Below the pieces are notes generated by a model that was given only the letters and a program-made list of their open reading frames with translations, was not told the DNA's origin and did no database searches. A stretch of DNA of 64,000 bases from Candidatus Zixiibacteriota bacterium (GTDB taxonomy: Bacteria; Zixibacteria; MSB-5A5; GN15; FEB-12): assembly GCA_040753875.1 (NCBI GenBank), contig JBFMDV010000022.1, positions 1 to 64,000 of the forward strand, given 5' to 3'. Shown here piece by piece: positions 1 to 64,000 of the stretch; positions within the stretch are counted from its first letter, which is position 1, and each line of letters begins with the position of its first letter. A program made the translations under genes and the position numbers.

Positions 1-1648
1 GCAGCGGCGTTGTGGTCGTGAAGGAGGGTGTCGTGCCGTCGGCATCAGCCGCCGAAACTACGAAATTGAGTGTTGCACCTTCCACGACCGATCGCGGACC
101 GATCGTCGCCAGTACCGGCGCCTGGTTGACGTTGGTCACGGTTATGACCACTTGCTCGGAATCGATGATCGTGCCATCGGAAGCATAAAACATCACATTG
201 AACGTACCAGCCTGGCTGAAGCTCGGATTGAAGTTGAATGTACCGGTGCCGTTGCCGTTGTCGGTAAACGTGGCGTTCGCCGGAAGCGGCGTGGTGGTTG
301 TCAGGATCGGCGTGGTGCCGTCTGGGTCAGTCGCCGACACGCCAAAATTCAGATTAGCCCCTTCGTTCACCGAACGAGGACCGATCGCCGCCAGCACGGG
401 CGCCTGGTTGACGTTGTTAACCGTGATGACAACCTGCTCGGAGTCGATAGCGATGCCGTCCGAGGCGTAGAATGTCACGTTGTAAGTGCCCGCTTGTGCG
501 AAGGTCGGATTGAAGTTGAAGGTCCCTGTCCCATTGCCGTTATCGAGGAAAGTGGCATTGGTCGGAAGCGGTGTTGTCGTAGTCAGGATCGGCGTAGTAC
601 CGTCGGCATCGGTGGCCGAGACGCCGAAATTCAGGTTGGCTCCCTCGTTCACCGATCGCGGGCCGATGGTTGCTAACACCGGCGCAATATTGCCAAGGTA
701 TGTGTACCCTCCGGTAAGCGTGCCTGACAGAGCCGAGGCGGTGTTAGTCACGACCACATTGGCCGCACCGGCCGTGCCGGCCGGCGTGACACCGTTGATC
801 TGGAAGGGGGATACAACGGTGACGGAGGTCATGGCGGCGCCGCCGATCGTGGCAGTGGCGCCATTGATATCGAAACCGGAGCCGGCAATCACGACCGAAG
901 TTCCGCCAAACGCCGAACCGGTGTTTGGTGCTATGGAGGCTATGAACGGAGCTACCGGTGCAGCAGTGTTGACAGTCAGGATTGTGGAATGCGGGCCCAG
1001 GTTGCCGGAAGCATCCTGAGCGATCAGCAGGTAATGGAATGAACCGCCACCGCTAACAGTGTTATCAACGAAGAAACTGTCGGCCACACCGGGATTGGTC
1101 AACAAACCGGCAGGATTGTCAATCCGGAAGAACGAACCGCCGGAGGTTGCGGGGCGCCGATACACGTGATATGACTGCCCGGCCACGCGCGTCCATGTGA
1201 GAACAACTGAAGTGGTAGAAACCACACGCCCGGCCATACCGGCGGGTGACGCCGGCCACACCACCGTCCCCAGGGTAATATCTTCCTGCTGGAACGAGTT
1301 GTTCGGAATCGGCTTGGCCAGCACCGCCCCTTCTCCATTAGTCGTATTGAAGAACCGGTACATGTACGGGTTCCCGGGCGTCTTGGAGAGAAAATTCTGG
1401 AAATCATCGAACCAGTTGCCGGCATCGTACCCGGCGCCAATCGAGGATTCCAGTCGGATCTCATCGTCGGTGTTGTCGGTGAAGCCGTAAAAGCTGATCT
1501 CCCCGTTGGCCGGGGTGGTCAGATTGGCGTTCCGCACCACGCCGAATATGGAGCCTTGCGCGAACGCCACCGATGTATGCAATAACAGCAGCAGTATTGA
1601 AAGTCCAATCAACCTCTGCATCCTAAACAGACCTAATCTCCTTGCCAC
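1..1648 (-). CDS. Giant secreted Ig-like repeat protein, 5' part only (continues past left edge)
   Basis: Read from the minus strand, this frame is open from a GTG at 1648 to the window edge, so the C-terminus is missing. The GTG is preceded by GGAGGT at six bases spacing and gives a clean signal peptide (MARRLGLFRMQRLIGLSI, then a Leu-rich core ending AFA-Q). An ATG nine codons further in has no comparable ribosome binding site. After the signal come an N-terminal segment of about 90 residues, a fibronectin-III-like domain, an IPT/TIG domain (SIAPNTGSAFGGTSVVIAGSGF) and the first of the 94-residue Ig/cadherin-like repeats (NQAPVLATIGPRSVNEGANL). It lies 54 bases after the stop of the larger repeat protein upstream and is probably co-transcribed with it. 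It is likely a cell-surface or secreted adhesin; ligand unknown. Confidence 0.85.
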   Translation of the reverse strand, partial: MARRLGLFRMQRLIGLSILLLLLHTSVAFAQGSIFGVVRNANLTTPANGEISFYGFTDNTDDEIRLESSIGAGYDAGNWFDDFQNFLSKTPGNPYMYRFFNTTNGEGAVLAKPIPNNSFQQEDITLGTVVWPASPAGMAGRVVSTTSVVLTWTRVAGQSYHVYRRPATSGGSFFRIDNPAGLLTNPGVADSFFVDNTVSGGGSFHYLLIAQDASGNLGPHSTILTVNTAAPVAPFIASIAPNTGSAFGGTSVVIAGSGFDINGATATIGGAAMTSVTVVSPFQINGVTPAGTAGAANVVVTNTASALSGTLTGGYTYLGNIAPVLATIGPRSVNEGANLNFGVSATDADGTTPILTTTTPLPTNATFLDNGNGTGTFNFNPTFAQAGTYNVTFYASDGIAIDSEQVVITVNNVNQAPVLAAIGPRSVNEGANLNFGVSATDPDGTTPILTTTTPLPANATFTDNGNGTGTFNFNPSFSQAGTFNVMFYASDGTIIDSEQVVITVTNVNQAPVLATIGPRSVVEGATLNFVVSAADADGTTPSFTTTTPL

Positions 1649-1702
1649 TCTGGCACCTCCATATATGTCGAAGCACTTTCTTCCCATAGCATTCTCCTGC
1701 CG

Positions 1703-4700
1703 TTAATGCGGAAAGACGTCGTTGATGGCATTGTTGGCCTGATACGGACGTCCTGCTCTCACCGGGAAATTGACGCCAAACCCTGCGGCAAAGCGCGACT
1801 GATAGCTCTGTGACGCCGCCACAAAGTTGTTGAGCGTGTTGAAGCTCCCGGGAGCGTTATTAAGCACATCCTGTGCGGTCAGGAACTGCGACTCTCGGTC
1901 GAAGGGTACCGACAGGAAACTGTAATCCGTGGTTGCGGTGGTGACCAGTTGGTAACTGATGGCCCCGGGGGCAGGGACACGACCCGCCACCGAGAAGATG
2001 GTCGCGGCGGCAGCGTTCACCTGATACACACCGCCGGGGATGACAGTGAAATTGACACCAAAGCCGGCGGCGAACCGAGATTCGAAGCTCTGCGACGTGG
2101 GCCGATAATTGTTCACCGTACGCACGCTGGTTCGGCCGATAGCGTCGATCAACTGATCAGCTGTTGTGATGCCGCTATTCTCAAACGGTACACAGATCAG
2201 GTTGAAGCTGGTTGTGGCCGTTGTAACGATCAGATAATCGTATTCGCCCACCCGGTTGGAGACCGCCGACCGGTTGCCGTAAATGTCATAAGCCAGGACC
2301 ACATAGAAGTACTGGTGAAGCGTATCTCCGACCACATTGACGCCAAAAATATTGTTGTCGATAAACGTCTGCGTCGTCGCCGAGACAGCGCCGATGGAAT
2401 CAAAGGAGCTGGGGGTGAAGTAGGCCATGGTATCCCGATAGACGATATACCCGCCAATGGAGGTCGGCACGTTGGCTGTGTCGACCGTAATCGCCGACCA
2501 GTTCAAAACAATGTTATCCGCCGAAATGGCTATAGCGAGGTCCGCGATGGCCTGCGGCGGAGCCGCGTTGATCGCGCTCACCTGAACCGTATCGGGAACG
2601 GAGAATAGGGAACCGTCGGACACAATGAGCTCGAACGCGTAGGTCGCCGGAAGCGGCGGGACGAACGAAGGAGTTGCGGTGCTGCTGCTGTTCAGTGTCA
2701 CGAGCGGCCCGCTCACCTGCGTCCAGCCATATGTTATGGCCTGGGCGTCCGGATCGAACGACGCCGTTCCGTCCAGTAGGACCGTGGAATTCACGAATAC
2801 ATCTATCTGGTCGGCGCCGGCGTTCGCGACCGGCAGTCGGTTGGTATTGCCAACGGTAATAGCCACAACCTCACTGTCAACGTACTGGCCATCCGAGGCG
2901 TAGAAGGTGACGCTATACGCGCCGGACTGCGTGAAATTCGGAGTCCAGTTGAACGACCCGGTGCCGTTTCCATTATCGGCAAAGGTCGCGCCCAAGGGGA
3001 GTGCTGTCGTGGTCAGAACCGGGAAGGTTGCATCCGGATCGGAGGCCGACACGGCAAAGTTGAGATTGGCGTTTTCGTTCACCGATTTTGCCCCAACAGC
3101 AGCCAGTACCGGCGGCAGATTCACCTGATTCACGGTGATCACCACCAGTTCGGAGTCCGTGTCGACGCCGTCCGATGCATAGAAGGTGACCGGGTAAGTG
3201 CCCGCCTGAGCAAAAGTAGGCGTCCAGCTAAAGGCGCCGGAACCATCCCCGTTGTCAAGGAAGGTCGCGCCAGTTGGAAGTGTCGAGGTCGTCAGTGCCG
3301 GGATATTCCCGTCACCGTCAGTGGCCGTCACGCCGAAGGCCAGATTCACGTTTTCATCGACCGTCTTGGGACCGATAGTCGCCAGGACCGGCGGCTGGTT
3401 GACGTTGCCGACCGTGATCTGCACAACTTCCGAATCCACCGCGGCTGAGTCATCAGTTGCGAAGAACGTAACACTGTAAACGCCGGACTGCGCGAGGGTG
3501 GGGGTCCAGTTGAAAACGCCCGTGCCATTGAGATTGTCCACGAACGTAGCGCCGACGGGCAACGGTGTGGCCGTAAGCACCGCTATAGTGCCGTCAATAT
3601 CGGTAGCCGATACGTTGAAGTTCAGATTGGCGGCCTCAGCCACCGACTTGGATCCGATCGGCGCAAGCACCGGCGGAGCATCGGCGTTCAGAACGGAGAT
3701 GATGACAACCTCGCTGTCGCGCAGAGACCCGTCTGATGCGTAGAACGTCACCACGTACGAGGCCGCCTGAGTGAAGCCGGGAGTCCAGTTGAACGTGCCG
3801 GTCCCATTGAGATTATCGACGAATGTCGCGCCCAGCGGCAACGACGACGTCGTCAACGCGGGTGTCGTGGCGTCCGGGTCGCTGGCCGTCACCACCACGT
3901 TCAGATTCCGGTTTTCGTAGACCGATTTCGGCCCGATCGTCGCCAGTATCGGCGCCTGGTTGCCTGCCTCGATGACAGTAACCGACACGACCTCGGAATC
4001 CGTGAGGGCGCCATCGGTAGCCCTGAATACTATCGAATACGATCCGGCTTGTATGAACGTCGGCGTCCAATCGAATGTACCGGAGCCGTTGCCGTTATCG
4101 ACGAAGCTTGCGCCGGACGGCAGCACCGAGGTCGAGAACGACGGGATCGTCGCATCCGGGTCGGTGGCCGAGACATTAAATGTCAACCGAATCCCCTCGG
4201 TGGTTGAGCGCGCGCCGATCGTTGCCAGCACGGGCGACTGATTGCCTGCCTCCGTGACGGTAATGACGATCCTCTCCGAATCCACCGCGACACCGTCAGA
4301 CGCGTAGAACGTGACCGGGTAACTTCCGGCCTGGATGAAACTCGGTGTCCAGGAGAAATTGCCGCTGCCGTTGCCGTTGTCTACAAAAGTCGCGCCGGTC
4401 GGCAGGGTTGATGTCGTAAGAGCCGGAATTGTCGAATCCGGATCAACAGCCGTTATCCCGAAGGCGAGCAGTACATTTTCGGAGGTAGTTCGATTTCCAA
4501 CCGCCGCCAGCAATGGCGCCTGGTTACCGGCATCGATCACCGTGATACTTACAACCTCGGAGTCAACCGCCAGCGAATCATCGGTGGCCCGGAACGTGAT
4601 CGAGTATACACCGGCTTGATTGAAGACCGGCACCCAACTGAAAGTGCCGGTGCCATTGTTGTTGTCTACAAACGATGCGCCGCTCGGCAGCGTTCCGGTG

Positions 4701-7700
4701 GTCAGGGTCGGGGAGCCTCCCTCGGCGTCCGTTGCACTTATACCAAACGAGAGAATCACGCCTTCGGTCGTGCTTCGAGAACCGATAGCGGCCAGAACGG
4801 GCGGTTGATTGCCGGCATCGATAACGGTGATGACAATCGCCTCCGTATCACGCAGCACACCGTCGGTTGCAAAGAAGGAGACATTGTAAGTCCCCGACTG
4901 GACGAAATCAGGCGACCATGTGAAACTCCCTGTGCCGTTACCGGCATCGACAAAGCTCGCCCCGCGCGGCAGCGTAGAACTGGTGAGCACAGGCGTGGTG
5001 CCATCGGGATCGGACGCGATTACCCCGAAGGCAAGGGTGAGTCCCTCAGTGATAGACTGTGGCCCGACTGGCGCGATAATCGGTGCACGGTTACCGGCCT
5101 CAAGTACGTTTATCGAGACAATTTCTGAATCCGTCAACGAGCCGTCCGATGCACGAAAAACGACATTATATCCGCCGGATTGGGTGAACGATGGCGTCCA
5201 GTTGAACGTGCCTGTTCCATCGCCGTTATCGACGAAGGTCGCACCGGTCGGCAGCGTGCCGGTCGACATGATCGGAGTTGTACCGTCCGGGTCCGTCGCC
5301 GCCGTGCCAAACGTGAGGTTGACCCCTTCGGTTGTTGATTTCGCTCCGATCGACGCCAACACCGGCAGCTGATTGCCGGCATCGAGCACCGTAATTGCCA
5401 CAACCTCCGAGTCCACCAGTAAGCCATCACTGGCCCGGAAGGTGACGTTGTACGTCCCGGCCTGAGTGAAACCGGGGGTCCAGATGAACGAACCGGTGCC
5501 GTTGCCGTTGTCTGCAAATGATGCACCGCTTGGAAGTGTTGAGGTCGTAAATGTCGGCGTCGTGCCGTCAGGATCACTCGCTGAAATCGCAAACGCCAGG
5601 TTGATCCCCTCTGTTGTCGTCTTGCTGCCGATGGTCGCCAGGACCGGCGGCTGATTACCGGCATCGATAACCGTGATAGCAACCGTTTCCGTATCTATAG
5701 CGACACCATCGGTGGTTCGGAATGTCACATTGTATGCTCCGGCCTGAATGAAGCTCGGCGTCCAATTGAATGTCGCGGTTCCGTTACCGTTATCGACAAA
5801 CGTGGCACCGCTGGGGAGAGCCGAGGTCGTGAACGTGGGCGTCGTGCCGTCAGGGTCGGACGCGGAGATGACAAAATTCAGATTGACACCCTCGGTCGTA
5901 GACTTGCTGCCAATAGCCGCCAGCACCGGCGCCTGGTTGCCGGCGTCCGCCACGGTGATAGCAACGATCTCTGAGTCGGTTGCGATGCCATCGCCGGCTC
6001 GGAACGTCACATTGTACGATCCGGCCTGTACAAAACCAGGCGTCCAGCTAAACGTTCCGGTGCCGTTGCCATTGTCGACAAAGGTTGCGCCTGTTGGCAG
6101 TGTACCGGACGTCATGATCGGTGTTGTGCCGTCGGGATCGGTAGCCAACGTCCCGAACGTGAGATTCGCCCCCTCAGAAGTTGATTTGGCACCGATCGCG
6201 GCCAGTACCGGTGCCTGGTTTCCAGCTTCGTTCACCGTGATAACAATCGTTTCGGAATCTATAGCCGCGCCATCAGTAGCCCGGAAGGTAACATTGTACG
6301 GTCCCGCTTGCGTGAATCCGGGCGTCCAACTAAACGTACCCGTGCCATTGCCATTGTCGACGAACGTCGCACCGCTCGGAAGAGTCGAGGTTGTGAAGGT
6401 GGGAGTCGTTCCGTCAGGATCGGTTGCTGAAACGCCAAACGAAAGATTAATCCCCTCCGTAACCGATTTGTTGCCGATCGCCGCCAGTACCGGCGCCAGG
6501 TTGCCGGCATCGATAACCGTAATTGCCACCCTTTCGGTATCCGTGGCAACACCATCCGTAGTTCGGAAAGTCACATTGTACAATCCGGCTTGTGTGAAAT
6601 CGGGCGTCCAATTGAACGTCCCGGTTCCGTTGCCGTTATCGACGAACGTGGCACCGCTGGGGAGAGTCGAGGTTGTAAACGTGGGCGTCGTGCCATCCGG
6701 ATCGGATGCCGAGATCACGAAATTCAGATTGACGCCCTCGGTCGTCGACCTGTTGCCGATTATCGCCAGTACCGGTGCCTGGTTGCCGGCATCATTTACT
6801 GTGATGACTATGGTTTCGGAATCAGTGGCGGTGCCGTCGGCAGCCCGGAAGGTAACGTTGTACGGTCCAGCCTGCGTGAAACCGGGTGTCCAACTGAATG
6901 TCCCGGTTCCATTACCATTGTCGGCGAAGATGGCGCCGCTCGGAAGAGTGGAGGTCGTGAAGGATGGTATCGTACCGTCCGCATCAGTGGCCGACACATT
7001 GAACGTGAGGTTAAGCCCCTCCGTAACTGAACGGTTGCCAATAGCTGCCAGTACCGGCGTCTGGTTGCCGGCTTCATTCACGGTGATCGTCACGATCTCC
7101 GTATCAACCAGTACGCCATCGCTGGCACGGAAGGTGACATTGTATATCCCCGCTTGAGTAAAGCCCGGCGTCCACGTGAACGAACCGGTGCCGTTGCCGT
7201 TATCGACGAACGAAGCTCCGCCTGGAAGAGCCGAGGTCGTGAACGTAGGGGTCGTCCCATCGGGATCGGAGGCAGAGATCGCAAACGAGAGATTGACCCC
7301 CTCGGTAACCGATTTGTTGCCGATTGCCGCCAGCACCGGCGCCAGATTGCCGGCGTCGAACACCGTTATGACGATTACTTCGGAATCGGTAGCGACACCG
7401 TCGGTCGCGCGGAATGTCACATTGTACGGACCCGCCTGGGTGAAGCCGGGGGTCCAATTGAATGTCCCGGTCCCATTGCCGTTATTTGTAAATGTCGCCC
7501 CTGTCGGCAGAGTCGAGGTCGAAAGCACCGGCGTTGTGCCGTCGGGGTCAGTGGCCGAGATGTCGAAAGTCAGATTAACACCCTCAGTAGTCGATCGATT
7601 GCCCACCGCCGCCAGAACCGGAGGCTGGTTACCGGATTCGAATACATTAATGGAAATTCGTTCCGAATCGATCACCAGACCATCGGAAGCATAGAAGGTC

Positions 7701-10700
7701 ACGTTATATGAACCGGCCTGGGTGAAACCGGGCGTCCAGCCGAAGCTGCCGGTACCGTTGCCGTTGTCGACAAAGGTGGCGCCGGCAGGCAGTGTCGAGG
7801 TCGTGAATGCGGGTATGGTCGAATCAGGATCCGCTGCTGAAACCTGGAAGCTGAGATTCACTCCTTCTGTAGTCGCCTTATTCCCGATGGACGCGAGAAC
7901 CGGCGCCTGATTGCCGGCCTCAAGAACCGTGATCAGAACCACTTCCGAATCGACTGCAGAGGAATCATCGCGGGCATAGAATGTCACGTTGTACGAGCCG
8001 GCGCGATTGAAAGTCGGAGTCCAGACAAAGGTACCGGTCCCGTTCAGGTTGTCTACAAATGTGGCTCCGGCCGGAAGTGTACTCGTCGTCAGGCCCGGCG
8101 TGGTGCCATCGGGATCCGATGACGATACGCCGAACGTGAGATTGACACCTTCGGTGGTGGAGCGGTTGCCGATGGCCGCCAGGATCGGGGGTAGATTCAC
8201 CTGATTGACTGTGATACTGACAATCTGCGAATCTCGAAGTGCTCCGTCGGATGCAAAGAACGTGACAGTGTATGAACCTGCCTGACCGAAGTCGGGACTG
8301 AATGTGAAGGTACCGGTGCCATCGAGATTGTCCACGAATGAGGCGTTGGTCGGTAACGGAAGCGAACTTGTAAGCGCCGGGATGGTGCCGTCAGGATCGG
8401 TCGCCGACACGGGCAAATTCAGCACCTGTCCCTCACTGACTGCCTGGGCGCCGATTGCCGTCATCACCGGCCTGAGGTTCACGTTGTTGACCGTGATCAC
8501 GACCAGTTCCGAATCGACAGCCACGCCGTCGGACGCGTAGAACGTCACATTGAATGTACCCGATTGCGTGAAATCCGGATTGAAATTGAACGTACCGGTA
8601 CCGTTGCCGTTGTCTACGAATGTCGCGTTGGCCGGAAGGGGCACGGTGGTAGTCAGCGCGGGAGTGGTCCCATCAGCATCGGTGGCTGAGACGCCAAAAT
8701 TAAGATTTGCACCCTCGTTCACCGAACGAGGACCGATTGACGCCAGAACCGGTAGCTGATTCACTCCGCCGACAGTGACCGTCACAACTTCCGAATCCGT
8801 GATCGAGCCGTCGGACGCATAAAACGTGATGGTATAGACTCCCGCCTGTGTGAAATCAGGGCTGAAATTAAACGTCCCGGTCCCGTTGCCGTTGTCGATG
8901 AACGTCGCATTGGCCGGAAGCGGTGTAGTCGTGGTCAGGATCGGCGTCGTGCCATCCGGATCGGATGCCGAAACACCGAAGTTCAAGTTGGATCCTTCAT
9001 TTACGCTGCGAGGACCAATGGTGGCAAGAACGGGCGCTTGATTCACGTTGTTAACAGTGATGACTACTTGCTCTGAATCAATGATCGATCCATCAGAGGC
9101 ATAAAACGTCACGTTGACCGTCCCGGCTTGAGTAAAGTCTGGATTGAAATTGAACGTGCCGGTACCGTTTCCATTGTCAACGAACGTCGCGTTGGTCGGC
9201 AGGGGGGTTGTGGTTGTCAGGAGCGGTGTTGTCCCGTCAGCGTCAGTCGCCGAGATGCCAATGTTCAGATTGGCGCCTTCATTCACAATGCGCGGACCGA
9301 TTGCCGCGAGAACGGGCGCCTGATTCACATTGTTGACAGTGATGACGACCTGCTCTGAATCAATGATCGAGCCATCCGACGCATAGAATGTCACGTTGAA
9401 CGTACCGGCTTGCGTGAAGTCCGGATTAAAATTGAAAGTCCCCGTGCCGTTCCCGTTGTCAACGAAGGTCGCGTTGGCCGGCAGCGGTGTAGTCGTGGTC
9501 AGGATCGGTGTCGTGCCATCCGGATCGGATGCCGAAACACCGAAATTCAGGTTGGATCCTTCATTTACGCTGCGAGGACCAATGGCGGCAAGGACGGGCG
9601 CTTGATTCACGTTGTTAACAGTGATGATTACTTGCTCTGAATCAATGATCGATCCATCAGAGGCATAAAACGTCACGTTGACCGTCCCGGCCTGAGTAAA
9701 GTCCGGAGTGAAGTTGAACGTCCCCGTCCCATTGCCGTTGTCAACGAAAGTTGCGTTGGTCGGCAGGGGGGTTGTGGTCGTCAGGAGCGGTGTCGTCCCA
9801 TCGGCATCAGTCGCAGAGACAGCGAAGTTCAGATTCGCGCCTTCATTCACACTGCGCGGACCGATTGTCGCGAGTACCGGTGCCTGATTCACATTGTTGA
9901 CCGTGATGACGACCTGCTCGGAATCGATGATCGACCCATCAGATGCGTAGAACGTCACGTTGAACGTCCCAGCCTGAGCGAAATCCGGGTTGAAATTGAA
10001 CGTCCCGGTCCCGTTCAGATTGTCAGTAAAGGTAGCGTTGGCTGGAAGTGGGGTCGTGGTGGTCAGGATCGGTGTTGTCCCATCGGCGTCAGTCGCAGAG
10101 ACAGCGAAGTTTAGATTCGTGCCTTCATTCACACTGCGCGGACCGATTGTCGCCAGTACCGGAGCCTGGTTCACATTGTTGACCGTGATCACGACCTGCT
10201 CTGAATCAATGATCGATCCATCCGAGGCATAGAATGTCACATTGAATGTGCCGGCTTGCGTGAAGTCCGGATTGAAGTTGAACGTTCCGGTCCCGTTGCC
10301 GTTGTCAATGAATGTCGCATTGATCGGAAGCGGTGTGGTTGTAGTTAGTATCGGTGCTGTACCATCAGGATCGCTCGCGGACACGCCAAAGTTCAGATTC
10401 GCCCCCTCATTTACTGCCCGCGGTCCGATCGCAGCAAGAACAGGTGCTTGATTCACATTATTGACCGTTATAGCCACCTGTTCGGAATCTATGATCGCCC
10501 CGTCGGACGCATAGAACGTCACGTTGATCGTCCCGGCCTGCGTGAAGTCCGGATTGAAGTTGAATGTTCCGGTCCCGTTGCCATTATCCACAAATGTCGC
10601 ATTGGCAGGCAGCGGCGTCGATGTTGACAGAATAGGTATGGTGCCATCGGCATCGGTCGCTGATATGCTGAAGTTCAGATTGGCCCCTTCGACGACGGAG

Positions 10701-11656
10701 CGCGGGCCGATGGTCGCCAGAACGGGTGCCTGGTTGCCTGCCTCGGTCACCGTGATCGCCACGATCTCCGAGTCGATAGCCGTGCCGTCGGAGGCACGAA
10801 ACGTGATGTTGTACACACCGGCCTGGGTGAAGTCCGGAGTAAAGTTGAATGTGCCGGTCCCATTGCCGTTATCGATAAACGTGGCGTTGGCGGGCAACGG
10901 CGTCGAAGTCGTCATGATCGGCGTCGTACCATCCGGATCAGTTGCGGAGACGTTGAAGTTCAACGTGGCATTCTCTGCTACTGAGCGCGCACCAATTGCG
11001 GCCAGGATCGGAGTCTGGTTGCCGGCCTCTGTGACGGTGACCGCGACAATCTCGGAGTCAATCGCAGTGCCGTCCGAGGCGCGGAAGGTGATATTGTAGA
11101 CACCTGCTTGCGTGAAGCTTGGGCTAAAGTTAAACGTGCCGGTGCCGTTGCCGTTGTCAACAAACGTCGCATTCGTCGGCAGCGGCGTTGTGGTCGTGAA
11201 GGAGGGTGTCGTGCCGTCGGCATCAGCCGCCGAAACTACGAAATTGAGTGTTGCACCTTCCACGACCGATCGCGGACCGATCGTCGCCAGTACCGGCGCC
11301 TGGTTCACATTATTGACCGTGATTGTAACCTGCTCGCTGTCAACGTCGGTCGTGACAGCATCGGTGGCATAAAACGTGATAATTATGGTGCCCGCCTGAG
11401 TGAAATCCGGGTTAAATGTGAATGTCCCTGTACCGTTGAGATTATTGACAAACGATGCGTTCGGCGGCAACGCAGAGGTGGACATCACCGGAGTGGTGCC
11501 GTCCAGGTCGGTGGCCGTATCGTTGAAGGTTAATGTGAGCCCTTCGTCGATAGCTCGCGCACCGATCGGATTGAGCACAGGCGGCGCGGTTTGCGCCGCG
11601 GCAGTGGCCACAATGACCGTCAGAAGCCCCGTGAGGAGAAGCAGTCTCTTATGCAT
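1703..11656 (-). CDS. Giant secreted adhesin-like protein, 31 Ig/cadherin-like repeats (3317 aa)
   Basis: A signal peptide (MHKRLLLLTGLLTVIVATAAAQ) is followed by 31 repeats of about 94 residues that I counted directly. Each begins N-Q-A-P-V-L-A-x-I-G and ends D-S-E-x-V-x-I-T-V, the pattern of putative-Ig/cadherin-like domains. Next come a PKD-like domain (ANAGADQIDVFVNSTVLLDG), a fibronectin-III domain, and two related ~75-residue C-terminal modules (SRFAAGFGVNF in each). Unlike its upstream neighbours it has no QNYPNPFNP sorting domain. It sits 23 bases after the gene encoding a cohesin/dockerin protein, within a minus-strand operon of four surface genes. Conserved Asp in DPDGTTP and DSE suggests calcium-stiffened repeats, which is inference. 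Role: probably adhesion or surface layer; ligand unknown. Confidence 0.9.
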   Translation of the reverse strand: MHKRLLLLTGLLTVIVATAAAQTAPPVLNPIGARAIDEGLTLTFNDTATDLDGTTPVMSTSALPPNASFVNNLNGTGTFTFNPDFTQAGTIIITFYATDAVTTDVDSEQVTITVNNVNQAPVLATIGPRSVVEGATLNFVVSAADADGTTPSFTTTTPLPTNATFVDNGNGTGTFNFSPSFTQAGVYNITFRASDGTAIDSEIVAVTVTEAGNQTPILAAIGARSVAENATLNFNVSATDPDGTTPIMTTSTPLPANATFIDNGNGTGTFNFTPDFTQAGVYNITFRASDGTAIDSEIVAITVTEAGNQAPVLATIGPRSVVEGANLNFSISATDADGTIPILSTSTPLPANATFVDNGNGTGTFNFNPDFTQAGTINVTFYASDGAIIDSEQVAITVNNVNQAPVLAAIGPRAVNEGANLNFGVSASDPDGTAPILTTTTPLPINATFIDNGNGTGTFNFNPDFTQAGTFNVTFYASDGSIIDSEQVVITVNNVNQAPVLATIGPRSVNEGTNLNFAVSATDADGTTPILTTTTPLPANATFTDNLNGTGTFNFNPDFAQAGTFNVTFYASDGSIIDSEQVVITVNNVNQAPVLATIGPRSVNEGANLNFAVSATDADGTTPLLTTTTPLPTNATFVDNGNGTGTFNFTPDFTQAGTVNVTFYASDGSIIDSEQVIITVNNVNQAPVLAAIGPRSVNEGSNLNFGVSASDPDGTTPILTTTTPLPANATFVDNGNGTGTFNFNPDFTQAGTFNVTFYASDGSIIDSEQVVITVNNVNQAPVLAAIGPRIVNEGANLNIGISATDADGTTPLLTTTTPLPTNATFVDNGNGTGTFNFNPDFTQAGTVNVTFYASDGSIIDSEQVVITVNNVNQAPVLATIGPRSVNEGSNLNFGVSASDPDGTTPILTTTTPLPANATFIDNGNGTGTFNFSPDFTQAGVYTITFYASDGSITDSEVVTVTVGGVNQLPVLASIGPRSVNEGANLNFGVSATDADGTTPALTTTVPLPANATFVDNGNGTGTFNFNPDFTQSGTFNVTFYASDGVAVDSELVVITVNNVNLRPVMTAIGAQAVSEGQVLNLPVSATDPDGTIPALTSSLPLPTNASFVDNLDGTGTFTFSPDFGQAGSYTVTFFASDGALRDSQIVSITVNQVNLPPILAAIGNRSTTEGVNLTFGVSSSDPDGTTPGLTTSTLPAGATFVDNLNGTGTFVWTPTFNRAGSYNVTFYARDDSSAVDSEVVLITVLEAGNQAPVLASIGNKATTEGVNLSFQVSAADPDSTIPAFTTSTLPAGATFVDNGNGTGSFGWTPGFTQAGSYNVTFYASDGLVIDSERISINVFESGNQPPVLAAVGNRSTTEGVNLTFDISATDPDGTTPVLSTSTLPTGATFTNNGNGTGTFNWTPGFTQAGPYNVTFRATDGVATDSEVIVITVFDAGNLAPVLAAIGNKSVTEGVNLSFAISASDPDGTTPTFTTSALPGGASFVDNGNGTGSFTWTPGFTQAGIYNVTFRASDGVLVDTEIVTITVNEAGNQTPVLAAIGNRSVTEGLNLTFNVSATDADGTIPSFTTSTLPSGAIFADNGNGTGTFSWTPGFTQAGPYNVTFRAADGTATDSETIVITVNDAGNQAPVLAIIGNRSTTEGVNLNFVISASDPDGTTPTFTTSTLPSGATFVDNGNGTGTFNWTPDFTQAGLYNVTFRTTDGVATDTERVAITVIDAGNLAPVLAAIGNKSVTEGINLSFGVSATDPDGTTPTFTTSTLPSGATFVDNGNGTGTFSWTPGFTQAGPYNVTFRATDGAAIDSETIVITVNEAGNQAPVLAAIGAKSTSEGANLTFGTLATDPDGTTPIMTSGTLPTGATFVDNGNGTGTFSWTPGFVQAGSYNVTFRAGDGIATDSEIVAITVADAGNQAPVLAAIGSKSTTEGVNLNFVISASDPDGTTPTFTTSALPSGATFVDNGNGTATFNWTPSFIQAGAYNVTFRTTDGVAIDTETVAITVIDAGNQPPVLATIGSKTTTEGINLAFAISASDPDGTTPTFTTSTLPSGASFADNGNGTGSFIWTPGFTQAGTYNVTFRASDGLLVDSEVVAITVLDAGNQLPVLASIGAKSTTEGVNLTFGTAATDPDGTTPIMSTGTLPTGATFVDNGDGTGTFNWTPSFTQSGGYNVVFRASDGSLTDSEIVSINVLEAGNRAPIIAPVGPQSITEGLTLAFGVIASDPDGTTPVLTSSTLPRGASFVDAGNGTGSFTWSPDFVQSGTYNVSFFATDGVLRDTEAIVITVIDAGNQPPVLAAIGSRSTTEGVILSFGISATDAEGGSPTLTTGTLPSGASFVDNNNGTGTFSWVPVFNQAGVYSITFRATDDSLAVDSEVVSITVIDAGNQAPLLAAVGNRTTSENVLLAFGITAVDPDSTIPALTTSTLPTGATFVDNGNGSGNFSWTPSFIQAGSYPVTFYASDGVAVDSERIVITVTEAGNQSPVLATIGARSTTEGIRLTFNVSATDPDATIPSFSTSVLPSGASFVDNGNGSGTFDWTPTFIQAGSYSIVFRATDGALTDSEVVSVTVIEAGNQAPILATIGPKSVYENRNLNVVVTASDPDATTPALTTSSLPLGATFVDNLNGTGTFNWTPGFTQAASYVVTFYASDGSLRDSEVVIISVLNADAPPVLAPIGSKSVAEAANLNFNVSATDIDGTIAVLTATPLPVGATFVDNLNGTGVFNWTPTLAQSGVYSVTFFATDDSAAVDSEVVQITVGNVNQPPVLATIGPKTVDENVNLAFGVTATDGDGNIPALTTSTLPTGATFLDNGDGSGAFSWTPTFAQAGTYPVTFYASDGVDTDSELVVITVNQVNLPPVLAAVGAKSVNENANLNFAVSASDPDATFPVLTTTALPLGATFADNGNGTGSFNWTPNFTQSGAYSVTFYASDGQYVDSEVVAITVGNTNRLPVANAGADQIDVFVNSTVLLDGTASFDPDAQAITYGWTQVSGPLVTLNSSSTATPSFVPPLPATYAFELIVSDGSLFSVPDTVQVSAINAAPPQAIADLAIAISADNIVLNWSAITVDTANVPTSIGGYIVYRDTMAYFTPSSFDSIGAVSATTQTFIDNNIFGVNVVGDTLHQYFYVVLAYDIYGNRSAVSNRVGEYDYLIVTTATTSFNLICVPFENSGITTADQLIDAIGRTSVRTVNNYRPTSQSFESRFAAGFGVNFTVIPGGVYQVNAAAATIFSVAGRVPAPGAISYQLVTTATTDYSFLSVPFDRESQFLTAQDVLNNAPGSFNTLNNFVAASQSYQSRFAAGFGVNFPVRAGRPYQANNAINDVFPH
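2836..11584 (-). repeat. Tandem 282-bp coding repeat array (31 units, two subfamilies)
   Basis: The repeats are 94 codons each. Units 1-12 (about 8200-11584) carry TPLPxNATF and NFNPDF. Units 13-31 (about 2836-8200) carry STLPxGATF and WTPxF. The subfamily changes abruptly at about 8200. Parts of the first block show a higher-order 564-bp (two-unit) period; for example 8920-9137 is almost the same as 9484-9700. Confidence 0.9.
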
Positions 11657-11679
11657 AACAGTATCCCAACCTACTTGCC

Positions 11680-14331
11680 CTATTTGAGGAAAAGCATCTT
11701 CCGGGTTTGACTTTCAGACCCCACCGTCAAGCGATACAGATAGACACCGGTCGCAACCCGTTGCCCGGAATTCGAGGTTGCATCCCATTCCACTTTGTGA
11801 TCGCCTGCGCTCATAGGTCCATCAACGAGCGTCTTCACCCTCTGCCCGAGTATGTTGAAGATATCCAGATTCACCTGCGATTCGCCGCCACCGGCGACAT
11901 AGAACTCGATGGTCGTCGACGGGTTGAACGGGTTCGGATAATTCTGCCGCAACATGAACGTCTGCGGCAACTCAGCATCAACTCCGGACACTTCGACGGC
12001 CCCGGCGGTCGAGGTCGACAGCAGCGCCTGGGTCAGCCGGAGCTGGCTCTTGTTTCCTACTTTTATATCGGAACGAGCGATGATAGGTACATTCACCAGG
12101 TCCGCCGTCCCCACCTGAAGCAACTCGTTTTCCTTGAACGGCGCCATGTGATACAACACGATTTTCAGTCGGCCGTTGCCGTCATCACGATACTGCAGTG
12201 TGAAATTGCCGTTGTCCGCCGTCTTGGACGGCATCCCCAGACCTACCGAGCTCGGGTCGTACTGAAGCTCCAGTTGAACGCCGGCGATCTGCTCCGGAAG
12301 CTCCGATTTGACTTTAAGAATATCCTGGCTCCCCTGGGACATATCACTGTACGCCAGCGATACGATGGCATGGTCCTTTGGGGTGACGGGCGCCGGTGAA
12401 ACCGGTATGCCATAAATAAGATTGACATCGGCTACTAAGTCGAACACGTCGACGAATAAGTCGGTGATCAGGTCACCGGCATCGAACTGCCGCGAGTTCA
12501 AATTGAAGTTGCCGATAATACTCCCGACAATACTCACCGGGTCGGCCACGTCGATAATCTGGTCGAGGTTGACGTCTCCGCGCTGGTCGATAAACACGAC
12601 ACCCGAATCGGTCACCAGCTCAACGGATCCGATATTGGGATTCGGATTGATCGACTCCCGTCCGCCGGTCAGTCTCATTCGGGCGTTGTTCCACGGAACG
12701 GCGGTGGAATCGATCGATACCACCACAAACAACACAGCCGTCGGGTTTAGCGTGTCAGTCGTGTCCTGCTCGATCACCGGTTCATTGTTGAGCCCGAATG
12801 TCACGACGCGAATATCCCCCGGTGTCTGGCCAATGTTATCGTATATGACATACTCAGGAATGCGTCCGCTCGGAACAACCGAATCGACCGTCAGGACAGT
12901 GCGCGGATAATTGAGGTCAAACTGAATACCATAGACGGTCTTTGAACTCACCAGGTTGACCGGGAAAAACACTCCCTCTTTGCCGGGCAGACCGCCCACC
13001 GGCCGCTGACCTTCCACCGAGGTGGAAAACAGTCGGTCGAACTGAAGCTGCTCGACCACGATGGTAACGGTGAGAGTCCCCACATTCCCCTGTGGGTCCT
13101 GCGCCCGAAATTGCACCTGGAACGTCCCTACCTGGCTTGTGCTCGGCACCCAACTGAACGAGCTGCTGACTGAGTTGAGATTAGTGGCCGACGGGAATGA
13201 TGCCCCTAGCGGCATGGTCGCCGAATTAGCCGACAGCGTTATCTGCCCCCCCTCCGCATCGGTGGCTGATACAGTGAATGAGACCGTCTCGCCGGCCTTG
13301 AGTGTATACAAGCCTTGTGGCGCTGTAACAACAGGCGCTCCGGCAGTAGTTCCACCTACGGTGATCGTGAGACTTGCAGTATCCCGGTTTGGTTCGTTAT
13401 AGGCAATCGCTCGGTACGTTGTCGTCACCGTCGGGCTCACGTTCACGATACCAACAGAGGAGGTGCTGCTTCGGAACGGCGTCGTACTGGGCAAAGCAAA
13501 AATGGCTACCGAATCGGCGTCAGTGGTGAGCCAGGTCAGAGCCACCGTTGCACCTGCTGTTATGGACGAGTCGGTCGCCTCAATTTGCACCGTCGGCACT
13601 GCTGCCAAGGGAGTAGTGTCTACTTTGAAGGCGGTCGTAGGCGTCTGCGGATAGACAGTGTTGCTGAAAGTTGCGCCTCCCAGCGTCCAGGCCTGTGCCT
13701 CTTCGGTCATATCGCAGGCAATCGCGATACTGTCGATTCCGTTTGGCGCAAGAACACGCGTCGTTTTCATGAAGAAATTGAACTGTCCGGAATCTCCAAT
13801 CGCGGCAAGTGGATTCACTATGAACTTTATTCCGAACACAACGTCATCGCCGGCCTCAATACTGTCCAGCACGAACTCCGGACTTGTCGTATCGGTAGGA
13901 TCGAAATAAGGGTTCGGACGATACGAGGCCAGGACGCTCACCACATCCCTTCGATTAGGATAGAAGAAGGCGCTAAACCCATTAAGCGTGTCGGTGTTGT
14001 TTTGGACCGGATATGTTGTGTCGACAAGATAGCGTGGACTCATGATCACAAACTCGATTGCCGTAGAATCGGTAGGTGGGATCATCGGACTGAGCTTGGT
14101 CGTATCATATTGGATGAGCATTCGGAAGCTGACGATGTTGGAGTCGTTCTTGATACGCACCGGGGCAACGACCGTGTCTCCGGGACCACCATTGAAACGC
14201 TGAACATATACCAGGTCCAGAGGGGATCGCCCGCGGTCCTCGCAAGGCGTTACCGGTGTCTGCGCCCGCAGGTCAGCCGAAAACACCCCAAGAAGCACCA
14301 GGCTCAAAAAAACAAGCTTGATTAGTCTCAT
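11680..14331 (-). CDS. Secreted cohesin/dockerin-like protein with type-9-like sorting domain
   Basis: I chose the ATG at 14331 because it gives a standard signal peptide (MRLIKLVFLSLVLLGVFS) with GAGG just upstream. The frame is open to a GTG at 14370, which would add 13 polar residues. The order is: a cohesin-like domain (about 25-225), an Ig-like segment, a putative-Ig domain (PQGLYTLKAGETVSF), a second cohesin-like domain (425-570), a dockerin-like EF-hand segment (RGDVNLDQIIDVADPVSIV), a third beta domain, and a C-terminal sorting domain (LRQNYPNPFNPSTTIEF ... TRKMLFLK). Such C-terminal domains direct cleavage and surface attachment by the type IX system in Bacteroidetes; the same role here is inferred. 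It lies between the sorting-domain protein at 14388 and the giant repeat protein at 1703. Confidence 0.87.
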   Translation of the reverse strand: MRLIKLVFLSLVLLGVFSADLRAQTPVTPCEDRGRSPLDLVYVQRFNGGPGDTVVAPVRIKNDSNIVSFRMLIQYDTTKLSPMIPPTDSTAIEFVIMSPRYLVDTTYPVQNNTDTLNGFSAFFYPNRRDVVSVLASYRPNPYFDPTDTTSPEFVLDSIEAGDDVVFGIKFIVNPLAAIGDSGQFNFFMKTTRVLAPNGIDSIAIACDMTEEAQAWTLGGATFSNTVYPQTPTTAFKVDTTPLAAVPTVQIEATDSSITAGATVALTWLTTDADSVAIFALPSTTPFRSSTSSVGIVNVSPTVTTTYRAIAYNEPNRDTASLTITVGGTTAGAPVVTAPQGLYTLKAGETVSFTVSATDAEGGQITLSANSATMPLGASFPSATNLNSVSSSFSWVPSTSQVGTFQVQFRAQDPQGNVGTLTVTIVVEQLQFDRLFSTSVEGQRPVGGLPGKEGVFFPVNLVSSKTVYGIQFDLNYPRTVLTVDSVVPSGRIPEYVIYDNIGQTPGDIRVVTFGLNNEPVIEQDTTDTLNPTAVLFVVVSIDSTAVPWNNARMRLTGGRESINPNPNIGSVELVTDSGVVFIDQRGDVNLDQIIDVADPVSIVGSIIGNFNLNSRQFDAGDLITDLFVDVFDLVADVNLIYGIPVSPAPVTPKDHAIVSLAYSDMSQGSQDILKVKSELPEQIAGVQLELQYDPSSVGLGMPSKTADNGNFTLQYRDDGNGRLKIVLYHMAPFKENELLQVGTADLVNVPIIARSDIKVGNKSQLRLTQALLSTSTAGAVEVSGVDAELPQTFMLRQNYPNPFNPSTTIEFYVAGGGESQVNLDIFNILGQRVKTLVDGPMSAGDHKVEWDATSNSGQRVATGVYLYRLTVGSESQTRKMLFLK

Positions 14332-14387
14332 AGCCGCCTCAGTATGTAAATATGACATCTTCTCCATCACAGTTCTCCCATCACCCT

Positions 14388-16814
14388 CTATTTCAAAAGC
14401 ATCATCTTTCGTGTTTCATTCCCAGCGGGCGTCTCCAGACGGTAGAAATAAACTCCGGACCCGACCGACTCTCCCCGCTCGTCCCGACCATCCCACACGA
14501 CCGTGTGATTTCCAGCGGCGTAGTCGCCATCGGCAACTGTCCGCACCGTACGTCCAAGCAGATCGAACACAGTCAGGGTGATGCGCCCGCTCTGCGGAAG
14601 CGCAAAACTGATTGTCGTCTCAGGGTTGAACGGATTCGGATAATTCTGCCCGAGCACGAACGTACTCGGCACATTCGACGTGCCCGAACTCATCGTTACA
14701 TTCACATACCGCCCGTCGGCGCCGGCCATATCAACCCTGGTAATCTCCGACAGACTCACACCTGCCATGCTCAGAATGTCGTGCATCCCTGCGGGCATGG
14801 CGTGCCCCTCGAGGCTGTATATCAACACTCGCGTAACTGAGCCGTCCTGTCGGACCTCCGTGGTCATATTCGAGATCGCGGGGAATTGGGACACCAGGTC
14901 GGCACTCCCCTGATATTCGAGGTATATGGCGCCAACGGCAAACGAAGCGTCGTACGACAGCACGCAGGCATCCGCTCCGGCGCTGCAACAGACTCGCGCC
15001 TCGAGCGGTGAGGTTTCGACCGGCTTGAGCGCCTCCAAACCCTGTACAATGACATTTATCAGCCGAACCAGATCGGCTACCGTGGCGACATAGCCATCGC
15101 CGTTGACATCCGAATTGGCAAACTGCAACGCATCGAACGGATACGCTGTCGGATTCATGAAGTGGTTGGTGAAATTCACCGCGTCGGCGATCTCGAACGG
15201 AATCCCGTTGAGGTTGATATCGCCGATACGAACGACCCCGATACTATTGATCATCACGAGGCCGTTCGTGTAAGCGATACCGGTTTGCGGAATTTTCACG
15301 CCGACGCTGTCTTTCATGGTGTTGTCGTTGTACACCGGTGTGTCGAAGAATACGAATCGAACCGGTATCCCCATCCCGGCGTAATCGATCGAATTGGCCG
15401 CCCGAAAGGAAATCGTAGTCACTGAGCCAGTTCCGACCCCAAGCGGCGTTCCGACACCAACGGCAGCGGCGCTCCCAATGATGCGAAGCCGTCCGGCAAA
15501 ACCGCCATCGTTGTTTGTCACGGTATATGATTCGAAATACTCCACCCGTGTCCCGGTCTTGGTGGCCGTCATAAACGTCAGCACCGCCGGGTCGTAGCTG
15601 ATGAGCAGATTGAAGGCCGACACAGGAAGTTCGTTCTGAAGCAACACGGTCACATCGACCAACTGCCCGGGGTCCACGGCCACCGTATCCAGAGACAACG
15701 TGTATAGCGTAGCCCTCTCCACCTGTATCTGCACGCGCGCCGTATCCGTCAGGCCGCCTGGATCGGACACAACAAAATCGACCGTCTTCAGACCGCTGTC
15801 GGTAATACCCGGCGTCCACGAGAAAGTGGCGGGGTTTGAGCCTGTCAGAGTCGACCCTGACGGCTGATTGAGCACCAGCCAGGTGACCGACTCGAAGTCC
15901 GGCTCGTATACGCTCAGACCAAAACTCAGATTCTGCCCGGCCTTCACGCTTTGGGACAATGGCGCCGTTATGACCGGGTTCCGGTTTTTGTTGGTGACTG
16001 TCACGAAAACATCCTTGTCGACCGAAAGAGCGCCATCGGAAACCCGGAAGGTGCACCGAAACGGCGATCCAGCCGACGAGTTCGGGCCAAGGAAATCCGG
16101 CATCCATGTCAACAGCCCGGAACCGTTCGTCCCTGGCGTAAAAACCGCTCCGGTCGGCTTGGTGAGGCAGGTCAAAGTGAGATTGTCAAGATCGGGATCG
16201 GTAGTCTGTATACTGAACTTCAGGCTGTCACCCTCCGCCACGGTCGGTTCCAGTGAGGGGACGAATTGCGGTGCGCGATTGACCGGTATCACGACAATCT
16301 TGCCGGCTTTGAACGCGGGGCGAATACTGGTCGAGGTCGTATTTTCGGTAAGCACCAATTCGCCGCCGGGTGCCATAAACTGTGAATCGATAACCAACAC
16401 TTGTCCCGGAACAGCGCTCGACGAAACCCGAAACTGCAATGTGAAGATCATTCCGTCACCGACCGGAACGGGCGCTTCGGCAAGTTTCACCACGCTGACG
16501 ACAAAATGGCCGACTATGGCAGGAACGCTGCTCGGGCTGATGATCTTCGACTGGATATATTCGCACCGCGATCCCACAAAGCTTATCGCAGTCAACGACA
16601 GCGTCGATGTGTCATATGCGAGCGGGACCGCAAGCGAAGACAATAGCTCATCGTTGCGCAAATTCACCCGGACGTTCACATCCTGCCCCGGATATGCGGT
16701 TAACGAGTCGATATACACGTTGTCAACTGCCCCAAAGTTGTCGGTCTGGGCGAGTAACGGGTCGCCGACAATGGTGAATACTACAATAAGTAAAAGTACC
16801 TCAAAATACCTCAT
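14388..16814 (-). CDS. Secreted two-cohesin/dockerin-like protein with type-9-like sorting domain
   Basis: The start may be the ATG at 16814 (MRYFEVLLLIVVFTIVG, ending LLAQ) or a GTG four codons upstream at 16826. The protein has a first cohesin-like domain (about 28-185), two Ig-like domains (AEGDSLKFSIQTTDPDLDNL; KAGQNLSFGLSVYEPD), a second cohesin-like domain (about 375-540), and a dockerin-like pair of calcium loops (GDINLNG...NSDVNGDGYVATVADLV). It ends in a sorting domain (LGQNYPNPFNPETTISF ... SGVYFYRLETP ... TRKMMLLK). Carrying both cohesin-like and dockerin-like parts suggests it can both give and receive contacts in a surface assembly, but no binding partner can be assigned. It is probably first in the operon that continues through the genes at 11680, 1703 and 1. 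Confidence 0.87.
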   Translation of the reverse strand: MRYFEVLLLIVVFTIVGDPLLAQTDNFGAVDNVYIDSLTAYPGQDVNVRVNLRNDELLSSLAVPLAYDTSTLSLTAISFVGSRCEYIQSKIISPSSVPAIVGHFVVSVVKLAEAPVPVGDGMIFTLQFRVSSSAVPGQVLVIDSQFMAPGGELVLTENTTSTSIRPAFKAGKIVVIPVNRAPQFVPSLEPTVAEGDSLKFSIQTTDPDLDNLTLTCLTKPTGAVFTPGTNGSGLLTWMPDFLGPNSSAGSPFRCTFRVSDGALSVDKDVFVTVTNKNRNPVITAPLSQSVKAGQNLSFGLSVYEPDFESVTWLVLNQPSGSTLTGSNPATFSWTPGITDSGLKTVDFVVSDPGGLTDTARVQIQVERATLYTLSLDTVAVDPGQLVDVTVLLQNELPVSAFNLLISYDPAVLTFMTATKTGTRVEYFESYTVTNNDGGFAGRLRIIGSAAAVGVGTPLGVGTGSVTTISFRAANSIDYAGMGIPVRFVFFDTPVYNDNTMKDSVGVKIPQTGIAYTNGLVMINSIGVVRIGDINLNGIPFEIADAVNFTNHFMNPTAYPFDALQFANSDVNGDGYVATVADLVRLINVIVQGLEALKPVETSPLEARVCCSAGADACVLSYDASFAVGAIYLEYQGSADLVSQFPAISNMTTEVRQDGSVTRVLIYSLEGHAMPAGMHDILSMAGVSLSEITRVDMAGADGRYVNVTMSSGTSNVPSTFVLGQNYPNPFNPETTISFALPQSGRITLTVFDLLGRTVRTVADGDYAAGNHTVVWDGRDERGESVGSGVYFYRLETPAGNETRKMMLLK

Positions 16815-16826
16815 AATCCCCAACAC

Positions 16827-17376
16827 ATAGCCTTATTCACAGCATGCGTCATCACAGGATGAGCAAGATTCGGACCAGAACACCTCTGTTGCTCGATTGG
16901 CGGCCTTTGGCTTCCGTGGCGGCCATCGATCAGTTTTTCAGCATGCCCAGGTCTTCTCTCAAGTCCCTGTAATGAGAAGCTACTTAGGGGCTTACCGGCA
17001 CTATGCCGTATCAAACTCAGTCAGTAGCGATTTGGGCGGTGGGGCCTCTCTTTGTAAAAACGGCTGTGAGGTATTGCAAGGCGGGGTGGACTCTGTAACG
17101 CGGAGTCTGCAATCGTACGCAAAGCCGCAAGCGGCTGCGCAGCAGGCCATTCTTTAACAAAGGAAATCCGGCCTAAGTAATTGACGACGACAAAGATAAC
17201 GTCAGTACAGTCACGTCGATTCAGGTCGTTGGTCATCGTCACTCTTCTCGCCGGTTCATCTCAACCGATCATTCTGTCAATCCGTTAGCTTAGTGCTCGA
17301 TTTGGTCTCCTTCCGAAGTTATCCCCCGGAAGGGCGTGTGCCTTTCCGGGGGGAAATGAAGCAGTAATCGAAATGA
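16827..17376. other. Intergenic stretch upstream of the surface-protein operon
   Basis: I see no convincing gene in these 550 bases. The part next to 17377 holds a strong stem-loop, listed separately. The part next to 16826 should carry the promoter of the surface operon, but I could not pick out convincing -35/-10 boxes. Confidence 0.5.
17322..17353 (-). terminator. Strong stem-loop 3' of the secreted dockerin protein gene
   Basis: A 13-bp stem (TCCCCCGGAA-GGG against its complement, one mismatch) closes a six-base loop, starting 24 bases after the stop codon at 17377. No U-tract follows, so it may be a 3'-end stabilising structure or a factor-assisted terminator. Confidence 0.6.
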
Positions 17377-19962
17377 TTACTTCACCAGCATCATCTTCTT
17401 GGTATCAGAGAAGCTGCCGGCGTTCAGGGTGTAGAAGTACACGCCCGAACCGAAGTTGCTCATGTCGACTGACTGTACGACCGGACCGGCCTGGTTTTCA
17501 CCAGCCAGAGTCATCACTTCCTGACCAATCACGTTGTAGATGGTCAGGGTCCACTTGGTGTTGACCTTCAAAGTGAAGCTGATCTGGGTGTTCGGGTTGA
17601 ACGGGTTCGGATAGTTCTGATCCAGCGAGAAGCTGGTCGGAACGTTCTTCGCCGTCACCGGAGCACCGTCGGCTGTCGCCATCTCGATCGATACGATCTG
17701 GCCAGGAACGCTGACAAACGAACCAGAGAAGCTCTGGGTCGAACTCACGCCCTCGAACGGCGGGTAGACCAATATCTTGGTGTTCACGCCATCGAATTCA
17801 TGGGCAATCGCCATGTTCTCGGCAAGCAGGGTCGGGGTCACGTTGCCCTGGGCCACGATGTACGCAGCGCCCATTTCAGCATCAACCGACACCACACCGT
17901 CCGTGACCGCGTAGTTCACGGCCACCGGGTTGATCTTCGGATACGGCTGAGCATCGCCGATGACCACACGAATCAGGTAGACCAGGTCGGCAACCGACAG
18001 GCCGATACCGTCAGCGTTGACATCGGAGGCAGCGATCTGACCATTCACGTTGATCGTGAAGGCGGCCAGACCCTTGATGAAGTAGTTGGTGTAGTTGACC
18101 GCGTCGGCGATTTCGTACGACAGACCGTTCAGGTTGATGTCACCGCGAGCATCGACGGAGTCGGCGCACACGATGTCAATACCACCGTTGATGAAGTCGA
18201 TCGCAGGCACCGGCGCCGGCTTGCCCTGACCACCGCCGACGAGGCAGAAGTCCTGCACGCCGAGGTAGGTCGGGAAACCAACGCTGCCGTTCGCGATGTT
18301 CACCAGCGTGAACTCGTAGTCGGCCACGGTGCAGCTGACATACAGCTTGTCACCAGCGTCGTTCGAGAAGGTATTGTCTTCGCAACCCAGCCAGAAGAAC
18401 CGGATCGGTACATACTGGCATTCCAGGGTCAGGTCATTGCTGACCAGGAAGTTCAGGCTGAACAGAGTCGTCGGAACGGACGGAGGCATGGTGCAAGCCG
18501 GATGGTTCGGACCATTGTTGGTCTCGGCCAGACCGACCACGCGGACCAGACCGCTCGGGCATCCGCCGCTGCAGTTGCCATCAGCGCCGTAACGATAGGT
18601 GAAATACTCCCAGCCGCAACCCGCCGGACCGAAAGCGGCGCCGAGAGAAGCGTTCTGGAAGGAGAGAGCGGAGTTGTCATAGGCGATCAGGATGTTAAAG
18701 CCGCCGAAACCCTCACCCGCGTCGCCGCGAATCAGAGTCACCGGCACTGACCAGTAACCGCCCTGCGGAACATTGTGCTCTTTCGAGATCTGCAGACCAA
18801 ACGGGCAGCCCTCGATAATGTTCACAAACAGGCTGCAAGCGTCTGACAGATTGCCATCAGTTGCCGTCACCTCGATACCGAACAGCCCGCCCGGTGCGAC
18901 CGGGTTGGCCGTGATCAGCCCCGTGTTCGGGTCGATGCTGATGGTACCGTTGTAGCCGGGATCCACAGTCATCGAATAAGTCAGCGGGTCGTTGCAGCCA
19001 TCAGTCGCGTCGACATCGATGAGTCCGGTGTTACCGGTCGAGATCAACGTGGTGGTGCCGCACACGGGTGACTGAAGCACAGGCGCTTCGTTGGTCACAA
19101 CGATGTTGACCGTGCAATCCGAACCGTCCTGAGCATCATTCGCGTCCACTACCAGAGTGATAGAGGCACCGACATCACCAAGCGTCGCACCATTCCACGA
19201 CCATACGCCCGTGTTCGGGTCAATGGAGCCGGGGCCGGAAACGAGCTCGAACGTGTACGGATCCTGCTCAGGATCAGCAGCGTCGAAATCATAGGTAAAG
19301 GTGGTGCAGTGGCTGCCGGTAATGTTTACCGGGCAGTTTGTGATGTCAGGAGGAAGATTCGGTACGTTGTAGATGGTGTAGCAATATGGGCCACCCCATG
19401 ACGGGAACCAGTTCAAACCACCGGGACCGGCCCATTTCCAGGTACCACCCGGACGGAAGAACGCAGAGTCGACACACACGTGCAAGCTGTCATCAGCCAT
19501 ATCAAATGTACCGATGCTCAGGCCATACGGCACGCCGTTGAAATTGGCCGGCATGCCCGCTGCGCTGATCTTCGCCCCGATGATACCGATAGTATCGGCA
19601 TCCTTCGGAGTGTCGACCCCAGGCAGCGTGTCGAAAATGTTCATGGCGAAATTCAGATCCCAGTTGGAACGCGGAATCGCGCCGGTCAGGGTGTCGCCTG
19701 CCACCGGGCCGGACCACGTGGCGCCATCAGGCGAGTAAATCTCATATCCGTTGGAGATATTGAAATTGACTGCCCCGGCGTCAGTGTTGTTGTAGCGCAG
19801 CTTGAAAATGATCGGCGTGTTGGTCTTGACCGTGTCGATCGCACCACCGCCGAATTTCCCTACCACGTCATCAATCGTGATAGCACCCTGCTGCGCATAC
19901 GAGAGCCCGAAAGAAAGAACGAGCACTGAAAAGAGAGCAACTAAAAATGAAATGCGCTTCAT
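17377..19962 (-). CDS. Major secreted protein with cohesin/dockerin-like and sorting domains (861 aa)
   Basis: AGGAGA stands five bases before the ATG, giving signal peptide MKRISFLVALFSVLVLSFG ending SYA-Q. Order: a unique N-terminal beta domain (about 25-200), two Ig-like domains around PDITNCPVN and EAPVLQSPVCG (200-385), a Cys-rich cohesin-like domain (390-600), a dockerin-like segment (RGDINLNGLSYEIADAV ... SDVNADGIGLSVADLV), a linker domain, and a sorting domain (LDQNYPNPFNPNTQISF ... DTKKMMLVK). Codon choice is much more uniform than in neighbours (mostly CTG, ACC, AAC, GGT/GGC), which together with the strong ribosome site suggests high expression. It is flanked by stem-loops and is probably a single-gene transcript. 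It could be a main surface-layer or matrix component; this is inference. Confidence 0.88.
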   Translation of the reverse strand: MKRISFLVALFSVLVLSFGLSYAQQGAITIDDVVGKFGGGAIDTVKTNTPIIFKLRYNNTDAGAVNFNISNGYEIYSPDGATWSGPVAGDTLTGAIPRSNWDLNFAMNIFDTLPGVDTPKDADTIGIIGAKISAAGMPANFNGVPYGLSIGTFDMADDSLHVCVDSAFFRPGGTWKWAGPGGLNWFPSWGGPYCYTIYNVPNLPPDITNCPVNITGSHCTTFTYDFDAADPEQDPYTFELVSGPGSIDPNTGVWSWNGATLGDVGASITLVVDANDAQDGSDCTVNIVVTNEAPVLQSPVCGTTTLISTGNTGLIDVDATDGCNDPLTYSMTVDPGYNGTISIDPNTGLITANPVAPGGLFGIEVTATDGNLSDACSLFVNIIEGCPFGLQISKEHNVPQGGYWSVPVTLIRGDAGEGFGGFNILIAYDNSALSFQNASLGAAFGPAGCGWEYFTYRYGADGNCSGGCPSGLVRVVGLAETNNGPNHPACTMPPSVPTTLFSLNFLVSNDLTLECQYVPIRFFWLGCEDNTFSNDAGDKLYVSCTVADYEFTLVNIANGSVGFPTYLGVQDFCLVGGGQGKPAPVPAIDFINGGIDIVCADSVDARGDINLNGLSYEIADAVNYTNYFIKGLAAFTINVNGQIAASDVNADGIGLSVADLVYLIRVVIGDAQPYPKINPVAVNYAVTDGVVSVDAEMGAAYIVAQGNVTPTLLAENMAIAHEFDGVNTKILVYPPFEGVSSTQSFSGSFVSVPGQIVSIEMATADGAPVTAKNVPTSFSLDQNYPNPFNPNTQISFTLKVNTKWTLTIYNVIGQEVMTLAGENQAGPVVQSVDMSNFGSGVYFYTLNAGSFSDTKKMMLVK

Positions 19963-20314
19963 TTTTGTCTCCTATGTAGTTCATTACCAATTGCGAGTTG
20001 CTACGTCCGACAAAATCTTTTGCTTTCCCCTCAATTCCACTCTGCCTATCTCGGACGAGAGCCAATCAATCCAGGAAGGCATCGCGAGAATATTGGATTT
20101 CATCAAACGTTCTTTCTTTGAGCGCGTGTAATGATACCTCTTCTAAGCGTCCTCCTTTCCAGCTATGAATGTTTCCCTTGAGTTCGTGGCCCCGGTCGAC
20201 CGGGGCCGGTTATCATTCGGTTCTGTTTTGTCGTTCATCTATCATATTGGCGTGTTCGGCCCGTCTTTGAGGCCGGTTATTTCCTCGTTAGGCGTACGCC
20301 GCATCAATTCACCT
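19963..20314. other. Leader region of the abundant secreted protein gene
   Basis: These 352 bases contain the ribosome site of the downstream gene and the palindrome at 20188. No credible gene is present on either strand. The promoter must lie here, but no clear sigma70 boxes stand out. Confidence 0.45.
20188..20207. terminator. 20-bp perfect palindrome (terminator-like)
   Basis: GGCCCCGGTCGACCGGGGCC folds into an eight-pair GC stem with a TCGA loop. It lies about 107 bases beyond the stop of the minus-strand gene at 20315 and upstream of the next gene. No U-tract follows. It could end that transcript or serve as an operator. Confidence 0.45.
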
Positions 20315-21409
20315 CTACGGACACGGCGGCAGCTCCGCCCCGAAGAACAAAAAGTCGATCAGTTTCTGCAGGTCCGAGATATCCACCTCGCCCGCCGGAC
20401 TGCCATCCACATTTGCTTCATCCAGGCAGTCATTGACCTGCCCGCCGAAGAACAGAAAGTCGATCATGGTCGACAGGTCGGAGATATCGACAATATCACC
20501 CGGGTCCCCGTCGACATTGCCCGTGCTGCTCCCATTGCAGCAGCCCGGGAGCACGGTCAGCGAGCCATCCACCAGGAGAACCTTGCTGGTATCCAGAATC
20601 GCAACGGTATCGGTTTCGTAGGAGAGAGAGTCACAGGGAGGGAAGGTCACTTTGCGCCAGTCGACGCAATTGCCGCCAAGATACTGGAAACATCGCCAGC
20701 AGACCGTATCCGGTACATATATATGTGTAATGCCGATCGAGTTGCCGTTCGGCTTGGAGAAACTGAACTTGTCCATAAAATCGTGCTGGATGAATATCCG
20801 CACCGTCCGGTCCTGAAGGGTATCCGGGACGCTGAGAACGTCAGCCCGCAGCTTGAATAACGTTCCGCCCGACTGCGGCGGCCGCGGAGGTGTGGTAGGC
20901 CCCCCCAGTTGGTTCGCCAGGCCGGTCACCAAGAGGTCGGTGCCAACGCCCGACAGGGACCGCGTGGTGACATATTCCCAGCCCCGGATCAGGGTCCCCA
21001 CAGTATCGATATTACCGATCTGGGCTTCGACCGTGTCCACGTGCATGAAATGCCAGCCCACGGACGTGTCCTTGGGAACCGACACGGAATCCACACAATT
21101 GGGGCCTGAATACTGGGTGCACCGCCAATACGTGGTATCCACCACCGTATCGAGTTCGGTCTGGAATTTGATGATGTCCGGACGGTTGGTCTGAAGCCAG
21201 ACCGTGAAACCGGCGATCGTGTCAACGTAGTTGTCCATGTAAACCGTGACAACCGAGTTCTGTTCGCCGGAATTGCCGGTGGTGTCGCTCACGGTCACGA
21301 CCAATTGGTAGACGGCCTGGGCGTTGGGAGCGAGGGTGAAAAGTGTTGTAAGCCCTAAAAGAAACCCGAGAAGCGCACTTGCTCGCCGAGTCCGAGAGTG
21401 ACAGGACAT
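20315..21409 (-). CDS. Secreted dockerin-repeat protein
   Basis: The ATG at 21409 is preserved as start because AAGGAGG stands five bases before it; a second ATG at 21442 in the same frame has a weaker, more distant AAGGAG. The signal peptide (SCHSRTRRASALLGFLLG... ending AQA) leads to a cohesin-like beta domain (QLVVTVSDTTGNSGEQNSVV) and a Cys-containing middle part (two WRC...Y-GPNCVD / GGNCVDW units). The C-terminus has two dockerin-like units (VDGDPGDIVDISDLSTMIDF and ANVDGSPAGEVDISDLQKLI), the Asp/Asn-rich calcium loop type. There is no QNYPNPFNP sorting domain. It may dock onto cohesin-like domains of the neighbouring genes, which is inference. Confidence 0.82.
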   Translation of the reverse strand: MSCHSRTRRASALLGFLLGLTTLFTLAPNAQAVYQLVVTVSDTTGNSGEQNSVVTVYMDNYVDTIAGFTVWLQTNRPDIIKFQTELDTVVDTTYWRCTQYSGPNCVDSVSVPKDTSVGWHFMHVDTVEAQIGNIDTVGTLIRGWEYVTTRSLSGVGTDLLVTGLANQLGGPTTPPRPPQSGGTLFKLRADVLSVPDTLQDRTVRIFIQHDFMDKFSFSKPNGNSIGITHIYVPDTVCWRCFQYLGGNCVDWRKVTFPPCDSLSYETDTVAILDTSKVLLVDGSLTVLPGCCNGSSTGNVDGDPGDIVDISDLSTMIDFLFFGGQVNDCLDEANVDGSPAGEVDISDLQKLIDFLFFGAELPPCP

Positions 21410-22212
21410 GCCTGCCTCCTTCCTGACGTTGCTGAGAACCATCCCTTAGCTTTCTCCTTACAAAACGTGCCGCAAGCCGACCCTGACACGACACGATTCA
21501 TCCGGCTGAGCCAAACGAACCCGCGCGAACTTGAAGTCGCCTCAACAGCCTCTGGCTATGTCGGTTTCTTTAGCAGTAGTGCGTTTGTAAGTAACCTGTT
21601 TGTAACCTTTCGGAACGCCCCCACAGCCGTCCGAAAAGGAGACCAACACTGACAGTTCAGCTTCGGAAAAGTCGCCGGCCCCTACTGAGCCGTGAGCAAG
21701 TGTGTTTCTCTACCTTGGAAATCGTCACCTATCATCCAGCGTCGAATATACCGACGAACGTGACTCTTGTCAACACAAAAAAGGGGATTCCTCACACTTT
21801 TTGGCGTCAATGGCCGATTTTCCTCTGATCATTGTCAGTCGCGCACACCAAGCGACCCGAATATGTCCCCTTGATGCGCGCACGGTTACATTTGCGTTTT
21901 TGAAACGCCACCGCCGATCCGGGTCTGCCGCCATGCAGCCAGGCATATCAACATTTTCGTCATTCCGCCGCGTGTCTTTATTGATCATGGCGCCTGCTAT
22001 GGCTCTCCTGACCTGCCTGATCTGGCCGGGAGCATTCTCGTGCTCCCGGGAGCACGATTCGGAGCACGCGGGGAGGCCGATACGAGCATGGTCCGAACGT
22101 TTGTCCCCGCCTTAGACAAGAACCGTTTATTTATAGATTGACGGCGGCGGTTCCAGTGCCCAGATTCCGATGCAAAGCAATTGCCTTTTAAGACGTTAAG
22201 GGGATACCGGCT
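21410..22212. other. Divergent intergenic region (800 bp)
   Basis: The region separates the minus-strand dockerin gene from the plus-strand hydrolase gene. It contains a 20-bp palindrome (listed separately) and a short direct repeat (GTTTGTAAGTAACCT / GTTTGTAACCT near 21586-21610). Open frames here have no ribosome site and no recognisable protein features. Confidence 0.5.
22038..22057. promoter_or_regulatory. 20-bp perfect palindrome, possible operator
   Basis: TCGTGCTCCCGGGAGCACGA is a perfect palindrome. The motif GGAGCA occurs three times in 45 bases around it (about 22029, 22050, 22060). It lies about 155 bases upstream of the hydrolase start. It may be an operator or a terminator; the sequence alone does not decide. 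Confidence 0.4.
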
Positions 22213-23118
22213 ATGGCCAGGCTGTCGCGACAAACTCGTGAGAACATAAAGATAGGGATATTCATCGCCGTGGTGGCCCTTCTGCTCACCGTGTACGTGG
22301 TGTACCCGCTCAACCGCAGCAAGGAGCTTATGGGGCGGGAAAATATCGACGATTTCGAGCAGGACTCCGTGTCGCAAAACGACCCGACCCCGTTTGCCGA
22401 AAAGGGGCTGGTGATCGACACCGTTCGGATTGAAAGTGATGGTCTCACCAATCTCGCCTGTTTGTATGTGGCACCGGTTCAAACGGCCTCTCCCGCCCGC
22501 GGAACCGTCATTCTTATTCCCGACGAGCGACAGGACCGAAGAGCGCTGGTCGGCCTGGCGGCACGCTTGGCCGATACCGGGTTCGCCGTTATCACGTACG
22601 ACCAGCGCGCCTCGGGTCTCTCGACCGGCCAGTTTCACGGTGAAGGGCAGCTCGAAGCAGGCGACTTGGAAGCTGTTATCGGTCATTTCGAACTTCGCGG
22701 AAAGATCCAGCATCCGCTGGTCGTGGTGGGGTTTTCGGCCGGCGCTGACGCCGCGCTGCTGGCCCGGCCCGAGGGGAGGCGAATCGATGACATCGTTGCA
22801 GCAAATCCATACCTGTCGACCGACCGAATGTTCGACCGGCTGTTCGATCGGCACGGCACTTTCTGGTACCCGTTTCGCACCGGAATCACCTGGTGGTGGT
22901 ACAACATCCGGTCCGGCTACGCCGCTCCGTTCCGGAGCCGCGACAATATCACCGCCGCCACCAGCCGGACAATCCTCATCCTGCCGCCCGAACAGATCAA
23001 TGATGCTGAGGTCACCCGTTTCAAGGAACTCTCCGGCGGGGAACTTCTGCAGGTACAGCCGGGTTCAAGCAGCGAGGAAGAAATTCTGGGCAGCGTCTTG
23101 CTGCTTACCAGCAAATAG
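22213..23118 (+). CDS. Membrane-anchored alpha/beta-hydrolase-fold protein
   Basis: An N-terminal transmembrane anchor (about residues 13-32, GIFIAVVALLLTVYVVYPL) precedes a periplasmic alpha/beta-hydrolase core. The nucleophile elbow G-F-S-A-G (Ser175) and the oxyanion-side strand (VILIPDE; VITYDQRASGLSTG) fit the serine hydrolase family that includes dienelactone-hydrolase and S9-like proteins. There is no histidine after about residue 214, where the catalytic His would be expected, so activity is doubtful. It is first in a plus-strand run with the small Cys/His protein and metal-transport genes, 12 bases from the next start, but a link to metal uptake is not evident from its sequence. Confidence 0.75.
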   Translation: MARLSRQTRENIKIGIFIAVVALLLTVYVVYPLNRSKELMGRENIDDFEQDSVSQNDPTPFAEKGLVIDTVRIESDGLTNLACLYVAPVQTASPARGTVILIPDERQDRRALVGLAARLADTGFAVITYDQRASGLSTGQFHGEGQLEAGDLEAVIGHFELRGKIQHPLVVVGFSAGADAALLARPEGRRIDDIVAANPYLSTDRMFDRLFDRHGTFWYPFRTGITWWWYNIRSGYAAPFRSRDNITAATSRTILILPPEQINDAEVTRFKELSGGELLQVQPGSSSEEEILGSVLLLTSK

Positions 23119-23130
23119 ACAGGGATATCT

Positions 23131-23499
23131 GTGCGACAGTCTATGTACGAACCAACCGGAGCCAACGCAAGGCCCGGTCGATCATTGTTCGTAGCCTATT
23201 TCCTGGCCTTCCTGACCATCCTTGCCCCTCTGCACAGCATCGCACATCTGCCTGCTTCGTGTTCCGACAACAGCGCTCTCGACAACGCATCGCTTGACAG
23301 TTCGCTCTGGCGACACGACCAGGACCGATGCCAGCTCTGCAGGACCGGCGGCCATCCGGAGTTCCTGCCGATGATCTATGCGACGCCGTTGCACGCGTCG
23401 ATTACAGGTGCTGTGCCGGCGGTCCCGTCTATCCAACCGGCGAACACTTTGGCCGCGCCAACTTCACCCCGTTCTCCTCCGACATGGTTCACTTTCTGA
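23131..23499 (+). CDS. Small membrane protein with Cys/His cluster, metal-transport operon
   Basis: Starts at GTG with AGGGA upstream, or at an ATG four codons on. One hydrophobic segment (LFVAYFLAFLTILAPLHSIAHL) is followed by a short domain with HDQDRCQLCRTGGHPEF, a His/Cys cluster like those in small proteins (DUF2946-like) found beside metal uptake or TonB genes. The rest is Pro/Ala-rich. Position between a hydrolase and a porin/metal ABC transporter suggests a metal-binding or metal-handling role, which is inference. The family assignment is a resemblance only. Confidence 0.6.
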   Translation: MRQSMYEPTGANARPGRSLFVAYFLAFLTILAPLHSIAHLPASCSDNSALDNASLDSSLWRHDQDRCQLCRTGGHPEFLPMIYATPLHASITGAVPAVPSIQPANTLAAPTSPRSPPTWFTF

Positions 23500-23588
23500 A
23501 CCTGAGTCGTTAAGCATCAACACAAGAACGAATGACGAACCACAGCGGCAACTGCCGCTTCGGTCCGTATGTGCATAGGAGAACGTGA

Positions 23589-24791
23589 ATGAGAATACTC
23601 GTGTTTACGACTGTACTTCTGTCCGCCGGTGTATCGCTTGCATTAGTGCAACCCGATATCTCGGCGATCGGTGATTTCCGGGCATTCACCGGCAACTGGA
23701 CCGATTCTTTGGGCAGCAAATCACCCCGGAACGGAAATCTGAACATGAAATTCGACGAACTCGAAGTGGTGATCGCCGGCTATCTGAATCCGTATGCCAA
23801 GGGTTGGATCACCGTGTCGTCGCCGGGAGATGGCTTTGAAATCGAAGAGGCCTACGCGACGGTTTTCCAGGGACTTCCGTTGAAATCTGAATTCAGGGCC
23901 GGACAATGGCTCATCGATTTCGGGAAGCTCAATATTTCACACACTCACGCCTATCCCTTCATCGATCGACCGCTAGTTCACCGAGTGTTTCTCGGAGGTG
24001 ATGGCTGGAAAGATCAGGGTATCAACCTGAACATGGTTTTGCCCACACCGTTCTACAGCAAGCTTTCGCTCAGCGCCCTGAAAGGGAAGATATTCGAATC
24101 GGAGGAGCCGCCGGAAGACCCCCTTGACGGCCGGTACACGGAAACGCCCGTCTTTACGGGACGTTTCAGCATCTTCACGCCGGTCGGACAGAAGGGGAAT
24201 ATGGATATCGGTGTGTCCGGAATGTTCGGCAGATACAAGGGTCAGGGAGCTAATGGGACAGGCGACAGCACGAGCGGCTTTCGAAATCTGTATGCCAAGA
24301 TGGCGGCGGTTGACGCCAAGTACAAAATCAGATGGAACGACTATACCAACCTGACTCTTCAAGGCGAGGCTATCTTCAACAAGCGTGACCTGTTCACCGA
24401 CCAATTTGAGACCCGCTCCAATTGGGGGGCGTTCGCGTATGCCGATCTGCGGTTTCGCAAGCGGTACAATATTGGCGTGGCATTCGACCGTGTCCCAGGA
24501 ATTTACGATAACGGCGAGGACGACTACGAACAGAATATTCCCGCCAGTCGTTTCAATACTGAGTTGGCCGCCTTCGACGAAAAGAACGCCAGCACCGCGA
24601 TAACCATCTTCACCGGTTTTTCATTGCTGGAAGAAACGACGCTGTTCCGTCTGGCGGGCCGCTGGGTGTCCTACTCGATCAACGATTCGAAGCTGCTTGT
24701 CGATCCAAGCGAGACTTCCAAAAAGAGCGAGTTCACGCTGATAGCGCAGATGCTGTTTTCACTCGGTCCGCACAAACCGCATGACTTTTGA
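23589..24791 (+). CDS. Outer-membrane beta-barrel (porin-like) of metal-uptake operon
   Basis: AGGAG stands seven bases before the ATG. A short signal peptide (MRILVFTTVLLSAGVSLALV) precedes about 380 residues rich in alternating polar/hydrophobic strands with aromatic girdles, and the last strand ends in a hydrophobic/aromatic pattern (FTLIAQMLFSLGPHKPHDF), as expected of a barrel. There is no plug domain or TonB box, so it is porin-like rather than a TonB receptor. It overlaps no gene, and the binding-protein gene starts 11 bases after it. Probably an outer-membrane pore that lets the metal substrate reach the binding protein; this follows from context. Confidence 0.65.
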   Translation: MRILVFTTVLLSAGVSLALVQPDISAIGDFRAFTGNWTDSLGSKSPRNGNLNMKFDELEVVIAGYLNPYAKGWITVSSPGDGFEIEEAYATVFQGLPLKSEFRAGQWLIDFGKLNISHTHAYPFIDRPLVHRVFLGGDGWKDQGINLNMVLPTPFYSKLSLSALKGKIFESEEPPEDPLDGRYTETPVFTGRFSIFTPVGQKGNMDIGVSGMFGRYKGQGANGTGDSTSGFRNLYAKMAAVDAKYKIRWNDYTNLTLQGEAIFNKRDLFTDQFETRSNWGAFAYADLRFRKRYNIGVAFDRVPGIYDNGEDDYEQNIPASRFNTELAAFDEKNASTAITIFTGFSLLEETTLFRLAGRWVSYSINDSKLLVDPSETSKKSEFTLIAQMLFSLGPHKPHDF

Positions 24792-24802
24792 GGAGAACGA
24801 TC

Positions 24803-25690
24803 ATGAAAAGAATATGTATAGTCCTTATCCTCCTGGCACTCTTCATTGCCGGCATTGCAAATGCCAAAGTGAAAATCGTGGCGTCATCGTCGGACCTGGC
24901 GTCCATCGCGACGTTCGTCGGAAAGGAACTGGTCGATGTCACCGCTATCGGGCAGGGGAGATCGAATCTGCACTTTGTTGAGGTTTTGCCGAGCTACATG
25001 TATAAGGTCTCAAAAGCAGACATCTATCTGAAGAACGGATTGATGCTTGACCAGTGGGCGCAGAGTGTGATCGATGGCGCCCGCAACGGTAAACTGGTCG
25101 TAGTCGATTGCTCCAAAGGCATCACCGTGCTCGATAAGCCGACCGAGAGAGTCACAGCGCTCATGGGGGACATTCACCCCGAAGGGAACCCGCACTACTG
25201 GCTTGATCCACGCAACGGCAAGATCATCGCAGAGAATATTACTGACGGTCTCTGCACGGCCGACCCATCGAATGCGGCAACCTACCGGGCGAACCGCGAC
25301 GCTTTCGACGTTCAGATCGACAAGAAATGGGACGAATGGCAAATGAAAGCCGCGTCCTTCAAAGGGACCGAGTTCATCTCGTACCACAGCACGTTTGTTT
25401 ATTTCGCGAACGCTTTTGGAGTAACTGTGGCGGGGTATATCGAGCCGAAACCGGGAATAGAACCAACCGCTTCACACAACAGTGAACTGATCGACCTGAT
25501 CAAGGCTCGGCACATTAAGGCAATTCTCCGCGAACCGTACTATTCGGCCCGGACCCCGGAAGCAATCGCCCGACAAACTGGCGCCACCGTGTATGAGGCG
25601 CCTTCATCGGTCGGAGGTACGCCAGAGGCCAGGGATTACTTGGCGCTGTTTGACAGTCTGATCGCCATTCTTGAGAAGGCCGCAGGATAA
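24803..25690 (+). CDS. Zinc/manganese ABC transporter, periplasmic binding protein
   Basis: GAGGAG precedes the ATG at 24803; an in-frame upstream start would overlap the barrel gene. The signal peptide (MKRICIVLILLALFIAGIANA) is followed by the TroA/ZnuA fold. Family landmarks are VKIVASSSDLASIATFVG at the N-terminus, GNPHYWLDP (second metal-ligand His), ISYHSTFVYFANAFG (third His) and a late REPYYS...IARQTGATV helix. The first ligand is probably the His in LHFVEVLPS. The His-rich loop typical of ZnuA is absent, so specificity (Zn, Mn or Fe) is open. The permease gene follows two bases later. No ATPase gene is nearby. Confidence 0.9.
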   Translation: MKRICIVLILLALFIAGIANAKVKIVASSSDLASIATFVGKELVDVTAIGQGRSNLHFVEVLPSYMYKVSKADIYLKNGLMLDQWAQSVIDGARNGKLVVVDCSKGITVLDKPTERVTALMGDIHPEGNPHYWLDPRNGKIIAENITDGLCTADPSNAATYRANRDAFDVQIDKKWDEWQMKAASFKGTEFISYHSTFVYFANAFGVTVAGYIEPKPGIEPTASHNSELIDLIKARHIKAILREPYYSARTPEAIARQTGATVYEAPSSVGGTPEARDYLALFDSLIAILEKAAG

Positions 25691-25692
25691 CC

Positions 25693-26526
25693 ATGCTGGA
25701 ATTGTTGCAACAGCCATTTGTCGAGATCGGCATCACCGTGGCGCTGATTCTCGCGGGAATACACGCCTATTTGGGTTTTCACGTTGTCAGCCGAGGGGTC
25801 ATCTTCGTTGACCTCTCACTAGCGCAGGCAGCCGCTTTCGGATATGTGGCGGCCATTTTCCTCGGCGTGAGAGAACACTCCTATGTATCATATCTCATCG
25901 CGCTTGCCTTCACCATGCTCGGCGCTCTGCTGGTTTCGATCTCACGCGACCGCAATGAATTGATCCCGCAGGAAGCCTTCATCGGGATCATCTATGCCGG
26001 ATTCGCAGCCTTGGCGATCCTCTTCCTGGCTCATCTGCCCGACGGTACCGAGGTGATCGCCGAGATCACCAACGGTTCGATCCTCAGTTGTTCGCCGCGC
26101 GAACTGATCTTCGTGTCGTGTCTCTACTCGGCAGTCGGATTGTTTCACTACCTGTTTCGTGACAAATTTTTCCTGATCTCCGAAAGCCGGCAGAAGGCAT
26201 CCTCCCAAGGGGTGCATACTACCCTGTGGGACTTCCTCTTCTACGCCTCGTTTGGACTGGTGGTGACCTCCTCAGTGCATCTGGCTGGTGTGCTTATGGT
26301 GTTCTCCCTGCTGGTTATTCCACCAGTGATTGCTCTGCTGGTCACCAGTAGCAAGGGGAAGCGGCTCGCACTTGGATGGACGGTGGCGGGAGTTGGGGCG
26401 ATCCTTGGTATTCTTGGGTCACTCTCTTTAGACCTCCCCACCTCCCCCTCCATTATGGTGGCATTGATTGCCCTGCTGATACTGGCGGCATTGACCCGAA
26501 AACTGCTTCGGACAAAGCCGACGTGA
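25693..26526 (+). CDS. Zinc/manganese ABC transporter permease (ABC-3 family)
   Basis: A polytopic protein of 277 residues with about eight hydrophobic segments, the usual size of ZnuB/MntB permeases. SRGVIFVDLSLAQAAAFGYV near the N-terminus and HLAGVLMVFSLLVIPPVIAL near the C-terminus are characteristic of the ABC-3 family. It starts two bases after the binding protein's stop, so the two are co-translated. An ATP-binding subunit is needed to power it, and none is encoded between 22,200 and 27,800. Confidence 0.92.
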   Translation: MLELLQQPFVEIGITVALILAGIHAYLGFHVVSRGVIFVDLSLAQAAAFGYVAAIFLGVREHSYVSYLIALAFTMLGALLVSISRDRNELIPQEAFIGIIYAGFAALAILFLAHLPDGTEVIAEITNGSILSCSPRELIFVSCLYSAVGLFHYLFRDKFFLISESRQKASSQGVHTTLWDFLFYASFGLVVTSSVHLAGVLMVFSLLVIPPVIALLVTSSKGKRLALGWTVAGVGAILGILGSLSLDLPTSPSIMVALIALLILAALTRKLLRTKPT

Positions 26527-26611
26527 GCCTTGTGCCGTACGCACACTGGGTTATATTCAGTAAGTGCATTCGTGACCGTGGTGGTCCCGTGTCGAATTGG
26601 AGTACCTGTCG

Positions 26612-27796
26612 ATGAGTTCTGTTTCCATAGCCGAAGACGTCTACTGGGTCGGCGTGAATGACCCGGGACTTCGCCTCTTTGATATCATCATGCCGACTGA
26701 GTTCGGCACCACATACAACTCCTATCTCATCAAAGGCGAGAAGACCGCTCTGATTGACACCGTCAAGAAGGAGTTCACCGACGAGTTTTTCGCCAACCTG
26801 GCCCAGGTGGCCGCGATCGAATCGATTGATTATCTGATTGTCAACCACACCGAGCCGGACCACGCCGGCGCCATTGCGGAACTGCTGCAGAGAAATCCAC
26901 GCGTGAAAATATATTGCTCCGGTGCGGCCGTGCCATTCGTGAAGGCTACCGTCAACCGGACAATCCAGATCGAAGTCGTAAAGGACGACCAAGTGCTGAA
27001 CCTTGGCGGCAGGAAGCTCCTGTTCAAACTGATGCCGTACATGCACTGGCCCGACACCATGATGGAGTATCTGCCGGAGGACAAGATCCTGTTCTCATGC
27101 GATGGATTCGCTTCGCATCTTGCCGGTGAGTCGCTTCACTCCGACGAGTTGACCCACAACCTGGGGCATGAATTCCACTATTATTATGATTGTATCATGC
27201 GGCCGTTCGCCGGGCATATCAGGAGGAATCTGCCGAAACTGGATAGTCTCGATATCGCCATGATCGCAGCCTCGCACGGGCCGATCCTCCGCTCCAATCC
27301 CCGCAAGTGGATCGATCTGTACAAAGAATGGACGGCGGACCGGACGGCCGGAGCGGCGCGTGTCACCGTGTTTTATGCCAGCAACTATGGCAACACTAAA
27401 GAGATGGCCGATCTGTTGGGAGATGAACTGACCGCGCAGTCCTTTCAGGTCTCACTTATCGATATGGTGGAGATCGAAGAGAAACTGGCGCGGGATCTGA
27501 TCGAATCCAGCAGCGCAGTTGTGATCGGAACCCCGACCTTCAACGGCGATGCCCCCAAACCGGTCTGGGATCTGGTGGGACTTTTCGCCACTGTGTACAA
27601 TGTGGGCAAAAAAGCGGCCGTGTTCGGCTCCTATGGTTGGGGCGGCGAGGGACCGAAGCTGGTTCAGGACCGTCTGGCGGGCTTAAAACTCAGAGTGTAC
27701 CCGGAACCATATCGCGCACGGTTGATCCCGTCGGATGAGGAAATGGCGAATCTGAGAGGGTACGCCAACGAACTGGCCAGGTTCTTCCACGGGTGA
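26612..27796 (+). CDS. Flavodiiron protein (oxygen/NO reductase)
   Basis: I chose the ATG at 26612 with GGAG nine bases upstream; the frame extends to a TTG at 26597. The N-terminal metallo-beta-lactamase-like domain carries the diiron ligand motif HTEPDHAG, followed by FSCDGFASH and ASHGPILR. The C-terminal flavodoxin domain begins VTVFYASNYGNTKEMADLL (FMN phosphate loop). At 394 residues it is the two-domain form without a fused rubredoxin. These enzymes reduce O2 to water or NO to N2O in the cytoplasm of anaerobes, so an anaerobic or microaerobic life is suggested. It starts 85 bases after the permease and runs convergently into the glycosyltransferase gene, four bases apart. Confidence 0.95.
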   Translation: MSSVSIAEDVYWVGVNDPGLRLFDIIMPTEFGTTYNSYLIKGEKTALIDTVKKEFTDEFFANLAQVAAIESIDYLIVNHTEPDHAGAIAELLQRNPRVKIYCSGAAVPFVKATVNRTIQIEVVKDDQVLNLGGRKLLFKLMPYMHWPDTMMEYLPEDKILFSCDGFASHLAGESLHSDELTHNLGHEFHYYYDCIMRPFAGHIRRNLPKLDSLDIAMIAASHGPILRSNPRKWIDLYKEWTADRTAGAARVTVFYASNYGNTKEMADLLGDELTAQSFQVSLIDMVEIEEKLARDLIESSSAVVIGTPTFNGDAPKPVWDLVGLFATVYNVGKKAAVFGSYGWGGEGPKLVQDRLAGLKLRVYPEPYRARLIPSDEEMANLRGYANELARFFHG

Positions 27797-27800
27797 TCGC

Positions 27801-28868
27801 TCATGATTTGCCGCCGGTCGACAGCACTCTATTGTAGAGAGTCAGCAGTCCTTGCATGTACCGTTCCCATGAAAACATTTGGGACCGCTCCCTCCCCTTC
27901 TCGATCATCTCACTCCGATACGGTTCGTCTTCCAAAAGGCGCGTGAGTGCTGCCACGCTCTGAGCCGGTGCGTCCGAGTCCACCAAAGTCGCAGCATCGC
28001 CGGCGACTTCGGCGCAGGCCGACCGATTGGACGTAATCACCGGTGATCCGGCCGCCATTGCTTCCAGCACCGGCATGCCGAACCCTTCCTCCCACGAAGG
28101 CAACAGCGTGCCGACTGCGTGATGGTATAGGGCGGTAAGGTCGGATGGCGACAGACGCGCGAATCGCATGAGACGATCCGAGGGGATGCGCACAAAATGC
28201 CGCGCAACGATTTCATCGTAGCCAAACCCTGGCTCCCCCACAACGACCAGCGAAAGATTCGGCACGCTCCGTACCGCATCGACAACATGGCCGAGGTTCT
28301 TCCTGTTCTCGATCCGCCCCACGAACAGCACATAGCGCAATGAAAGAACCTGTCGAACCGGTTCGCTGAGCTCGGTCGGCTGAACTGTTGGCGGGATCAC
28401 CACACCGAGCGGTACGGCGTGACAAGTGCCGGCCTCGGCCAATCCCAGCGCGACCAGCCGCTGCCGGGTCCATTCGCTGTCCGTGACTATCATGTCGGAG
28501 CGCGCAATATCGCGCTTCATCCGTTTTGCCAGCTTCTTCTGATATGATTCACCCTGATATTCATTGGTTTCAAGCGACCAGACATCGTGAACGGTGTAGA
28601 TGGTCTTGCGGCTCCGCACCGGCGGCAATCGGTGACACAACGCATGCACGATATCGTACGTCGGAGAGCTGATGCAGCTAAGAATCGTGCTGCGCCTGCT
28701 CGGGACGGATGTCTCTTTCAGGTTGTCTGGATGGCCGTGTCTGTACAGCGCCAATGATGACAAACCTGGATGACTGCCTGCCAGTTGCAGCGTGTGATAG
28801 CACGCCCGGGCTATCCCGCCATAGGGGGACACTGCCAGCGACGTTACCTCGTATGCAACACTGATCAT
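27801..28868 (-). CDS. Glycosyltransferase, GT4 family
   Basis: A two-Rossmann (GT-B) glycosyltransferase of 355 residues. The donor-binding half shows FVGRIENRKN and the family signature EEGFGMPVLEAMAAGSPVIT with the EX7E motif, then SACAEVAGDAA. The N-terminal half starts VAYEVTSLAVSPYGGIARA, typical of retaining mannosyl- or glucosyl-transferases that act on cell-surface glycans. No transmembrane segment is seen. It is read toward the flavodiiron gene and lies downstream of the phosphomutase and receiver genes, so supply of sugar nucleotides for surface polysaccharide is a sensible context. Confidence 0.88.
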   Translation of the reverse strand: MISVAYEVTSLAVSPYGGIARACYHTLQLAGSHPGLSSLALYRHGHPDNLKETSVPSRRSTILSCISSPTYDIVHALCHRLPPVRSRKTIYTVHDVWSLETNEYQGESYQKKLAKRMKRDIARSDMIVTDSEWTRQRLVALGLAEAGTCHAVPLGVVIPPTVQPTELSEPVRQVLSLRYVLFVGRIENRKNLGHVVDAVRSVPNLSLVVVGEPGFGYDEIVARHFVRIPSDRLMRFARLSPSDLTALYHHAVGTLLPSWEEGFGMPVLEAMAAGSPVITSNRSACAEVAGDAATLVDSDAPAQSVAALTRLLEDEPYRSEMIEKGRERSQMFSWERYMQGLLTLYNRVLSTGGKS

Positions 28869-28985
28869 CGGTTAACGAAGTTCGATGCATCCTCAAATGT
28901 CAAGAGATTCGCAAAGCTGTCGGTCATTACCCGATAACGGATTTACATACGGGCTTGGCTTTTGACATCCGATGGTGCGTGCGGG

Positions 28986-29753
28986 TCAATTCTTGGCGGG
29001 ACCGGCAGCCGGCGCGAGGTGGTTGAGCAGTTCGATCACTGCCCCGGCATTGAATGGCTTCTGTAGATAGCTGTCGAACGGCGCACTCTGACCGGCCATC
29101 GCAACGGCCAGTTGTTCGGAGCCGATAAGAATGACCGGCGTGGCGGGGGACTTTTCCTTCACTCGGCGCGTCAACTCCAGTCCATCGAGCGACGGCATGT
29201 TAAACTCGGCAATGACCGCATCGAAGCGACCTTTGTCCAACTGGTCGAGTGCCTGCGGACCATCCTCAGCAGCAAACGGCACGTAATGGCCAAAACTGAG
29301 CGCCTCGATGAGACTGGTTCGGAACTCGGCATCACGCTCGATCACGAGAACGGTTCGCAGGGAACGAGTCTGCGGCTGCCGCTTGCGCTCAAGAGTGGCT
29401 TCGATAAGCGCCTCAATGTGTGAAATGCGGAACGGCTTGGCCAGGAAGCCGTCGGGCGATGCCTGCCCGATCATCTGGGGAGTAGCAAAACCGCTGATGA
29501 ACAACACCGGCATCTCCGGGTAGTGACGGCGCACGCGTTTAAGTAATTGGATACCGTCAAGGTCCGGCATCTTGATATCGGTCACCATCAATTCGAACAC
29601 CTGTTCTTTGAGCAACTCCAGCGCCTTCACACCGCCGTGCGCCGCTGTTGTCCTGTACCCCAGCGCCTGTAGCGTATCGACCAGCAGATTCAGCAGGTTG
29701 AGATCGTCGTCGACAACGAGCACGTGGGCTTTGGAACCGTTCGTCATAATCAC
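28986..29753 (-). CDS. Tandem receiver-domain protein (REC-REC)
   Basis: Two CheY-like domains without an output domain. REC1 has the acidic pocket (VVDDD, 15-17), phosphoacceptor Asp59 in VTDIKMPDLDG, Ser87 and Lys106 (AKPF). REC2 has a degenerate acidic pocket (VIERD) and AEFNMPSLDG, where Glu183 replaces the phosphoacceptor Asp, while Lys232 (QKPF) is kept. The GTG start at 29753 overlaps the stop of the phosphomutase gene by four bases (GTGA), so translation is coupled; an ATG two codons on is possible. Output must go through protein contact, probably with a kinase or effector elsewhere. Confidence 0.9.
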   Translation of the reverse strand: MIMTNGSKAHVLVVDDDLNLLNLLVDTLQALGYRTTAAHGGVKALELLKEQVFELMVTDIKMPDLDGIQLLKRVRRHYPEMPVLFISGFATPQMIGQASPDGFLAKPFRISHIEALIEATLERKRQPQTRSLRTVLVIERDAEFRTSLIEALSFGHYVPFAAEDGPQALDQLDKGRFDAVIAEFNMPSLDGLELTRRVKEKSPATPVILIGSEQLAVAMAGQSAPFDSYLQKPFNAGAVIELLNHLAPAAGPAKN

Positions 29754-31093
29754 GACCGAATGATCTTTAGGAGTTCCTTTGTTTTCGCCTCCAGCAACTT
29801 CCGGCTGTTGGCCTCGATATTAAGTCGCAGCAATGGCTCGGTGTTCGATGGTCTCAGGTTAAACCACCAGTCATCGAACTGGACCGTGAGCCCGTCGATG
29901 GTGTCCTGTTTACCCGACGCATAGGACTCTGTCACCTGTTGTATCTTAACGGGAATTGATTCCACCCGGCTGTTGATCTCGCCGGAGCGGAAATATGGGT
30001 CGATCACCTGTACCATTTCATGCAGAGGTGTTCCCTCAACGGAAATGAGCTCAAGACAGACGAGGAACGCGATCAATCCGGAGTCGGCGAACCAGTTGTC
30101 GCGGAAATAGAAGTGTCCGGAATGCTCGCCGCCAAAGATGGCATTGTTCTTTTTCATGAGCGGCTTGATCAGCGCATGACCGACCCGCGTGCGAATCGCA
30201 TTGCCCCCCAGTCGGGTGACCAACTCTGGTACCGCCCGCGAGCAGATGAGATTGTAGAGGATCGTTTCCCGGGGATGTTTACTTAACAGCGACTTGGCCA
30301 CCAGCGCCGTCACCATATCGCCGCCCAACTGGCGACCATCCTTATCTACAAGGAACATCCGGTCAGCATCGCCATCAAATGCCACACCAAAATCAGCCTT
30401 TGTCTCGGCGATTTTCTTCTGAAGGTCCCGCAGATTCTCCAGTTCAATGGGTGACGCCGGATGATTCGGGAAACTCCCGTCAAGTTCAAAAAACAGACGC
30501 GTAACTTTGACCGGCAGATGCTTGAGTACCGGCGGCAGTGTTGCTCCCGCCATGCCGTTACCGGCATCGATAACGATAGAATACGGCTTCACTTTGGTAA
30601 CATCGATAAACGACAGACAATGCCTGGCGTATTCCTCGCTGATATCCCGGCGAACCACCATCCCTTTTGTCGATGCTTCGCGAAGCCAAGTCCCCTCCTG
30701 AATCGCCTGTAACATCTGATTCAGACCTTCCGAACCGGAAAGCGGCTCGGCGTTCTTGCGGCATATCTTGAAGCCGTTGTACTCTTTTGGATTATGACTC
30801 GCCGTTATCATGACACCGCCGTCGTAGCCGAACTTCCCCACTGCAAAATAGAGCGCATCGGTGGAGATAAGTCCGAGGTCGATAACGTCAACGCCGCTGT
30901 CATTGATTCCCCGAATGAGTTGTTCCAGTAGCTCGTCGGATGAAAGGCGCATGTCCCGCCCAACCGCAATCGTTCTGCACTCGAGATAGCCGGCCAGCGC
31001 GGCGCCAATCTGGTACGCCACCTGACCATTCAACTGTCTTGGGTAAGTTCCGCGAATATCGTATGCCTTGAATATAGATGGATCTACGGGCAT
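29750..31093 (-). CDS. manB: Phosphomannomutase/phosphoglucomutase
   Basis: Alpha-D-phosphohexomutase with all four signatures: active-site Ser in TASHNPKEYNG, metal loop DGDADRMF, sugar-binding GGEHSGHFYF and phosphate-binding RPSNTEPLLR. It interconverts hexose 6- and 1-phosphates (mannose or glucose) in the cytoplasm and supplies GDP-mannose or UDP-glucose pathways. ATG 31093 has AAGGA ten bases upstream and begins MPVDPSIFKAYDIRG, the normal N-terminus; the open frame reaches a TTG at 31111. Which of the two sugars is preferred cannot be read from the sequence. It is co-transcribed with the receiver protein and probably the glycosyltransferase. Confidence 0.92.
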   Translation of the reverse strand: MPVDPSIFKAYDIRGTYPRQLNGQVAYQIGAALAGYLECRTIAVGRDMRLSSDELLEQLIRGINDSGVDVIDLGLISTDALYFAVGKFGYDGGVMITASHNPKEYNGFKICRKNAEPLSGSEGLNQMLQAIQEGTWLREASTKGMVVRRDISEEYARHCLSFIDVTKVKPYSIVIDAGNGMAGATLPPVLKHLPVKVTRLFFELDGSFPNHPASPIELENLRDLQKKIAETKADFGVAFDGDADRMFLVDKDGRQLGGDMVTALVAKSLLSKHPRETILYNLICSRAVPELVTRLGGNAIRTRVGHALIKPLMKKNNAIFGGEHSGHFYFRDNWFADSGLIAFLVCLELISVEGTPLHEMVQVIDPYFRSGEINSRVESIPVKIQQVTESYASGKQDTIDGLTVQFDDWWFNLRPSNTEPLLRLNIEANSRKLLEAKTKELLKIIRS

Positions 31094-31315
31094 GGGTATG
31101 GTGTCCTTCAATTCCTCACTGACCTTTTCCGCCAGTATCGGCTCCTCCTGTCGATTCCCCTATAGTACATTCGGCGGCCAAACGCAACTTAAAACCTTCG
31201 CTTAAGTCCCCGACCATCAACGAGTTTGCGGCTTCGTCTTTTTCGTACAAAGTCTGGTTTTCCGTATGCCGATACTAAGGGTATCGAGCATTTTCCCCCC
31301 TCAAAGGAGTAATCG

Positions 31316-31861
31316 ATGAGAAGGTACGCCCTGCCTGCTACTATGACTGTTTTCATTGTAAGTTTGGCCCTTTTGGTCTCCGGGTATCCGTCAGATTTCT
31401 TTCAAGCGCGGATCCATAGCGTGGTAGGTTGGGTTCCGAAGTCCGCTTCGGACGAGAAACCTGACATGGAAGATTCGGCCATTCCAGTTTGTAGGTCAAA
31501 ACCCCAACAGAGGATCTATGGGGGAGGGGGTTTTGACAATTCGGGAGCATCGGAGGCGGGAGATGTCAAGACCCCAACCCCGGGTTGGTCCCCTGATGGG
31601 GTCTTGACCTACAACTACCCGACCAACCGATCGGTTCGAATCGAGTACAGTCTCCCGAAGACATCCAGTGTCGATATTTCGGTATTCAACGTGATGGGCC
31701 AATGGGTCGCCGACTTGTCGCGCGGCGAGCAGCCGGCCGGACATCACACCGTACTTTGGAACGGTGCCGACTCTTTCGGCCGCCCGGTCCCTCGTGGCAC
31801 CTACATCTTCCGGATGCGGGCGAATGGATACGAGCAGATAAATACAATCGCCATGAAGTAA
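31316..31861 (+). CDS. Small secreted protein with sorting domain; palindromes inside the gene
   Basis: AAAGGAG precedes the ATG by six bases. A signal-like N-terminus (MRRYALPATMTVFIVSLALL) and a C-terminal type-9-like sorting domain (VRIEYSLPKTSSVDISVFNV ... AGHHTVLWNGADSFGRPVP ... INTIAMK) bracket a middle of about 60 residues. Almost all of that middle is encoded by three palindromic repeats (31426-31464, 31491-31537, 31564-31611), which also occur outside genes. The QNYPNPFNP motif itself is eroded to TYNYPTNRSVRIEY. So the protein is a sorting domain with a repeat-derived spacer and no evident functional domain. It may be a degenerating gene or one tolerating inserted elements. The palindrome at 31867 directly follows the stop. 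Confidence 0.7.
   Translation: MRRYALPATMTVFIVSLALLVSGYPSDFFQARIHSVVGWVPKSASDEKPDMEDSAIPVCRSKPQQRIYGGGGFDNSGASEAGDVKTPTPGWSPDGVLTYNYPTNRSVRIEYSLPKTSSVDISVFNVMGQWVADLSRGEQPAGHHTVLWNGADSFGRPVPRGTYIFRMRANGYEQINTIAMK
31426..31464. repeat. Palindromic repeat, family B (copy 1, inside a coding region)
   Basis: Begins AGGTTGGGTTCCGAAGTCCG and ends CGAGAAACCTGAC around the hairpin GTCCG-CTT-CGGAC. It matches the copy at 31867, apart from paired changes such as GTCCG/CGGAC against GTCG/CGAC, which keep the stem intact. It is read through in frame. Confidence 0.75.
31491..31537. repeat. Palindromic repeat, family C (copy 1, inside a coding region)
   Basis: Arms GTCAAAACCCC and GGGGTTTTGAC form an 11-bp perfect stem, with the outer flank TTGTAGG on the left. 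Copies are at 31564 (opposite orientation) and 61467. Confidence 0.75.
31564..31611. repeat. Palindromic repeat, family C (copy 2, inside a coding region)
   Basis: Arms GTCAAGACCCC and GGGGTCTTGAC with right flank CTAC. Relative to copy 1 the A-T pair in the stem is replaced by G-C on both arms, a compensated change. Confidence 0.75.
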
Positions 31862-31866
31862 ATCGA

Positions 31867-31907
31867 AGGTCGGGTTCCGAGGTCGCTTCGACCGAGAAAC
31901 CCGACCT
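31867..31907. repeat. Palindromic repeat, family B (copy 2, intergenic)
   Basis: AGGTCGGGTT ... AACCCGACCT closes over GGTCG-CTT-CGACC. It starts five bases after the stop at 31861 and may act as a 3' stem-loop of that transcript. Confidence 0.75.
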
Positions 31908-31921
31908 CACTGTTGTCCCGT

Positions 31922-31969
31922 TGTGTCAGGTCCTGCCGTCCGCCACAGGCGGACGGTGTGACCTGACAC
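31922..31969. repeat. Palindromic repeat, family A (copy 1)
   Basis: Outer arms GTGTCAGGTC/GACCTGACAC and inner arms CCGTCCGCC/GGCGGACGG are separated by an asymmetric internal loop (CTG against TGT), with an ACA tip. It lies between convergent genes, nine bases from the stop of the minus-strand gene. A reversed-orientation copy is at 63141. Confidence 0.8.
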
Positions 31970-31978
31970 TCTCCTTGC

Positions 31979-34900
31979 CTACTTCAACAACAACATCTTC
32001 CTCGTCTCCACAAACTCCCCCGCTTGCAGACGATACAGGTACACGCCACTGGCTGCCTCTGCGCCATCCCACCGAATGGCATGGTGCCCCGCCTCCAACG
32101 TCTGATCGAGCAGCGCCGCCACTCTCTGCCCAAGCACGTTGAACAACTCCAGCCGCACCTCCGCCGCCACCGGCAGATCAAACGATATGTCGGTACTCGG
32201 ATTGAACGGGTTGGGGTAGTTCTGGAAGAGGGTGAACAAGCCTGGGAGTTTCTCTTCGCTCTCGTGCTTATAGGCAATGTTCTCTATATCCGAAGGAATG
32301 CTGCCTGCGGGCAACATTTTACCGTAGTTGATAAAGCCTCCAATCAGGTTGGCCCCGATGTACGAGCGCAGGGGACCGTAGTGATCATACTCGGGCATCC
32401 AGCTATCCGGCAGCCACAGCACTTCCGTTCCAGGCTCGTTAATCAACATGTCGCAATAGGTGATGGCCTGACTGACAGTCATGCTGTCTTTAGTGATCGC
32501 CTGTGTTTGGCTGATCTTACACGCTGCAACATTCAGCATCAACGCCACAAGTTCGGCTTTAGCCAAACGCTTGACAAACGGTTCCTCGGTGACGACCGGC
32601 CAGAGCGGCAGCAAATCCTTGAGCGCAAGCAAACTATCGTTTTGCGTTGCCGGTTGCGGCACGGTGTAGATTTCAACAGAATTCAATCTATTGTCATTGA
32701 AATGCTGGCCAATCAAACTCGCGAAGCGCGAGAAGTCAGCGCGGGTGTACTGCTCCGGCTTATTCCAGAGCGCCTTCTGCAACTGCATCCCCCAAAAGCC
32801 ACGCGACCGGGGCACAGATGTGATTTGCGCAGGAACTAGCGTGAAGTTCACATCGACCACGTCACTACTTCCGTCGACAACGACGGTCTTGATCGAAGTG
32901 TCACAGGTGAATCCGAGAGGTGGAATTACGGCGACATGATACTCGCCGGCCATCAGCTTGCCGGTCTGGTCGAGCCTGTCGGCATCTGTGAAGAGTTGTA
33001 CAACAAGTGAATCTCGAGCGTCGTAAACATCCACTGCGACCCCCGTTGCTGAGAAGTCAGCTTCAATAGTTACCGAAATCTGAATGTGTGCACTGTCACT
33101 GGTCGACGTGGGAAGAAGCCGCGTATCTATGTGACTATCTCCATCACGGTCAATCTCCATTACAAAATTCTGCGATCCGGCCGCTATGTCGTTAAGTGTC
33201 GCGGTGGTAGTAGGAGTGCACTCTATGTTTTCATATCGGACTTCTACCGTTTGGGCGTCGTGCATAGGTAGGAACATTGAAAACGAAAACATCCCACTCT
33301 CGCGACCGAGTAAGCTTATTTGATAAGCGGAACTGGGAGGTAGTACCAAGGCTTTGGAGTGATCGAGCATGGTGCCCGATGCATATGGCGTTTGAGTAAC
33401 GACACTCCCATCGAGGTAAACGATATTGGAGTTGCCTCTATCGTCTACCGCCTGCAAGTCCATTGGGGAGCACAAGAGAAGCCCTATCCCACCACCAGGA
33501 ATATACTGACGTAATGGCAACATGGAATACTGACGCAGAGCAACACATCCATCTACAAAGACAGAGGCACATCCAGCATTCTCAAGGAATTCCGTTTGCA
33601 CTGAACTAATCACACCCAAGACCACGCCCAGAGCCTGCAGTGATCTATCCCATCGCCAATTGTGTTGATTGATATAGTCGCCGACATTGTCATTTACGCA
33701 ACCCATCGCCGAAGTGAGTGCTCTGAATACACAGTTGCCCCTTTCTTCCGCACTCAGGCTCTGGTCAAGGGCACAGGCCCCTTCTGACTGCAGTGTTAAT
33801 ATACATTCGTCAAATCGAGACAGTGCATCTGCTGTCATTCCAAGCATAGCCATCGCCCCCTTTGCCTCGTCCAACCCCGTGGCTACTATACTGATAAGTT
33901 CGAAGGCACAGTTTGAGAGAGCATCTGGGTTCGTGGCAACGGTGAAGTTTGTGAAGTAGTTGTCTATAGAAATCTGATCGCTTCCGTCAATCGGTGTGGT
34001 TCCGTCAGTTGAAGAAAGTTTCAAATATATTTGGTCAGTGTAATGCGGCGATACGAAGGTAATTGGGCTCGACCAACTTACTCGACCTTCTCGACCGCTG
34101 GGGCCAATAGCGGGGATGCGCAGTGTCGACGTGTGTGTTTCTCTGACAATCGATTCGCCTAGCCCCCATATCTTGCACCAGAATGAGTTTACGACCCCCT
34201 GATCACATCTGTCCAATACAAACAACGAACACACGACGTCAACTGGGGATGACCACGCATCGCCAATGTTTCTGACCACAAACGAGAGGTCTTGCGGAAC
34301 ACCGCAGGTAGCACCGGTCGGTAGTTCGCTGTTTCCAACCAGGGATAGTTTGGAGTAAGCCACCCCCCCGCACCCGCTCACGTCCATCAAGTAGATATCC
34401 CCGTCCGAACAAGAACTGAAAGCGATCTTCGTGCCATCCTCTGACCATGAGGGCCACGTAGCCCCCTTGCCAAAAGTGATTTGCTGCGGAGAGCTGCGAT
34501 CGAGATTTATGGTCCATAGATCACCTTGTCCACACGGCGGGGCAAAACTTGGCGCACCAAAGAAGACCAGCTTCTGGCACTGGTTTGGAGACCAGTCCAG
34601 ACCGCCACCGCCATCATTTGAATTGTTGATCCGAGTTGATACTTGGCGCTTTCCTGAACCATCAACTGCGCTCGCCACCCACACGCCGTAATTGCTGTAG
34701 CTCTCGTACGCAACTAACAGACCATCTTTTGAAAGCCGTGGGTGTGCGCCTCTGATGTTCAGTGGAGCATTCGTTCTAGTCAACAGGTTGAAACGGTACA
34801 AGTAGTCGCCGAGGTAATAGATGAGAAAGGTTCCATCAGGTGATAGCTGCGGATCGGAACCAGTGACAACAAACTCACTCGTTGCGGAGCCAATTCGTTT

Positions 34901-35248
34901 GCGGTAGATTCTCGGCTCCGCTCTTACCGTGTAATACAGCCAGTTATCCGAACTGAGAACAGGCTCGGATTCATGGGCAGGAGCATCCGTGAGTCGTTCT
35001 GGTGTCCCCCCTTCTGCAGGAACCCGAAAAATGTCGAAGTTCCCATACAGGTTGGAAGAGAAGAGCAGATACTGTCCGTCCGGTGTCCATCTCGACTCCG
35101 TCTCAAATGCAGTCGGATCATTTGCACCCGCAAGCTTGGCGGGAGTTCCGTAAGAAACCTGACCGCTCACACTCCCGCCGAAACAGGCAAGGAGTATGAA
35201 CAAGAGGGCCATAAGCCCTTTGCGCAGCATTACATACCCGTGTGCCAT
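31979..35248 (-). CDS. Secreted WD40-like (TolB-type) beta-propeller protein with sorting domain (1089 aa)
   Basis: AAAGGAGGTG lies four bases upstream of the ATG at 35248, an excellent ribosome site. A signal peptide (RKGLMALLFILLACFGGSVSG) precedes a propeller of PD40/TolB-type blades (TESRWTPDGQYLLFSSNLYG, PQLSPDGTFLIYY, PSWSEDGTKIAFSS). A CARDB-like adhesion domain (SFVVRNIGDAWSSPVDVVCS), a long middle with several Cys, and a carboxypeptidase-regulatory-like beta domain (ADRLDQTGKLMAGEYHVAV) follow. The C-terminus is a sorting domain (LFQNYPNPFNPSTDISF ... SGVYLYRLQAG ... TRKMLLLK). It is probably a surface-attached binding protein. No enzyme motif is seen. The gene is convergent with the small sorting-domain gene. 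Confidence 0.87.
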   Translation of the reverse strand: MAHGYVMLRKGLMALLFILLACFGGSVSGQVSYGTPAKLAGANDPTAFETESRWTPDGQYLLFSSNLYGNFDIFRVPAEGGTPERLTDAPAHESEPVLSSDNWLYYTVRAEPRIYRKRIGSATSEFVVTGSDPQLSPDGTFLIYYLGDYLYRFNLLTRTNAPLNIRGAHPRLSKDGLLVAYESYSNYGVWVASAVDGSGKRQVSTRINNSNDGGGGLDWSPNQCQKLVFFGAPSFAPPCGQGDLWTINLDRSSPQQITFGKGATWPSWSEDGTKIAFSSCSDGDIYLMDVSGCGGVAYSKLSLVGNSELPTGATCGVPQDLSFVVRNIGDAWSSPVDVVCSLFVLDRCDQGVVNSFWCKIWGLGESIVRETHTSTLRIPAIGPSGREGRVSWSSPITFVSPHYTDQIYLKLSSTDGTTPIDGSDQISIDNYFTNFTVATNPDALSNCAFELISIVATGLDEAKGAMAMLGMTADALSRFDECILTLQSEGACALDQSLSAEERGNCVFRALTSAMGCVNDNVGDYINQHNWRWDRSLQALGVVLGVISSVQTEFLENAGCASVFVDGCVALRQYSMLPLRQYIPGGGIGLLLCSPMDLQAVDDRGNSNIVYLDGSVVTQTPYASGTMLDHSKALVLPPSSAYQISLLGRESGMFSFSMFLPMHDAQTVEVRYENIECTPTTTATLNDIAAGSQNFVMEIDRDGDSHIDTRLLPTSTSDSAHIQISVTIEADFSATGVAVDVYDARDSLVVQLFTDADRLDQTGKLMAGEYHVAVIPPLGFTCDTSIKTVVVDGSSDVVDVNFTLVPAQITSVPRSRGFWGMQLQKALWNKPEQYTRADFSRFASLIGQHFNDNRLNSVEIYTVPQPATQNDSLLALKDLLPLWPVVTEEPFVKRLAKAELVALMLNVAACKISQTQAITKDSMTVSQAITYCDMLINEPGTEVLWLPDSWMPEYDHYGPLRSYIGANLIGGFINYGKMLPAGSIPSDIENIAYKHESEEKLPGLFTLFQNYPNPFNPSTDISFDLPVAAEVRLELFNVLGQRVAALLDQTLEAGHHAIRWDGAEAASGVYLYRLQAGEFVETRKMLLLK

Positions 35249-35400
35249 CGCACACCTCCTTTAATTGGGTAAGACGTTTTCCTTGGCGGCCACGGTGTGA
35301 CCGCCTGGGTTCTCTATATAAAGGAATAGTGGCAATGGCTCAGGTTTGCCGGAGCAGATCGCAGATTTTTTTACAGAATTGTGAAGAATTCCCCCGAGCG

Positions 35401-35442
35401 ATTCTCACGTCGGTCATGCCAAAGGCATAACCTCCTCAGAAT
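35401..35442. repeat. Imperfect palindrome between genes
   Basis: ATTCT ... AGAAT outer arms and GGTCATGCC/GGCATAACC inner arms around AAA. It starts 15 bases after the stop of the minus-strand gene at 35458, so it could serve as its terminator, or be another dispersed palindrome. Confidence 0.45.
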
Positions 35443-35457
35443 GACGGGCTTAGAGTG

Positions 35458-37674
35458 TTACCGCCCCGCTGCTCGCAATTCCCCCTCGGTCACCCACCCG
35501 GAATCGGTCCAGTATGCCACCGCGTCGTGCACCATCCCCATGTAGTCAGGGAGTAATGCAGGCGATCGTAGTTTTCCACCACTTCGAAGATCCTCACGCA
35601 CCTTCTCAAACGTGTCGTTAGGAACGGCCATCACGACACGGAAATGCTCATCCAAATAGTACAAAATCTCCGCGGTAACACCTCGCCAGAAACACTCGGC
35701 TACATGCGCAACAAGCAGTGATGAGTCCGTTGTAACAATACCCATCGGACTTGGCTGATTATAGGGTAAAGGCGAAATAGAATCACCAACTTCGGTAAAC
35801 GGAAACGACACATACACATCCTGGCTGCCGTGCTTAACCCAGGTCAGGTCCATTTCAGAATCCTCATAAGGCGGCGAACAACCGTATGCGGAATCGGGCT
35901 TTATTGCGAGAAATGACGTCCTATTGAGGCGATTATTGTAGCACAAGGCAAGAATCTCGTCGCGTCCGTCGCTATCGTGGTCCTTTGCAAGGATCGGCCG
36001 ACTGCACCCCGCGTTGATATACCATCCCAGCGAGTCCCCATTCGCACTCCAAAACCGCATATGCGATCTGGCCGGCGTGCTGGCGAAGACATTGGTGACG
36101 ATTACCGGCTTGCCGTCGACCCGAAAGACATTCAGGTCTTCACTGTCATATTGGACACCGGCCGTATCATTGGGATACTGGTTGAGGACAAAACAGTCAC
36201 GCCAGAACATCAGTTCACCTTCGCTTGAATAACAGTAGAACCGATTCCTTTCCTCACAATTCTGCTCTGATGCAGGCATGAACAGGACCTCGTCGGCCTT
36301 CGTGGTGGTATCGAGATTCGCGAATTGGATCAAGGCGATCTGGACCATGCTGTCCCGTATCTTGCACTTCGGCTCGATCGTCCACAGTTTATCCCCCTGA
36401 GCGTTGAGAACTGTGACTATATTAGTTTTCATGTTGACCGAAGCTTGTGCTGGATTCCTGTCAAACGGTTGTCCCACAATATAGACAAGCACCCCCGCCA
36501 GCACCACCAGCACCGGAACTTCCACCCACACCGTGCGACCCTTGCGGAACAACTTTCGAAGAATATACCAGAACGGATTGCGGGGCTTCCGACGGATCAA
36601 CCGCTGGTCGTCCGCGACACTCGCCAAGTCGTCAGCCCCTACCAGCTCCAGTTTCCTGCCGGGCAACACTGCTTCAAGCTCCTTCAGATACTGCCACGCC
36701 TCGCTGATATGTGCGCGGGGTATTACCAGAAACTTAAGATGCGAGTAGAACGCCCGCTTGATTTTCAGCCTCAGTCCCCCACCGTCGATCGGCGACAATT
36801 TCCCTCCGGCCGAAAGCGCACCAGTGAACGATGCCTGCGGGGGCACGCTCAGACGCTCGCGAAACAGCTCCACTTTCTCGACCGCCACAATTGCGCCCAC
36901 CGCAAACGCCACGCCGAGCGAATCGCCGGTGAATCGCGCGCCGCTAGAGTTTACCTCGAACGTAAACTGATAGTGCTTCTTGAACGGAAGACCATAGTGG
37001 TCCAAGAGATACTGCCGTGCGGCCTGAACCGAGTCGCGCGCCTGCGCCAGAAAACGGTCGTCCGGCTTTTCCGTGGGGTTCTTGACCACCACGTCGTCCT
37101 CGCCCCGCTTCCTGCCGGTCAACGGCAGGGCCGAGACCGCCAGCGTCAGAATTCTCCCGCGAGGAGCCAGCGCTGTTTCGGACTCCGGATAGTCCTCCAC
37201 GAACAGGCAATTGACATTCACCGCGGATGCATGATCTGCACGCTCCTGTGTTTCGAGTGGCGCGGCGATCGCACTGTAGGTGCTTTCTATCAACGCACCG
37301 AGACGTATGAACGGTTCCACGTCACTGGGTGCGACAATTGATGTCGGTTGTGCCTTGAGCAGATCAAGAAACACGGCGAGAAGCGAAATTTCATCCGGCA
37401 AAAACTCATGCGGCCTGGATTTACCTGCAAACGGAACCAGCAGCGGCAGGAATTCCCGTAGGTACGGTTCCAACGCCCGCGACGTGGAGGACTGATACTT
37501 CTCGAAAAAAGCCAAGCCAAGGAGGAGCCGCAATTCTGCGGGAATCTGTTCGTTGTGAAGCGAGCGACGGAGCCGGTTGGCATCACTTTCCATTTCAAGA
37601 AAGGAGATCATAGGCCACTCTTTCAGGGATGACTGGAATCGAGGCATTTTCAACAAGCCCCGGCATGCGCGCAC
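35458..37674 (-). CDS. Transmembrane Lon-like protease with extracytoplasmic FG-GAP-like sensor
   Basis: Residues about 1-180 are mostly helical. Residues 235-325 match the Lon/S16 proteolytic fold: FTGDSLGVAFAVGAIV with candidate nucleophile Ser252 (the place of Lon's G-P-S-A-G Ser), then ASFTGALSAGGKLSPIDGGG and LRLKIK with Lys304 at the position of the catalytic Lys, ending FLVIPR. There is no AAA+ ATPase domain. A basic stretch and one membrane segment (about 382-402, VEVPVLVVLAGVLVYIVG) put the protease inside and about 330 C-terminal residues outside; that part contains an FG-GAP-like calcium loop (DHDSDGRDEILAL). The start is uncertain: GTG 37674, ATG 37647 or ATG 37611 (AAAGAG upstream). 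It is last in an operon with a zinc-finger protein and a helical protein. Signal-driven proteolysis of the operon partners is inference. Confidence 0.8.
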   Translation of the reverse strand: MRACRGLLKMPRFQSSLKEWPMISFLEMESDANRLRRSLHNEQIPAELRLLLGLAFFEKYQSSTSRALEPYLREFLPLLVPFAGKSRPHEFLPDEISLLAVFLDLLKAQPTSIVAPSDVEPFIRLGALIESTYSAIAAPLETQERADHASAVNVNCLFVEDYPESETALAPRGRILTLAVSALPLTGRKRGEDDVVVKNPTEKPDDRFLAQARDSVQAARQYLLDHYGLPFKKHYQFTFEVNSSGARFTGDSLGVAFAVGAIVAVEKVELFRERLSVPPQASFTGALSAGGKLSPIDGGGLRLKIKRAFYSHLKFLVIPRAHISEAWQYLKELEAVLPGRKLELVGADDLASVADDQRLIRRKPRNPFWYILRKLFRKGRTVWVEVPVLVVLAGVLVYIVGQPFDRNPAQASVNMKTNIVTVLNAQGDKLWTIEPKCKIRDSMVQIALIQFANLDTTTKADEVLFMPASEQNCEERNRFYCYSSEGELMFWRDCFVLNQYPNDTAGVQYDSEDLNVFRVDGKPVIVTNVFASTPARSHMRFWSANGDSLGWYINAGCSRPILAKDHDSDGRDEILALCYNNRLNRTSFLAIKPDSAYGCSPPYEDSEMDLTWVKHGSQDVYVSFPFTEVGDSISPLPYNQPSPMGIVTTDSSLLVAHVAECFWRGVTAEILYYLDEHFRVVMAVPNDTFEKVREDLRSGGKLRSPALLPDYMGMVHDAVAYWTDSGWVTEGELRAAGR

Positions 37675-37746
37675 TAGAGTCCCAATATTCTGACCAAGGA
37701 TTTGAGCAATTCTCGCACATCGACGACCCCCGCATCACTGCACCCC

Positions 37747-38577
37747 CTACTGAAACAAGAAAATCTCAATCGGCTCCACGGCTTTGACATTCTCCACGGC
37801 GGCCCGTTGCGGACGGCTCGTACTCAGCAGCACTATATCGGCACTGCTCCCCTCGCGCACCGCCACCCGTATCGGAGTATCGCCCGTCAATCCGGTCAGA
37901 TTCAGGATCTCTATCTCCACCCGTTTCGTCCGCTCCGACTCCGTCAGCACCACCCGGATCTGGTCACCGTTGGCGGCGGTGAGTGTGGCGCTCTTCTCTT
38001 CTTCGCGCCATTGCAGCGGCGTGAGCGTAAACAGGGCCAGCGGCAGGCGCACTTCGGCCGTGTACATGTCGGGCGCCGGCCATTCGGCTTTGCCCAGATT
38101 GATTCGCCCCTCCGGATCGGTGAGAAACTCGCGCTCCAGACCAAACGGACGAACCAGCACGTTTCGATACATAGCGGGATCCTCGTGGACCAGGAACAAC
38201 CAGATTTCACCCGTGCGAACATCGCGCACTGCTTTGAGGATTAGTTGCTGGTCATCCGACGCGAGCGTAACCGCGACCGGCGGCCGTGACTCAGCCTCCG
38301 CCTTCGCGGCTAATCGGAGGCTCATATCGCCGGCCTCGCGCGGGTCCTGCCAATGTCTGAGGTGAACCACGCGCGCGGTTCCGACAGCCCGGTACGATTC
38401 AGCCACCGCTGACAGTTCGTTCAGGAGGTGAGCCACAACAAACCGACAATTCGGGCAGTGTTGCAGATGATCATCTGATGCCGTAGCGCCGGCTGTTTTT
38501 TCGTCGAGCAGATACCGTACCCAATCATCGCTCGTAGGGCAGGTCGATCCGTTCATTTGACTCAGGTCCTTGCGCAT
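37747..38577 (-). CDS. Zinc-finger (anti-sigma-like) protein with beta-rich C-terminal domain
   Basis: ATG 38577 is chosen because GAGG lies eight bases upstream; the frame extends to a GTG at 38613. The N-terminus shows the zf-HC2/ZAS layout: PTSDDWVRYLLDEK, then HLQHCPNC, the H-x3-C-x2-C metal motif of anti-sigma factors. Unlike most of those, it has no membrane segment. The next 190 residues are beta-rich (VAVTLASDDQQLILKAVRD; RVEIEILNLTG; IRVAVREGSSADIVLLS) and unfamiliar. It lies between the helical-protein gene (86+ bases upstream) and the Lon-like protease gene (72 bases downstream). A role as adaptor or protease-controlled regulator is suggested by context only. Confidence 0.75.
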   Translation of the reverse strand: MRKDLSQMNGSTCPTSDDWVRYLLDEKTAGATASDDHLQHCPNCRFVVAHLLNELSAVAESYRAVGTARVVHLRHWQDPREAGDMSLRLAAKAEAESRPPVAVTLASDDQQLILKAVRDVRTGEIWLFLVHEDPAMYRNVLVRPFGLEREFLTDPEGRINLGKAEWPAPDMYTAEVRLPLALFTLTPLQWREEEKSATLTAANGDQIRVVLTESERTKRVEIEILNLTGLTGDTPIRVAVREGSSADIVLLSTSRPQRAAVENVKAVEPIEIFLFQ

Positions 38578-38699
38578 CCGCTCATCCTCACGTTCGGCGT
38601 TGGCCGGTTCCACGCCCTGTGCCGTCTCCCTTGCCCCAAGTGCCGTTCCCTGCTGTCCTCATATTACTATAGTGACGATCCGACACCTTTGCCGCCGGA

Positions 38700-39728
38700 T
38701 TAACCGTAAAATTCGCGCAAAATTTCAGAAAAACGGCCCTTGGCCCACAGGGCTACGTCATCGAATCTGCGATATTCCAGCCGGTAGGATTCTCCAGTCA
38801 GCCCAGGCACAAATTCCTGGAGATAGTGCCAGTAGCAACTGTGGTCCCCTGTCTCGACCAGGTCGGCAAGCAGCCGTTCGACAGCCTTTGTGAAAATATG
38901 CGATAATCTTGTGTCTCCCCCGGTCTCATCGTTGAGCTTTTGAAGGTGCGAAGGCAGTTCAACCATGACCTTCCCTGCCGCCTCCCTGGCCGCCAACTTG
39001 AGCTTGATGTTTTCAGTCGGCGTGTCGTTCTGTTCAGCGTATATATCGAACGCCAGCTTCCGATCCGCATCGCGCAGCGCCAGAAACAAGAGCTCCCTCG
39101 GTATCGCCGCCTGTTTGCGGGTCTCGGCAGCCACTTCCTGTAGAATCGCATTCACTCGGTCAGCCAGCTTCTTGTGCGGACCTGCCTGCGCCATCACGAT
39201 TGACAACAGCTCCGGCAAGGTCCACAGTTCCGCTGTCTCCCGGTAATCCGGAAGGTCTGCCAGTCCGACGAATTGCGCGTCAACGGAAGGAAAGCACCGA
39301 AAGCGCGGATCTTTGTGCAGAACCTCCCGCAACAGCCGGTGAAGCCGCGCTGCGTTGGGATCAGTCTCCCGCCATCGATGATACAATTCGTAGTCAACCG
39401 TTTGACTCACCGCATGCCGGAAACACAACACGACTGTTGCCAGGTCCCCTTTGACAGTCTCGCCCATCCCCTTGGCCAGTTTGCCTGATTCACCCGGCTT
39501 ATCGAACAGAGGTGCCACCAGCGATTTGACCATAGCTTCGAATTCAACCCCCTCCCGCTCCCTTGCGCTTGCGATCCGATAGTGAAGCGCCGGGTGGAAA
39601 CGAACGATTACAAGTGCGGCCGCCAACAGACGCTCACAGCATCCTTTCGTCGGCGTCCCGTCGCACCAGTCGCGAATATCCTGCACCAATGCGCGAAGTG
39701 CATCTCGATCGTAGGCGGGTAAATGCAT
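38700..39728 (-). CDS. Helical cytoplasmic protein of unknown family, first gene of Lon-like protease operon
   Basis: 342 residues, almost wholly alpha-helical by composition, with no signal peptide, membrane segment or recognised enzymatic motif. Segments such as VDYELYHRWRETDPNAARLH and DDVALWAKGRFSEILREFYG stand out. Because the next gene encodes a ZAS-type zinc finger normally paired with sigma factors, a divergent sigma-like or DNA-associated role is possible, but I see no clear sigma region 2 or 4. A strong sigma70-like promoter lies 52-80 bases upstream, so this is the first gene of the operon. Confidence 0.7.
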   Translation of the reverse strand: MHLPAYDRDALRALVQDIRDWCDGTPTKGCCERLLAAALVIVRFHPALHYRIASAREREGVEFEAMVKSLVAPLFDKPGESGKLAKGMGETVKGDLATVVLCFRHAVSQTVDYELYHRWRETDPNAARLHRLLREVLHKDPRFRCFPSVDAQFVGLADLPDYRETAELWTLPELLSIVMAQAGPHKKLADRVNAILQEVAAETRKQAAIPRELLFLALRDADRKLAFDIYAEQNDTPTENIKLKLAAREAAGKVMVELPSHLQKLNDETGGDTRLSHIFTKAVERLLADLVETGDHSCYWHYLQEFVPGLTGESYRLEYRRFDDVALWAKGRFSEILREFYG

Positions 39729-39779
39729 GCTGTCCGTAATGCGAGCTAGCCATGCCCTTTGTCTGTGAAATCCCGCTAA

Positions 39780-39808
39780 AGTATACCAAACGACCCCTAT
39801 TCATGCAA
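39780..39808 (-). promoter_or_regulatory. Sigma70-like promoter of the Lon-like protease operon
   Basis: On the minus strand TTGCAT, 17 bases, TATACT. The -10 box is about 52 bases from the ATG at 39728, leaving a leader of about 45 nucleotides. Confidence 0.7.
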
Positions 39809-39865
39809 GAGATTTGGCGTATATGAATGGGAGTTGAAAGCGAGCGCTGATACCACGCGCCGTGA

Positions 39866-41098
39866 CTAAACCGCCTGCGCGAACTGCTTCAGCACGTTCA
39901 AAACGTAGTCGATATCGTGCGCCGTGTGGTCGGCATTGATCTGAAATCGAATCAACTGTTCCCCCCGTGGCACTACCGGATAATTCAGCCCGGTCGCAAG
40001 CACGCCATGATCGCGAAGGAACTTCACAAGTCGGGTCGTTCGCTCAGTATCACGCACTAACAGCGGTGTCACCGGGTGTGGGCTCGCCAGCGTTTCATAG
40101 CCAAGTGCAATCATTCCCTTTTCAAACCGCTCCGTCATGGCATGCAAATGCGCCAGGAGCTTGTGCCCCTCATCGCTTTGCAAAATTTCCAGCGATGCCA
40201 GCGCCGCGGCCGCTTCTGGTGGTGTGATTGGGTTAGTGTAGATATACAGCGAGCACTTCTCGCGAAGATACCTGATGATCTCCTTGCTCGACACCACATA
40301 CCCGCCGTTCACACCCAGCGCTTTGCCCAGCGTGGCAACAAGGATATCGACTCCTTTGGCGTTCATCAGCTCCTCGGTGCCGCGGCCATTCTTGCCGAGT
40401 GCTCCGACACCGTGTGAGTCATCTACCATAAGGACAATATCACGCGGAAACTCGTGATTGTACTTGTCTGTCAGCGCGCAAATCTGGTCAAGCGGAGCGA
40501 GCACACCACGCATGCTGAACACGCCGTCGGTAATAATCAGAAGGTTATCACAGCGTCCGATCGATTCTTTGATACCCTCTTCGAGATCGTACATGTTGAG
40601 ATGCTTGTACACCTTCTTGTCTTTCGGACGCGCCATCCGCATGCCGTTGATAATGCAGTTATGATTGAGCTCATCTGAAATGATGATTGTCTCCGATGTT
40701 GTCAGACTGGTGATGACACCGAGCACAGAGGAGTACGCCGAACTCGTGAGCATGCACGCCTCACGGCCATGAAACGCAGCGAGCCGTTGTTCCAGTTCGA
40801 CATGCACGTCGTATGTGCCACTGATAAACCGTACCGCGCCGGGCCCGACACCATATTTGTGCGCGGCGGTCTCTTCGGCCCGAATGACTTTTTCACGGAG
40901 CGACATGCCGAGATACGAGTTGGAGTTCATGCGGATAAACTCCTGGTCGCCAAAACCGTGAAGTTTGAACCGTGCCCCTTTGTCTCCCGTTGGTGGAATC
41001 ACTTCGACGACGATCAGCTCTTCCCCCTTGGCGACTCCGCCTGCCTGGAGCATCTCGATCTCAGATGTGAGATTTTTGACAAATCGTTTCAGCGGCAT
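39866..41098 (-). CDS. Alpha-oxoamine synthase (BioF/Kbl-like, PLP-dependent)
   Basis: Fold-type I PLP enzyme of the family that condenses an amino acid with an acyl-CoA (8-amino-7-oxononanoate synthase, 2-amino-3-ketobutyrate CoA ligase, serine palmitoyltransferase). Landmarks: MNSNSYLGMS near the N-terminus, GPGAVRFISGTYDVHVELE, LMVDDSHGVGALG with the PLP-binding Asp, and ATLGKALGVNGG with the Schiff-base Lys. ATG 41098 gives MPLKRFVKNLTSEIEML, a normal family start; the frame extends to 41233 but those residues look untranslated. The extra N-terminal domain (IVVEVIPPTGDKGARFKLHG) replaces the usual start. No biotin or lipid genes are adjacent, so the substrate is not assigned. A second, clearer Kbl is at 47533. 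Confidence 0.85.
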   Translation of the reverse strand: MPLKRFVKNLTSEIEMLQAGGVAKGEELIVVEVIPPTGDKGARFKLHGFGDQEFIRMNSNSYLGMSLREKVIRAEETAAHKYGVGPGAVRFISGTYDVHVELEQRLAAFHGREACMLTSSAYSSVLGVITSLTTSETIIISDELNHNCIINGMRMARPKDKKVYKHLNMYDLEEGIKESIGRCDNLLIITDGVFSMRGVLAPLDQICALTDKYNHEFPRDIVLMVDDSHGVGALGKNGRGTEELMNAKGVDILVATLGKALGVNGGYVVSSKEIIRYLREKCSLYIYTNPITPPEAAAALASLEILQSDEGHKLLAHLHAMTERFEKGMIALGYETLASPHPVTPLLVRDTERTTRLVKFLRDHGVLATGLNYPVVPRGEQLIRFQINADHTAHDIDYVLNVLKQFAQAV

Positions 41099-41398
41099 GG
41101 CAGCAGCGAATCTTTCGTGGTCTAAGTATATCCAGTTACGGTTGTTTTGCGGTCGGTAATATAGGGGAATGGAGCTAAGGTGCAAGAGGGAACACCAGTC
41201 TGTTAAGTCACTCACAAATCGGGCTACAGACAAAAAAACTTCACTTCTCTCAACATTTCATTTGACACTTAGGGTACTGATTGCGTCATATAGTCAAGTT
41301 TGGGTGAGGGACCCGAGAGGCGGAGGGATCGCCCCATCGAGCCCCAATTAAGCTGAAAAAAACTGTGAGCGCATTGAAATGTGTTCGAAGGAGGGGTA

Positions 41399-41647
41399 AT
41401 GGATCAAGCTCGGCGCCGCACTGCGCACTTGTGGCCAGTTATTCTCGTTTCTGTTCTGCAGGTATCAATGGGTACCAGAGCAGCAGCATCTCAAGCAGAA
41501 CCGGTACAGATTTCACCTATTGAGCGAGCAATGCTTGCAATGAAGGCATTGGAGGATGCCATCAACGATCCGAACCCGCTCAATCTTTCTATGATTGAAG
41601 CACTGTTTCCGCCGGACGAGTGGCCATGTGGCCCTATCATCGAATAA
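41399..41647 (+). CDS. Small exported peptide of unknown function
   Basis: Preceded by GAAGGAGG with an ideal gap to the ATG at 41399. The 82 residues begin with a typical signal peptide (MDQARRRTAHLWPVILVSVL, ending AAASQA). The mature part is about 48 residues, acidic, with a helical stretch (ISPIERAMLAMKALEDAIND) and one Cys near the C-terminus (EWPCGPIIE). No family is recognised. It stands alone between a minus-strand oxoamine synthase and the lipoprotein gene at 41850. Confidence 0.6.
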   Translation: MDQARRRTAHLWPVILVSVLQVSMGTRAAASQAEPVQISPIERAMLAMKALEDAINDPNPLNLSMIEALFPPDEWPCGPIIE

Positions 41648-41764
41648 AACGAAATAATTGACCGATTATTCAATTATGATTTGTATCCGGCATCCGTTTG
41701 TCAACGAGATTGTTCGGAGCTATTATTTATTTTGCAGGTCCGCAATGGCAAGTGCAGAAAACGC

Positions 41765-41794
41765 TTGCATATATAGTCAAGGAAGCCATATTAA
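41765..41794 (+). promoter_or_regulatory. Possible sigma70 promoter of the Ycf48-like lipoprotein gene
   Basis: TTGCAT, 18 bases, TATTAA in an AT-rich stretch, 55 bases before the ATG at 41850. The surrounding 41648-41849 is gene-free. Confidence 0.45.
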
Positions 41795-41849
41795 TTTTTA
41801 GGTCATACAATATCCGCCACGGGTAACAGCCTCTCGAACCGGTGTAGTT

Positions 41850-43745
41850 ATGTCGCCATCAACACGTGTTCTCACAATCGCTGCTTCTCTGGCACTCATT
41901 CAGCTCGGATGTACCAGTGACTCTGACCGAAGCATCACGCCGGGCGGCCATGACTATCCTGATGCGCCCGGCTGGGTGGAACAGAACCCTTCCCCAACCG
42001 CCAAATCGCTGCGCGAAGTGTACTTTGTCTCTGCGACCGAAGGCTGGGCGGTCGGCAATTTCGGGATCATTCTGCACACCACTGATGGCGGCGAACACTG
42101 GATGACTCAGCAGTCGACCGCTGGTGATCTGTGGGGGGTGTATTTCTGCGATGCCCGCCACGGCTGGTCAGTCGGCGATGACGGCACGATCGTAGCCACC
42201 GACGACGGTGGCGTAACCTGGCGGCAGCAACAGAGCGGAACGACCGAAAGCCTCTGGGATGTCTGGTTTGTCGATACCCTGAAGGGAGTGGCGGTAGGCA
42301 TCCGGAATACTGTCCTTCGCACAATTGACGGCGGAGAGACGTGGCAATCCAAAGACATCGGTCTGGATCGCAACGGCTTGCGCAATTTCCTCACGGGTCT
42401 ATATTTCCTCAACGACAGTGTCGGCTGGTTGGTCGGGCTGAATGGCACGGTAGGCTATACTACCGATGGGGGCGAGAATTGGTCGCGGCGCGACCACGGC
42501 TCCGGCTCATTCCGACGCGTTTGGTTTGTCAACGATACGGTAGGCTATGTGGCCTGCCAGTTTGGCTGGGTTTTGAAAACCACCAACGCCGGCCTTACCT
42601 GGTCGATCATCTACCGAGCCCTGCCCGACATCGATCTGTCTGATGTCGTCTTCACCGATGAAAGTCACGGCTGGATAGTCGGCAATTTCGGCTTTCTGGC
42701 CAGTACCACGGACGGCGGCCAGATCTGGCAAATACTACCGACCGGCACCGATGCTTGGCTGACCGGTTTGTCATTTCCCTCTGCTGACACAGGCTGGATC
42801 GTCGGTGACGGCGGGCAGATACTGCGTAGTACAGATGCTGGCCAGACTTGGCAGAGAAAGACCCGAGGGATAACAGGTGATTTGTACGACGGCGATTTCG
42901 TCAATGATGCTACCGGCTGGGTCGTCGGTGAGAATGGTACCATCCTGCATACGACCGATCGGGGTTGGCATTGGCAGGAACAGGCGAGTGGCACGGCCAA
43001 CACACTGTACAACGCCGATTTCGTGGACGATCAGACTGGCTGGGTGGTTGGTTCGGGCGGGACGATACTGAGCACGACTACCGGCGGCCGACAGTGGGCT
43101 CAGCAATCGTCCGGTACTGCCGCCATGCTGCTCGGCTTGCGCTTTCTTGATGCTTCGCACGGCTGGGCAGCCGGCAGCAGTGGTACGCTGCTCAGTACAA
43201 ACGATGGGGGAATAACCTGGACTAAACACGAAATTGGCACTACCAACACTCTATGGTCAGTAGAATTTGTTTCGCCAGCCCGGGGCTGGATCGCCGGAAA
43301 TCGGCTGGTTCTTCGGACCGACGACAGCGGCCGTACCTGGCAACCGGATCCGGGAGTCGTGCCGGAGCAGTACGATCTCACGGTGCAATGCGTGCAGGTT
43401 CGTTTTATCACTGATTCGCTAGGTTGGATTGCCGGTCTTCCGGGGGTTACCTACATCACGCGAGATGCCGGTAACACATGGGAAGTAAGCCATATTCCTA
43501 CTGTTGCTAACTATTTCAACCTGTGGTGTCTCTCCGATCAGGTCGTCTGGGCGGTTGGTGATAAGTACGTGGGCGGTACCCCCCCCATCATGTACTACAG
43601 CACCGACAGGGCGTTAACGTGGACACGAATTTATCCGCAGCACAACAACAGCATCAATGGCATCTTCTTCTGGGATCAGAAGCTTGGCTGGCTGTTTGGC
43701 GATCATGGCATGATTTTGCACACTACTACCTGCGGCATTGAGTAG
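41850..43745 (+). CDS. Ycf48-like (BNR/photosystem-assembly-type) propeller lipoprotein
   Basis: A lipoprotein signal (TIAASLALIQLGC, lipobox L-G-C at about residue 21) puts it in the periplasm or on the outer membrane. The mature part is about a dozen Ycf48-type blades of the form GW-x-VG-x-x-G-T-I-L-x-TTDGG-x-TW, e.g. GWAVGNFGIILHTTDGG and GWVVGENGTILHTTDRG. Such propellers act as protein-assembly or binding platforms; no catalytic residues are visible. The IS element begins four bases after the stop. Confidence 0.85.
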   Translation: MSPSTRVLTIAASLALIQLGCTSDSDRSITPGGHDYPDAPGWVEQNPSPTAKSLREVYFVSATEGWAVGNFGIILHTTDGGEHWMTQQSTAGDLWGVYFCDARHGWSVGDDGTIVATDDGGVTWRQQQSGTTESLWDVWFVDTLKGVAVGIRNTVLRTIDGGETWQSKDIGLDRNGLRNFLTGLYFLNDSVGWLVGLNGTVGYTTDGGENWSRRDHGSGSFRRVWFVNDTVGYVACQFGWVLKTTNAGLTWSIIYRALPDIDLSDVVFTDESHGWIVGNFGFLASTTDGGQIWQILPTGTDAWLTGLSFPSADTGWIVGDGGQILRSTDAGQTWQRKTRGITGDLYDGDFVNDATGWVVGENGTILHTTDRGWHWQEQASGTANTLYNADFVDDQTGWVVGSGGTILSTTTGGRQWAQQSSGTAAMLLGLRFLDASHGWAAGSSGTLLSTNDGGITWTKHEIGTTNTLWSVEFVSPARGWIAGNRLVLRTDDSGRTWQPDPGVVPEQYDLTVQCVQVRFITDSLGWIAGLPGVTYITRDAGNTWEVSHIPTVANYFNLWCLSDQVVWAVGDKYVGGTPPIMYYSTDRALTWTRIYPQHNNSINGIFFWDQKLGWLFGDHGMILHTTTCGIE

Positions 43746-43748
43746 AAG

Positions 43749-44644
43749 CCATTTCATAACCTCTTCAGCGTGATGAGCAGGCAAGCGACATGAAAAAACG
43801 CCTCATAAACCATAATATCGCGGTCCCAGCGGACCACCAAGCGACGATTATTTCCCAGCCAGGCAAAAGTTCGCTCCACGGTCCATCGACGCTTGTAGCG
43901 TCGCAGCTTGCGGCCATCATGATACTTCCGCTTGTGGTTGTTCCTCCGGTAGGGGCAAATCAACTCGATGCCCCGATCTTTCAAACGCTTCCGCAACGGA
44001 TCGCTGTCATAACCTTTGTCGGCGATAATCCGTCGGGGGGTCTGTCGCGGACGACCCCGGCCTGGGCGCGGGACGGCAATGGTCGCTATGGTCTTTTCGA
44101 GCAGCGTGACTTCCGCCGGGGACGCCGAGTCCAGGTAGTTTCCCAAAGGAAGACCTTGGCCGTCAACCACCACCATCCACTTCGTCCCCTTGCCCCTTTT
44201 GGTCTTGCCGACCTTCTCGCCCCCTTTTTGGCGGGAGCAAAACTGCCATCCACAAACGCTTCTGACCAGTCCAGTTGGCCTCGTTCGTCCAACATGGCCA
44301 GAAAGGCCCGCCATAGTTTGAGCCAAACACCTTGTTCTTCCCAGCGCTTCAAGCGACGCCAACACGTTGACGGACTGGGGTACCGTTGGGGCAAATCCGC
44401 CCAGGGAGCGCCCGTACGCAGAATCCAGAGAATCCCTTCAAACACCTGGCGACTATCCGCCCAGGGACGTCCTCCTCTCTGGGACTGCTTCAGTGGGGGC
44501 AATAACGGTTCTATCCGTTTCCAGTGCTGGTCGGTTAACTGCCACCGTTCCTTGGCCATTGAACAACTCCTTTCAATGGCCGGGTATCATAAGCCGTTGT
44601 ATGACACAAGCTTAAACTGTGCCTAATGTCAGGTTATGAAATGG
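43749..44644 (-). mobile_element. IS5-family (IS427-like) insertion sequence
   Basis: About 896 bases bounded by perfect 14-bp inverted repeats (CCATTTCATAACCT at 43749-43762 and its complement at 44631-44644). It contains one transposase split over two frames. The ends abut the lipoprotein stop on the left and run into an open frame on the right. I see no clear target duplication. Confidence 0.85.
43754..44559 (-). CDS. IS5-family transposase, two frames joined by -1 frameshift
   Basis: The first frame (44559 down to about 44230) encodes MAKERWQLTDQHWKRIEPLL, the N-terminal DDE_Tnp/DUF4096-type domain, up to FVDGSFAPAKKG. The second frame (from about 44229 to 43754) continues GEKVGKTKRGKGTKWMVVV with the DDE catalytic core (ADKGYDSDPLRKRL; RRWTVERTFAWLGNNRRLV). 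Continuity needs a -1 slip on the A5-G5 run (44220-44229 on the plus strand), the usual programmed frameshift of IS427-group elements. It looks intact and probably active. Confidence 0.85.
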
Positions 44645-45418
44645 GCGCTCGGCAAATTCGCAGTTGGGGACGACGCCGGTATTGTGGAAATCATGCAGTT
44701 CCCTTCTGGCGGGCCGATCGACTGCTGCACCAAAATGGCACACCACGGTTTTGCCGGGATTCGGAAGAACAACTATTCCGGCGCAGACCTCGTTGGTGTA
44801 AAGGCGAACTTTACAACGAAATATGGGGCATTTCTCTGCGGAACTCCAAGCGACACCATATACACGTTCAGCCTTGTTTGGCTTGAGGTTGGTTATGACA
44901 CCACGCTTGGTGTCAATGGCTATGTCTGGGCACAGGCAGGATTCGGCAAACACCGAATTGCAGGATTGAACACTGTCTGGCAAGCACGGTTTCACGAAGT
45001 CCACAGAGGAGTTGCTGGGGATTTGGTCGACCGAATGATTGACATCAACAATTCTGGCATTCCTCCAGACGGAGAAATCCATGAGTTTAAGGAGGAATTC
45101 GACCTGTCAAGCCAACGTTGGATAGTATACTATGATGGCTCAGCCTACGATACCGCCGTAGCAATCCCGTTCTGGCAATCAGTAAGAGGTTCATATAGTC
45201 GCTACGGCGGTGAGGTCCGGCACCTAGAAGACGACATGGCCGGGACTGCTTCTTCGCCGTGTCGCATATTTGATTGCACCACCAAATCTGTTGGTGGCAT
45301 ATACAACACAGTGACTTTCCGTTTGAGCAGCTCCTTCCAGTGGGAGAATCGGAGCCAATGGATGGCGGATACCGCTGATGCAAACACTGTGTTAATCTGG
45401 GACGTCCATCCGCGATGA
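44636..45418 (+). pseudogene. Truncated gene at IS border (unknown protein, 5' end lost)
   Basis: The frame opens within the IS inverted repeat (ATGAAATGGGCGCTC) and has no ribosome site or signal peptide, although the neighbours are secreted. The 260 residues include LNTVWQARFHEVHRGVAGDL, QRWIVYYDGSAYDTAVAIPF and SQWMADTADANTVLIWDVHP, and match no family I recognise. The simplest reading is that the IS removed the start of an older gene. It may still be expressed from the IS end. Confidence 0.55.
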
Positions 45419-45458
45419 ATCAGATTCTGAGAATTTCCTCGAAATGGAGGTTTGAACA

Positions 45459-46235
45459 ATGATAGCTATTATTCGGCAAATCTGTTTCCTGTTGCTTGTT
45501 GTATCGGCGACAGTCCAAGTGGCGGCCGACACTCTCGAGGATACCGCCCATAGCACGCCCTCGGTGCTCCGACTGAAGACTCCACAGGAGGCACACGAAT
45601 TGGCTGTGCGATATACGGGGTTCACTTCACGCCTGGTCGATTCGCTCGACAACAGCGGGAGACAACAAGCCGTCGCACGGCTTGAACTCATGCCCGACGA
45701 CAATACCCCATTCCTGAGCCAGCAGGTCATTGGTCGTGAAATTTGGAAAGTCACCTTCGACAGCGTAGTCCTCGACCTCCCCTCCTGGAACAAGGATTGG
45801 GTACGTGCGTGCAGTCCCAAGAGATTTCATGTCTTGCTCGATCCAAAAACAGGTCAGTTGATCAGAGTCTACACTACCTATGAGGGTCACGATCTTGTCT
45901 TGTCTCCCGAGCCTCAGGCTGATGTCGCCACTGAGACACTGAGACAAACTGGGGAGGTGTTCCTTGAGTTTGCCTCCGAACCTCCACCTATCCCCTTTCT
46001 CAAGGCTCTCGATATGGCTATCGGCTCAAGCCCCCTCAAAGCAAAGGAGATAATTGGCCTGTGCATCTTCGAGAGGCGACACGGTAAGGATTCTCGGCTG
46101 GTTTGGTCAATTATCGGTCGCGGTATTCCGCCTCTGAGTTTTCACGAGGTCGATTCTGAAGATCGACTCAGCCGTGAAAGAACCGTAGTTGATGCGACTA
46201 CTGGCCAGCCCCTGTTCATAACAAACAGACCATGA
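45459..46235 (+). CDS. Secreted PepSY-like protein, tandem copy 1
   Basis: GGAGG stands eight bases before the ATG. Signal peptide (IAIIRQICFLLLVVSATVQV ending AA-D), then 235 residues. Two spans, IWKVTFDSVVLDLP ... FHVLLDPKTGQLIRVYTTY and LVWSIIGRGIPPL ... RTVVDATTGQPLF, look like PepSY units (strand, DxxTGQ turn), so it may be an inhibitor or regulator of an exported protein; this is a resemblance only. A second copy follows seven bases after the stop. The core is identical in sequence to copy 2 (45624-46036), while the ends differ. Confidence 0.75.
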   Translation: MIAIIRQICFLLLVVSATVQVAADTLEDTAHSTPSVLRLKTPQEAHELAVRYTGFTSRLVDSLDNSGRQQAVARLELMPDDNTPFLSQQVIGREIWKVTFDSVVLDLPSWNKDWVRACSPKRFHVLLDPKTGQLIRVYTTYEGHDLVLSPEPQADVATETLRQTGEVFLEFASEPPPIPFLKALDMAIGSSPLKAKEIIGLCIFERRHGKDSRLVWSIIGRGIPPLSFHEVDSEDRLSRERTVVDATTGQPLFITNRP

Positions 46236-46242
46236 GTTCATA

Positions 46243-47019
46243 ATGAAAGCTCTACCGCATCAATTCTGTTTCCTGTTGCTTGCCGTATTGGCGACAGTCC
46301 AAGTGGCGGCCGACACTCTCGAGGATACCGCCCATAGCACCCCCTCGGTGCTTCGCCTTAAAACCCCTCAAGAGGCACACGAATTGGCTGTGCGATATAC
46401 GGGGTTTACTTCACGCCTGGTCGATTCGCTCGACAACAGCGGGAGACAACAAGCCGTCGCACGGCTTGAACTCATGCCCGACGACAATACCCCATTCCTG
46501 AGCCAGCAGGTCATTGGTCGTGAAATTTGGAAAGTCACCTTCGACAGCGTAGTCCTCGACCTCCCCTCCTGGAACAAGGATTGGGTACGTGCGTGCAGTC
46601 CCAAGAGATTTCATGTCTTGCTCGATCCAAAAACAGGTCAGTTGATCAGAGTCTACACTACCTATGAGGGTCACGATCTTGTCTTGTCTCCCGAGCCTCA
46701 GGCTGATGTCGCCACTGAGACACTGAGACAAACTGGGGAGGTGTTCCTTGAGTTTGCCTCCGAACCTCCACCTATCCCCTTTCTCAAGGCTCTCGATATG
46801 GCTATCGGCTCAAGCCCCCTTAAGGCAAAAGAGATAATTGGTGTATGTGTTCGCGAGCGCGGCCATGGTCTGAATCCCAAGCTGGTTTGGTCAATTACCG
46901 GCCGCGGGATTCCTCCTTTGAACATACACGAAATTGCTTCAGAAGATCAACTAAGCCGTGAAAGGACTGTGGTTGACGCGACCACTGGTCAGCCCCTTTT
47001 CATAACGAACGAACCATGA
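46243..47019 (+). CDS. Secreted PepSY-like protein, tandem copy 2
   Basis: Second copy of the same gene, 258 codons, starting seven bases after copy 1, without its own strong ribosome site, so translation is probably coupled. Signal peptide KALPHQFCFLLLAVLATVQV. Its residues 55-193 are identical to copy 1, encoded by 413 identical bases; the last 60 residues differ (e.g. GVCVRERGHGLNPKLVWSIT against GLCIFERRHGKDSRLVWSII). A truncated third copy follows at 47027. Confidence 0.75.
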   Translation: MKALPHQFCFLLLAVLATVQVAADTLEDTAHSTPSVLRLKTPQEAHELAVRYTGFTSRLVDSLDNSGRQQAVARLELMPDDNTPFLSQQVIGREIWKVTFDSVVLDLPSWNKDWVRACSPKRFHVLLDPKTGQLIRVYTTYEGHDLVLSPEPQADVATETLRQTGEVFLEFASEPPPIPFLKALDMAIGSSPLKAKEIIGVCVRERGHGLNPKLVWSITGRGIPPLNIHEIASEDQLSRERTVVDATTGQPLFITNEP

Positions 47020-47026
47020 GTTCATA

Positions 47027-47206
47027 ATGAAAGCTCTACCGCATCAATTCTGTTTCCTGTTGCTTGCCGTATTGGCGACAGTCCAGGTGGCGGCCGACAA
47101 CCTCGAGGATACAGTCCGTAGCACTCCCTCGGTGCTCCGACTGAAGACTCCACAGGAGGCACACGAACCAGTAACACACCAATTCTGGTGTGAGATTTCA
47201 CCTTAA
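47027..47206 (+). pseudogene. Truncated third tandem copy of the secreted protein gene
   Basis: Starts with MKALPHQFCFLLLAVLATVQ and follows copy 2 to TPQEAHE (about 47 residues), then diverges into PVTHQFWCEISP and a stop. It encodes a signal peptide with a short tail. The truncation coincides with entry into repeat-bearing DNA at 47207. Confidence 0.75.
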
Positions 47207-47360
47207 CACCCCGAATACCGAATCCCATAAACCGTTTGTCCGAGCACTCATTCCCGCTGTCCGCCAAATTCCCTGCCGAGCCTCTACTATTCGCTTATCT
47301 GCACCACTTACCGACATCGAGCCGACACAAAATCTCCCTCGGAGAAGAACAAAAAGACAC

Positions 47361-47382
47361 AAAATGACAAAACGAACCCAAT
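47361..47382 (+). repeat. 22-bp dispersed repeat (D, copy 1)
   Basis: The 22 bases, containing GACAAAACGAACCCAAT, are identical to the complement of 60825-60846, 13 kb away. Confidence 0.7.
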
Positions 47383-47462
47383 CGGTCATTGCGGCACAAG
47401 CGATTAGCGATCCAAGCGGTCAAAAACGAACCCATTTGGCAATGCGCGACCCAAATGAAGAA

Positions 47463-47484
47463 CGGCAGACCGGGAGGTCTGCCG
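47463..47484 (-). terminator. Stem-loop beyond the kbl stop
   Basis: CGGCAGACC-GGGA-GGTCTGCCG, a perfect nine-pair stem, 48 bases past the stop of the minus-strand gene at 47533. No U-run follows. Confidence 0.45.
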
Positions 47485-47532
47485 ATCACAGTTGTCGCGT
47501 GGTTCGACTACGCTCACCACGACGATTTGCTC

Positions 47533-48780
47533 TTACGCCCCGTACATCTCCGTAATCTCAGCCTTGGACTTGCCCAGCATGTTGTACTTCTTCCCCACCT
47601 TGACAAACGCTTCCAGCGCCTTGTCCAGATGGTGCTTTTCGTGGCCGGCCGATATCTGCGTTCGTATCCGCGCCGCCCCCTGCGGCACCACCGGGAAGAA
47701 GAACCCGATCGCGTAGATTCCCTCGGCGAACAGATCGCGCGAGACATCCTGCGACAGCTTGGCGTTGAACAGCATCACCGGCACAATCGGCGTGTCCCCT
47801 TCCTTGAGGACAAACCCGGCCTCGGTCAGTCCTTTGCGCCAGTAGGCGGTGCTGGCTTCGAGCTTGTCGCGCCGCTCGGTGCTGGCCGATAGAATATCGA
47901 GCACGCGCAACACGCCGGACACAACAACAGGAGCGATGGTATTCGAGAACAGATATGGTCTCGCCCGCTGACGGCACATTTCGACAAGCTCGCGTCTCCC
48001 GCTCACGCATCCGCCCGATGCTCCGCCGAGCGCCTTGCCGAACGTGGTGGTGATGATGTCGATCTTGCCCAGCACGCCGTATTTCTCGTGCGTGCCACGT
48101 CCGGTTTTGCCGATGAACCCGCTGGCGTGCGAGTCATCGATCAAAAGCATGGCGTCGTATTTCTCACACAGTTCGACCATCGTGTCGAGCGGCGCGGTGT
48201 CACCGTCCATCGAGAAAACGCCGTCAGTAATCACCATCTTCAGCCGCTTGTCGGCATGAAGTTGCAGCTTTTCTTCCAGATGCTCCATGTTGACATGCTT
48301 GTAGGTATCCTGCATGGCGCTGCAAAGACGGATACCGTCGATAAGCGAGGCATGCACCAGCCGATCCGAGATCATCACGTCCTCTTTGGTCAGCACCGCC
48401 TCGAACACGCCGGCATTGGCATCCATGCACGAAGGGAACAAAATGGTGTCCTCGGTGCCAAGGAACTCCGTGATCTTCGCCTCGAGCTGCTTGTGGATAT
48501 CTTGCGTGCCGCAGATAAATCGCACTGACGACATGCCGTAGCCACGACTCTCCAGCCCTTCGTGCGCCGCCTTGATCACTTCCGGGTGACTCGAAAGCCC
48601 CAGATAATTGTTGGCGCACATGTTGATGACCTTCTTGGGAGAAGAACCGGTCGGAAATTCCACCTCGATATCCGGCGCCTGCACCGAATGAATGAACCGC
48701 TCCTGCTTGAACAGGCCGGCTTCCTGAATCGATTTAAGCTGGCCCTGATAAATTACCCGGACCGCGTTGGAAAAAGCCAT
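47533..48780 (-). CDS. kbl: Glycine C-acetyltransferase (2-amino-3-ketobutyrate CoA ligase)
   Basis: PLP enzyme of 415 residues, very close to E. coli Kbl: VINMCANNYLGLSSHP, YGMSSVRFICGTQDIHKQLE, MLLIDDSHASGFIGKTGRG and TTTFGKALGGASGGC with the Schiff-base Lys, then PYLFSNTIAPVVV. It converts 2-amino-3-oxobutyrate and CoA to glycine and acetyl-CoA, the step after threonine dehydrogenase encoded by the first gene of the same operon. The C-terminus carries about 20 extra residues (KKYNMLGKSKAEITEMYGA). It starts three bases after an acyl carrier protein gene, which is unusual and leaves open an acyl-ACP-using oxoamine synthase. Confidence 0.92.
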   Translation of the reverse strand: MAFSNAVRVIYQGQLKSIQEAGLFKQERFIHSVQAPDIEVEFPTGSSPKKVINMCANNYLGLSSHPEVIKAAHEGLESRGYGMSSVRFICGTQDIHKQLEAKITEFLGTEDTILFPSCMDANAGVFEAVLTKEDVMISDRLVHASLIDGIRLCSAMQDTYKHVNMEHLEEKLQLHADKRLKMVITDGVFSMDGDTAPLDTMVELCEKYDAMLLIDDSHASGFIGKTGRGTHEKYGVLGKIDIITTTFGKALGGASGGCVSGRRELVEMCRQRARPYLFSNTIAPVVVSGVLRVLDILSASTERRDKLEASTAYWRKGLTEAGFVLKEGDTPIVPVMLFNAKLSQDVSRDLFAEGIYAIGFFFPVVPQGAARIRTQISAGHEKHHLDKALEAFVKVGKKYNMLGKSKAEITEMYGA

Positions 48781-48783
48781 GGC

Positions 48784-49041
48784 TCACTCCTTCACGAACT
48801 GCTTGACCAGGAGGACAATCTTGTTGACCGAATCGAATGCCTCCGGTGTCGCTTTGTCGTCCGGGATCGAAATCTTGTACTTGTTCTCCAGAAACCGCTT
48901 GAGCGATACCATCGAAAACGAATCGACAATCCCGCCCGATATAAGCGGCGTGTCGAACGTGACCTCCGTATCGTCTTCGACATATTCGTTAATGACGTAT
49001 TTCCGGACAACTTCTTTCATATCTTCCATCGAAAACTCCAA
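48784..49041 (-). CDS. Acyl carrier protein
   Basis: 85 residues with the four-helix ACP pattern. The phosphopantetheine site is the Ser of GGIVDSFSMVSLKRFLENKY (D-S-F in place of the usual D-S-L). Acidic throughout, as ACPs are. It lies between an acyl-adenylating ligase and kbl, with three-base spacing to kbl, so it probably receives an acyl group from that ligase. It is not the housekeeping fatty-acid ACP, whose motif is D-S-L. Confidence 0.88.
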   Translation of the reverse strand: MEFSMEDMKEVVRKYVINEYVEDDTEVTFDTPLISGGIVDSFSMVSLKRFLENKYKISIPDDKATPEAFDSVNKIVLLVKQFVKE

Positions 49042-49059
49042 TCTATGTCAGGTTACAGC

Positions 49060-50763
49060 TCAATCATCTTCAAGGGTGGAGGTGTCGCCGACTTGCTGGC
49101 CCCACTCTTGTGCCCTCAGCATACGGCGCATAATCTTGCCGCTGCGAGTCTTGGGAAGCCGCTCGACATATTCTATCTCCTGCGGCATGGCCAGCGGCGA
49201 GAGTTTCTTGCGGATGAAATTCATGATCTCAAGTTCCAAATCCGGACTGGCGATGAAGTTGGGCTTGAGCATCACGAACGCTTTCACCACTTCCATGTTA
49301 ACCTCGTCAGGCTTCGCTACCACGGCCGATTCGGCGACCGCCTGGTGCTCCAGAAGCGCCGATTCCACCTCGAACGGACTGACCAGATGCCCGGCGGTGT
49401 TGATTATGTCATCGTCGCGCCCGGTGAACCAAAAGTACCCATCGCGGTCGATACTCGACCTGTCTCCCGGCAGGTACCAGCCATTCTTGAACTTCCCCTG
49501 ATAGGTTGTTTCGTTATTCCAGTATGCGCGCATCATAGAGGGCCAGCCGGGTCGGAAGGCGATCAGACCGACTTTGCCCGGCTCCGTGATCGGCTCGTAC
49601 GTTTTGGGATCGACCACAACCGCCGTAATTCCCGGAAACGGACGCCCCATCGAGCCCGGCTTGATCTTCATGCCGGGGAAATTGGTGAGCATAATGGAGC
49701 CGGTTTCGGTCTGCCAATAGGTATCGAGGAACGGCAGGCCGTACACGCGCTCGGACCAGATAACCGCCTCAGCGTTGAGCGGTTCGCCGACCGAGGCCAG
49801 ATGGCGAAGCGAGGAAAGATTGAATCTTCTCACTACCTCTTCCCCCGCTTTCATGAGCGAGCGGATGGCGGTTGGCGCGGAATACCAGACCGTAATCTTG
49901 TTTTTCTCGATGAAACGGTACCAGTTTTCGGCCGCGAACCCTACATCCAGTACGCATTGGGTGACGCCAAGCGCAAACGGCGCGATGATTCCGTAAGAAG
50001 TACCGGTCACCCAGCCCGGATCGGCGGTGCACCAGTAGATGTCGTCATCGCGGAGGTCCAGCACCCACTTGGCGGTAAGATACTGGGCGATCAATGCATA
50101 GTGCACATGCTTCACGCCTTTGGGTTGGCCAGTGGTGCCGGATGTATAATGAAGCACCGAGGGGGATTCAGCTTTTGTCGGATGAATCTCCAGTTGCTCG
50201 ATTTTGGGAGCGTCGTCAAGCGAGAACGGGATCTCCCGTTCCCCGAGCGCTTTCTTGCCATCGTGATCCACAATGATCAGATGTTTGAGATTGGGCAAAC
50301 GGTCCAAAATCTTGCGGACTTTGGGGGCATGTTTCTTCTGCGTGATTATGGCACTGGTCTGGGCATCGTTCAGGCGGATGAACAACGATTCATCGCCGAA
50401 CGCCGAAAACAACGGCTGTGCGATGGCGCCGATCTTGAGGACGCCCAAAAATCCCAGATACAGTTCCGGAATCTTATCCATGAACAGACAAACGCGCTCT
50501 TCCGGCTTGATGCCAAGTTCGCGGAGGAAATGACCGATTGTGTTACTGGCCAACCGAATATCGTTGAAGGTATACTTGCGGTCCGGAGCGCCGGTTCCTT
50601 CCCACAACAGCGCGAGCTTGTTCGCTTTTCCCATCCGGCAGATGCGGTCGGAGCAGTACCAGCCGATGTTGAGCACATCGCCTGGCCTGTATTCCAGTTC
50701 CTTTTCTGCGATGGACCAGTCGAAATTCCTGAGGCGGTCCTCGTAGGAGCCAATATTGGACAT
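49060..50763 (-). CDS. Acetyl-CoA synthetase-like acyl-adenylating ligase
   Basis: AMP-forming ligase with YTSGTTGQPKGV (P-loop), DTYWQTETGS, LPGDRSSIDRDGYFWFTGRD and the acyl-transfer Lys in TRSGKIMRR. Length about 567 residues from ATG 50763 (AAGGG nine bases upstream), as in AcsA-type acetate or medium-chain ligases; the frame is open to 50823. It activates a carboxylate as acyl-AMP and passes it to CoA or to the adjacent ACP. Position directly before the ACP gene suggests acyl-ACP synthetase activity. Acyl chain length cannot be read from the sequence. Confidence 0.88.
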   Translation of the reverse strand: MSNIGSYEDRLRNFDWSIAEKELEYRPGDVLNIGWYCSDRICRMGKANKLALLWEGTGAPDRKYTFNDIRLASNTIGHFLRELGIKPEERVCLFMDKIPELYLGFLGVLKIGAIAQPLFSAFGDESLFIRLNDAQTSAIITQKKHAPKVRKILDRLPNLKHLIIVDHDGKKALGEREIPFSLDDAPKIEQLEIHPTKAESPSVLHYTSGTTGQPKGVKHVHYALIAQYLTAKWVLDLRDDDIYWCTADPGWVTGTSYGIIAPFALGVTQCVLDVGFAAENWYRFIEKNKITVWYSAPTAIRSLMKAGEEVVRRFNLSSLRHLASVGEPLNAEAVIWSERVYGLPFLDTYWQTETGSIMLTNFPGMKIKPGSMGRPFPGITAVVVDPKTYEPITEPGKVGLIAFRPGWPSMMRAYWNNETTYQGKFKNGWYLPGDRSSIDRDGYFWFTGRDDDIINTAGHLVSPFEVESALLEHQAVAESAVVAKPDEVNMEVVKAFVMLKPNFIASPDLELEIMNFIRKKLSPLAMPQEIEYVERLPKTRSGKIMRRMLRAQEWGQQVGDTSTLEDD

Positions 50764-50836
50764 CGAAATGTTCCCTTGTGTATCTGTGACGGTCATGTGG
50801 TGACCTGTTGATTGCCCGGTCATGGTGAAACTGAGG

Positions 50837-51817
50837 TTAGCGGGCAGCGGGCTGGCCGGCTTTGTCCCCCAGTAGGCGCTTGCGCAGGACGCGCAGCATA
50901 TCGTCGGTCATGGCAGGTAATTCGTATTCATGTTTCCAGCCCCATTCGTTGCGGGCACAGGAATCATCGATGGAGTTCGGCCAGGAATCGGCGATCGCTT
51001 GTCGTACCTGGTCGATCTCGTATTCGATAGTGAACTCTGGAATATGTCTGCGTATCTCTGCGGCGATCTGTGAAGGCGTGAAATGCATGGCGGTCACGTT
51101 GAAGGCATTGCGGTGGATCAGGCGTGAGCTATCGGCCTCCATCAGTTCGATCATGGCGCGGAGCGCATCCGGCATGTACATCATGTCGAGCGACGTGTCC
51201 GCTCGAAGGTTGCACGTGAACCGCTTGTGAAGGATGGCTTCGTAGTAGATAGCGACGGCGTAGTCGGTGGTGCCACCCCCAGGTTCCGTCACATACGAGA
51301 TCAACCCGGGAAATCGAAGACCACGTGTGTCAAGGCCGAACCGCTTGAAGTAGTAGTCACAGAGCAGTTCGCCTGCCACCTTGGTGACACCATACATAGT
51401 ATCCGGTCGCTGAAGTGTATCCTGCGGGGTGCCGTCAGGCGGAGTTGACTTGCCGAATGCGGCGATGGAGCTGGGCGTGAACAGTGCACAGCCATATTCG
51501 CGGGCGACTTCGAGGACGTTGTACAGTCCATGAATGTTGACATCCCATGCCAAATGCGGTTTCGACTCTCCGTTGGCCGACAGTATGGCCGCCAGATGGT
51601 AGATAGTCCCGATATGGTACTGCTTGACCACCCGCCCGATATGCTGCGGTACCACGACATCGACAAATTCAAAAGGGCCATCGCCGAGAAGACCCGGCTC
51701 GGTGGGCAGACGGATATCCGAAGCGATCACGTTATCGTGACCGTATCGGCGCCGGAGTTCAAGGATCAGTTCCGAGCCAATTTGCCCGATTGCGCCAGTG
51801 ACCAGAATCTTCTTCAT
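50837..51817 (-). CDS. tdh: L-threonine 3-dehydrogenase, SDR (epimerase-like) type
   Basis: Extended short-chain dehydrogenase: ILVTGAIGQIGSELILELRR (NAD-binding GxxGxxG), YHLAAILSANGE, the YGVTKVAGELL catalytic Tyr-Lys and a FTPSSIAAFG strand. ATG 51817 (AAGG eight bases upstream) gives MKKILVTG, the usual start. This family oxidises threonine to 2-amino-3-oxobutyrate, the substrate of the kbl product in the same operon. As an alternative, the same SDR type includes ceramide reductase of sphingolipid loci. First gene of the operon; no clear promoter is visible in the 270 bases upstream. Confidence 0.85.
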   Translation of the reverse strand: MKKILVTGAIGQIGSELILELRRRYGHDNVIASDIRLPTEPGLLGDGPFEFVDVVVPQHIGRVVKQYHIGTIYHLAAILSANGESKPHLAWDVNIHGLYNVLEVAREYGCALFTPSSIAAFGKSTPPDGTPQDTLQRPDTMYGVTKVAGELLCDYYFKRFGLDTRGLRFPGLISYVTEPGGGTTDYAVAIYYEAILHKRFTCNLRADTSLDMMYMPDALRAMIELMEADSSRLIHRNAFNVTAMHFTPSQIAAEIRRHIPEFTIEYEIDQVRQAIADSWPNSIDDSCARNEWGWKHEYELPAMTDDMLRVLRKRLLGDKAGQPAAR

Positions 51818-52090
51818 AGCGGAAACCTTCGGTAAGCAGCCATCACCAGTTGTCATTGGCGGGGGAGTGCGGGCCGGTCAAGCCAGACCCTACCGCCGCC
51901 CCTTCATTGTGGCGAAACATACGCAACGGCGCGGGAAAATCAACGACAAAAGGGGCAGACGGCACGGTACGTCGTGTCACAGAAGAAGATATTCTCGGGA
52001 ATCAGGACATGAATGGAGATGATTGGTAGCCGTCAACCGCAGGCCGACCAGCGATGTCAGGTGGCGCTTAATTGATTGACATGTGGTAAT

Positions 52091-53254
52091 TCAGCTTTTC
52101 CCATCGCTCCCCTGCGTCCGGTCCACCGGATGAAACGGAAACGTGAACGTGAATGTCGCACCCTGACTGGGCTCGGATGAAACCGTGAATGACGCGTCGT
52201 GGTTCATGATGATCCGCGCACAATTCACCAGCCCATAGCCACGGGCGTTCGGTTTGGTGGTCAGATGGGCGCGGAACAACCGGTCTTTGATATTGGCCGG
52301 GAGCCCCACGCCGTTGTCGGTAACTGTCAGAATGACCCCGGTATCAGTCGCAACTGTTGTTACGGTAACGGTGCCATCTGCCCGACCAGATTCGATTATG
52401 GCATCGGCGCCATTGTCCAACAGACTCAGGAGCAAGAGCGCAATCTGATTGGGATCGAGTGCAAAGGGCGGCAGGTTGTGACAGAGCGCAAGGCGTACCT
52501 CGACACGACCAAATTTCTTCTGGGTACGGGCGAACGCAGCAGTATCTGAGACAACATCGTTGAGATTGAGAAGCGCTTTGCGCGTTTCCATCCGAGTGGA
52601 TTCAGCAAGAGCCGAGGTAAACTGCTCCGCTTTCCCCACGTTCCCTTTGAGTTTTTCCAGCGTGGCAGTCACTTTTTCGAGATTCCCTTTTCCGAGATTG
52701 ATCTGTGCTATCTCCACGCCACCAAGAATCATGCCGAGGAAATTGTTCATGTCGTGGGTGATCCAGGAAAGCAACGAGCCCCGCTCAGCGGCAGTGTGGA
52801 GGTTCGCCTGGCGCTGCAGGTTTGTCAGTTCTTTGGTGACTTCGCGAAGGGAAACCACGCGGTCACCCGATGAGCTCCCGTTGCATCGGCACGAATCAAC
52901 CGTGGCGGCGAAGTGGCGGACAGTATTCGGCGTTTCATATCGAATCAACGTGGAGACGTTTGGCTCGACAGTGGCGGTTACCGATGTCAGAATATTCTGC
53001 CATCCGGGAAAGCACTGCCCGGCAAACAGTTCGCGCCATTTCAAACCGACAGCTCCGTGGGCAGAAGGCAGATTGACGCCTATCGAACGTAGCAGGTTGT
53101 TGGCGGACTGATTGAGATACGATAGCTCCCCTGCACTGTTCACCAGGAATATGGCCTGACCAAGTGATTCGACAATCGGCTGTGCTGTCGTGTTGGTGTG
53201 GTCAGCATTGCTCGATAGGTAAGTTGTTGGCTCATTTGCGACTGGAATATTCAT
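52091..53254 (-). CDS. Soluble PAS-domain sensor histidine kinase
   Basis: An N-terminal PAS-like domain (about 30-130, QAIFLVNSAGELSYLNQSAN) is followed by a dimerisation helix with His167 in SWITHDMNNFLGMI (NtrB-like H-D-x-N-N). The ATPase domain has LLSLLDNGADAI (N box), VTDNGVGLP (G1), RAHLTTKPNARGYGL (F/G2) and SQGATFTFTFP. No membrane segment is seen, so it senses an internal cue. No response regulator is adjacent; the receiver-only protein at 28986 is a possible but unproved partner. It is divergent from the TPR-protein gene. Confidence 0.9.
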   Translation of the reverse strand: MNIPVANEPTTYLSSNADHTNTTAQPIVESLGQAIFLVNSAGELSYLNQSANNLLRSIGVNLPSAHGAVGLKWRELFAGQCFPGWQNILTSVTATVEPNVSTLIRYETPNTVRHFAATVDSCRCNGSSSGDRVVSLREVTKELTNLQRQANLHTAAERGSLLSWITHDMNNFLGMILGGVEIAQINLGKGNLEKVTATLEKLKGNVGKAEQFTSALAESTRMETRKALLNLNDVVSDTAAFARTQKKFGRVEVRLALCHNLPPFALDPNQIALLLLSLLDNGADAIIESGRADGTVTVTTVATDTGVILTVTDNGVGLPANIKDRLFRAHLTTKPNARGYGLVNCARIIMNHDASFTVSSEPSQGATFTFTFPFHPVDRTQGSDGKS

Positions 53255-53540
53255 AGACGCCCAACTGTTCTCCGGTTGTCATTTTATGGGCGGCGCTGCA
53301 GACCGCGCCGGCCCCGGCATTCCTCGTCTCCACCACCCTTTTGGCAGGACCAATCATCCCCTGTATCGGCAGGACCGCTTGGTTACTTCATGAGGTCGCA
53401 GAATTACGTCCCGGGCCGACACGGACCGATCGAGGTTACCTTGACGTCCATCTCAAGACGTAGTAACATTGACTATATTTATCGATGATAGCGTTCTTCT
53501 GCCAATGGATGTCGTCCTCGGAGATCAGGAGAGAAACAGT

Positions 53541-54479
53541 ATGAGACAGGCGTTAGTGAGCGTGACAGCAGTGATATTCGTTGCTCTTGCCACAGCCGAC
53601 AGCAGCCCCTTGCCGACGTTTGATTCCCTGTGGAATTACGACCAACCAGCCGAGACGGAGGTCAAGTTTCGTGTACTGTTGCCGCTGGCGCGGGAATCAG
53701 GTAATATCGCATACCTGGCGGAGCTCATGACGCAGATCGCCCGAACGGCGGGACTTCAGCAACATTTCGGAAGGGCTCACGCCATTCTCGATAGCGTGGA
53801 GGCGCTGCTTCCGAAGGCTGGAAGTCAGCCAAGGGTCCGATATCTGCTGGAACGGGGACGGGCATTCAATTCGTCACAGCAACAGGAGCGGGCGATTCCG
53901 CTGTTCACCGAAGCGTGGGAACGGGCACAGAAGGCGGGACTCGATGGTTTCGCGGTCGATGCTGCCCACATGCTGGCTATTGCAACGCCTGCGGACCAGC
54001 ACATGAACTGGAATAAAAAAGCTCTGGCCCTGGCACAGAAATCGCCGGACCCAAAGGCCCGGAAATGGCAGGGGAGCCTTTTCAACAACATTGGCTGGGA
54101 CTATTTCGATCAGGAGAAATATGACAGCGCGCTCGACATGTTCCAGAAGGCGTTAGCGTTTCGCCAGGAGCAGAATCAGCCAGTGCAGATCCGCTTTGCC
54201 AAGTGGTGCGTAGCGAAGACCTATCGTGTGCTTGGAAGACTCGACACGGCCCTCGTCATACAGCAGGTGCTGGAGAAGGAATGGAGTGAATCGGGCGAGA
54301 AACAGGACGGCTACGTGTACGAGGAACTGGCCGAATGTCTGCTGGCCCTGAATCGCCCCGATGAGGCTACCCCCTATTTCGCCAAGGCTTACACTCTACT
54401 GAAAGAAGACCTTTGGCTATCACGTGATGAGCCTGAGCGGCTGGAAAGGTTGAAAGAGATGGGGAGGGTTGGACAATAA
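53541..54479 (+). CDS. Secreted TPR-repeat protein
   Basis: ATG 53541 has AGGAGA eight bases upstream and gives MRQALVSVTAVIFVALATAD, a signal peptide; earlier in-frame ATGs at 53469 and later lack one. The mature part is about 290 residues of TPR helices, e.g. LFNNIGWDYFDQEKYDSALD and KCVAKTYRVLGRLDTALVI, a repeat fold used for protein binding. Function unknown. It lies before the tRNA-Leu and tig-clp operon but has its own reading unit. Confidence 0.8.
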   Translation: MRQALVSVTAVIFVALATADSSPLPTFDSLWNYDQPAETEVKFRVLLPLARESGNIAYLAELMTQIARTAGLQQHFGRAHAILDSVEALLPKAGSQPRVRYLLERGRAFNSSQQQERAIPLFTEAWERAQKAGLDGFAVDAAHMLAIATPADQHMNWNKKALALAQKSPDPKARKWQGSLFNNIGWDYFDQEKYDSALDMFQKALAFRQEQNQPVQIRFAKWCVAKTYRVLGRLDTALVIQQVLEKEWSESGEKQDGYVYEELAECLLALNRPDEATPYFAKAYTLLKEDLWLSRDEPERLERLKEMGRVGQ

Positions 54480-54510
54480 CCATTCACGAGTAGACCTTCC
54501 CACTTCCCCG

Positions 54511-54539
54511 TTGCTTCCCCCTGTCAAAAACCCTAACTT
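54511..54539 (+). promoter_or_regulatory. Promoter of tRNA-Leu / tig region
   Basis: TTGCTT, 17 bases, TAACTT, ending 15 bases before the mature tRNA 5' end. Confidence 0.5.
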
Positions 54540-54553
54540 ATTGCCGCTAAAGA

Positions 54554-54636
<83 letters not shown>

Positions 54637-54746
54637 TAGATTATGAGATCAATCGGTGGTTGACCGGGTCCGGCGACCGGGAACGACAGCCGCCCCCGGC
54701 TGTTCCATCGTGGTACCAAGTCGCCGCTTGCGAGGAGCTATAGAGC

Positions 54747-56006
54747 GTGAAAGTTGAACTAAAACAGGGAGAGGGGTTGGTGCGGGAACTCTCAGTCGAG
54801 ATTCCGGCCGCCACCGTCCAGACCGAAACTGAAAAGAAGTTTCAGGAAGTCAAAGAGAAGACCACCCTCAAAGGGTTCCGCAAGGGGAAAGCCCCGCTCA
54901 CCATGATCCGCTCCATGTTTGCCGAACAGGTGAAAGCGGACGTGGTCGATGATCTGATCAAGTCCACTCTCCCCGAAGCAGTGAAGGGGCAAGCTCTCAA
55001 TATCGCTTCCCGCCCGACGCTGACCGATTTCAAGTTCACCGATGACGGCGGCTTTGTCTATGTGGCCAAGGTCGAGATATTCCCGGAAGTTACCACCGTT
55101 AAATACGATGGTCTCAAAGTGACATCCACGCCTGTTGACGTGAATGACGAGGAGGTCAACGACGTGGTCGAGCATATTCGCAAGAAGCTTTCGGAACTTC
55201 GGCCGGTGGATCGCGAATCCCGCGAAGGGGACCTGGTGGTGGTTGACCTCAAGAAAGTGAAAGACCCGAAGCTGGTGATAAAGAGCACTGAGTTCCTGGG
55301 CTCCGAGGTGGACCTTGGGAACCCGATGACCGTCAAGGAATTCCGCGATCAGTTGATCGGCGTGAAAGCGGGCGAGGTGAAACCGGTTGAGGTCAAGTAC
55401 CCCCAGGACTATTCTGATACCCAGTTTGCCGGCGCGGAGATCTGGTATGAGGCCACTATCAAGCAGGTGAAAGAGCGGATACTCCCGGAGCTTTCGGATG
55501 CCTTTGCGAAGCAGACCGGCCAGGCGGAGACACTCCTGGAATTGAAGCTCAAGATCCGCGAAGATATCGGCAGGCAAAAAACTGAGGCGCAGAGCCGCAT
55601 GCAGCGCCGCGAGATTGTCCACCAGATATGCGAGATAAACCCTATCCCGATTCCCGACGGCATGGTGGAGGACTACCTTGACGCGGTGGTGGAGGATTTC
55701 AAGAAAAACTACAAGGATGCCGATGAGGCGGAGATCCGCAAGGGTTACCGCCAGACCGGCGTGGATACCATGCGCTGGGATATCCTCTGGCATACGCTGG
55801 CCACGCAGGAAAAACTGGAGATTTCGACGACAGATACCGAAAATTGGATACAAGGGTTTGCCGCGCACAATAACCTGACCATGGTGCAGGCGCGCGAGGC
55901 CCTCTCCCGTTCCGGTCGGGCCAACAGCCTGCGCGAATCGATGCTCGAGGAGAAGGTTGTGGAGTTCCTCCGCACCAGGGCGCAGACGGTGACGATTGGC
56001 GCATAG
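54747..56006 (+). CDS. tig: Trigger factor (ribosome-associated chaperone)
   Basis: Begins at GTG with GAGGAG nine bases upstream. Length 419 residues against 432 in E. coli. The ribosome-binding signature GFRKGKAP lies near residue 45, followed by the FKBP-like domain (GDLVVVDLK) and the helical C-terminal chaperone domain (MQRREIVHQICEINPIPIPD). It binds L23 at the exit tunnel and shields nascent chains. Order tig-clpP-clpX with short gaps is a conserved operon. Confidence 0.95.
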   Translation: MKVELKQGEGLVRELSVEIPAATVQTETEKKFQEVKEKTTLKGFRKGKAPLTMIRSMFAEQVKADVVDDLIKSTLPEAVKGQALNIASRPTLTDFKFTDDGGFVYVAKVEIFPEVTTVKYDGLKVTSTPVDVNDEEVNDVVEHIRKKLSELRPVDRESREGDLVVVDLKKVKDPKLVIKSTEFLGSEVDLGNPMTVKEFRDQLIGVKAGEVKPVEVKYPQDYSDTQFAGAEIWYEATIKQVKERILPELSDAFAKQTGQAETLLELKLKIREDIGRQKTEAQSRMQRREIVHQICEINPIPIPDGMVEDYLDAVVEDFKKNYKDADEAEIRKGYRQTGVDTMRWDILWHTLATQEKLEISTTDTENWIQGFAAHNNLTMVQAREALSRSGRANSLRESMLEEKVVEFLRTRAQTVTIGA

Positions 56007-56046
56007 ACAAGGATGTATGAACCGTTAGTTCAGGAATAATGATCGT

Positions 56047-56676
56047 ATGAAGAATGACATGACCGACAAGATCGTTGCTAACTATCTGGTCCCGATGGTG
56101 GTCGAGCAGACCGGCCGCGGCGAGCGTGCGTATGATATTTTCTCTCGACTGCTCAAGGACCGGATCATCTTTATCGGGACCCCGATCGATGACCAGATCG
56201 CCAACCTCGTGATCGCCCAGTTGTTGTTTCTGGACGCCGAGGACCCGGAGAAGGATGTGTTCGTGTATATCAATTCGCCGGGCGGTTCGGTGACGGCCGG
56301 CATGGCCATCTACGACACCATGCAGTTCATCAAGCCGGACGTGGTGACTACTTGCATGGGGCTGGCTGCGTCTATGGGCTCATTTCTCCTGGCGGCCGGA
56401 ACCCCCGGCAAGCGGGCAGCGCTCCCCAACAGCCGAATCATGATACACCAACCCTCAGCCGGCACGCAGGGGCAGGTGTCCGATATCGTGATCATGACGG
56501 AAGAATTCACCAAGACCAAGAAGCGTCTCAACGAGCTGTTGGTGAAGCACACTGGGCAGAAACTGGATAGGATCGAAAAGGACACGGACCGAAACTTTTT
56601 CATGTCGCCCGACGAGGCCAAGGAATACGGCCTGATCGACAAGATCTACGAGTTCGGCAAGCAGGAGCGGAAGTAG
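56047..56676 (+). CDS. clpP: ATP-dependent Clp protease proteolytic subunit
   Basis: 209 residues, the normal length. Nucleophile Ser109 in GLAASMGSF, His134 in MIHQP. Aligned by spacing to E. coli ClpP (Ser97, His122, Asp171), the third triad position is residue 183, which is Asn (KDTDRNFFM) instead of the Asp seen there. The remaining core ([17 protein letters not shown]; oligomer interface) is intact. It works with ClpX encoded 45 bases downstream. Confidence 0.95.
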
Positions 56677-56721
56677 CGGACGCACATGCGCGTGCTCACC
56701 AAAGCGAAGGAATAGGAAACC

Positions 56722-58005
56722 ATGCCCCACGCCAGCAACAATCCACCATCGTTGCCCCACCGCTGCTCGTTCTGCGGGAAACCCTACGGACAGGTCAAAC
56801 GGCTGTTCTCAGGGCATGAGTCCTATATCTGCAACGAGTGTGTCACGCTCTGCGCCGACCTTCTGCAGACTGCGCCCGATGTCGAACCCGCCGATGAACT
56901 CCGAGATCTTCCCCGCCCCGCCGAGATAAAGAGCTTCCTCGACCAGTACGTGATCGGCCAGGAAGATGCCAAGAAGGCCGTTTCAGTAGCGGTCTACAAC
57001 CACTATAAGCGCATAAACTACCAGGCAGGGCATCGGAGCACAGGGCAACTTTCGCAAAGTGAGCTCGATGTCGATCTGGAGAAATCCAACATTCTCCTTT
57101 TGGGTCCCACCGGCACCGGCAAGACGCTGATTGCCCGCTCGCTGGCCAAATTCCTCAAAGTGCCGTTTACGATCGCTGACGCTACAGTGTTGACGGAGGC
57201 AGGCTATGTGGGTGAGGATGTCGAGAACATCCTGGTCCGTTTGTTCCAGGCCTCCAACTACAATGCGGCCAAAACCGAGCGCGGCATTGTGTATATCGAT
57301 GAAATCGACAAGATTTCACGCAAAGACGGCAACCCCTCAATTACACGAGATGTCTCCGGCGAGGGCGTCCAGCAAGGGCTATTGAAAATCCTCGAAGGCA
57401 CAACGTCCAACATTCCACCCAAAGGGGGGCGTAAACATCCGGAGCAGGCGTTCGTGCAGATTGACACGACCAATATCCTGTTCATCTGCGGCGGAGCGTT
57501 TGATGGCCTGGAAAAGATCGTCGCCCGCCGATTAGGCAGCAGGATAGTCGGGTTCGAAGCTAAGAAAAAATACCTTGGCGCCTCATCAGATGAGATCCTT
57601 GACCATGTCATCCCGGCAGATTTGATCGAGTACGGTCTTATTCCCGAGATGGTGGGGCGGCTGCCTGTAGTGGCGGGCCTTCGACCGCTCGACGAAACGG
57701 CAATGATGAGCATACTCACCGAGCCGAAGAATGCGCTCACCAAACAGTATGCCCGTCTAATGGAACTCGAAGGTGTCAAGCTCACGTTTGAACCCGAAGC
57801 ACTTCGCGCGGCGGTGAAGCTGGCGATGGAGAAGAAGACCGGCGCGCGGGCGCTTCGCTCCATTTTCGAGAAGGCGATGATGGAGATCATGTTTGAGGTG
57901 CCGTCGCGTCCCGACCTGGCTGAGGTTATCATCACCCGCGAAACGATTCTCGACAACAAACCTCCCCGCACAATCACGCAGGCGGAAAAGAAAAAAGCCG
58001 GGTAG
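56722..58005 (+). CDS. clpX: ATP-dependent Clp protease unfoldase
   Basis: 427 residues. N-terminal C4 zinc finger [13 protein letters not shown]...CNECVTLC, Walker [13 protein letters not shown], Walker [10 protein letters not shown], sensor/pore elements around [15 protein letters not shown], and the C-terminal small AAA domain ([13 protein letters not shown]). GAAGGAA...GGAAACC precedes the ATG. It recognises degradation tags and feeds substrates to ClpP. It runs convergently toward the phosphatase gene. Confidence 0.96.
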
Positions 58006-58090
58006 CGTCGCTACTTTTACCGCTTCGCGACTAAAGACGATTGGTGAAGCGCCGCCGCTTTCTCCCTAGAACCCATCAATCACTCTGATA

Positions 58091-59104
58091 CTATGCCAGC
58101 TTCCTCAGCAGAATAACCGTGTAGTCATCATGCAACTCCGGTTTCGCACGGAAGATCTGCAACTGCCGCGACAGGTCTTCCAAAATGGACTGGAGCGGCT
58201 TGGCCCGTCGGCCACTCACAAAGCTCATCAACTGCTTTTCACCGAACATCTCCCCCATCTCATTCTCCGCCTCGATGACGCCATCGGTGTAGAGTAACAG
58301 AATGTCGCCGGATCGTAATTCATGCCGGCACTCGTCGTACTGAAACCCCTCATGCACTCCCAGCACCCCGCCAGTAGGTTCAAGTGTCTCGGTGCTGCCG
58401 TCGCGGCGAATGATCACCGGCGGGCAGTGCCCGGCGTTGGCCTGTACCAAACGCGAGACAGGCCGGTTTCCTGGTTCGACCGCTACGCAGGCCAGCGACA
58501 CAAACTTGGTGACCGGTACGTTGCGGCACAGCCAGCGGTTGAGTCGGCTCAGCAGTTCGCTCGGCGATTTCTGTTCCTCAGCCATGATCTGGAGCGCCCC
58601 TTGGACATTGGACATGAGCAGTCCGGCCGGCAGCCCTTTTCCCATGACATCAGCGATAACGACAATTGGGTAGCCATTCGGGCTCTCCGTGAGGAAGTCG
58701 TAGTAGTCGCCTCCCACGATGCGGGCTGCCATCGATCTGACTGCCAACTCGAAACCGTCGATCCTGGCCACCGACTGGGGCAGCAGTGCGCGATGAATCT
58801 TGCTGGCCAGAAACAGGTCCTGCTCGAGTTCCGCGGTCTCTTCAGGGCTTATGCAGCCGAGACAGATCTGGGTGATCGGTTGAATCTCCAGTCGGTGCAG
58901 TTCGACCGCGTCATGGCAAACGGCGCAGGCCCCAAAGGATCGATCCTCGATTCGCCTGATCCCCTCCCTTATCTGCTTGAGCAGATCCTGGGCCTTGACC
59001 GTGTCACTGTCCCCCACCGCTCGTTGGGCGCTCAGCCATTCGGATACGGCTGCCTCCTTGTCGAGCAAGAGGGCGTGAAAGTGTTCTAATTCCGCGATTG
59101 TCAT
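58091..59104 (-). CDS. DksA-type zinc finger fused to SpoIIE-family serine phosphatase
   Basis: ATG 59104 has GAGG six bases upstream. The N-terminal ~95 residues are a helical hairpin and a C4 finger, Cys60/63 and Cys81/84 (CAVC-x17-CLGC), the spacing of DksA/TraR. Residues 95-337 are the PPM/SpoIIE phosphatase: GGDYYDFL, DVMGKGLPAGLLMS, NAGHCPP, LLYTDGVIEAENE and DDYTVILLRK. Proteins of the RsbU/SpoIIE type dephosphorylate anti-sigma antagonists in partner-switching. The finger could tether it to RNA polymerase or another target; this is inference. No anti-sigma or antagonist gene is adjacent. Confidence 0.9.
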   Translation of the reverse strand: MTIAELEHFHALLLDKEAAVSEWLSAQRAVGDSDTVKAQDLLKQIREGIRRIEDRSFGACAVCHDAVELHRLEIQPITQICLGCISPEETAELEQDLFLASKIHRALLPQSVARIDGFELAVRSMAARIVGGDYYDFLTESPNGYPIVVIADVMGKGLPAGLLMSNVQGALQIMAEEQKSPSELLSRLNRWLCRNVPVTKFVSLACVAVEPGNRPVSRLVQANAGHCPPVIIRRDGSTETLEPTGGVLGVHEGFQYDECRHELRSGDILLLYTDGVIEAENEMGEMFGEKQLMSFVSGRRAKPLQSILEDLSRQLQIFRAKPELHDDYTVILLRKLA

Positions 59105-59251
59105 ATACTACCTCGCAAGTTCTCCCAATACTTCTAAAACGGTATCCGCCAACACTGGTTTCACCGGACGGCAGATGCTCAGTAGAATGTGATATTGTGG
59201 TTCCTATCTCGGCGGGGCACAAGTCTCAAATTGCCGGTATGGCATATTCGA

Positions 59252-59265
59252 TTGACTTAAATCAA
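59252..59265 (+). promoter_or_regulatory. FNR/CRP-like binding box upstream of octaheme cytochrome
   Basis: TTGACTTAAATCAA fits the FNR/NNR consensus TTGAT-N4-ATCAA at nine of ten positions. It is 92 bases before the ATG at 59357, suitable for class I or II activation, in the divergent region shared with the phosphatase gene. Confidence 0.55.
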
Positions 59266-59356
59266 TGGCTTGTAGTTGTTTCTTGTTGATTCATGAGGCA
59301 CTAAGGACAAAATCATCTCTGTAGCGAAAGACCGATCACCAACGCCAGGAGGAAAT

Positions 59357-60769
59357 ATGCAGACTCTGTTGAGCAAATTCGCTCTCTTTGCAGCAATGCT
59401 GGGCAGTGCTGTTGCCGCTCAAAACACGACGTACCGACAGGTTCCCAATGATCTGACAGAGGCCTCGCGGTCGTGCGTGGAATGCCATCAGGCGGACATG
59501 CCCGGATTGGTTGGGGAATGGCGGTACAGCCGGCATTACGGGGCGAATGTCGGGTGTTTCGAATGTCACCAGGCAGACCCCAAAGATGCCGACGCGGTCG
59601 AACACAACGGATACACGATCGCGGTCATCGTTTCGCCAAAGGACTGTTCCCGATGTCACCTGACGGAATTTGATCAGTTCCAGGCCTCGCACCATGCCGA
59701 CGCCGGCAAAATCCTCGGTTCGCTTGACAATGTCCTCGGAGAAGTTGTCGAGGGGCCGATGGCGGCGGTCAATGGTTGCAAACAATGCCACGGAACCGAA
59801 GTGAAAGTGATGGCGGACGGAAAACTGGACCCGACCACCTGGCCGAATTCCGGCATGGGACGTTTGAATCCGGACGGTTCCAAGGGTTCCTGTGCCGCTT
59901 GCCATAGCCGACACTCGTTCGACGCCGCGCTGGCGCGACAGCCGGAGAACTGCGGCAAGTGTCATCTCGGCCCGGACCATCCACAGAAAGAGATCTACGA
60001 GGAGTCCAAGCATGGGATCGCCTACTACGCGAATATTGACCGGATGAATCTGCATAGTTCTTCATGGATAGTGGGAGTCGATTATTCGGCGGCGCCGACC
60101 TGCGCCACCTGCCACATGTCCGCTACCAGGGACCTTCCGCTGACCCATGATGTCGGTGACCGTATCAGCTGGACACTTCGACCGCCGATCTCCCAGAAAG
60201 TGGACGCCGCGGCGATTAAGGCCGGGCAGAAGGTGAAGTCGTGGGAGGCGCGCCGGTCTGATATGCAGAAGGTCTGCGCGAATTGCCACACTTCGACCTA
60301 CGTGGAGAATTTTTATCAACAGTATGACGGCGCGGTGGGTTTGTATAACGACAAATTTGCGACTCCGGCAACGGAGATTTATAACAAGCTGAGGTCGAGC
60401 GGTTTGATAACGGCCGACAATACGTTCGACGAGGAGATCGAGTGGACCTATTACTTCCTGTGGCATCACGAAGGACGTCGCGCCCGCATGGGGGCCGCCA
60501 TGTTTGCGCCGGATTACACGCAGTGGCATGGCTTCTTTGAAGTGGCGGCACGATTCTATACCGAGTTCGTGCCCCAGGTCGAAGCGATTATTGAGCATGG
60601 TCTGGCGACAGGAAATGAAAAGGCTGCCGCTGCCAAGGAAGTTCAGACAGTGCTTGAGAAGGTGCTTAACCGCGAGGATCATCTGTGGTTCACCGGCAAC
60701 GAGCCCGAAGAGATCAAGAAAGCGCGCATGAAAGCGATGGAGGAGTTCAAGAAGCGATACGCGAACTGA
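59357..60769 (+). CDS. Octaheme c-type cytochrome, hydroxylamine-oxidoreductase family
   Basis: AGGAGGAAAT precedes the ATG. A signal peptide (MQTLLSKFALFAAMLGSAVA) exports it. Eight CxxCH haem motifs lie at Cys40, 67, 97, 141, 179, 199, 249 and 307. The C-terminal half has the HAO/eHao hallmarks VENFYQQYDGAVGLYN and PDYTQWHGF. Such proteins oxidise hydroxylamine, or reduce nitrite to ammonia in many non-nitrifiers; which is not decided here. No membrane quinol-oxidising partner is adjacent. The FNR-like box upstream and the flavodiiron protein elsewhere in the window agree with anaerobic redox life. Confidence 0.92.
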   Translation: MQTLLSKFALFAAMLGSAVAAQNTTYRQVPNDLTEASRSCVECHQADMPGLVGEWRYSRHYGANVGCFECHQADPKDADAVEHNGYTIAVIVSPKDCSRCHLTEFDQFQASHHADAGKILGSLDNVLGEVVEGPMAAVNGCKQCHGTEVKVMADGKLDPTTWPNSGMGRLNPDGSKGSCAACHSRHSFDAALARQPENCGKCHLGPDHPQKEIYEESKHGIAYYANIDRMNLHSSSWIVGVDYSAAPTCATCHMSATRDLPLTHDVGDRISWTLRPPISQKVDAAAIKAGQKVKSWEARRSDMQKVCANCHTSTYVENFYQQYDGAVGLYNDKFATPATEIYNKLRSSGLITADNTFDEEIEWTYYFLWHHEGRRARMGAAMFAPDYTQWHGFFEVAARFYTEFVPQVEAIIEHGLATGNEKAAAAKEVQTVLEKVLNREDHLWFTGNEPEEIKKARMKAMEEFKKRYAN

Positions 60770-60824
60770 GGCGGTGGACAGCGAGCGAATCATTGGCCTG
60801 TGCGGCCCCTTTGCGTGAGACAGA

Positions 60825-60846
60825 ATTGGGTTCGTTTTGTCATTTT
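60825..60846 (-). repeat. 22-bp dispersed repeat (D, copy 2)
   Basis: Complement of the 22 bases at 47361-47382, identical over all 22 positions. Confidence 0.7.
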
Positions 60847-61121
60847 TTATTTCCGTTCGAGGGCGTTTTGTCGCAGTAACCGATGATGTAGCATGGTGAT
60901 ACGTGGATGGACAGGTGCTGTTTTGGATGTGGCGCATTCGCGTATCTCCATATGTGACTTGTGGTTGCGATGAAAACAGCAGAGCCTGGTCGCAAGCTAA
61001 GTTGTTGAACTGCAAGCAAGGTACCGCCACCATGCATGTTTCACGAGCCGTGCGAGTTGGGGTTTCGAGCACTGGTGTTCAGAGTTCTCCTCTCTTCTAA
61101 TGGCGCGATGTAGTCGCAAAG

Positions 61122-61215
61122 ACTAAGGAGTTGGTGGGGAAACTGGTGATATGTGTGAGAGAGAGTACGGTTTTGGTGGTTGTGTGCATGATCGAGAATC
61201 CACACCTTGCAGGTG
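61122..61215 (+). repeat. Degenerate direct repeat, copy 1
   Basis: Shares ACTAAGGA, GAAA-TGGTGAT, AGAG-GAGTA and TGATCGAGAAT-CA-ACCTTGCA in the same order with copy 2 at 61331. Confidence 0.6.
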
Positions 61216-61218
61216 TGG
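61200..61218. terminator. Perfect 8-pair hairpin
   Basis: CCACACCT-TGC-AGGTGTGG within repeat copy 1; copy 2 has lost the pairing. No gene directly upstream, so its role is unclear. Confidence 0.35.
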
Positions 61219-61330
61219 CACAGGCTTATTGATGCTTCTCTCCATACATCACGCATCGAGTAAGTGACGTTTTCCATCGCTGGCGTGTAGAGATCATTCA
61301 TCTTTGCATTAGGTCAGTGGATTCACAATC

Positions 61331-61423
61331 ACTAAGGAATGGTCTGAGAAATTGGTGATGCGTCGAAGAGGGAGTATAGATCAGAAGCTTTGGCGCCTGA
61401 TCGAGAATTCAGACCTTGCAAGT
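61331..61423 (+). repeat. Degenerate direct repeat, copy 2
   Basis: Second copy of the ~95-base unit, 209 bases after the first. A short open frame across it is not supported by a ribosome site. Confidence 0.6.
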
Positions 61424-61466
61424 AGTGTGTTGCTGCAAGCAGGCAAGCTGACGGAGAACAGCAACT

Positions 61467-61509
61467 GTCAAAACCCCTTGCGACCTGATTACAGCGTTGG
61501 GGTTTTGGC
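61467..61509. repeat. Palindromic repeat, family C (copy 3)
   Basis: GTCAAAACCCC ... GGGGTTTTGGC, flanked by CTACAAAA as in copy 2 (CTACAAC). Same orientation as copy 2 at 31564. Confidence 0.7.
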
Positions 61510-61563
61510 CTACAAAAACCATTCAGAAACCCACCGCGTAGCGGTGCGGCACCCGGCCGAATC

Positions 61564-62733
61564 TTATGACAGAGGTTGAGTACCTTGATTGAGAATTCTC
61601 ACGTACTCTGAATAGCCGTAAAGTTTCCCTCTCTTTCTGCCTCGAATCTCCCGTACTAAGCCGAGTGACTCCAAATGTCCGATAGCGGTAGTGGCCGTAG
61701 GAATACTCAGTTTGCTGATCTTCGCAGCCTTGGCAATTGAGAGTATGGGGGTTCGCTGCAATGTATCGTGGACTCTCAGCGCCGAGCCGGAAGCCCTCCC
61801 CAGGCCGGCAATCTTATCACGGTCCCTAGTGAACATCTTGACGAGTCGCTGTGCCGTCGTAACTGCCTGGGCGGAAGTTTCATGAACTCCAGTGAGAAAG
61901 AAATGCAGCCAAGCCTCCCACTCACCGTTGACGCGAACGCCCTGCAACAGATCATAGTATTGCGTACGGTTCGTTTTGAAATAGAGACTGAGATAAAGCA
62001 GCGGCTGAGAGAGCGCCTCTTCGGCACAAAGCAGGAGCGTAATCATCAGTCGTCCAAGGCGACCGTTTCCGTCCAGAAACGGGTGGATACTCTCAAACTG
62101 GACATGGGCAAGAGCCAGCTTTTGAAGTATCGGTGTTCTGACCGGATCATTGTGCAGAAACTTCTCCAGTGCCCCCATGGTTTCGACAACCTTCTCCGGC
62201 GATGGTGGAATATAGATGGCGTTTCCCGGTCGCGTGCCACCTATCCAGTTCTGACTGGTTCGGAATTCTCCGGGAGTCTTGTCGCTGCCCCTCCCTTTGC
62301 TGAGTAAGACGGCGTGAATTTCCTTCAACAGCCGAAGCGATATTGGGAAGCCTTTTCTCAATCGTTTAAGGCCGTGGTTAATCGCTGCAACGTAGTTGGA
62401 CACCTCTTGAACATCATCCACAGGTACCCCAGGAAGCGCTTCTGTTTCCCACAAGAGCAGGTCTGACAACGAGGACTGCGTCCCCTCGATTTGCGAGGAC
62501 AGGACCGCTTCTTTCCGAATATACATGTAGAGGAACAGAGAAGTGTCTGGGAGAAGGGTTGAAACGCTATCGAGGCGACCAAGAGACAGAAGGGCTTTTT
62601 CTTCCAGAGCTTTCAATTCCGTATCGATATTGAGCGGTGGGATGGGCGGCAGGGGATTCGGAATAAATGCTCGGCAAGTTTCTCCCCCAGCTGTTGAGAT
62701 ATTCTCAAAACTTCCGGACTTTCGTTGAACCAT
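61564..62733 (-). CDS. Fic-domain protein (AMP transferase) with wHTH
   Basis: 389 residues. Fic active-site loop HPFLDGNGRLGR (His217) is complete. An inhibitory helix motif S-x3-E-G (SSQIEGT, Ser79-Glu83) sits in the N-terminal helical part, so it is the class II type with built-in inhibition. The C-terminal ~75 residues form a winged-helix DNA-binding domain (ILSIAKAAKISKLSIPTATT). Class II Fic proteins AMPylate protein targets after inhibition is relieved, and many regulate their own genes. It stands alone next to a repeat region. An operator-like array overlaps its promoter. Confidence 0.92.
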   Translation of the reverse strand: MVQRKSGSFENISTAGGETCRAFIPNPLPPIPPLNIDTELKALEEKALLSLGRLDSVSTLLPDTSLFLYMYIRKEAVLSSQIEGTQSSLSDLLLWETEALPGVPVDDVQEVSNYVAAINHGLKRLRKGFPISLRLLKEIHAVLLSKGRGSDKTPGEFRTSQNWIGGTRPGNAIYIPPSPEKVVETMGALEKFLHNDPVRTPILQKLALAHVQFESIHPFLDGNGRLGRLMITLLLCAEEALSQPLLYLSLYFKTNRTQYYDLLQGVRVNGEWEAWLHFFLTGVHETSAQAVTTAQRLVKMFTRDRDKIAGLGRASGSALRVHDTLQRTPILSIAKAAKISKLSIPTATTAIGHLESLGLVREIRGRKRGKLYGYSEYVRILNQGTQPLS

Positions 62734-62747
62734 CGTAGAAAATCCAA

Positions 62748-62811
62748 ATTAAAGGTTTTTTAATAAGCCTAAACCGTATTAAAGGATAAAGCGTTTTCCT
62801 TTAATTAGCAA
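62748..62811 (-). promoter_or_regulatory. fic promoter overlapped by three ATTAAAGG elements
   Basis: On the minus strand TTGCTA (62806-62811), 17 bases, TATCCT (62783-62788). The octamer ATTAAAGG occurs at 62748 and 62778 (30 bases apart, three helical turns) and inverted at 62798. The latter two lie at the -10 and -35 region, arranged as an inverted pair with a 12-base gap. Confidence 0.6.
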
Positions 62812-63334
62812 GAAACTACTGCAAATACTGATACTGAGCTAACCTATTATTTGTCAATGTAGTAATGTCGTAATCAACGCTTGCGGCCCTCGTGCGTTCG
62901 ACAAATCCGCTCCAGGCGGGTTCCCAGTTTTCACAACCATGCAGCCGACATTAGCTCTGAAGTCTCCATTTTCGTTTCCTCTGTCTTGAACACTGGTCGG
63001 CCGTATGGGGAAATGGAGTGACCGGGGACCCAGCAGGTGGCTAGGCTACACCTGGTTTCATGTTCGTCATCTGTCGTTGCGGAAGTCATCACCCGTTGGG
63101 TTCACTACGGGGCTGGGGGCGTCGGATTCAAGGGAGTACGTTGTGTCAGTTCACACCGTCCGCCTATCGGCAGACGGCAGGAACTGACACAACAGGGAAT
63201 CGTCAGCTTGAGCCCCTTGCCAGCACATGCCCGACGCCATATACTATGCCATCATCTGGCGTCTGCTTACGGCATGGAGAAGCGACCCGGCGGGGTGGTT
63301 AGCCCAGACGGTGCACAGGTGAGGAGGTACCGCT
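62812..63334. other. Intergenic region before the last gene
   Basis: 523 bases without a supported gene. Apart from the family A palindrome (63141-63192) and the ribosome site at about 63321-63327, I see no structured element I can name. Confidence 0.5.
63141..63192. repeat. Palindromic repeat, family A (copy 2)
   Basis: Outer arms TTGTGTCAGTTC/GAACTGACACAA (12 bp), inner arms CCGTCCGCC/GGCAGACGG with one mismatch, and an internal loop ACA against CAG. This is the reverse orientation of the copy at 31922. Confidence 0.8.
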
Positions 63335-64000
63335 ATGAATTTCCGTAACAGTATTCTGCTGACGGCCATACTGGTGCTGGTGGTCGTTGCGACGCACGGT
63401 GAGACAAAGGCCAGCGACGAACTGATCCTGGTTCCGTGGAGCGAGATCCGAGCAGAAATCGCCACTTACCTTTGCGTGAAGGTGGACTCGCACCCTGACG
63501 GCACGATTGGCTCATGGATTGAGCACACGGGGTACGAACGCTGCACACCGGGAAACGCTACTCCCGCGCTTGCACGCGCAGTGAAGAAAACGCTCAAAAT
63601 GAACTTTGCACTCCTGGTCGGCGTGCAGCCGAGACAGGTCGGATTGAAGTTTCAGGACACGCTTCCCATCGACGTGCAGACCAGGAACTTGCAGGAGGCA
63701 TATTTCGGCTGCGATCTATTTCTTCGACCGCTTTTGAGAAGTCTCGCCAAAGAACTGGCATCGCAGGGGCTGGCCTGCCCCGATCTCCCGGCGCTCGAGC
63801 CGAGGCCGGTGCGAACGGTGCTGTGGGCGGAATTCGCGCGCTATCTGAGTGTGTATGCCTGGCCGGATGAAGTCTATACACCAACCGACTCGTTGGGCCG
63901 ACCGACCGGCAAGCCGATTTCAACCTACCATATCTGCTCCGGATTGAACGGCATCGACGACGCGATTGCAGACCCCGACGAATTCCTCGTGTACGTGGCT
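63335..64000 (+). CDS. Secreted protein of unknown function, 5' part (runs off right edge)
   Basis: AGGAGGT stands six bases before the ATG. Signal peptide MNFRNSILLTAILVLVVVATHG is followed by 200 residues with several Cys (AEIATYLCVKVDSHPDGTIG, GYERCTPGNATP, FGCDLFLRPLLRSL) and the segment TVLWAEFARYLSVYAWPDE. No domain recognised. The frame stays open to the last base of the window, so the C-terminus, possibly including a sorting domain, is missing. Confidence 0.8.
   Translation, partial: MNFRNSILLTAILVLVVVATHGETKASDELILVPWSEIRAEIATYLCVKVDSHPDGTIGSWIEHTGYERCTPGNATPALARAVKKTLKMNFALLVGVQPRQVGLKFQDTLPIDVQTRNLQEAYFGCDLFLRPLLRSLAKELASQGLACPDLPALEPRPVRTVLWAEFARYLSVYAWPDEVYTPTDSLGRPTGKPISTYHICSGLNGIDDAIADPDEFLVYVA

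Follow-up and report, generated by a model that had tools for sequence, protein, structure and literature searches.

The palindromic elements that make up the middle of one open reading frame (ORF) in a Candidatus Zixiibacteriota genome are best explained, at a probability we place near 0.9, as members of two ordinary GTAG-tagged REP families, here called B and C, the latter in REPIN form, which are read through in a single ORF and whose spread was most likely driven by RAYTs. RAYTs are REP-associated tyrosine transposases of the Y1/HUH type and are IS200/IS605-like. The ORF lies in the window, the whole 64,000-nt stretch of contig JBFMDV010000022.1 that was analysed. B and C are REPs, as evident from the GTAG head, paired stems, dispersed copies and doublet structure, and because B and C carry the GTAG head, C has the REPIN doublet and the families, or close relatives of them, adjoin RAYT genes in related genomes, both families are of the known REP/RAYT kind. 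An earlier note on this DNA had proposed that an unrelated class of palindromes spreads in frame through this lineage; dispersal, and in-frame placement within one ORF, are retained from that proposal, whereas the GTAG head, the doublet and the RAYT flanks speak against a new class.

Layout of the ORF

The ORF joins a signal-peptide-like N-terminus, a REP-encoded middle and a FlgD_ig tail (Table 1), and its predicted product is probably a secreted protein. The FlgD_ig match at the C-terminus scored 40.2 bits, above the Pfam cutoff of 27, with weak CHU_C and Por_Secre_tail similarity also detected in the tail. Codons 1–36 contain no repeat, with no second genomic match before query base 109. 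Of the 192 nt in codons 37–100, B and C together account for 164, B corresponding exactly to codons 37–50 and C to codons 59–99, give or take a base or two. Approximately 55 of the 181 residues are REP-encoded, and about 20 non-REP residues lie between the signal peptide and the tail. Codon usage, scored with a model derived from 35 window ORFs and only approximate for other genomes, was neutral for the N-terminal 36 codons (−1.0) and positive for the tail (+9.1 over 81 codons).

Table 1. Positions of the ORF, its parts and the neighbouring or related palindromes within the window
Feature	Position	Strand	Remarks
ORF, 181 aa, open	31316..31861	+	signal-peptide-like N-terminus, REP-encoded middle, FlgD_ig tail
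AAAGGAG, putative ribosome-binding site	31303..31309	+	6 nt 5' of ATG; read from sequence
Codons 1–36, signal-peptide-like	31316..31423	+	basic start, then hydrophobic; judged by eye on translation
Family B, GTAG-tagged REP, 42 nt (VGWVPKSASDEKPD)	31424..31465	+	model R1, 55.2 bits, E 3.4e-11
Family C, REPIN-like doublet (GTAG REPs in inverted orientation, with spacer), 122 nt, GTAG to CTAC	31491..31612	+	model R2, 64.1 and 62.8 bits
C half, GTCAAAA stem	31491..31537	+	model R2, aligned halves
C half, GTCAAGA stem, inverted	31565..31612	-	model R2, aligned halves
FlgD_ig domain (Pfam PF13860)	31631..31825	+	E 3.3e-10, residues 106–170
Second B REP, non-coding, between convergent genes	31865..31905	+	model R1, 69.4 bits; 3 nt past stop codon
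Third-family palindrome (GTGTCAGGTC...GACCTGACAC)	31923..31969		just behind second B REP
Single C half, GTCAAAA type	61467..61516	-	model R2; outside any spanning ORF of at least 100 aa

Structure of the two families

Covariance models were built for B (R1, 14 sequences) and for one half of C (R2, 25 sequences). The C element of the ORF forms a single long hairpin when folded as DNA (−32.6 kcal/mol vs −18.7 ± 2.5 for shuffled sequences; z = −5.6, none of 200 shuffles as good), and the eight full copies examined, including the window's own, measure 116–128 nt and are composed of two inverted halves in constant order around a short spacer, one half with a GTCAAGA stem and the other with GTCAAAA. 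The earlier description of three palindromes filling most of codons 37–100 is accordingly upheld for the extent covered and for the open frame, but the two palindromes it had assigned to C are the halves of one two-hairpin unit, as indicated by the other full copies and the single-hairpin fold. Aligned C halves carry a TGTAG head in 24 of 25 cases and are paired in 98.2% of stem cells, compared to 96.1% for shuffles, none of 500 reaching the observed value. Both sides are altered in one stem pair, at which 16 of the 25 half-elements have G-C and nine have A-U. Paired stem changes between copies, reported previously, are thus real, although they amount to a single fixed position, by which the two halves (GTCAAGA and GTCAAAA) differ.

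Family B shows compensatory change more broadly, with both sides altered in three stem pairs and pairing in 96.4% of stem cells vs 92.8% for shuffles (again unmatched in 500), while the hairpin taken alone gave a fold z of −1.96, equalled by 10 of 200 shuffles. The head is GTAG in 11 of the 14 aligned copies, ATAG in two and GAAG in one. A pattern search of the window for B at up to three mismatches yielded one match, with none expected by shuffling, and missed the shorter copy at 31865.

Distribution in the source genome and its relatives

At E ≤ 0.01, the models returned 34 B matches and 41 C halves in the source genome, of which 31 and 33, respectively, were kept after the weakest three and eight were dropped; seven of the eight dropped C matches fall on a palindrome that was kept on the other strand. 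The elements examined in the source genome thus number 64. This genome-wide recurrence agrees with the earlier suggestion that the families would be found beyond the ORF, and both also occur in non-coding DNA of the window, as had been noted (the second B REP and the single C half in Table 1). ORFs spanning the elements elsewhere in the genome are mostly non-coding by codon score, and single B copies and single C halves are also common. Copies of B or C were located at or near the ends of five contigs (C21, C25, C26, C28 and C29), so assembly was probably interrupted by these repeats, and the counts given here may be too low.

B-like elements were detected in 41 of 60 relatives (42 of 61 genomes with the source genome included), where they often form close inverted pairs. 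High-scoring C was restricted to the source genome, its 33 kept copies reaching at least 47.2 bits against 38.9 for the best match in a relative, and C-half matches at E ≤ 1e-4 extended to 20 of the 61 genomes, source genome included.

Association with RAYT genes

RAYT genes flanked by inverted GT(A/G)G REPs are described in PMC2817692. To relate B and C to such genes, 30 of 49 Y1_Tnp (PF01797) matches from 10 genomes of relatives were fetched and the loci scanned with R1 and R2. Twelve of these belong to clade A3, a group defined by sequence motif after the flanking matches were known, and eight of the 12 have R1 or R2 matches, in the form of GTAGGTC palindromes, on both sides of the RAYT gene, an arrangement that is the hallmark of REP/RAYT systems. 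The flanks were of B type in three of them (L130, L142 and L146) and of C-like type in five (L131, L132, L133, L138 and L145); one member (L150) was matched on one side and three (L134, L144 and L149) on neither at the thresholds used. Of the other 18 fetched loci, none was flanked on both sides; L124 had C-like matches on one side, and the distant matches seen there and in L140 are not flanks. A clade A3 RAYT additional to the 12 (L151, genome G018), selected since B-like matches adjoined a transposase match, is likewise bracketed by B-type REPs, one on either side. Those C-like REPs that adjoin RAYTs are variants, some of them short (R2 E 2.5e-5 to 6e-3), making the link of C to RAYTs weaker than that of B. 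REPs are hereby tied to one specific RAYT clade in Zixibacteria-type genomes.

The flanking in relatives suggests that clade A3 enzymes may mobilise B and C, which would most likely spread as single-stranded hairpins. While the relatives resemble the established RAYT system in this flanking, the source genome differs, in that the cognate RAYT, a member of the B/C-type clade, was not found in its draft assembly (3.3 Mb, 39 contigs). None of its six RAYT-type genes (L029, L030, L031, L032, L156 and L159) has full B or C flanks, as judged by the models at four loci and by a text search for GTAGGTC/GACCTAC at two.

In-frame insertion and frame openness

For each of the 64 elements of the source genome, spanning ORFs of at least 100 aa were listed and codon usage was scored on either side. 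A positive score on both sides was found for none of the 64, the ORF at 31,316–31,861 included, and this ORF alone combines a plausible start before the element with a domain-bearing tail after it. The ORFs in L007, L004, L037, L093 and others contained no Pfam family. A candidate second case in recG (L048), in which a C half is read through, was rejected given that the likely start lies downstream of the element.

Across seven relatives, 68 B-like elements were located in 40 stretches, eight of them within ORFs that show some coding signal. The majority of these eight are N-terminal read-throughs, and one or two are mid-gene candidates. In genome G008, a B-like REP (L184:1129-1176) is read as VGRVP...EKPDT within an ORF of 184 aa that lies at the end of a contig, with positive codon scores on both sides by the approximate score, and is possibly a second intragenic REP; the element in L188, preceded by 26 codons, is a doubtful mid-gene case. 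A scan of seven of the eight ORFs revealed no sorting tail. The proposal that secreted sorting-domain genes serve as tolerant sites consequently finds no backing in the counts, with one such gene per 64 elements in the source genome and none among the seven scanned ORFs of relatives, and a preference for this gene class is not supported.

Of 186 frames through B copies, 151 are open, against 10 of the 48 frames through the eight full C copies; the C copy of the window is open in exactly one of six frames, the one in use. Since the frame must not only pass C but also rejoin the tail, we estimate that passage by pure luck would be a roughly 5–10% event, improbable without being extreme. On the best explanation, one B and one C copy landed in a short linker between the signal peptide and the FlgD_ig/sorting tail, and the reading frame survived through C being open in the frame used and B being open in most frames. 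Either the linker probably tolerates the REP-encoded residues, or the ORF is a remnant without importance.

Alternative explanations

Slightly short of even odds is our assessment of the ORF as a decayed remnant, in which a secreted protein would have lost its passenger domain, REPs gathered in the scar and the frame remained open by luck. The small number of non-REP residues between signal peptide and tail, the neutral coding score of the N-terminus and the continuation of REPs directly past the stop codon are all consistent with such decay, as is the lack of a detectable orthologue. Although searches with the 181-aa protein matched tails in all 61 genomes, no orthologue was found upstream of the phosphomannomutase gene in 29 relatives (L075, with 366 nt upstream, being nearly uninformative), nor in a second phosphomannomutase-based scan of 21 Zixibacteria-type loci (several incomplete, and L225 without upstream DNA), and none of 34 matches from a pattern scan of genome contigs was a relative. 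A comparison with insert-free orthologues, as the earlier note had envisaged, thus found no counterpart, and eight stretches of relatives held no clear short signal-peptide-plus-tail protein as a model of the ancestor. Decay is harder to reconcile with the intact state of the start signal, the signal-like N-terminal stretch and the tail, which is in frame and preserved to its end, and with the low estimated chance of the frame staying open. That the ORF is instead translated and exported, its REPIN and REP contributing to a live surface protein, appears rather unlikely but deserves tentative consideration; if true, mobile hairpins would have given rise to new coding sequence in a bacterium only distantly related to Rickettsia.

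Two further readings concern the elements themselves. A separate palindromic class outside the REP/RAYT kind, adapted to in-frame insertion in secreted sorting-domain genes, would account for the one gene described here, yet it is very improbable given the GTAG head, the doublet, the palindromes on either side of RAYT genes, the absence of any enrichment among the 64 elements, and the full C copies, which are closed in most frames, unlike an element shaped for openness. An origin of the middle as an ancient protein domain, palindromic by chance, is refuted, as matching copies of its DNA are dispersed over both strands, mostly outside plausible genes; genome-wide nucleotide copies were thus found where the earlier note had allowed for a domain shared by all orthologues. 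Ordinary REP families read through in one ORF therefore remain our preferred reading of B and C.

Relation to known repeat systems

Like published GTAG REPs, B and C have a GTAG head and an imperfect palindrome, are dispersed as several families per genome, and are mostly intergenic, often just past gene ends and occasionally in frame in ORFs. They differ in sequence family, in their occurrence in a candidate phylum and in a modest copy number (about 30 B and 33 C halves). With REPINs, as defined in PMC3116915, and BIMEs, family C shares two inverted REPs, a spacer and a single-hairpin fold, whereas the source genome differs in its many unpaired C halves and B copies. Intragenic GTAG REPs are a rare event that is already published, PMC3733652 having reported that REPs of both the GTAG and the CGTC type occur within ORFs in several species. 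For R. conorii, the same source identifies intragenic repeats with RPE-4 and RPE-6 and counts them as CGTC repeats. Rickettsia palindromic elements are similar in being read in frame in genes, but affect many genes compared to one here, and the CGTC head of RPE-4 and RPE-6 is not shared by B and C in a comparison by head.

A full-text literature search found nothing joining Zixibacteria with 'repetitive extragenic palindromic', and the two families may therefore be undescribed, yet of a known kind. With this analysis, Zixibacteria-type genomes are added to the known range of the GTAG REP/REPIN/RAYT system and of its rare intragenic form, while neither a new element class nor a new targeting rule is established.

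Several REP systems exist side by side in the source genome, where each of the six RAYT-type genes adjoins other palindromes or repeats of its own. A palindrome similar to the third-family palindrome of the window adjoins one of these genes (L159:1963-2009). At another (L031:1894-2017, contig C20), nested repeats adjoin the RAYT-type gene, and a GCCGTCAGGC-type palindrome appears either to split half a C element or to be fused with it.

What the first reader, a model, noticed from the sequence alone, without database searches (positions are those of the whole stretch)
35458..39808. Three-gene operon: helical protein, ZAS zinc finger and transmembrane Lon-like protease with outer sensor
Seen: one sigma70-like promoter (TTGCAT-17-TATACT) leads three collinear minus-strand genes. 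The last joins an ATPase-free Lon/S16-like domain (Ser252 in TGDSLG, Lys304 in GGLRLK, spaced as in Lon) to one membrane segment and an exterior FG-GAP-like part. The middle gene has H-x3-C-x2-C at its N-terminus like anti-sigma factors, but no membrane anchor. Known: Lon-type Ser/Lys dyads are proteolytic; ZAS fingers bind sigma factors and are often released by proteolysis. Inference: an outside signal activates cytoplasmic proteolysis of the finger protein, freeing the helical partner. I know of no described pathway with this gene trio.
Basis: partly seen in the sequence, partly recalled or inferred. Interest (0 to 1): 0.75.

Follow-up and report, generated by a model that had tools for sequence, protein, structure and literature searches.

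The report
Membrane-protease switch for a surface protein
Many little-known bacteria (Zixibacteria) carry a compact outside-to-inside signalling cassette in which a membrane protease, a zinc-finger inhibitor and an unclassified helical protein appear to switch on one large secreted protein through its own special promoter, a wiring not described before.

Summary
The three minus-strand genes form a conserved cassette: the order P0001-P0002-P0003 was found in 37 loci (mostly Zixibacteria, one Abyssobacteria), plus one very divergent locus. P0003 is an ATPase-free S16 (Lon-type) protease with one membrane helix and an outer FG-GAP part. Ser252 and Lys304 are invariant in 37/37. P0002 is a ZAS anti-sigma-type finger with two Ig-like domains.

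First, a fourth gene: a large secreted protein, usually a beta-propeller with a type-IX sorting tail or dockerin, follows the trio almost everywhere. Second, a bipartite promoter-like motif (TTTTCYRCAAA-N10-GG..CTAT) lies before gene 4 and again before P0002, but not before P0001 or P0003. P0001 instead has sigma70-type promoters. The two motif copies of a locus covary, and type-specific versions coexist in one genome, so the reading factor is probably encoded in the locus: P0001.

Best reading: an outer signal activates P0003, P0002 is cleaved, P0001 is freed and transcribes P0002-P0003 and gene 4. CalpL/T/S works the same way but differs in sensor, sigma partner and target. P0001 matches no sigma family by sequence, profile or fold. 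Cleavage, binding and activation are inferred.

The parts
39780..39808 (-). sigma70-like promoter of P0001 (TTGCAT-N17-TATACT)
   Evidence: weak in the window (8/12) but P0001 upstream regions of relatives carry >=10/12 sites in 17/39 vs 0.7 expected
38700..39728 (-). P0001, 342 aa, all-helical with one beta hairpin; proposed promoter-specific transcription factor (sigma-like or activator)
   Evidence: AF2 pLDDT 91.8; no family match, no significant fold match
38669..38698 (-). promoter-like motif copy 1 (CCGGCGGCAAAGGTGTCGGATCGTCACTAT), directly after the P0001 stop, upstream of P0002
37747..38613 (-). P0002, 288 aa: ZAS zinc finger, long helix, two Ig/FN3-like beta-sandwiches, no membrane segment
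38446..38541 (-). ZAS finger of P0002 (Cys25 ... His49-x3-Cys53-x2-Cys56)
   Evidence: invariant H49, C53, C56; first ligand Cys in type A, His in type B
35458..37674 (-). P0003, ORF 738 aa (likely start Met22, about 37611): N-terminal helical part, S16 protease domain, TM helix, outer FG-GAP-like part
36625..37227 (-). S16 (Lon-type) protease domain of P0003, residues ~150-350, without AAA+ domain
   Evidence: (prob 95.9%, E 5.7e-9)
36919..36921 (-). catalytic Ser252 codon
   Evidence: invariant 37/37
36763..36765 (-). catalytic Lys304 codon
   Evidence: invariant 37/37
36475..36531 (-). single transmembrane helix (residues 382-400), positive inside
35461..36474 (-). outer part of P0003 (FG-GAP-like, Cys-containing), proposed sensor
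   Evidence: FG-GAP_3 in 16/34 members
35326..35355 (-). promoter-like motif copy 2 (GCTCCGGCAAACCTGAGCCATTGCCACTAT), upstream of gene 4
   Evidence: 20.2 bits; only exact match of its pattern in the genome
31979..35248 (-). gene 4: 1089-aa secreted PD40 beta-propeller protein with type IX sorting tail, proposed output
   Evidence: PD40 1.1e-18; Por_Secre_tail 27.6 bits, cut-off 27; same position in about 29 of 35 loci

Best explanation
The locus is a self-contained transmembrane signalling cassette. P0001 is a locus-specific transcription factor that works like a sigma factor: it directs RNA polymerase to a dedicated bipartite promoter found before P0002-P0003 and before gene 4, while P0001 itself is made from an ordinary sigma70 promoter. 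P0002 (cytoplasmic ZAS protein) holds P0001 inactive. P0003 spans the membrane: when its outer FG-GAP-like part binds a ligand or surface, probably by clustering as in CalpL, its cytoplasmic ATPase-free Ser-Lys protease domain cuts P0002. P0001 is released and transcribes P0002-P0003 (feedback) and gene 4, a secreted beta-propeller protein for the cell surface. Supported by calculation: conserved trio, S16 fold and dyad, topology, ZAS finger, two motif copies, their covariation, the sigma70 promoter of P0001, gene 4. Inferred: that the motif is a promoter, that P0001 reads it, that P0002 binds P0001, that P0003 cuts P0002, and the nature of the signal.
For: Trio order kept in 37 loci across Zixibacteria and one Abyssobacteria, and at very low similarity in L251 (P0001 E 2e-11, P0002 E 4e-4, P0003 E 1.5e-30, same order). 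S16 domain with invariant dyad. ZAS finger. Motif before gene 4 with an identical 10-nt gap in 24 of 31 loci; 28 hits >17 bits in 1.77 million positions, nearly all at cassette sites, 0 in shuffled sequence. Same motif before P0002 (median 6.6 bits vs -10.5 shuffled) but not before P0001 or P0003, at a nearly fixed distance from the P0002 start in type B and in non-coding DNA just after the P0001 stop in type A. The two copies in one locus covary (type A p=1e-4, type B p=0.038), and the base at motif position 7 is G at both sites in every type A locus tested and almost always A in type B; G008 and G103 hold both types. P0001 upstream regions carry sigma70 promoters, gene 4 upstream regions do not. 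The motif ends 26-36 nt before P0002 in most type B loci, leaving no room for a separate downstream core promoter.
Against: P0001 has no detectable sigma homology: Pfam none, profile-profile against 42 Zixibacterial sigma factors probability 1.2% or less, Foldseek not significant (the best viral hit is a phage sigma factor but E 0.24). No proof that P0002 is the substrate of P0003. L148 keeps P0001-P0002 without an adjacent P0003. In type B the P0002-side motif overlaps P0001 coding sequence, so some of its conservation may be coding. Motif sites were chosen with a matrix trained on gene-4 sites. Linkage means that motif and trio share ancestry, so covariation alone does not prove reading by P0001.
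Confidence: 0.5

Rival explanations
1. The motif is read by an ordinary ECF sigma factor encoded elsewhere; P0001 is an accessory protein (co-anti-sigma, adaptor or substrate of P0003), and the trio tunes that sigma factor.
For: ZAS fingers normally bind sigma70-family factors; these genomes hold 7-24 Sigma70_r2 proteins each; in L052 the motif also precedes a true ECF sigma gene; P0001 lacks sigma homology.
Against: Motif versions follow the cassette type, not the genome: type A and type B versions coexist in G008 and G103. No ECF gene is regularly linked to the trio. P0001 is the invariable partner of P0002.
Confidence: 0.2
2. P0001 is a DNA-binding activator or repressor working with sigma70, and the motif is its operator rather than a complete promoter; P0002 and P0003 still control it.
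For: The P0001 model has a helix followed by a beta hairpin (residues 124-156), as in winged helices; no sigma homology.
Against: Two short blocks at fixed spacing with CTAT in the place of a -10 element; too little room for a separate downstream promoter at P0002; no sigma70-like site near gene 4.
Confidence: 0.18
3. P0003 is a quality-control or processing protease for the secreted protein or for itself; P0001-P0002 are unrelated regulators that travel along.
For: Its outer part is FG-GAP-like and gene 4 is often a propeller; S16 proteases can degrade many substrates.
Against: The S16 domain is on the cytoplasmic side while the gene 4 product is exported; P0002-P0003 often overlap by 4 nt, which suggests translational coupling.
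Confidence: 0.06
4. The S16 domain is a non-catalytic scaffold that binds P0002.
For: Dyad spacing (52) differs from Lon (43); no ATPase.
Against: Ser252 and Lys304 invariant in 37/37, and Ser and Lys are kept at corresponding places in the distant L251 and L243 proteins (read by eye).
Confidence: 0.06

Closest known systems
CalpL/CalpT/CalpS (type III CRISPR Lon protease, anti-sigma, ECF sigma; PMC11417357)
   Same: Three-part logic: ATPase-free Lon-type protease, soluble anti-sigma protein, transcription factor; activation by oligomerisation is plausible here too
   Different: Sensor is a membrane-spanning FG-GAP part, not SAVED/cA4; the anti-factor is a ZAS protein; P0001 is not a recognisable sigma factor; the output is a secreted protein
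Craspase Csx29/Csx30/CASP-sigma (PMC10028731)
   Same: Signal-activated, ATP-independent protease cuts an inhibitor of a sigma factor
   Different: CHAT protease and RNA trigger; CASP-sigma is a clear ECF sigma (HHpred 100% in that paper)
ZAS anti-sigma factors (RsiW, RslA, ChrR)
   Same: H-x3-C-x2-C finger with an upstream Cys/His; profile hits to RsiW and RslA
   Different: Soluble with two Ig-like domains; partner not a known sigma; presumed protease is encoded next door and carries the sensor itself
Lon / LonB proteases (S16)
   Same: S16 fold and Ser-Lys dyad
   Different: No AAA+ domain, 52-residue dyad spacing, N-terminal helical part, TM helix after the protease domain, outer FG-GAP-like part
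PorXY-SigP control of type IX secretion (PMC4800418)
   Same: Regulation linked to type IX sorted surface proteins
   Different: Two-component system plus ECF sigma controlling the secretion machine, not one cargo; no homologous parts identified here

Membership tests
S16 serine peptidase (Lon-type domain) | S16 fold by profile | tested here: met
   hhalign prob 95.9%, E 5.7e-9; PDB profile hit LonB; the P0003 profile finds Lon-sized proteins at S16 positions in many other genomes
S16 serine peptidase (Lon-type domain) | Ser-Lys dyad | tested here: met
   S252 and K304 align to the Lon Ser and Lys, 37/37 invariant
S16 serine peptidase (Lon-type domain) | proteolytic activity | not testable with these tools
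   needs assay
Lon protease proper | AAA+ ATPase domain | tested here: not met
   no Walker A in any member, no AAA hit
ZAS anti-sigma factor | zinc finger C/H ... H-x3-C-x2-C | tested here: met
   the window's own protein does not reach Pfam zf-HC2 alone, 17 of 31 members do
ZAS anti-sigma factor | binds an adjacent sigma70-family factor | tested here: inconclusive
   neighbour P0001 has no sigma homology; binding not testable
Sigma70/ECF sigma factor (P0001) | Sigma70_r2 and r4 homology | tested here: not met
   no Pfam hit in 30 members; hhalign prob <=1.2%; fold search not significant
Sigma70/ECF sigma factor (P0001) | dedicated bipartite -35/-10-like promoter before own anti-factor and targets | tested here: inconclusive
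   motif exists at both places; that it is a promoter and that P0001 reads it is inferred
CalpL/T/S | SAVED domain on the Lon protein | tested here: not met
   no SAVED hit in the P0003 family Pfam scan; outer FG-GAP instead
Type IX sorted protein (gene 4) | C-terminal sorting domain | tested here: met
   Por_Secre_tail 27.6 bits vs cut-off 27; 43 such proteins in the genome
Type IX sorted protein (gene 4) | secretion by a T9SS | not tested
   secretion genes were not searched

The most novel reading that the evidence does not exclude
P0001 is the founding member of a promoter-specificity factor family unrelated in sequence to sigma70 and sigma54, reading its own bipartite promoter and controlled by a zinc-finger antagonist and a ligand-gated transmembrane Lon-type protease: a one-cassette, one-target signalling module.
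Probability: 0.25. Interest if true: 0.93.

Novelty: new variant of a known kind. Interest (0 to 1): 0.77.

Why it matters
It would be a one-protein route across the membrane, with sensor and protease in the same chain, instead of the multi-step regulated intramembrane proteolysis used by known anti-sigma systems. It would show Lon-type anti-sigma cleavage outside CRISPR immunity, offers a ready-made promoter, factor and sensor set for testing, and gives a function to three families that have no annotation of their own. If P0001 is a real initiation factor, it extends the very short list of such families.

Tried and rejected
Sigma homology of P0001: Pfam, NCBIfam, PADLOC, PDB by sequence, hhalign against 13 and then 42 sigma factors, Foldseek against PDB and BFVD; nothing significant. 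Defence-system reading: no PADLOC hit. RNA element reading of the intergenic regions: no Rfam hit in window 31000-42000. Motif as a genome-wide regulon: a strict pattern in 146 genomes gave 14 hits, 9 at cassette sites (identified by position next to P0003), while the reversed-pattern control gave about 12 scattered hits; the own genome has a single exact site, so the system looks dedicated to its own locus. Literature: no paper found on this gene set. First genome-collection scan failed because the alignment was too diverse and was repeated with closer sequences. L084 and L085, first counted as P0003 hits, are not family members.

Full report
Observation. The window is contig C22 of a 3.3 Mb genome; named relatives of the cassette are mostly Candidatus Zixiibacteriota. 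Singly, the proteins match almost nothing.

Conservation. Protein searches of 146 related genomes found P0003 in 36 and P0001 in 11; a P0001 profile found it in 38 of 132 genomes of the phylum. Gene tables made from fetched regions show P0001-P0002-P0003 in the same order and strand in 37 loci (my count); most remaining cases are cut by contig ends. Exceptions: L148 has P0001-P0002 with no P0003 next to it, and a few loci hold fragments. P0002 and P0003 often overlap by 4 nt. There are two subtypes: type A (window) and type B. One Abyssobacteria genome has a full cassette (L094). In another genome from the neighbourhood of that one, L251 carries all three genes at very low similarity, in the same order.

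P0003. HMM-HMM comparison with 29 Lon S16 domains from related genomes gave 95.9% probability, E 5.7e-9, placing Ser252 and Lys304 on the Lon Ser and Lys. Independent support: LonB in the PDB, E 4e-5, Pfam Lon_C in 10 of 34 members, and Lon-sized proteins found at S16 positions by the P0003 profile in other genomes. Both residues are invariant in 37 of 37; there is no Walker A motif; one TM helix follows the domain, with more basic residues on its N-terminal side in nearly all members, so the protease domain should face the cytoplasm and the FG-GAP-like part the outside. Dyad spacing is 52 residues, against 43 in Lon (the Lon figure is from my own knowledge of E. coli S679/K722 and A. fulgidus S509/K552).

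P0002. His49, Cys53 and Cys56 are invariant in 31 sequences. The first ligand is Cys in type A and His in type B. zf-HC2 is found in 17 of 31 members; the profile hits RsiW and RslA. The model (pLDDT 87) shows the finger, a long helix and two Ig/FN3-like beta-sandwiches (the fold matches are weak in TM-score). No membrane segment was seen.

P0001. A confident model (pLDDT 91.8) of a helical protein with one beta hairpin matches nothing significantly. Sigma homology was tested and not found. I note only as a lead that the best viral fold hit, not significant at E 0.24, is a phage sigma factor.

Gene 4. In about 29 of 35 loci with downstream sequence, the next gene on the same strand encodes a large protein with an N-terminal export-like segment, ending in a type IX sorting tail or dockerin or built of beta-propeller repeats (export segments judged by eye). 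In the window it is 31979-35248: PD40 propeller plus Por_Secre_tail. The window's genome has 43 proteins with that tail, so their regular presence at this position is unlikely to be chance.

Motif. Between P0003 and gene 4 lies TTTTCYRCAAA-N10-GG..CTAT. It was found with the same 10-nt gap in most loci (24 of 31 used for the final matrix), although gaps of 9-17 were allowed and scoring was leave-one-out. Scanning 1.77 million positions gave 28 hits above 17 bits, almost all at cassette sites, and none in shuffled sequence. The same motif lies before P0002 (median 6.6 bits against -10.5 for shuffled) and not before P0001 or P0003. In type A it starts just after the P0001 stop codon; in most type B loci it starts about 60 nt before the P0002 start, at varying distance from the P0001 stop. 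Window copies: 38669-38698 and 35326-35355; they share GGCAAA-N14-ACTAT. P0001 upstream regions have sigma70-type promoters (17 of 39 at >=10/12, 0.7 expected); gene 4 upstream regions have none.

Who reads it. The two copies of one locus resemble each other more than copies of different loci do (type A p=1e-4, type B p=0.038; spacers show no such effect in type A), and motif position 7 is G at both sites in all ten type A loci with both sites, while type B has A in 16 of 18 at each site. G008 and G103 hold both types in one genome. A single host sigma factor would not be expected to keep two versions apart; a factor encoded in each locus would. P0001 is the only candidate in the cassette. In L052 the motif also precedes a true ECF sigma gene, which may be an additional target or hint at the rival reading.

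Mechanism and comparison. By established knowledge of anti-sigma systems, and by the precedent of CalpL/CalpT/CalpS, where an oligomerising Lon protease cuts an anti-sigma factor (PMC11417357), the simplest reading is: outer signal, P0003 activation, cleavage of P0002, release of P0001, transcription of P0002-P0003 and gene 4. A review of non-canonical ECF systems (PMC8999054) describes soluble ZAS anti-sigma factors responding mainly to cytoplasmic signals such as oxidative stress; the passages read do not mention a transmembrane S16 protease. The cassette works like CalpL/T/S but is not a member: no SAVED domain and no recognisable sigma.

Limits. All evidence is from sequence. P0001 as reader of the motif, P0002 as its antagonist and P0003 as the protease of P0002 are inferences. 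In type B the P0002-side motif overlaps coding sequence. Relatedness of loci inflates some counts. Locus counts were read by me from the gene tables made with a simple ORF caller.

Noticed in passing
L052:15308-15337 (+) and gene 15543-16145: The gene-4 motif (24.8 bits) also precedes a true ECF sigma factor gene (Sigma70_r2 E 9e-12), downstream of gene 4 in that locus.
   Followed up: partly
L148 (G088): P0001 and P0002 present with motif before P0002, but no adjacent P0003; opposite-strand genes follow.
   Followed up: partly
L251 (G246:C22) 7818-11783 (-): Very divergent copy of the whole trio in a high-GC genome outside the phylum sample, with a 10.8-bit motif-like site (L251:7736) after P0003.
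   Followed up: partly
L196 (G109:C601): Exact motif upstream of a secreted protein resembling gene 4 of L049/L051, on a short contig; no cassette was listed for that genome.
   Followed up: no
G103 and G115: Several cassette copies (up to four P0001 matches) in one genome, including both subtypes in G103.
   Followed up: partly
window 11695-17613 (-): Three further type IX tail proteins lie close together (Por_Secre_tail hits at 11695, 14400 and 17389).
   Followed up: no
window 41850-43745 (+): 631-aa protein of repeated 'GWAVG..TILHTTDGGxTW' units, resembling Ycf48/BNR-type repeats by eye.
   Followed up: no
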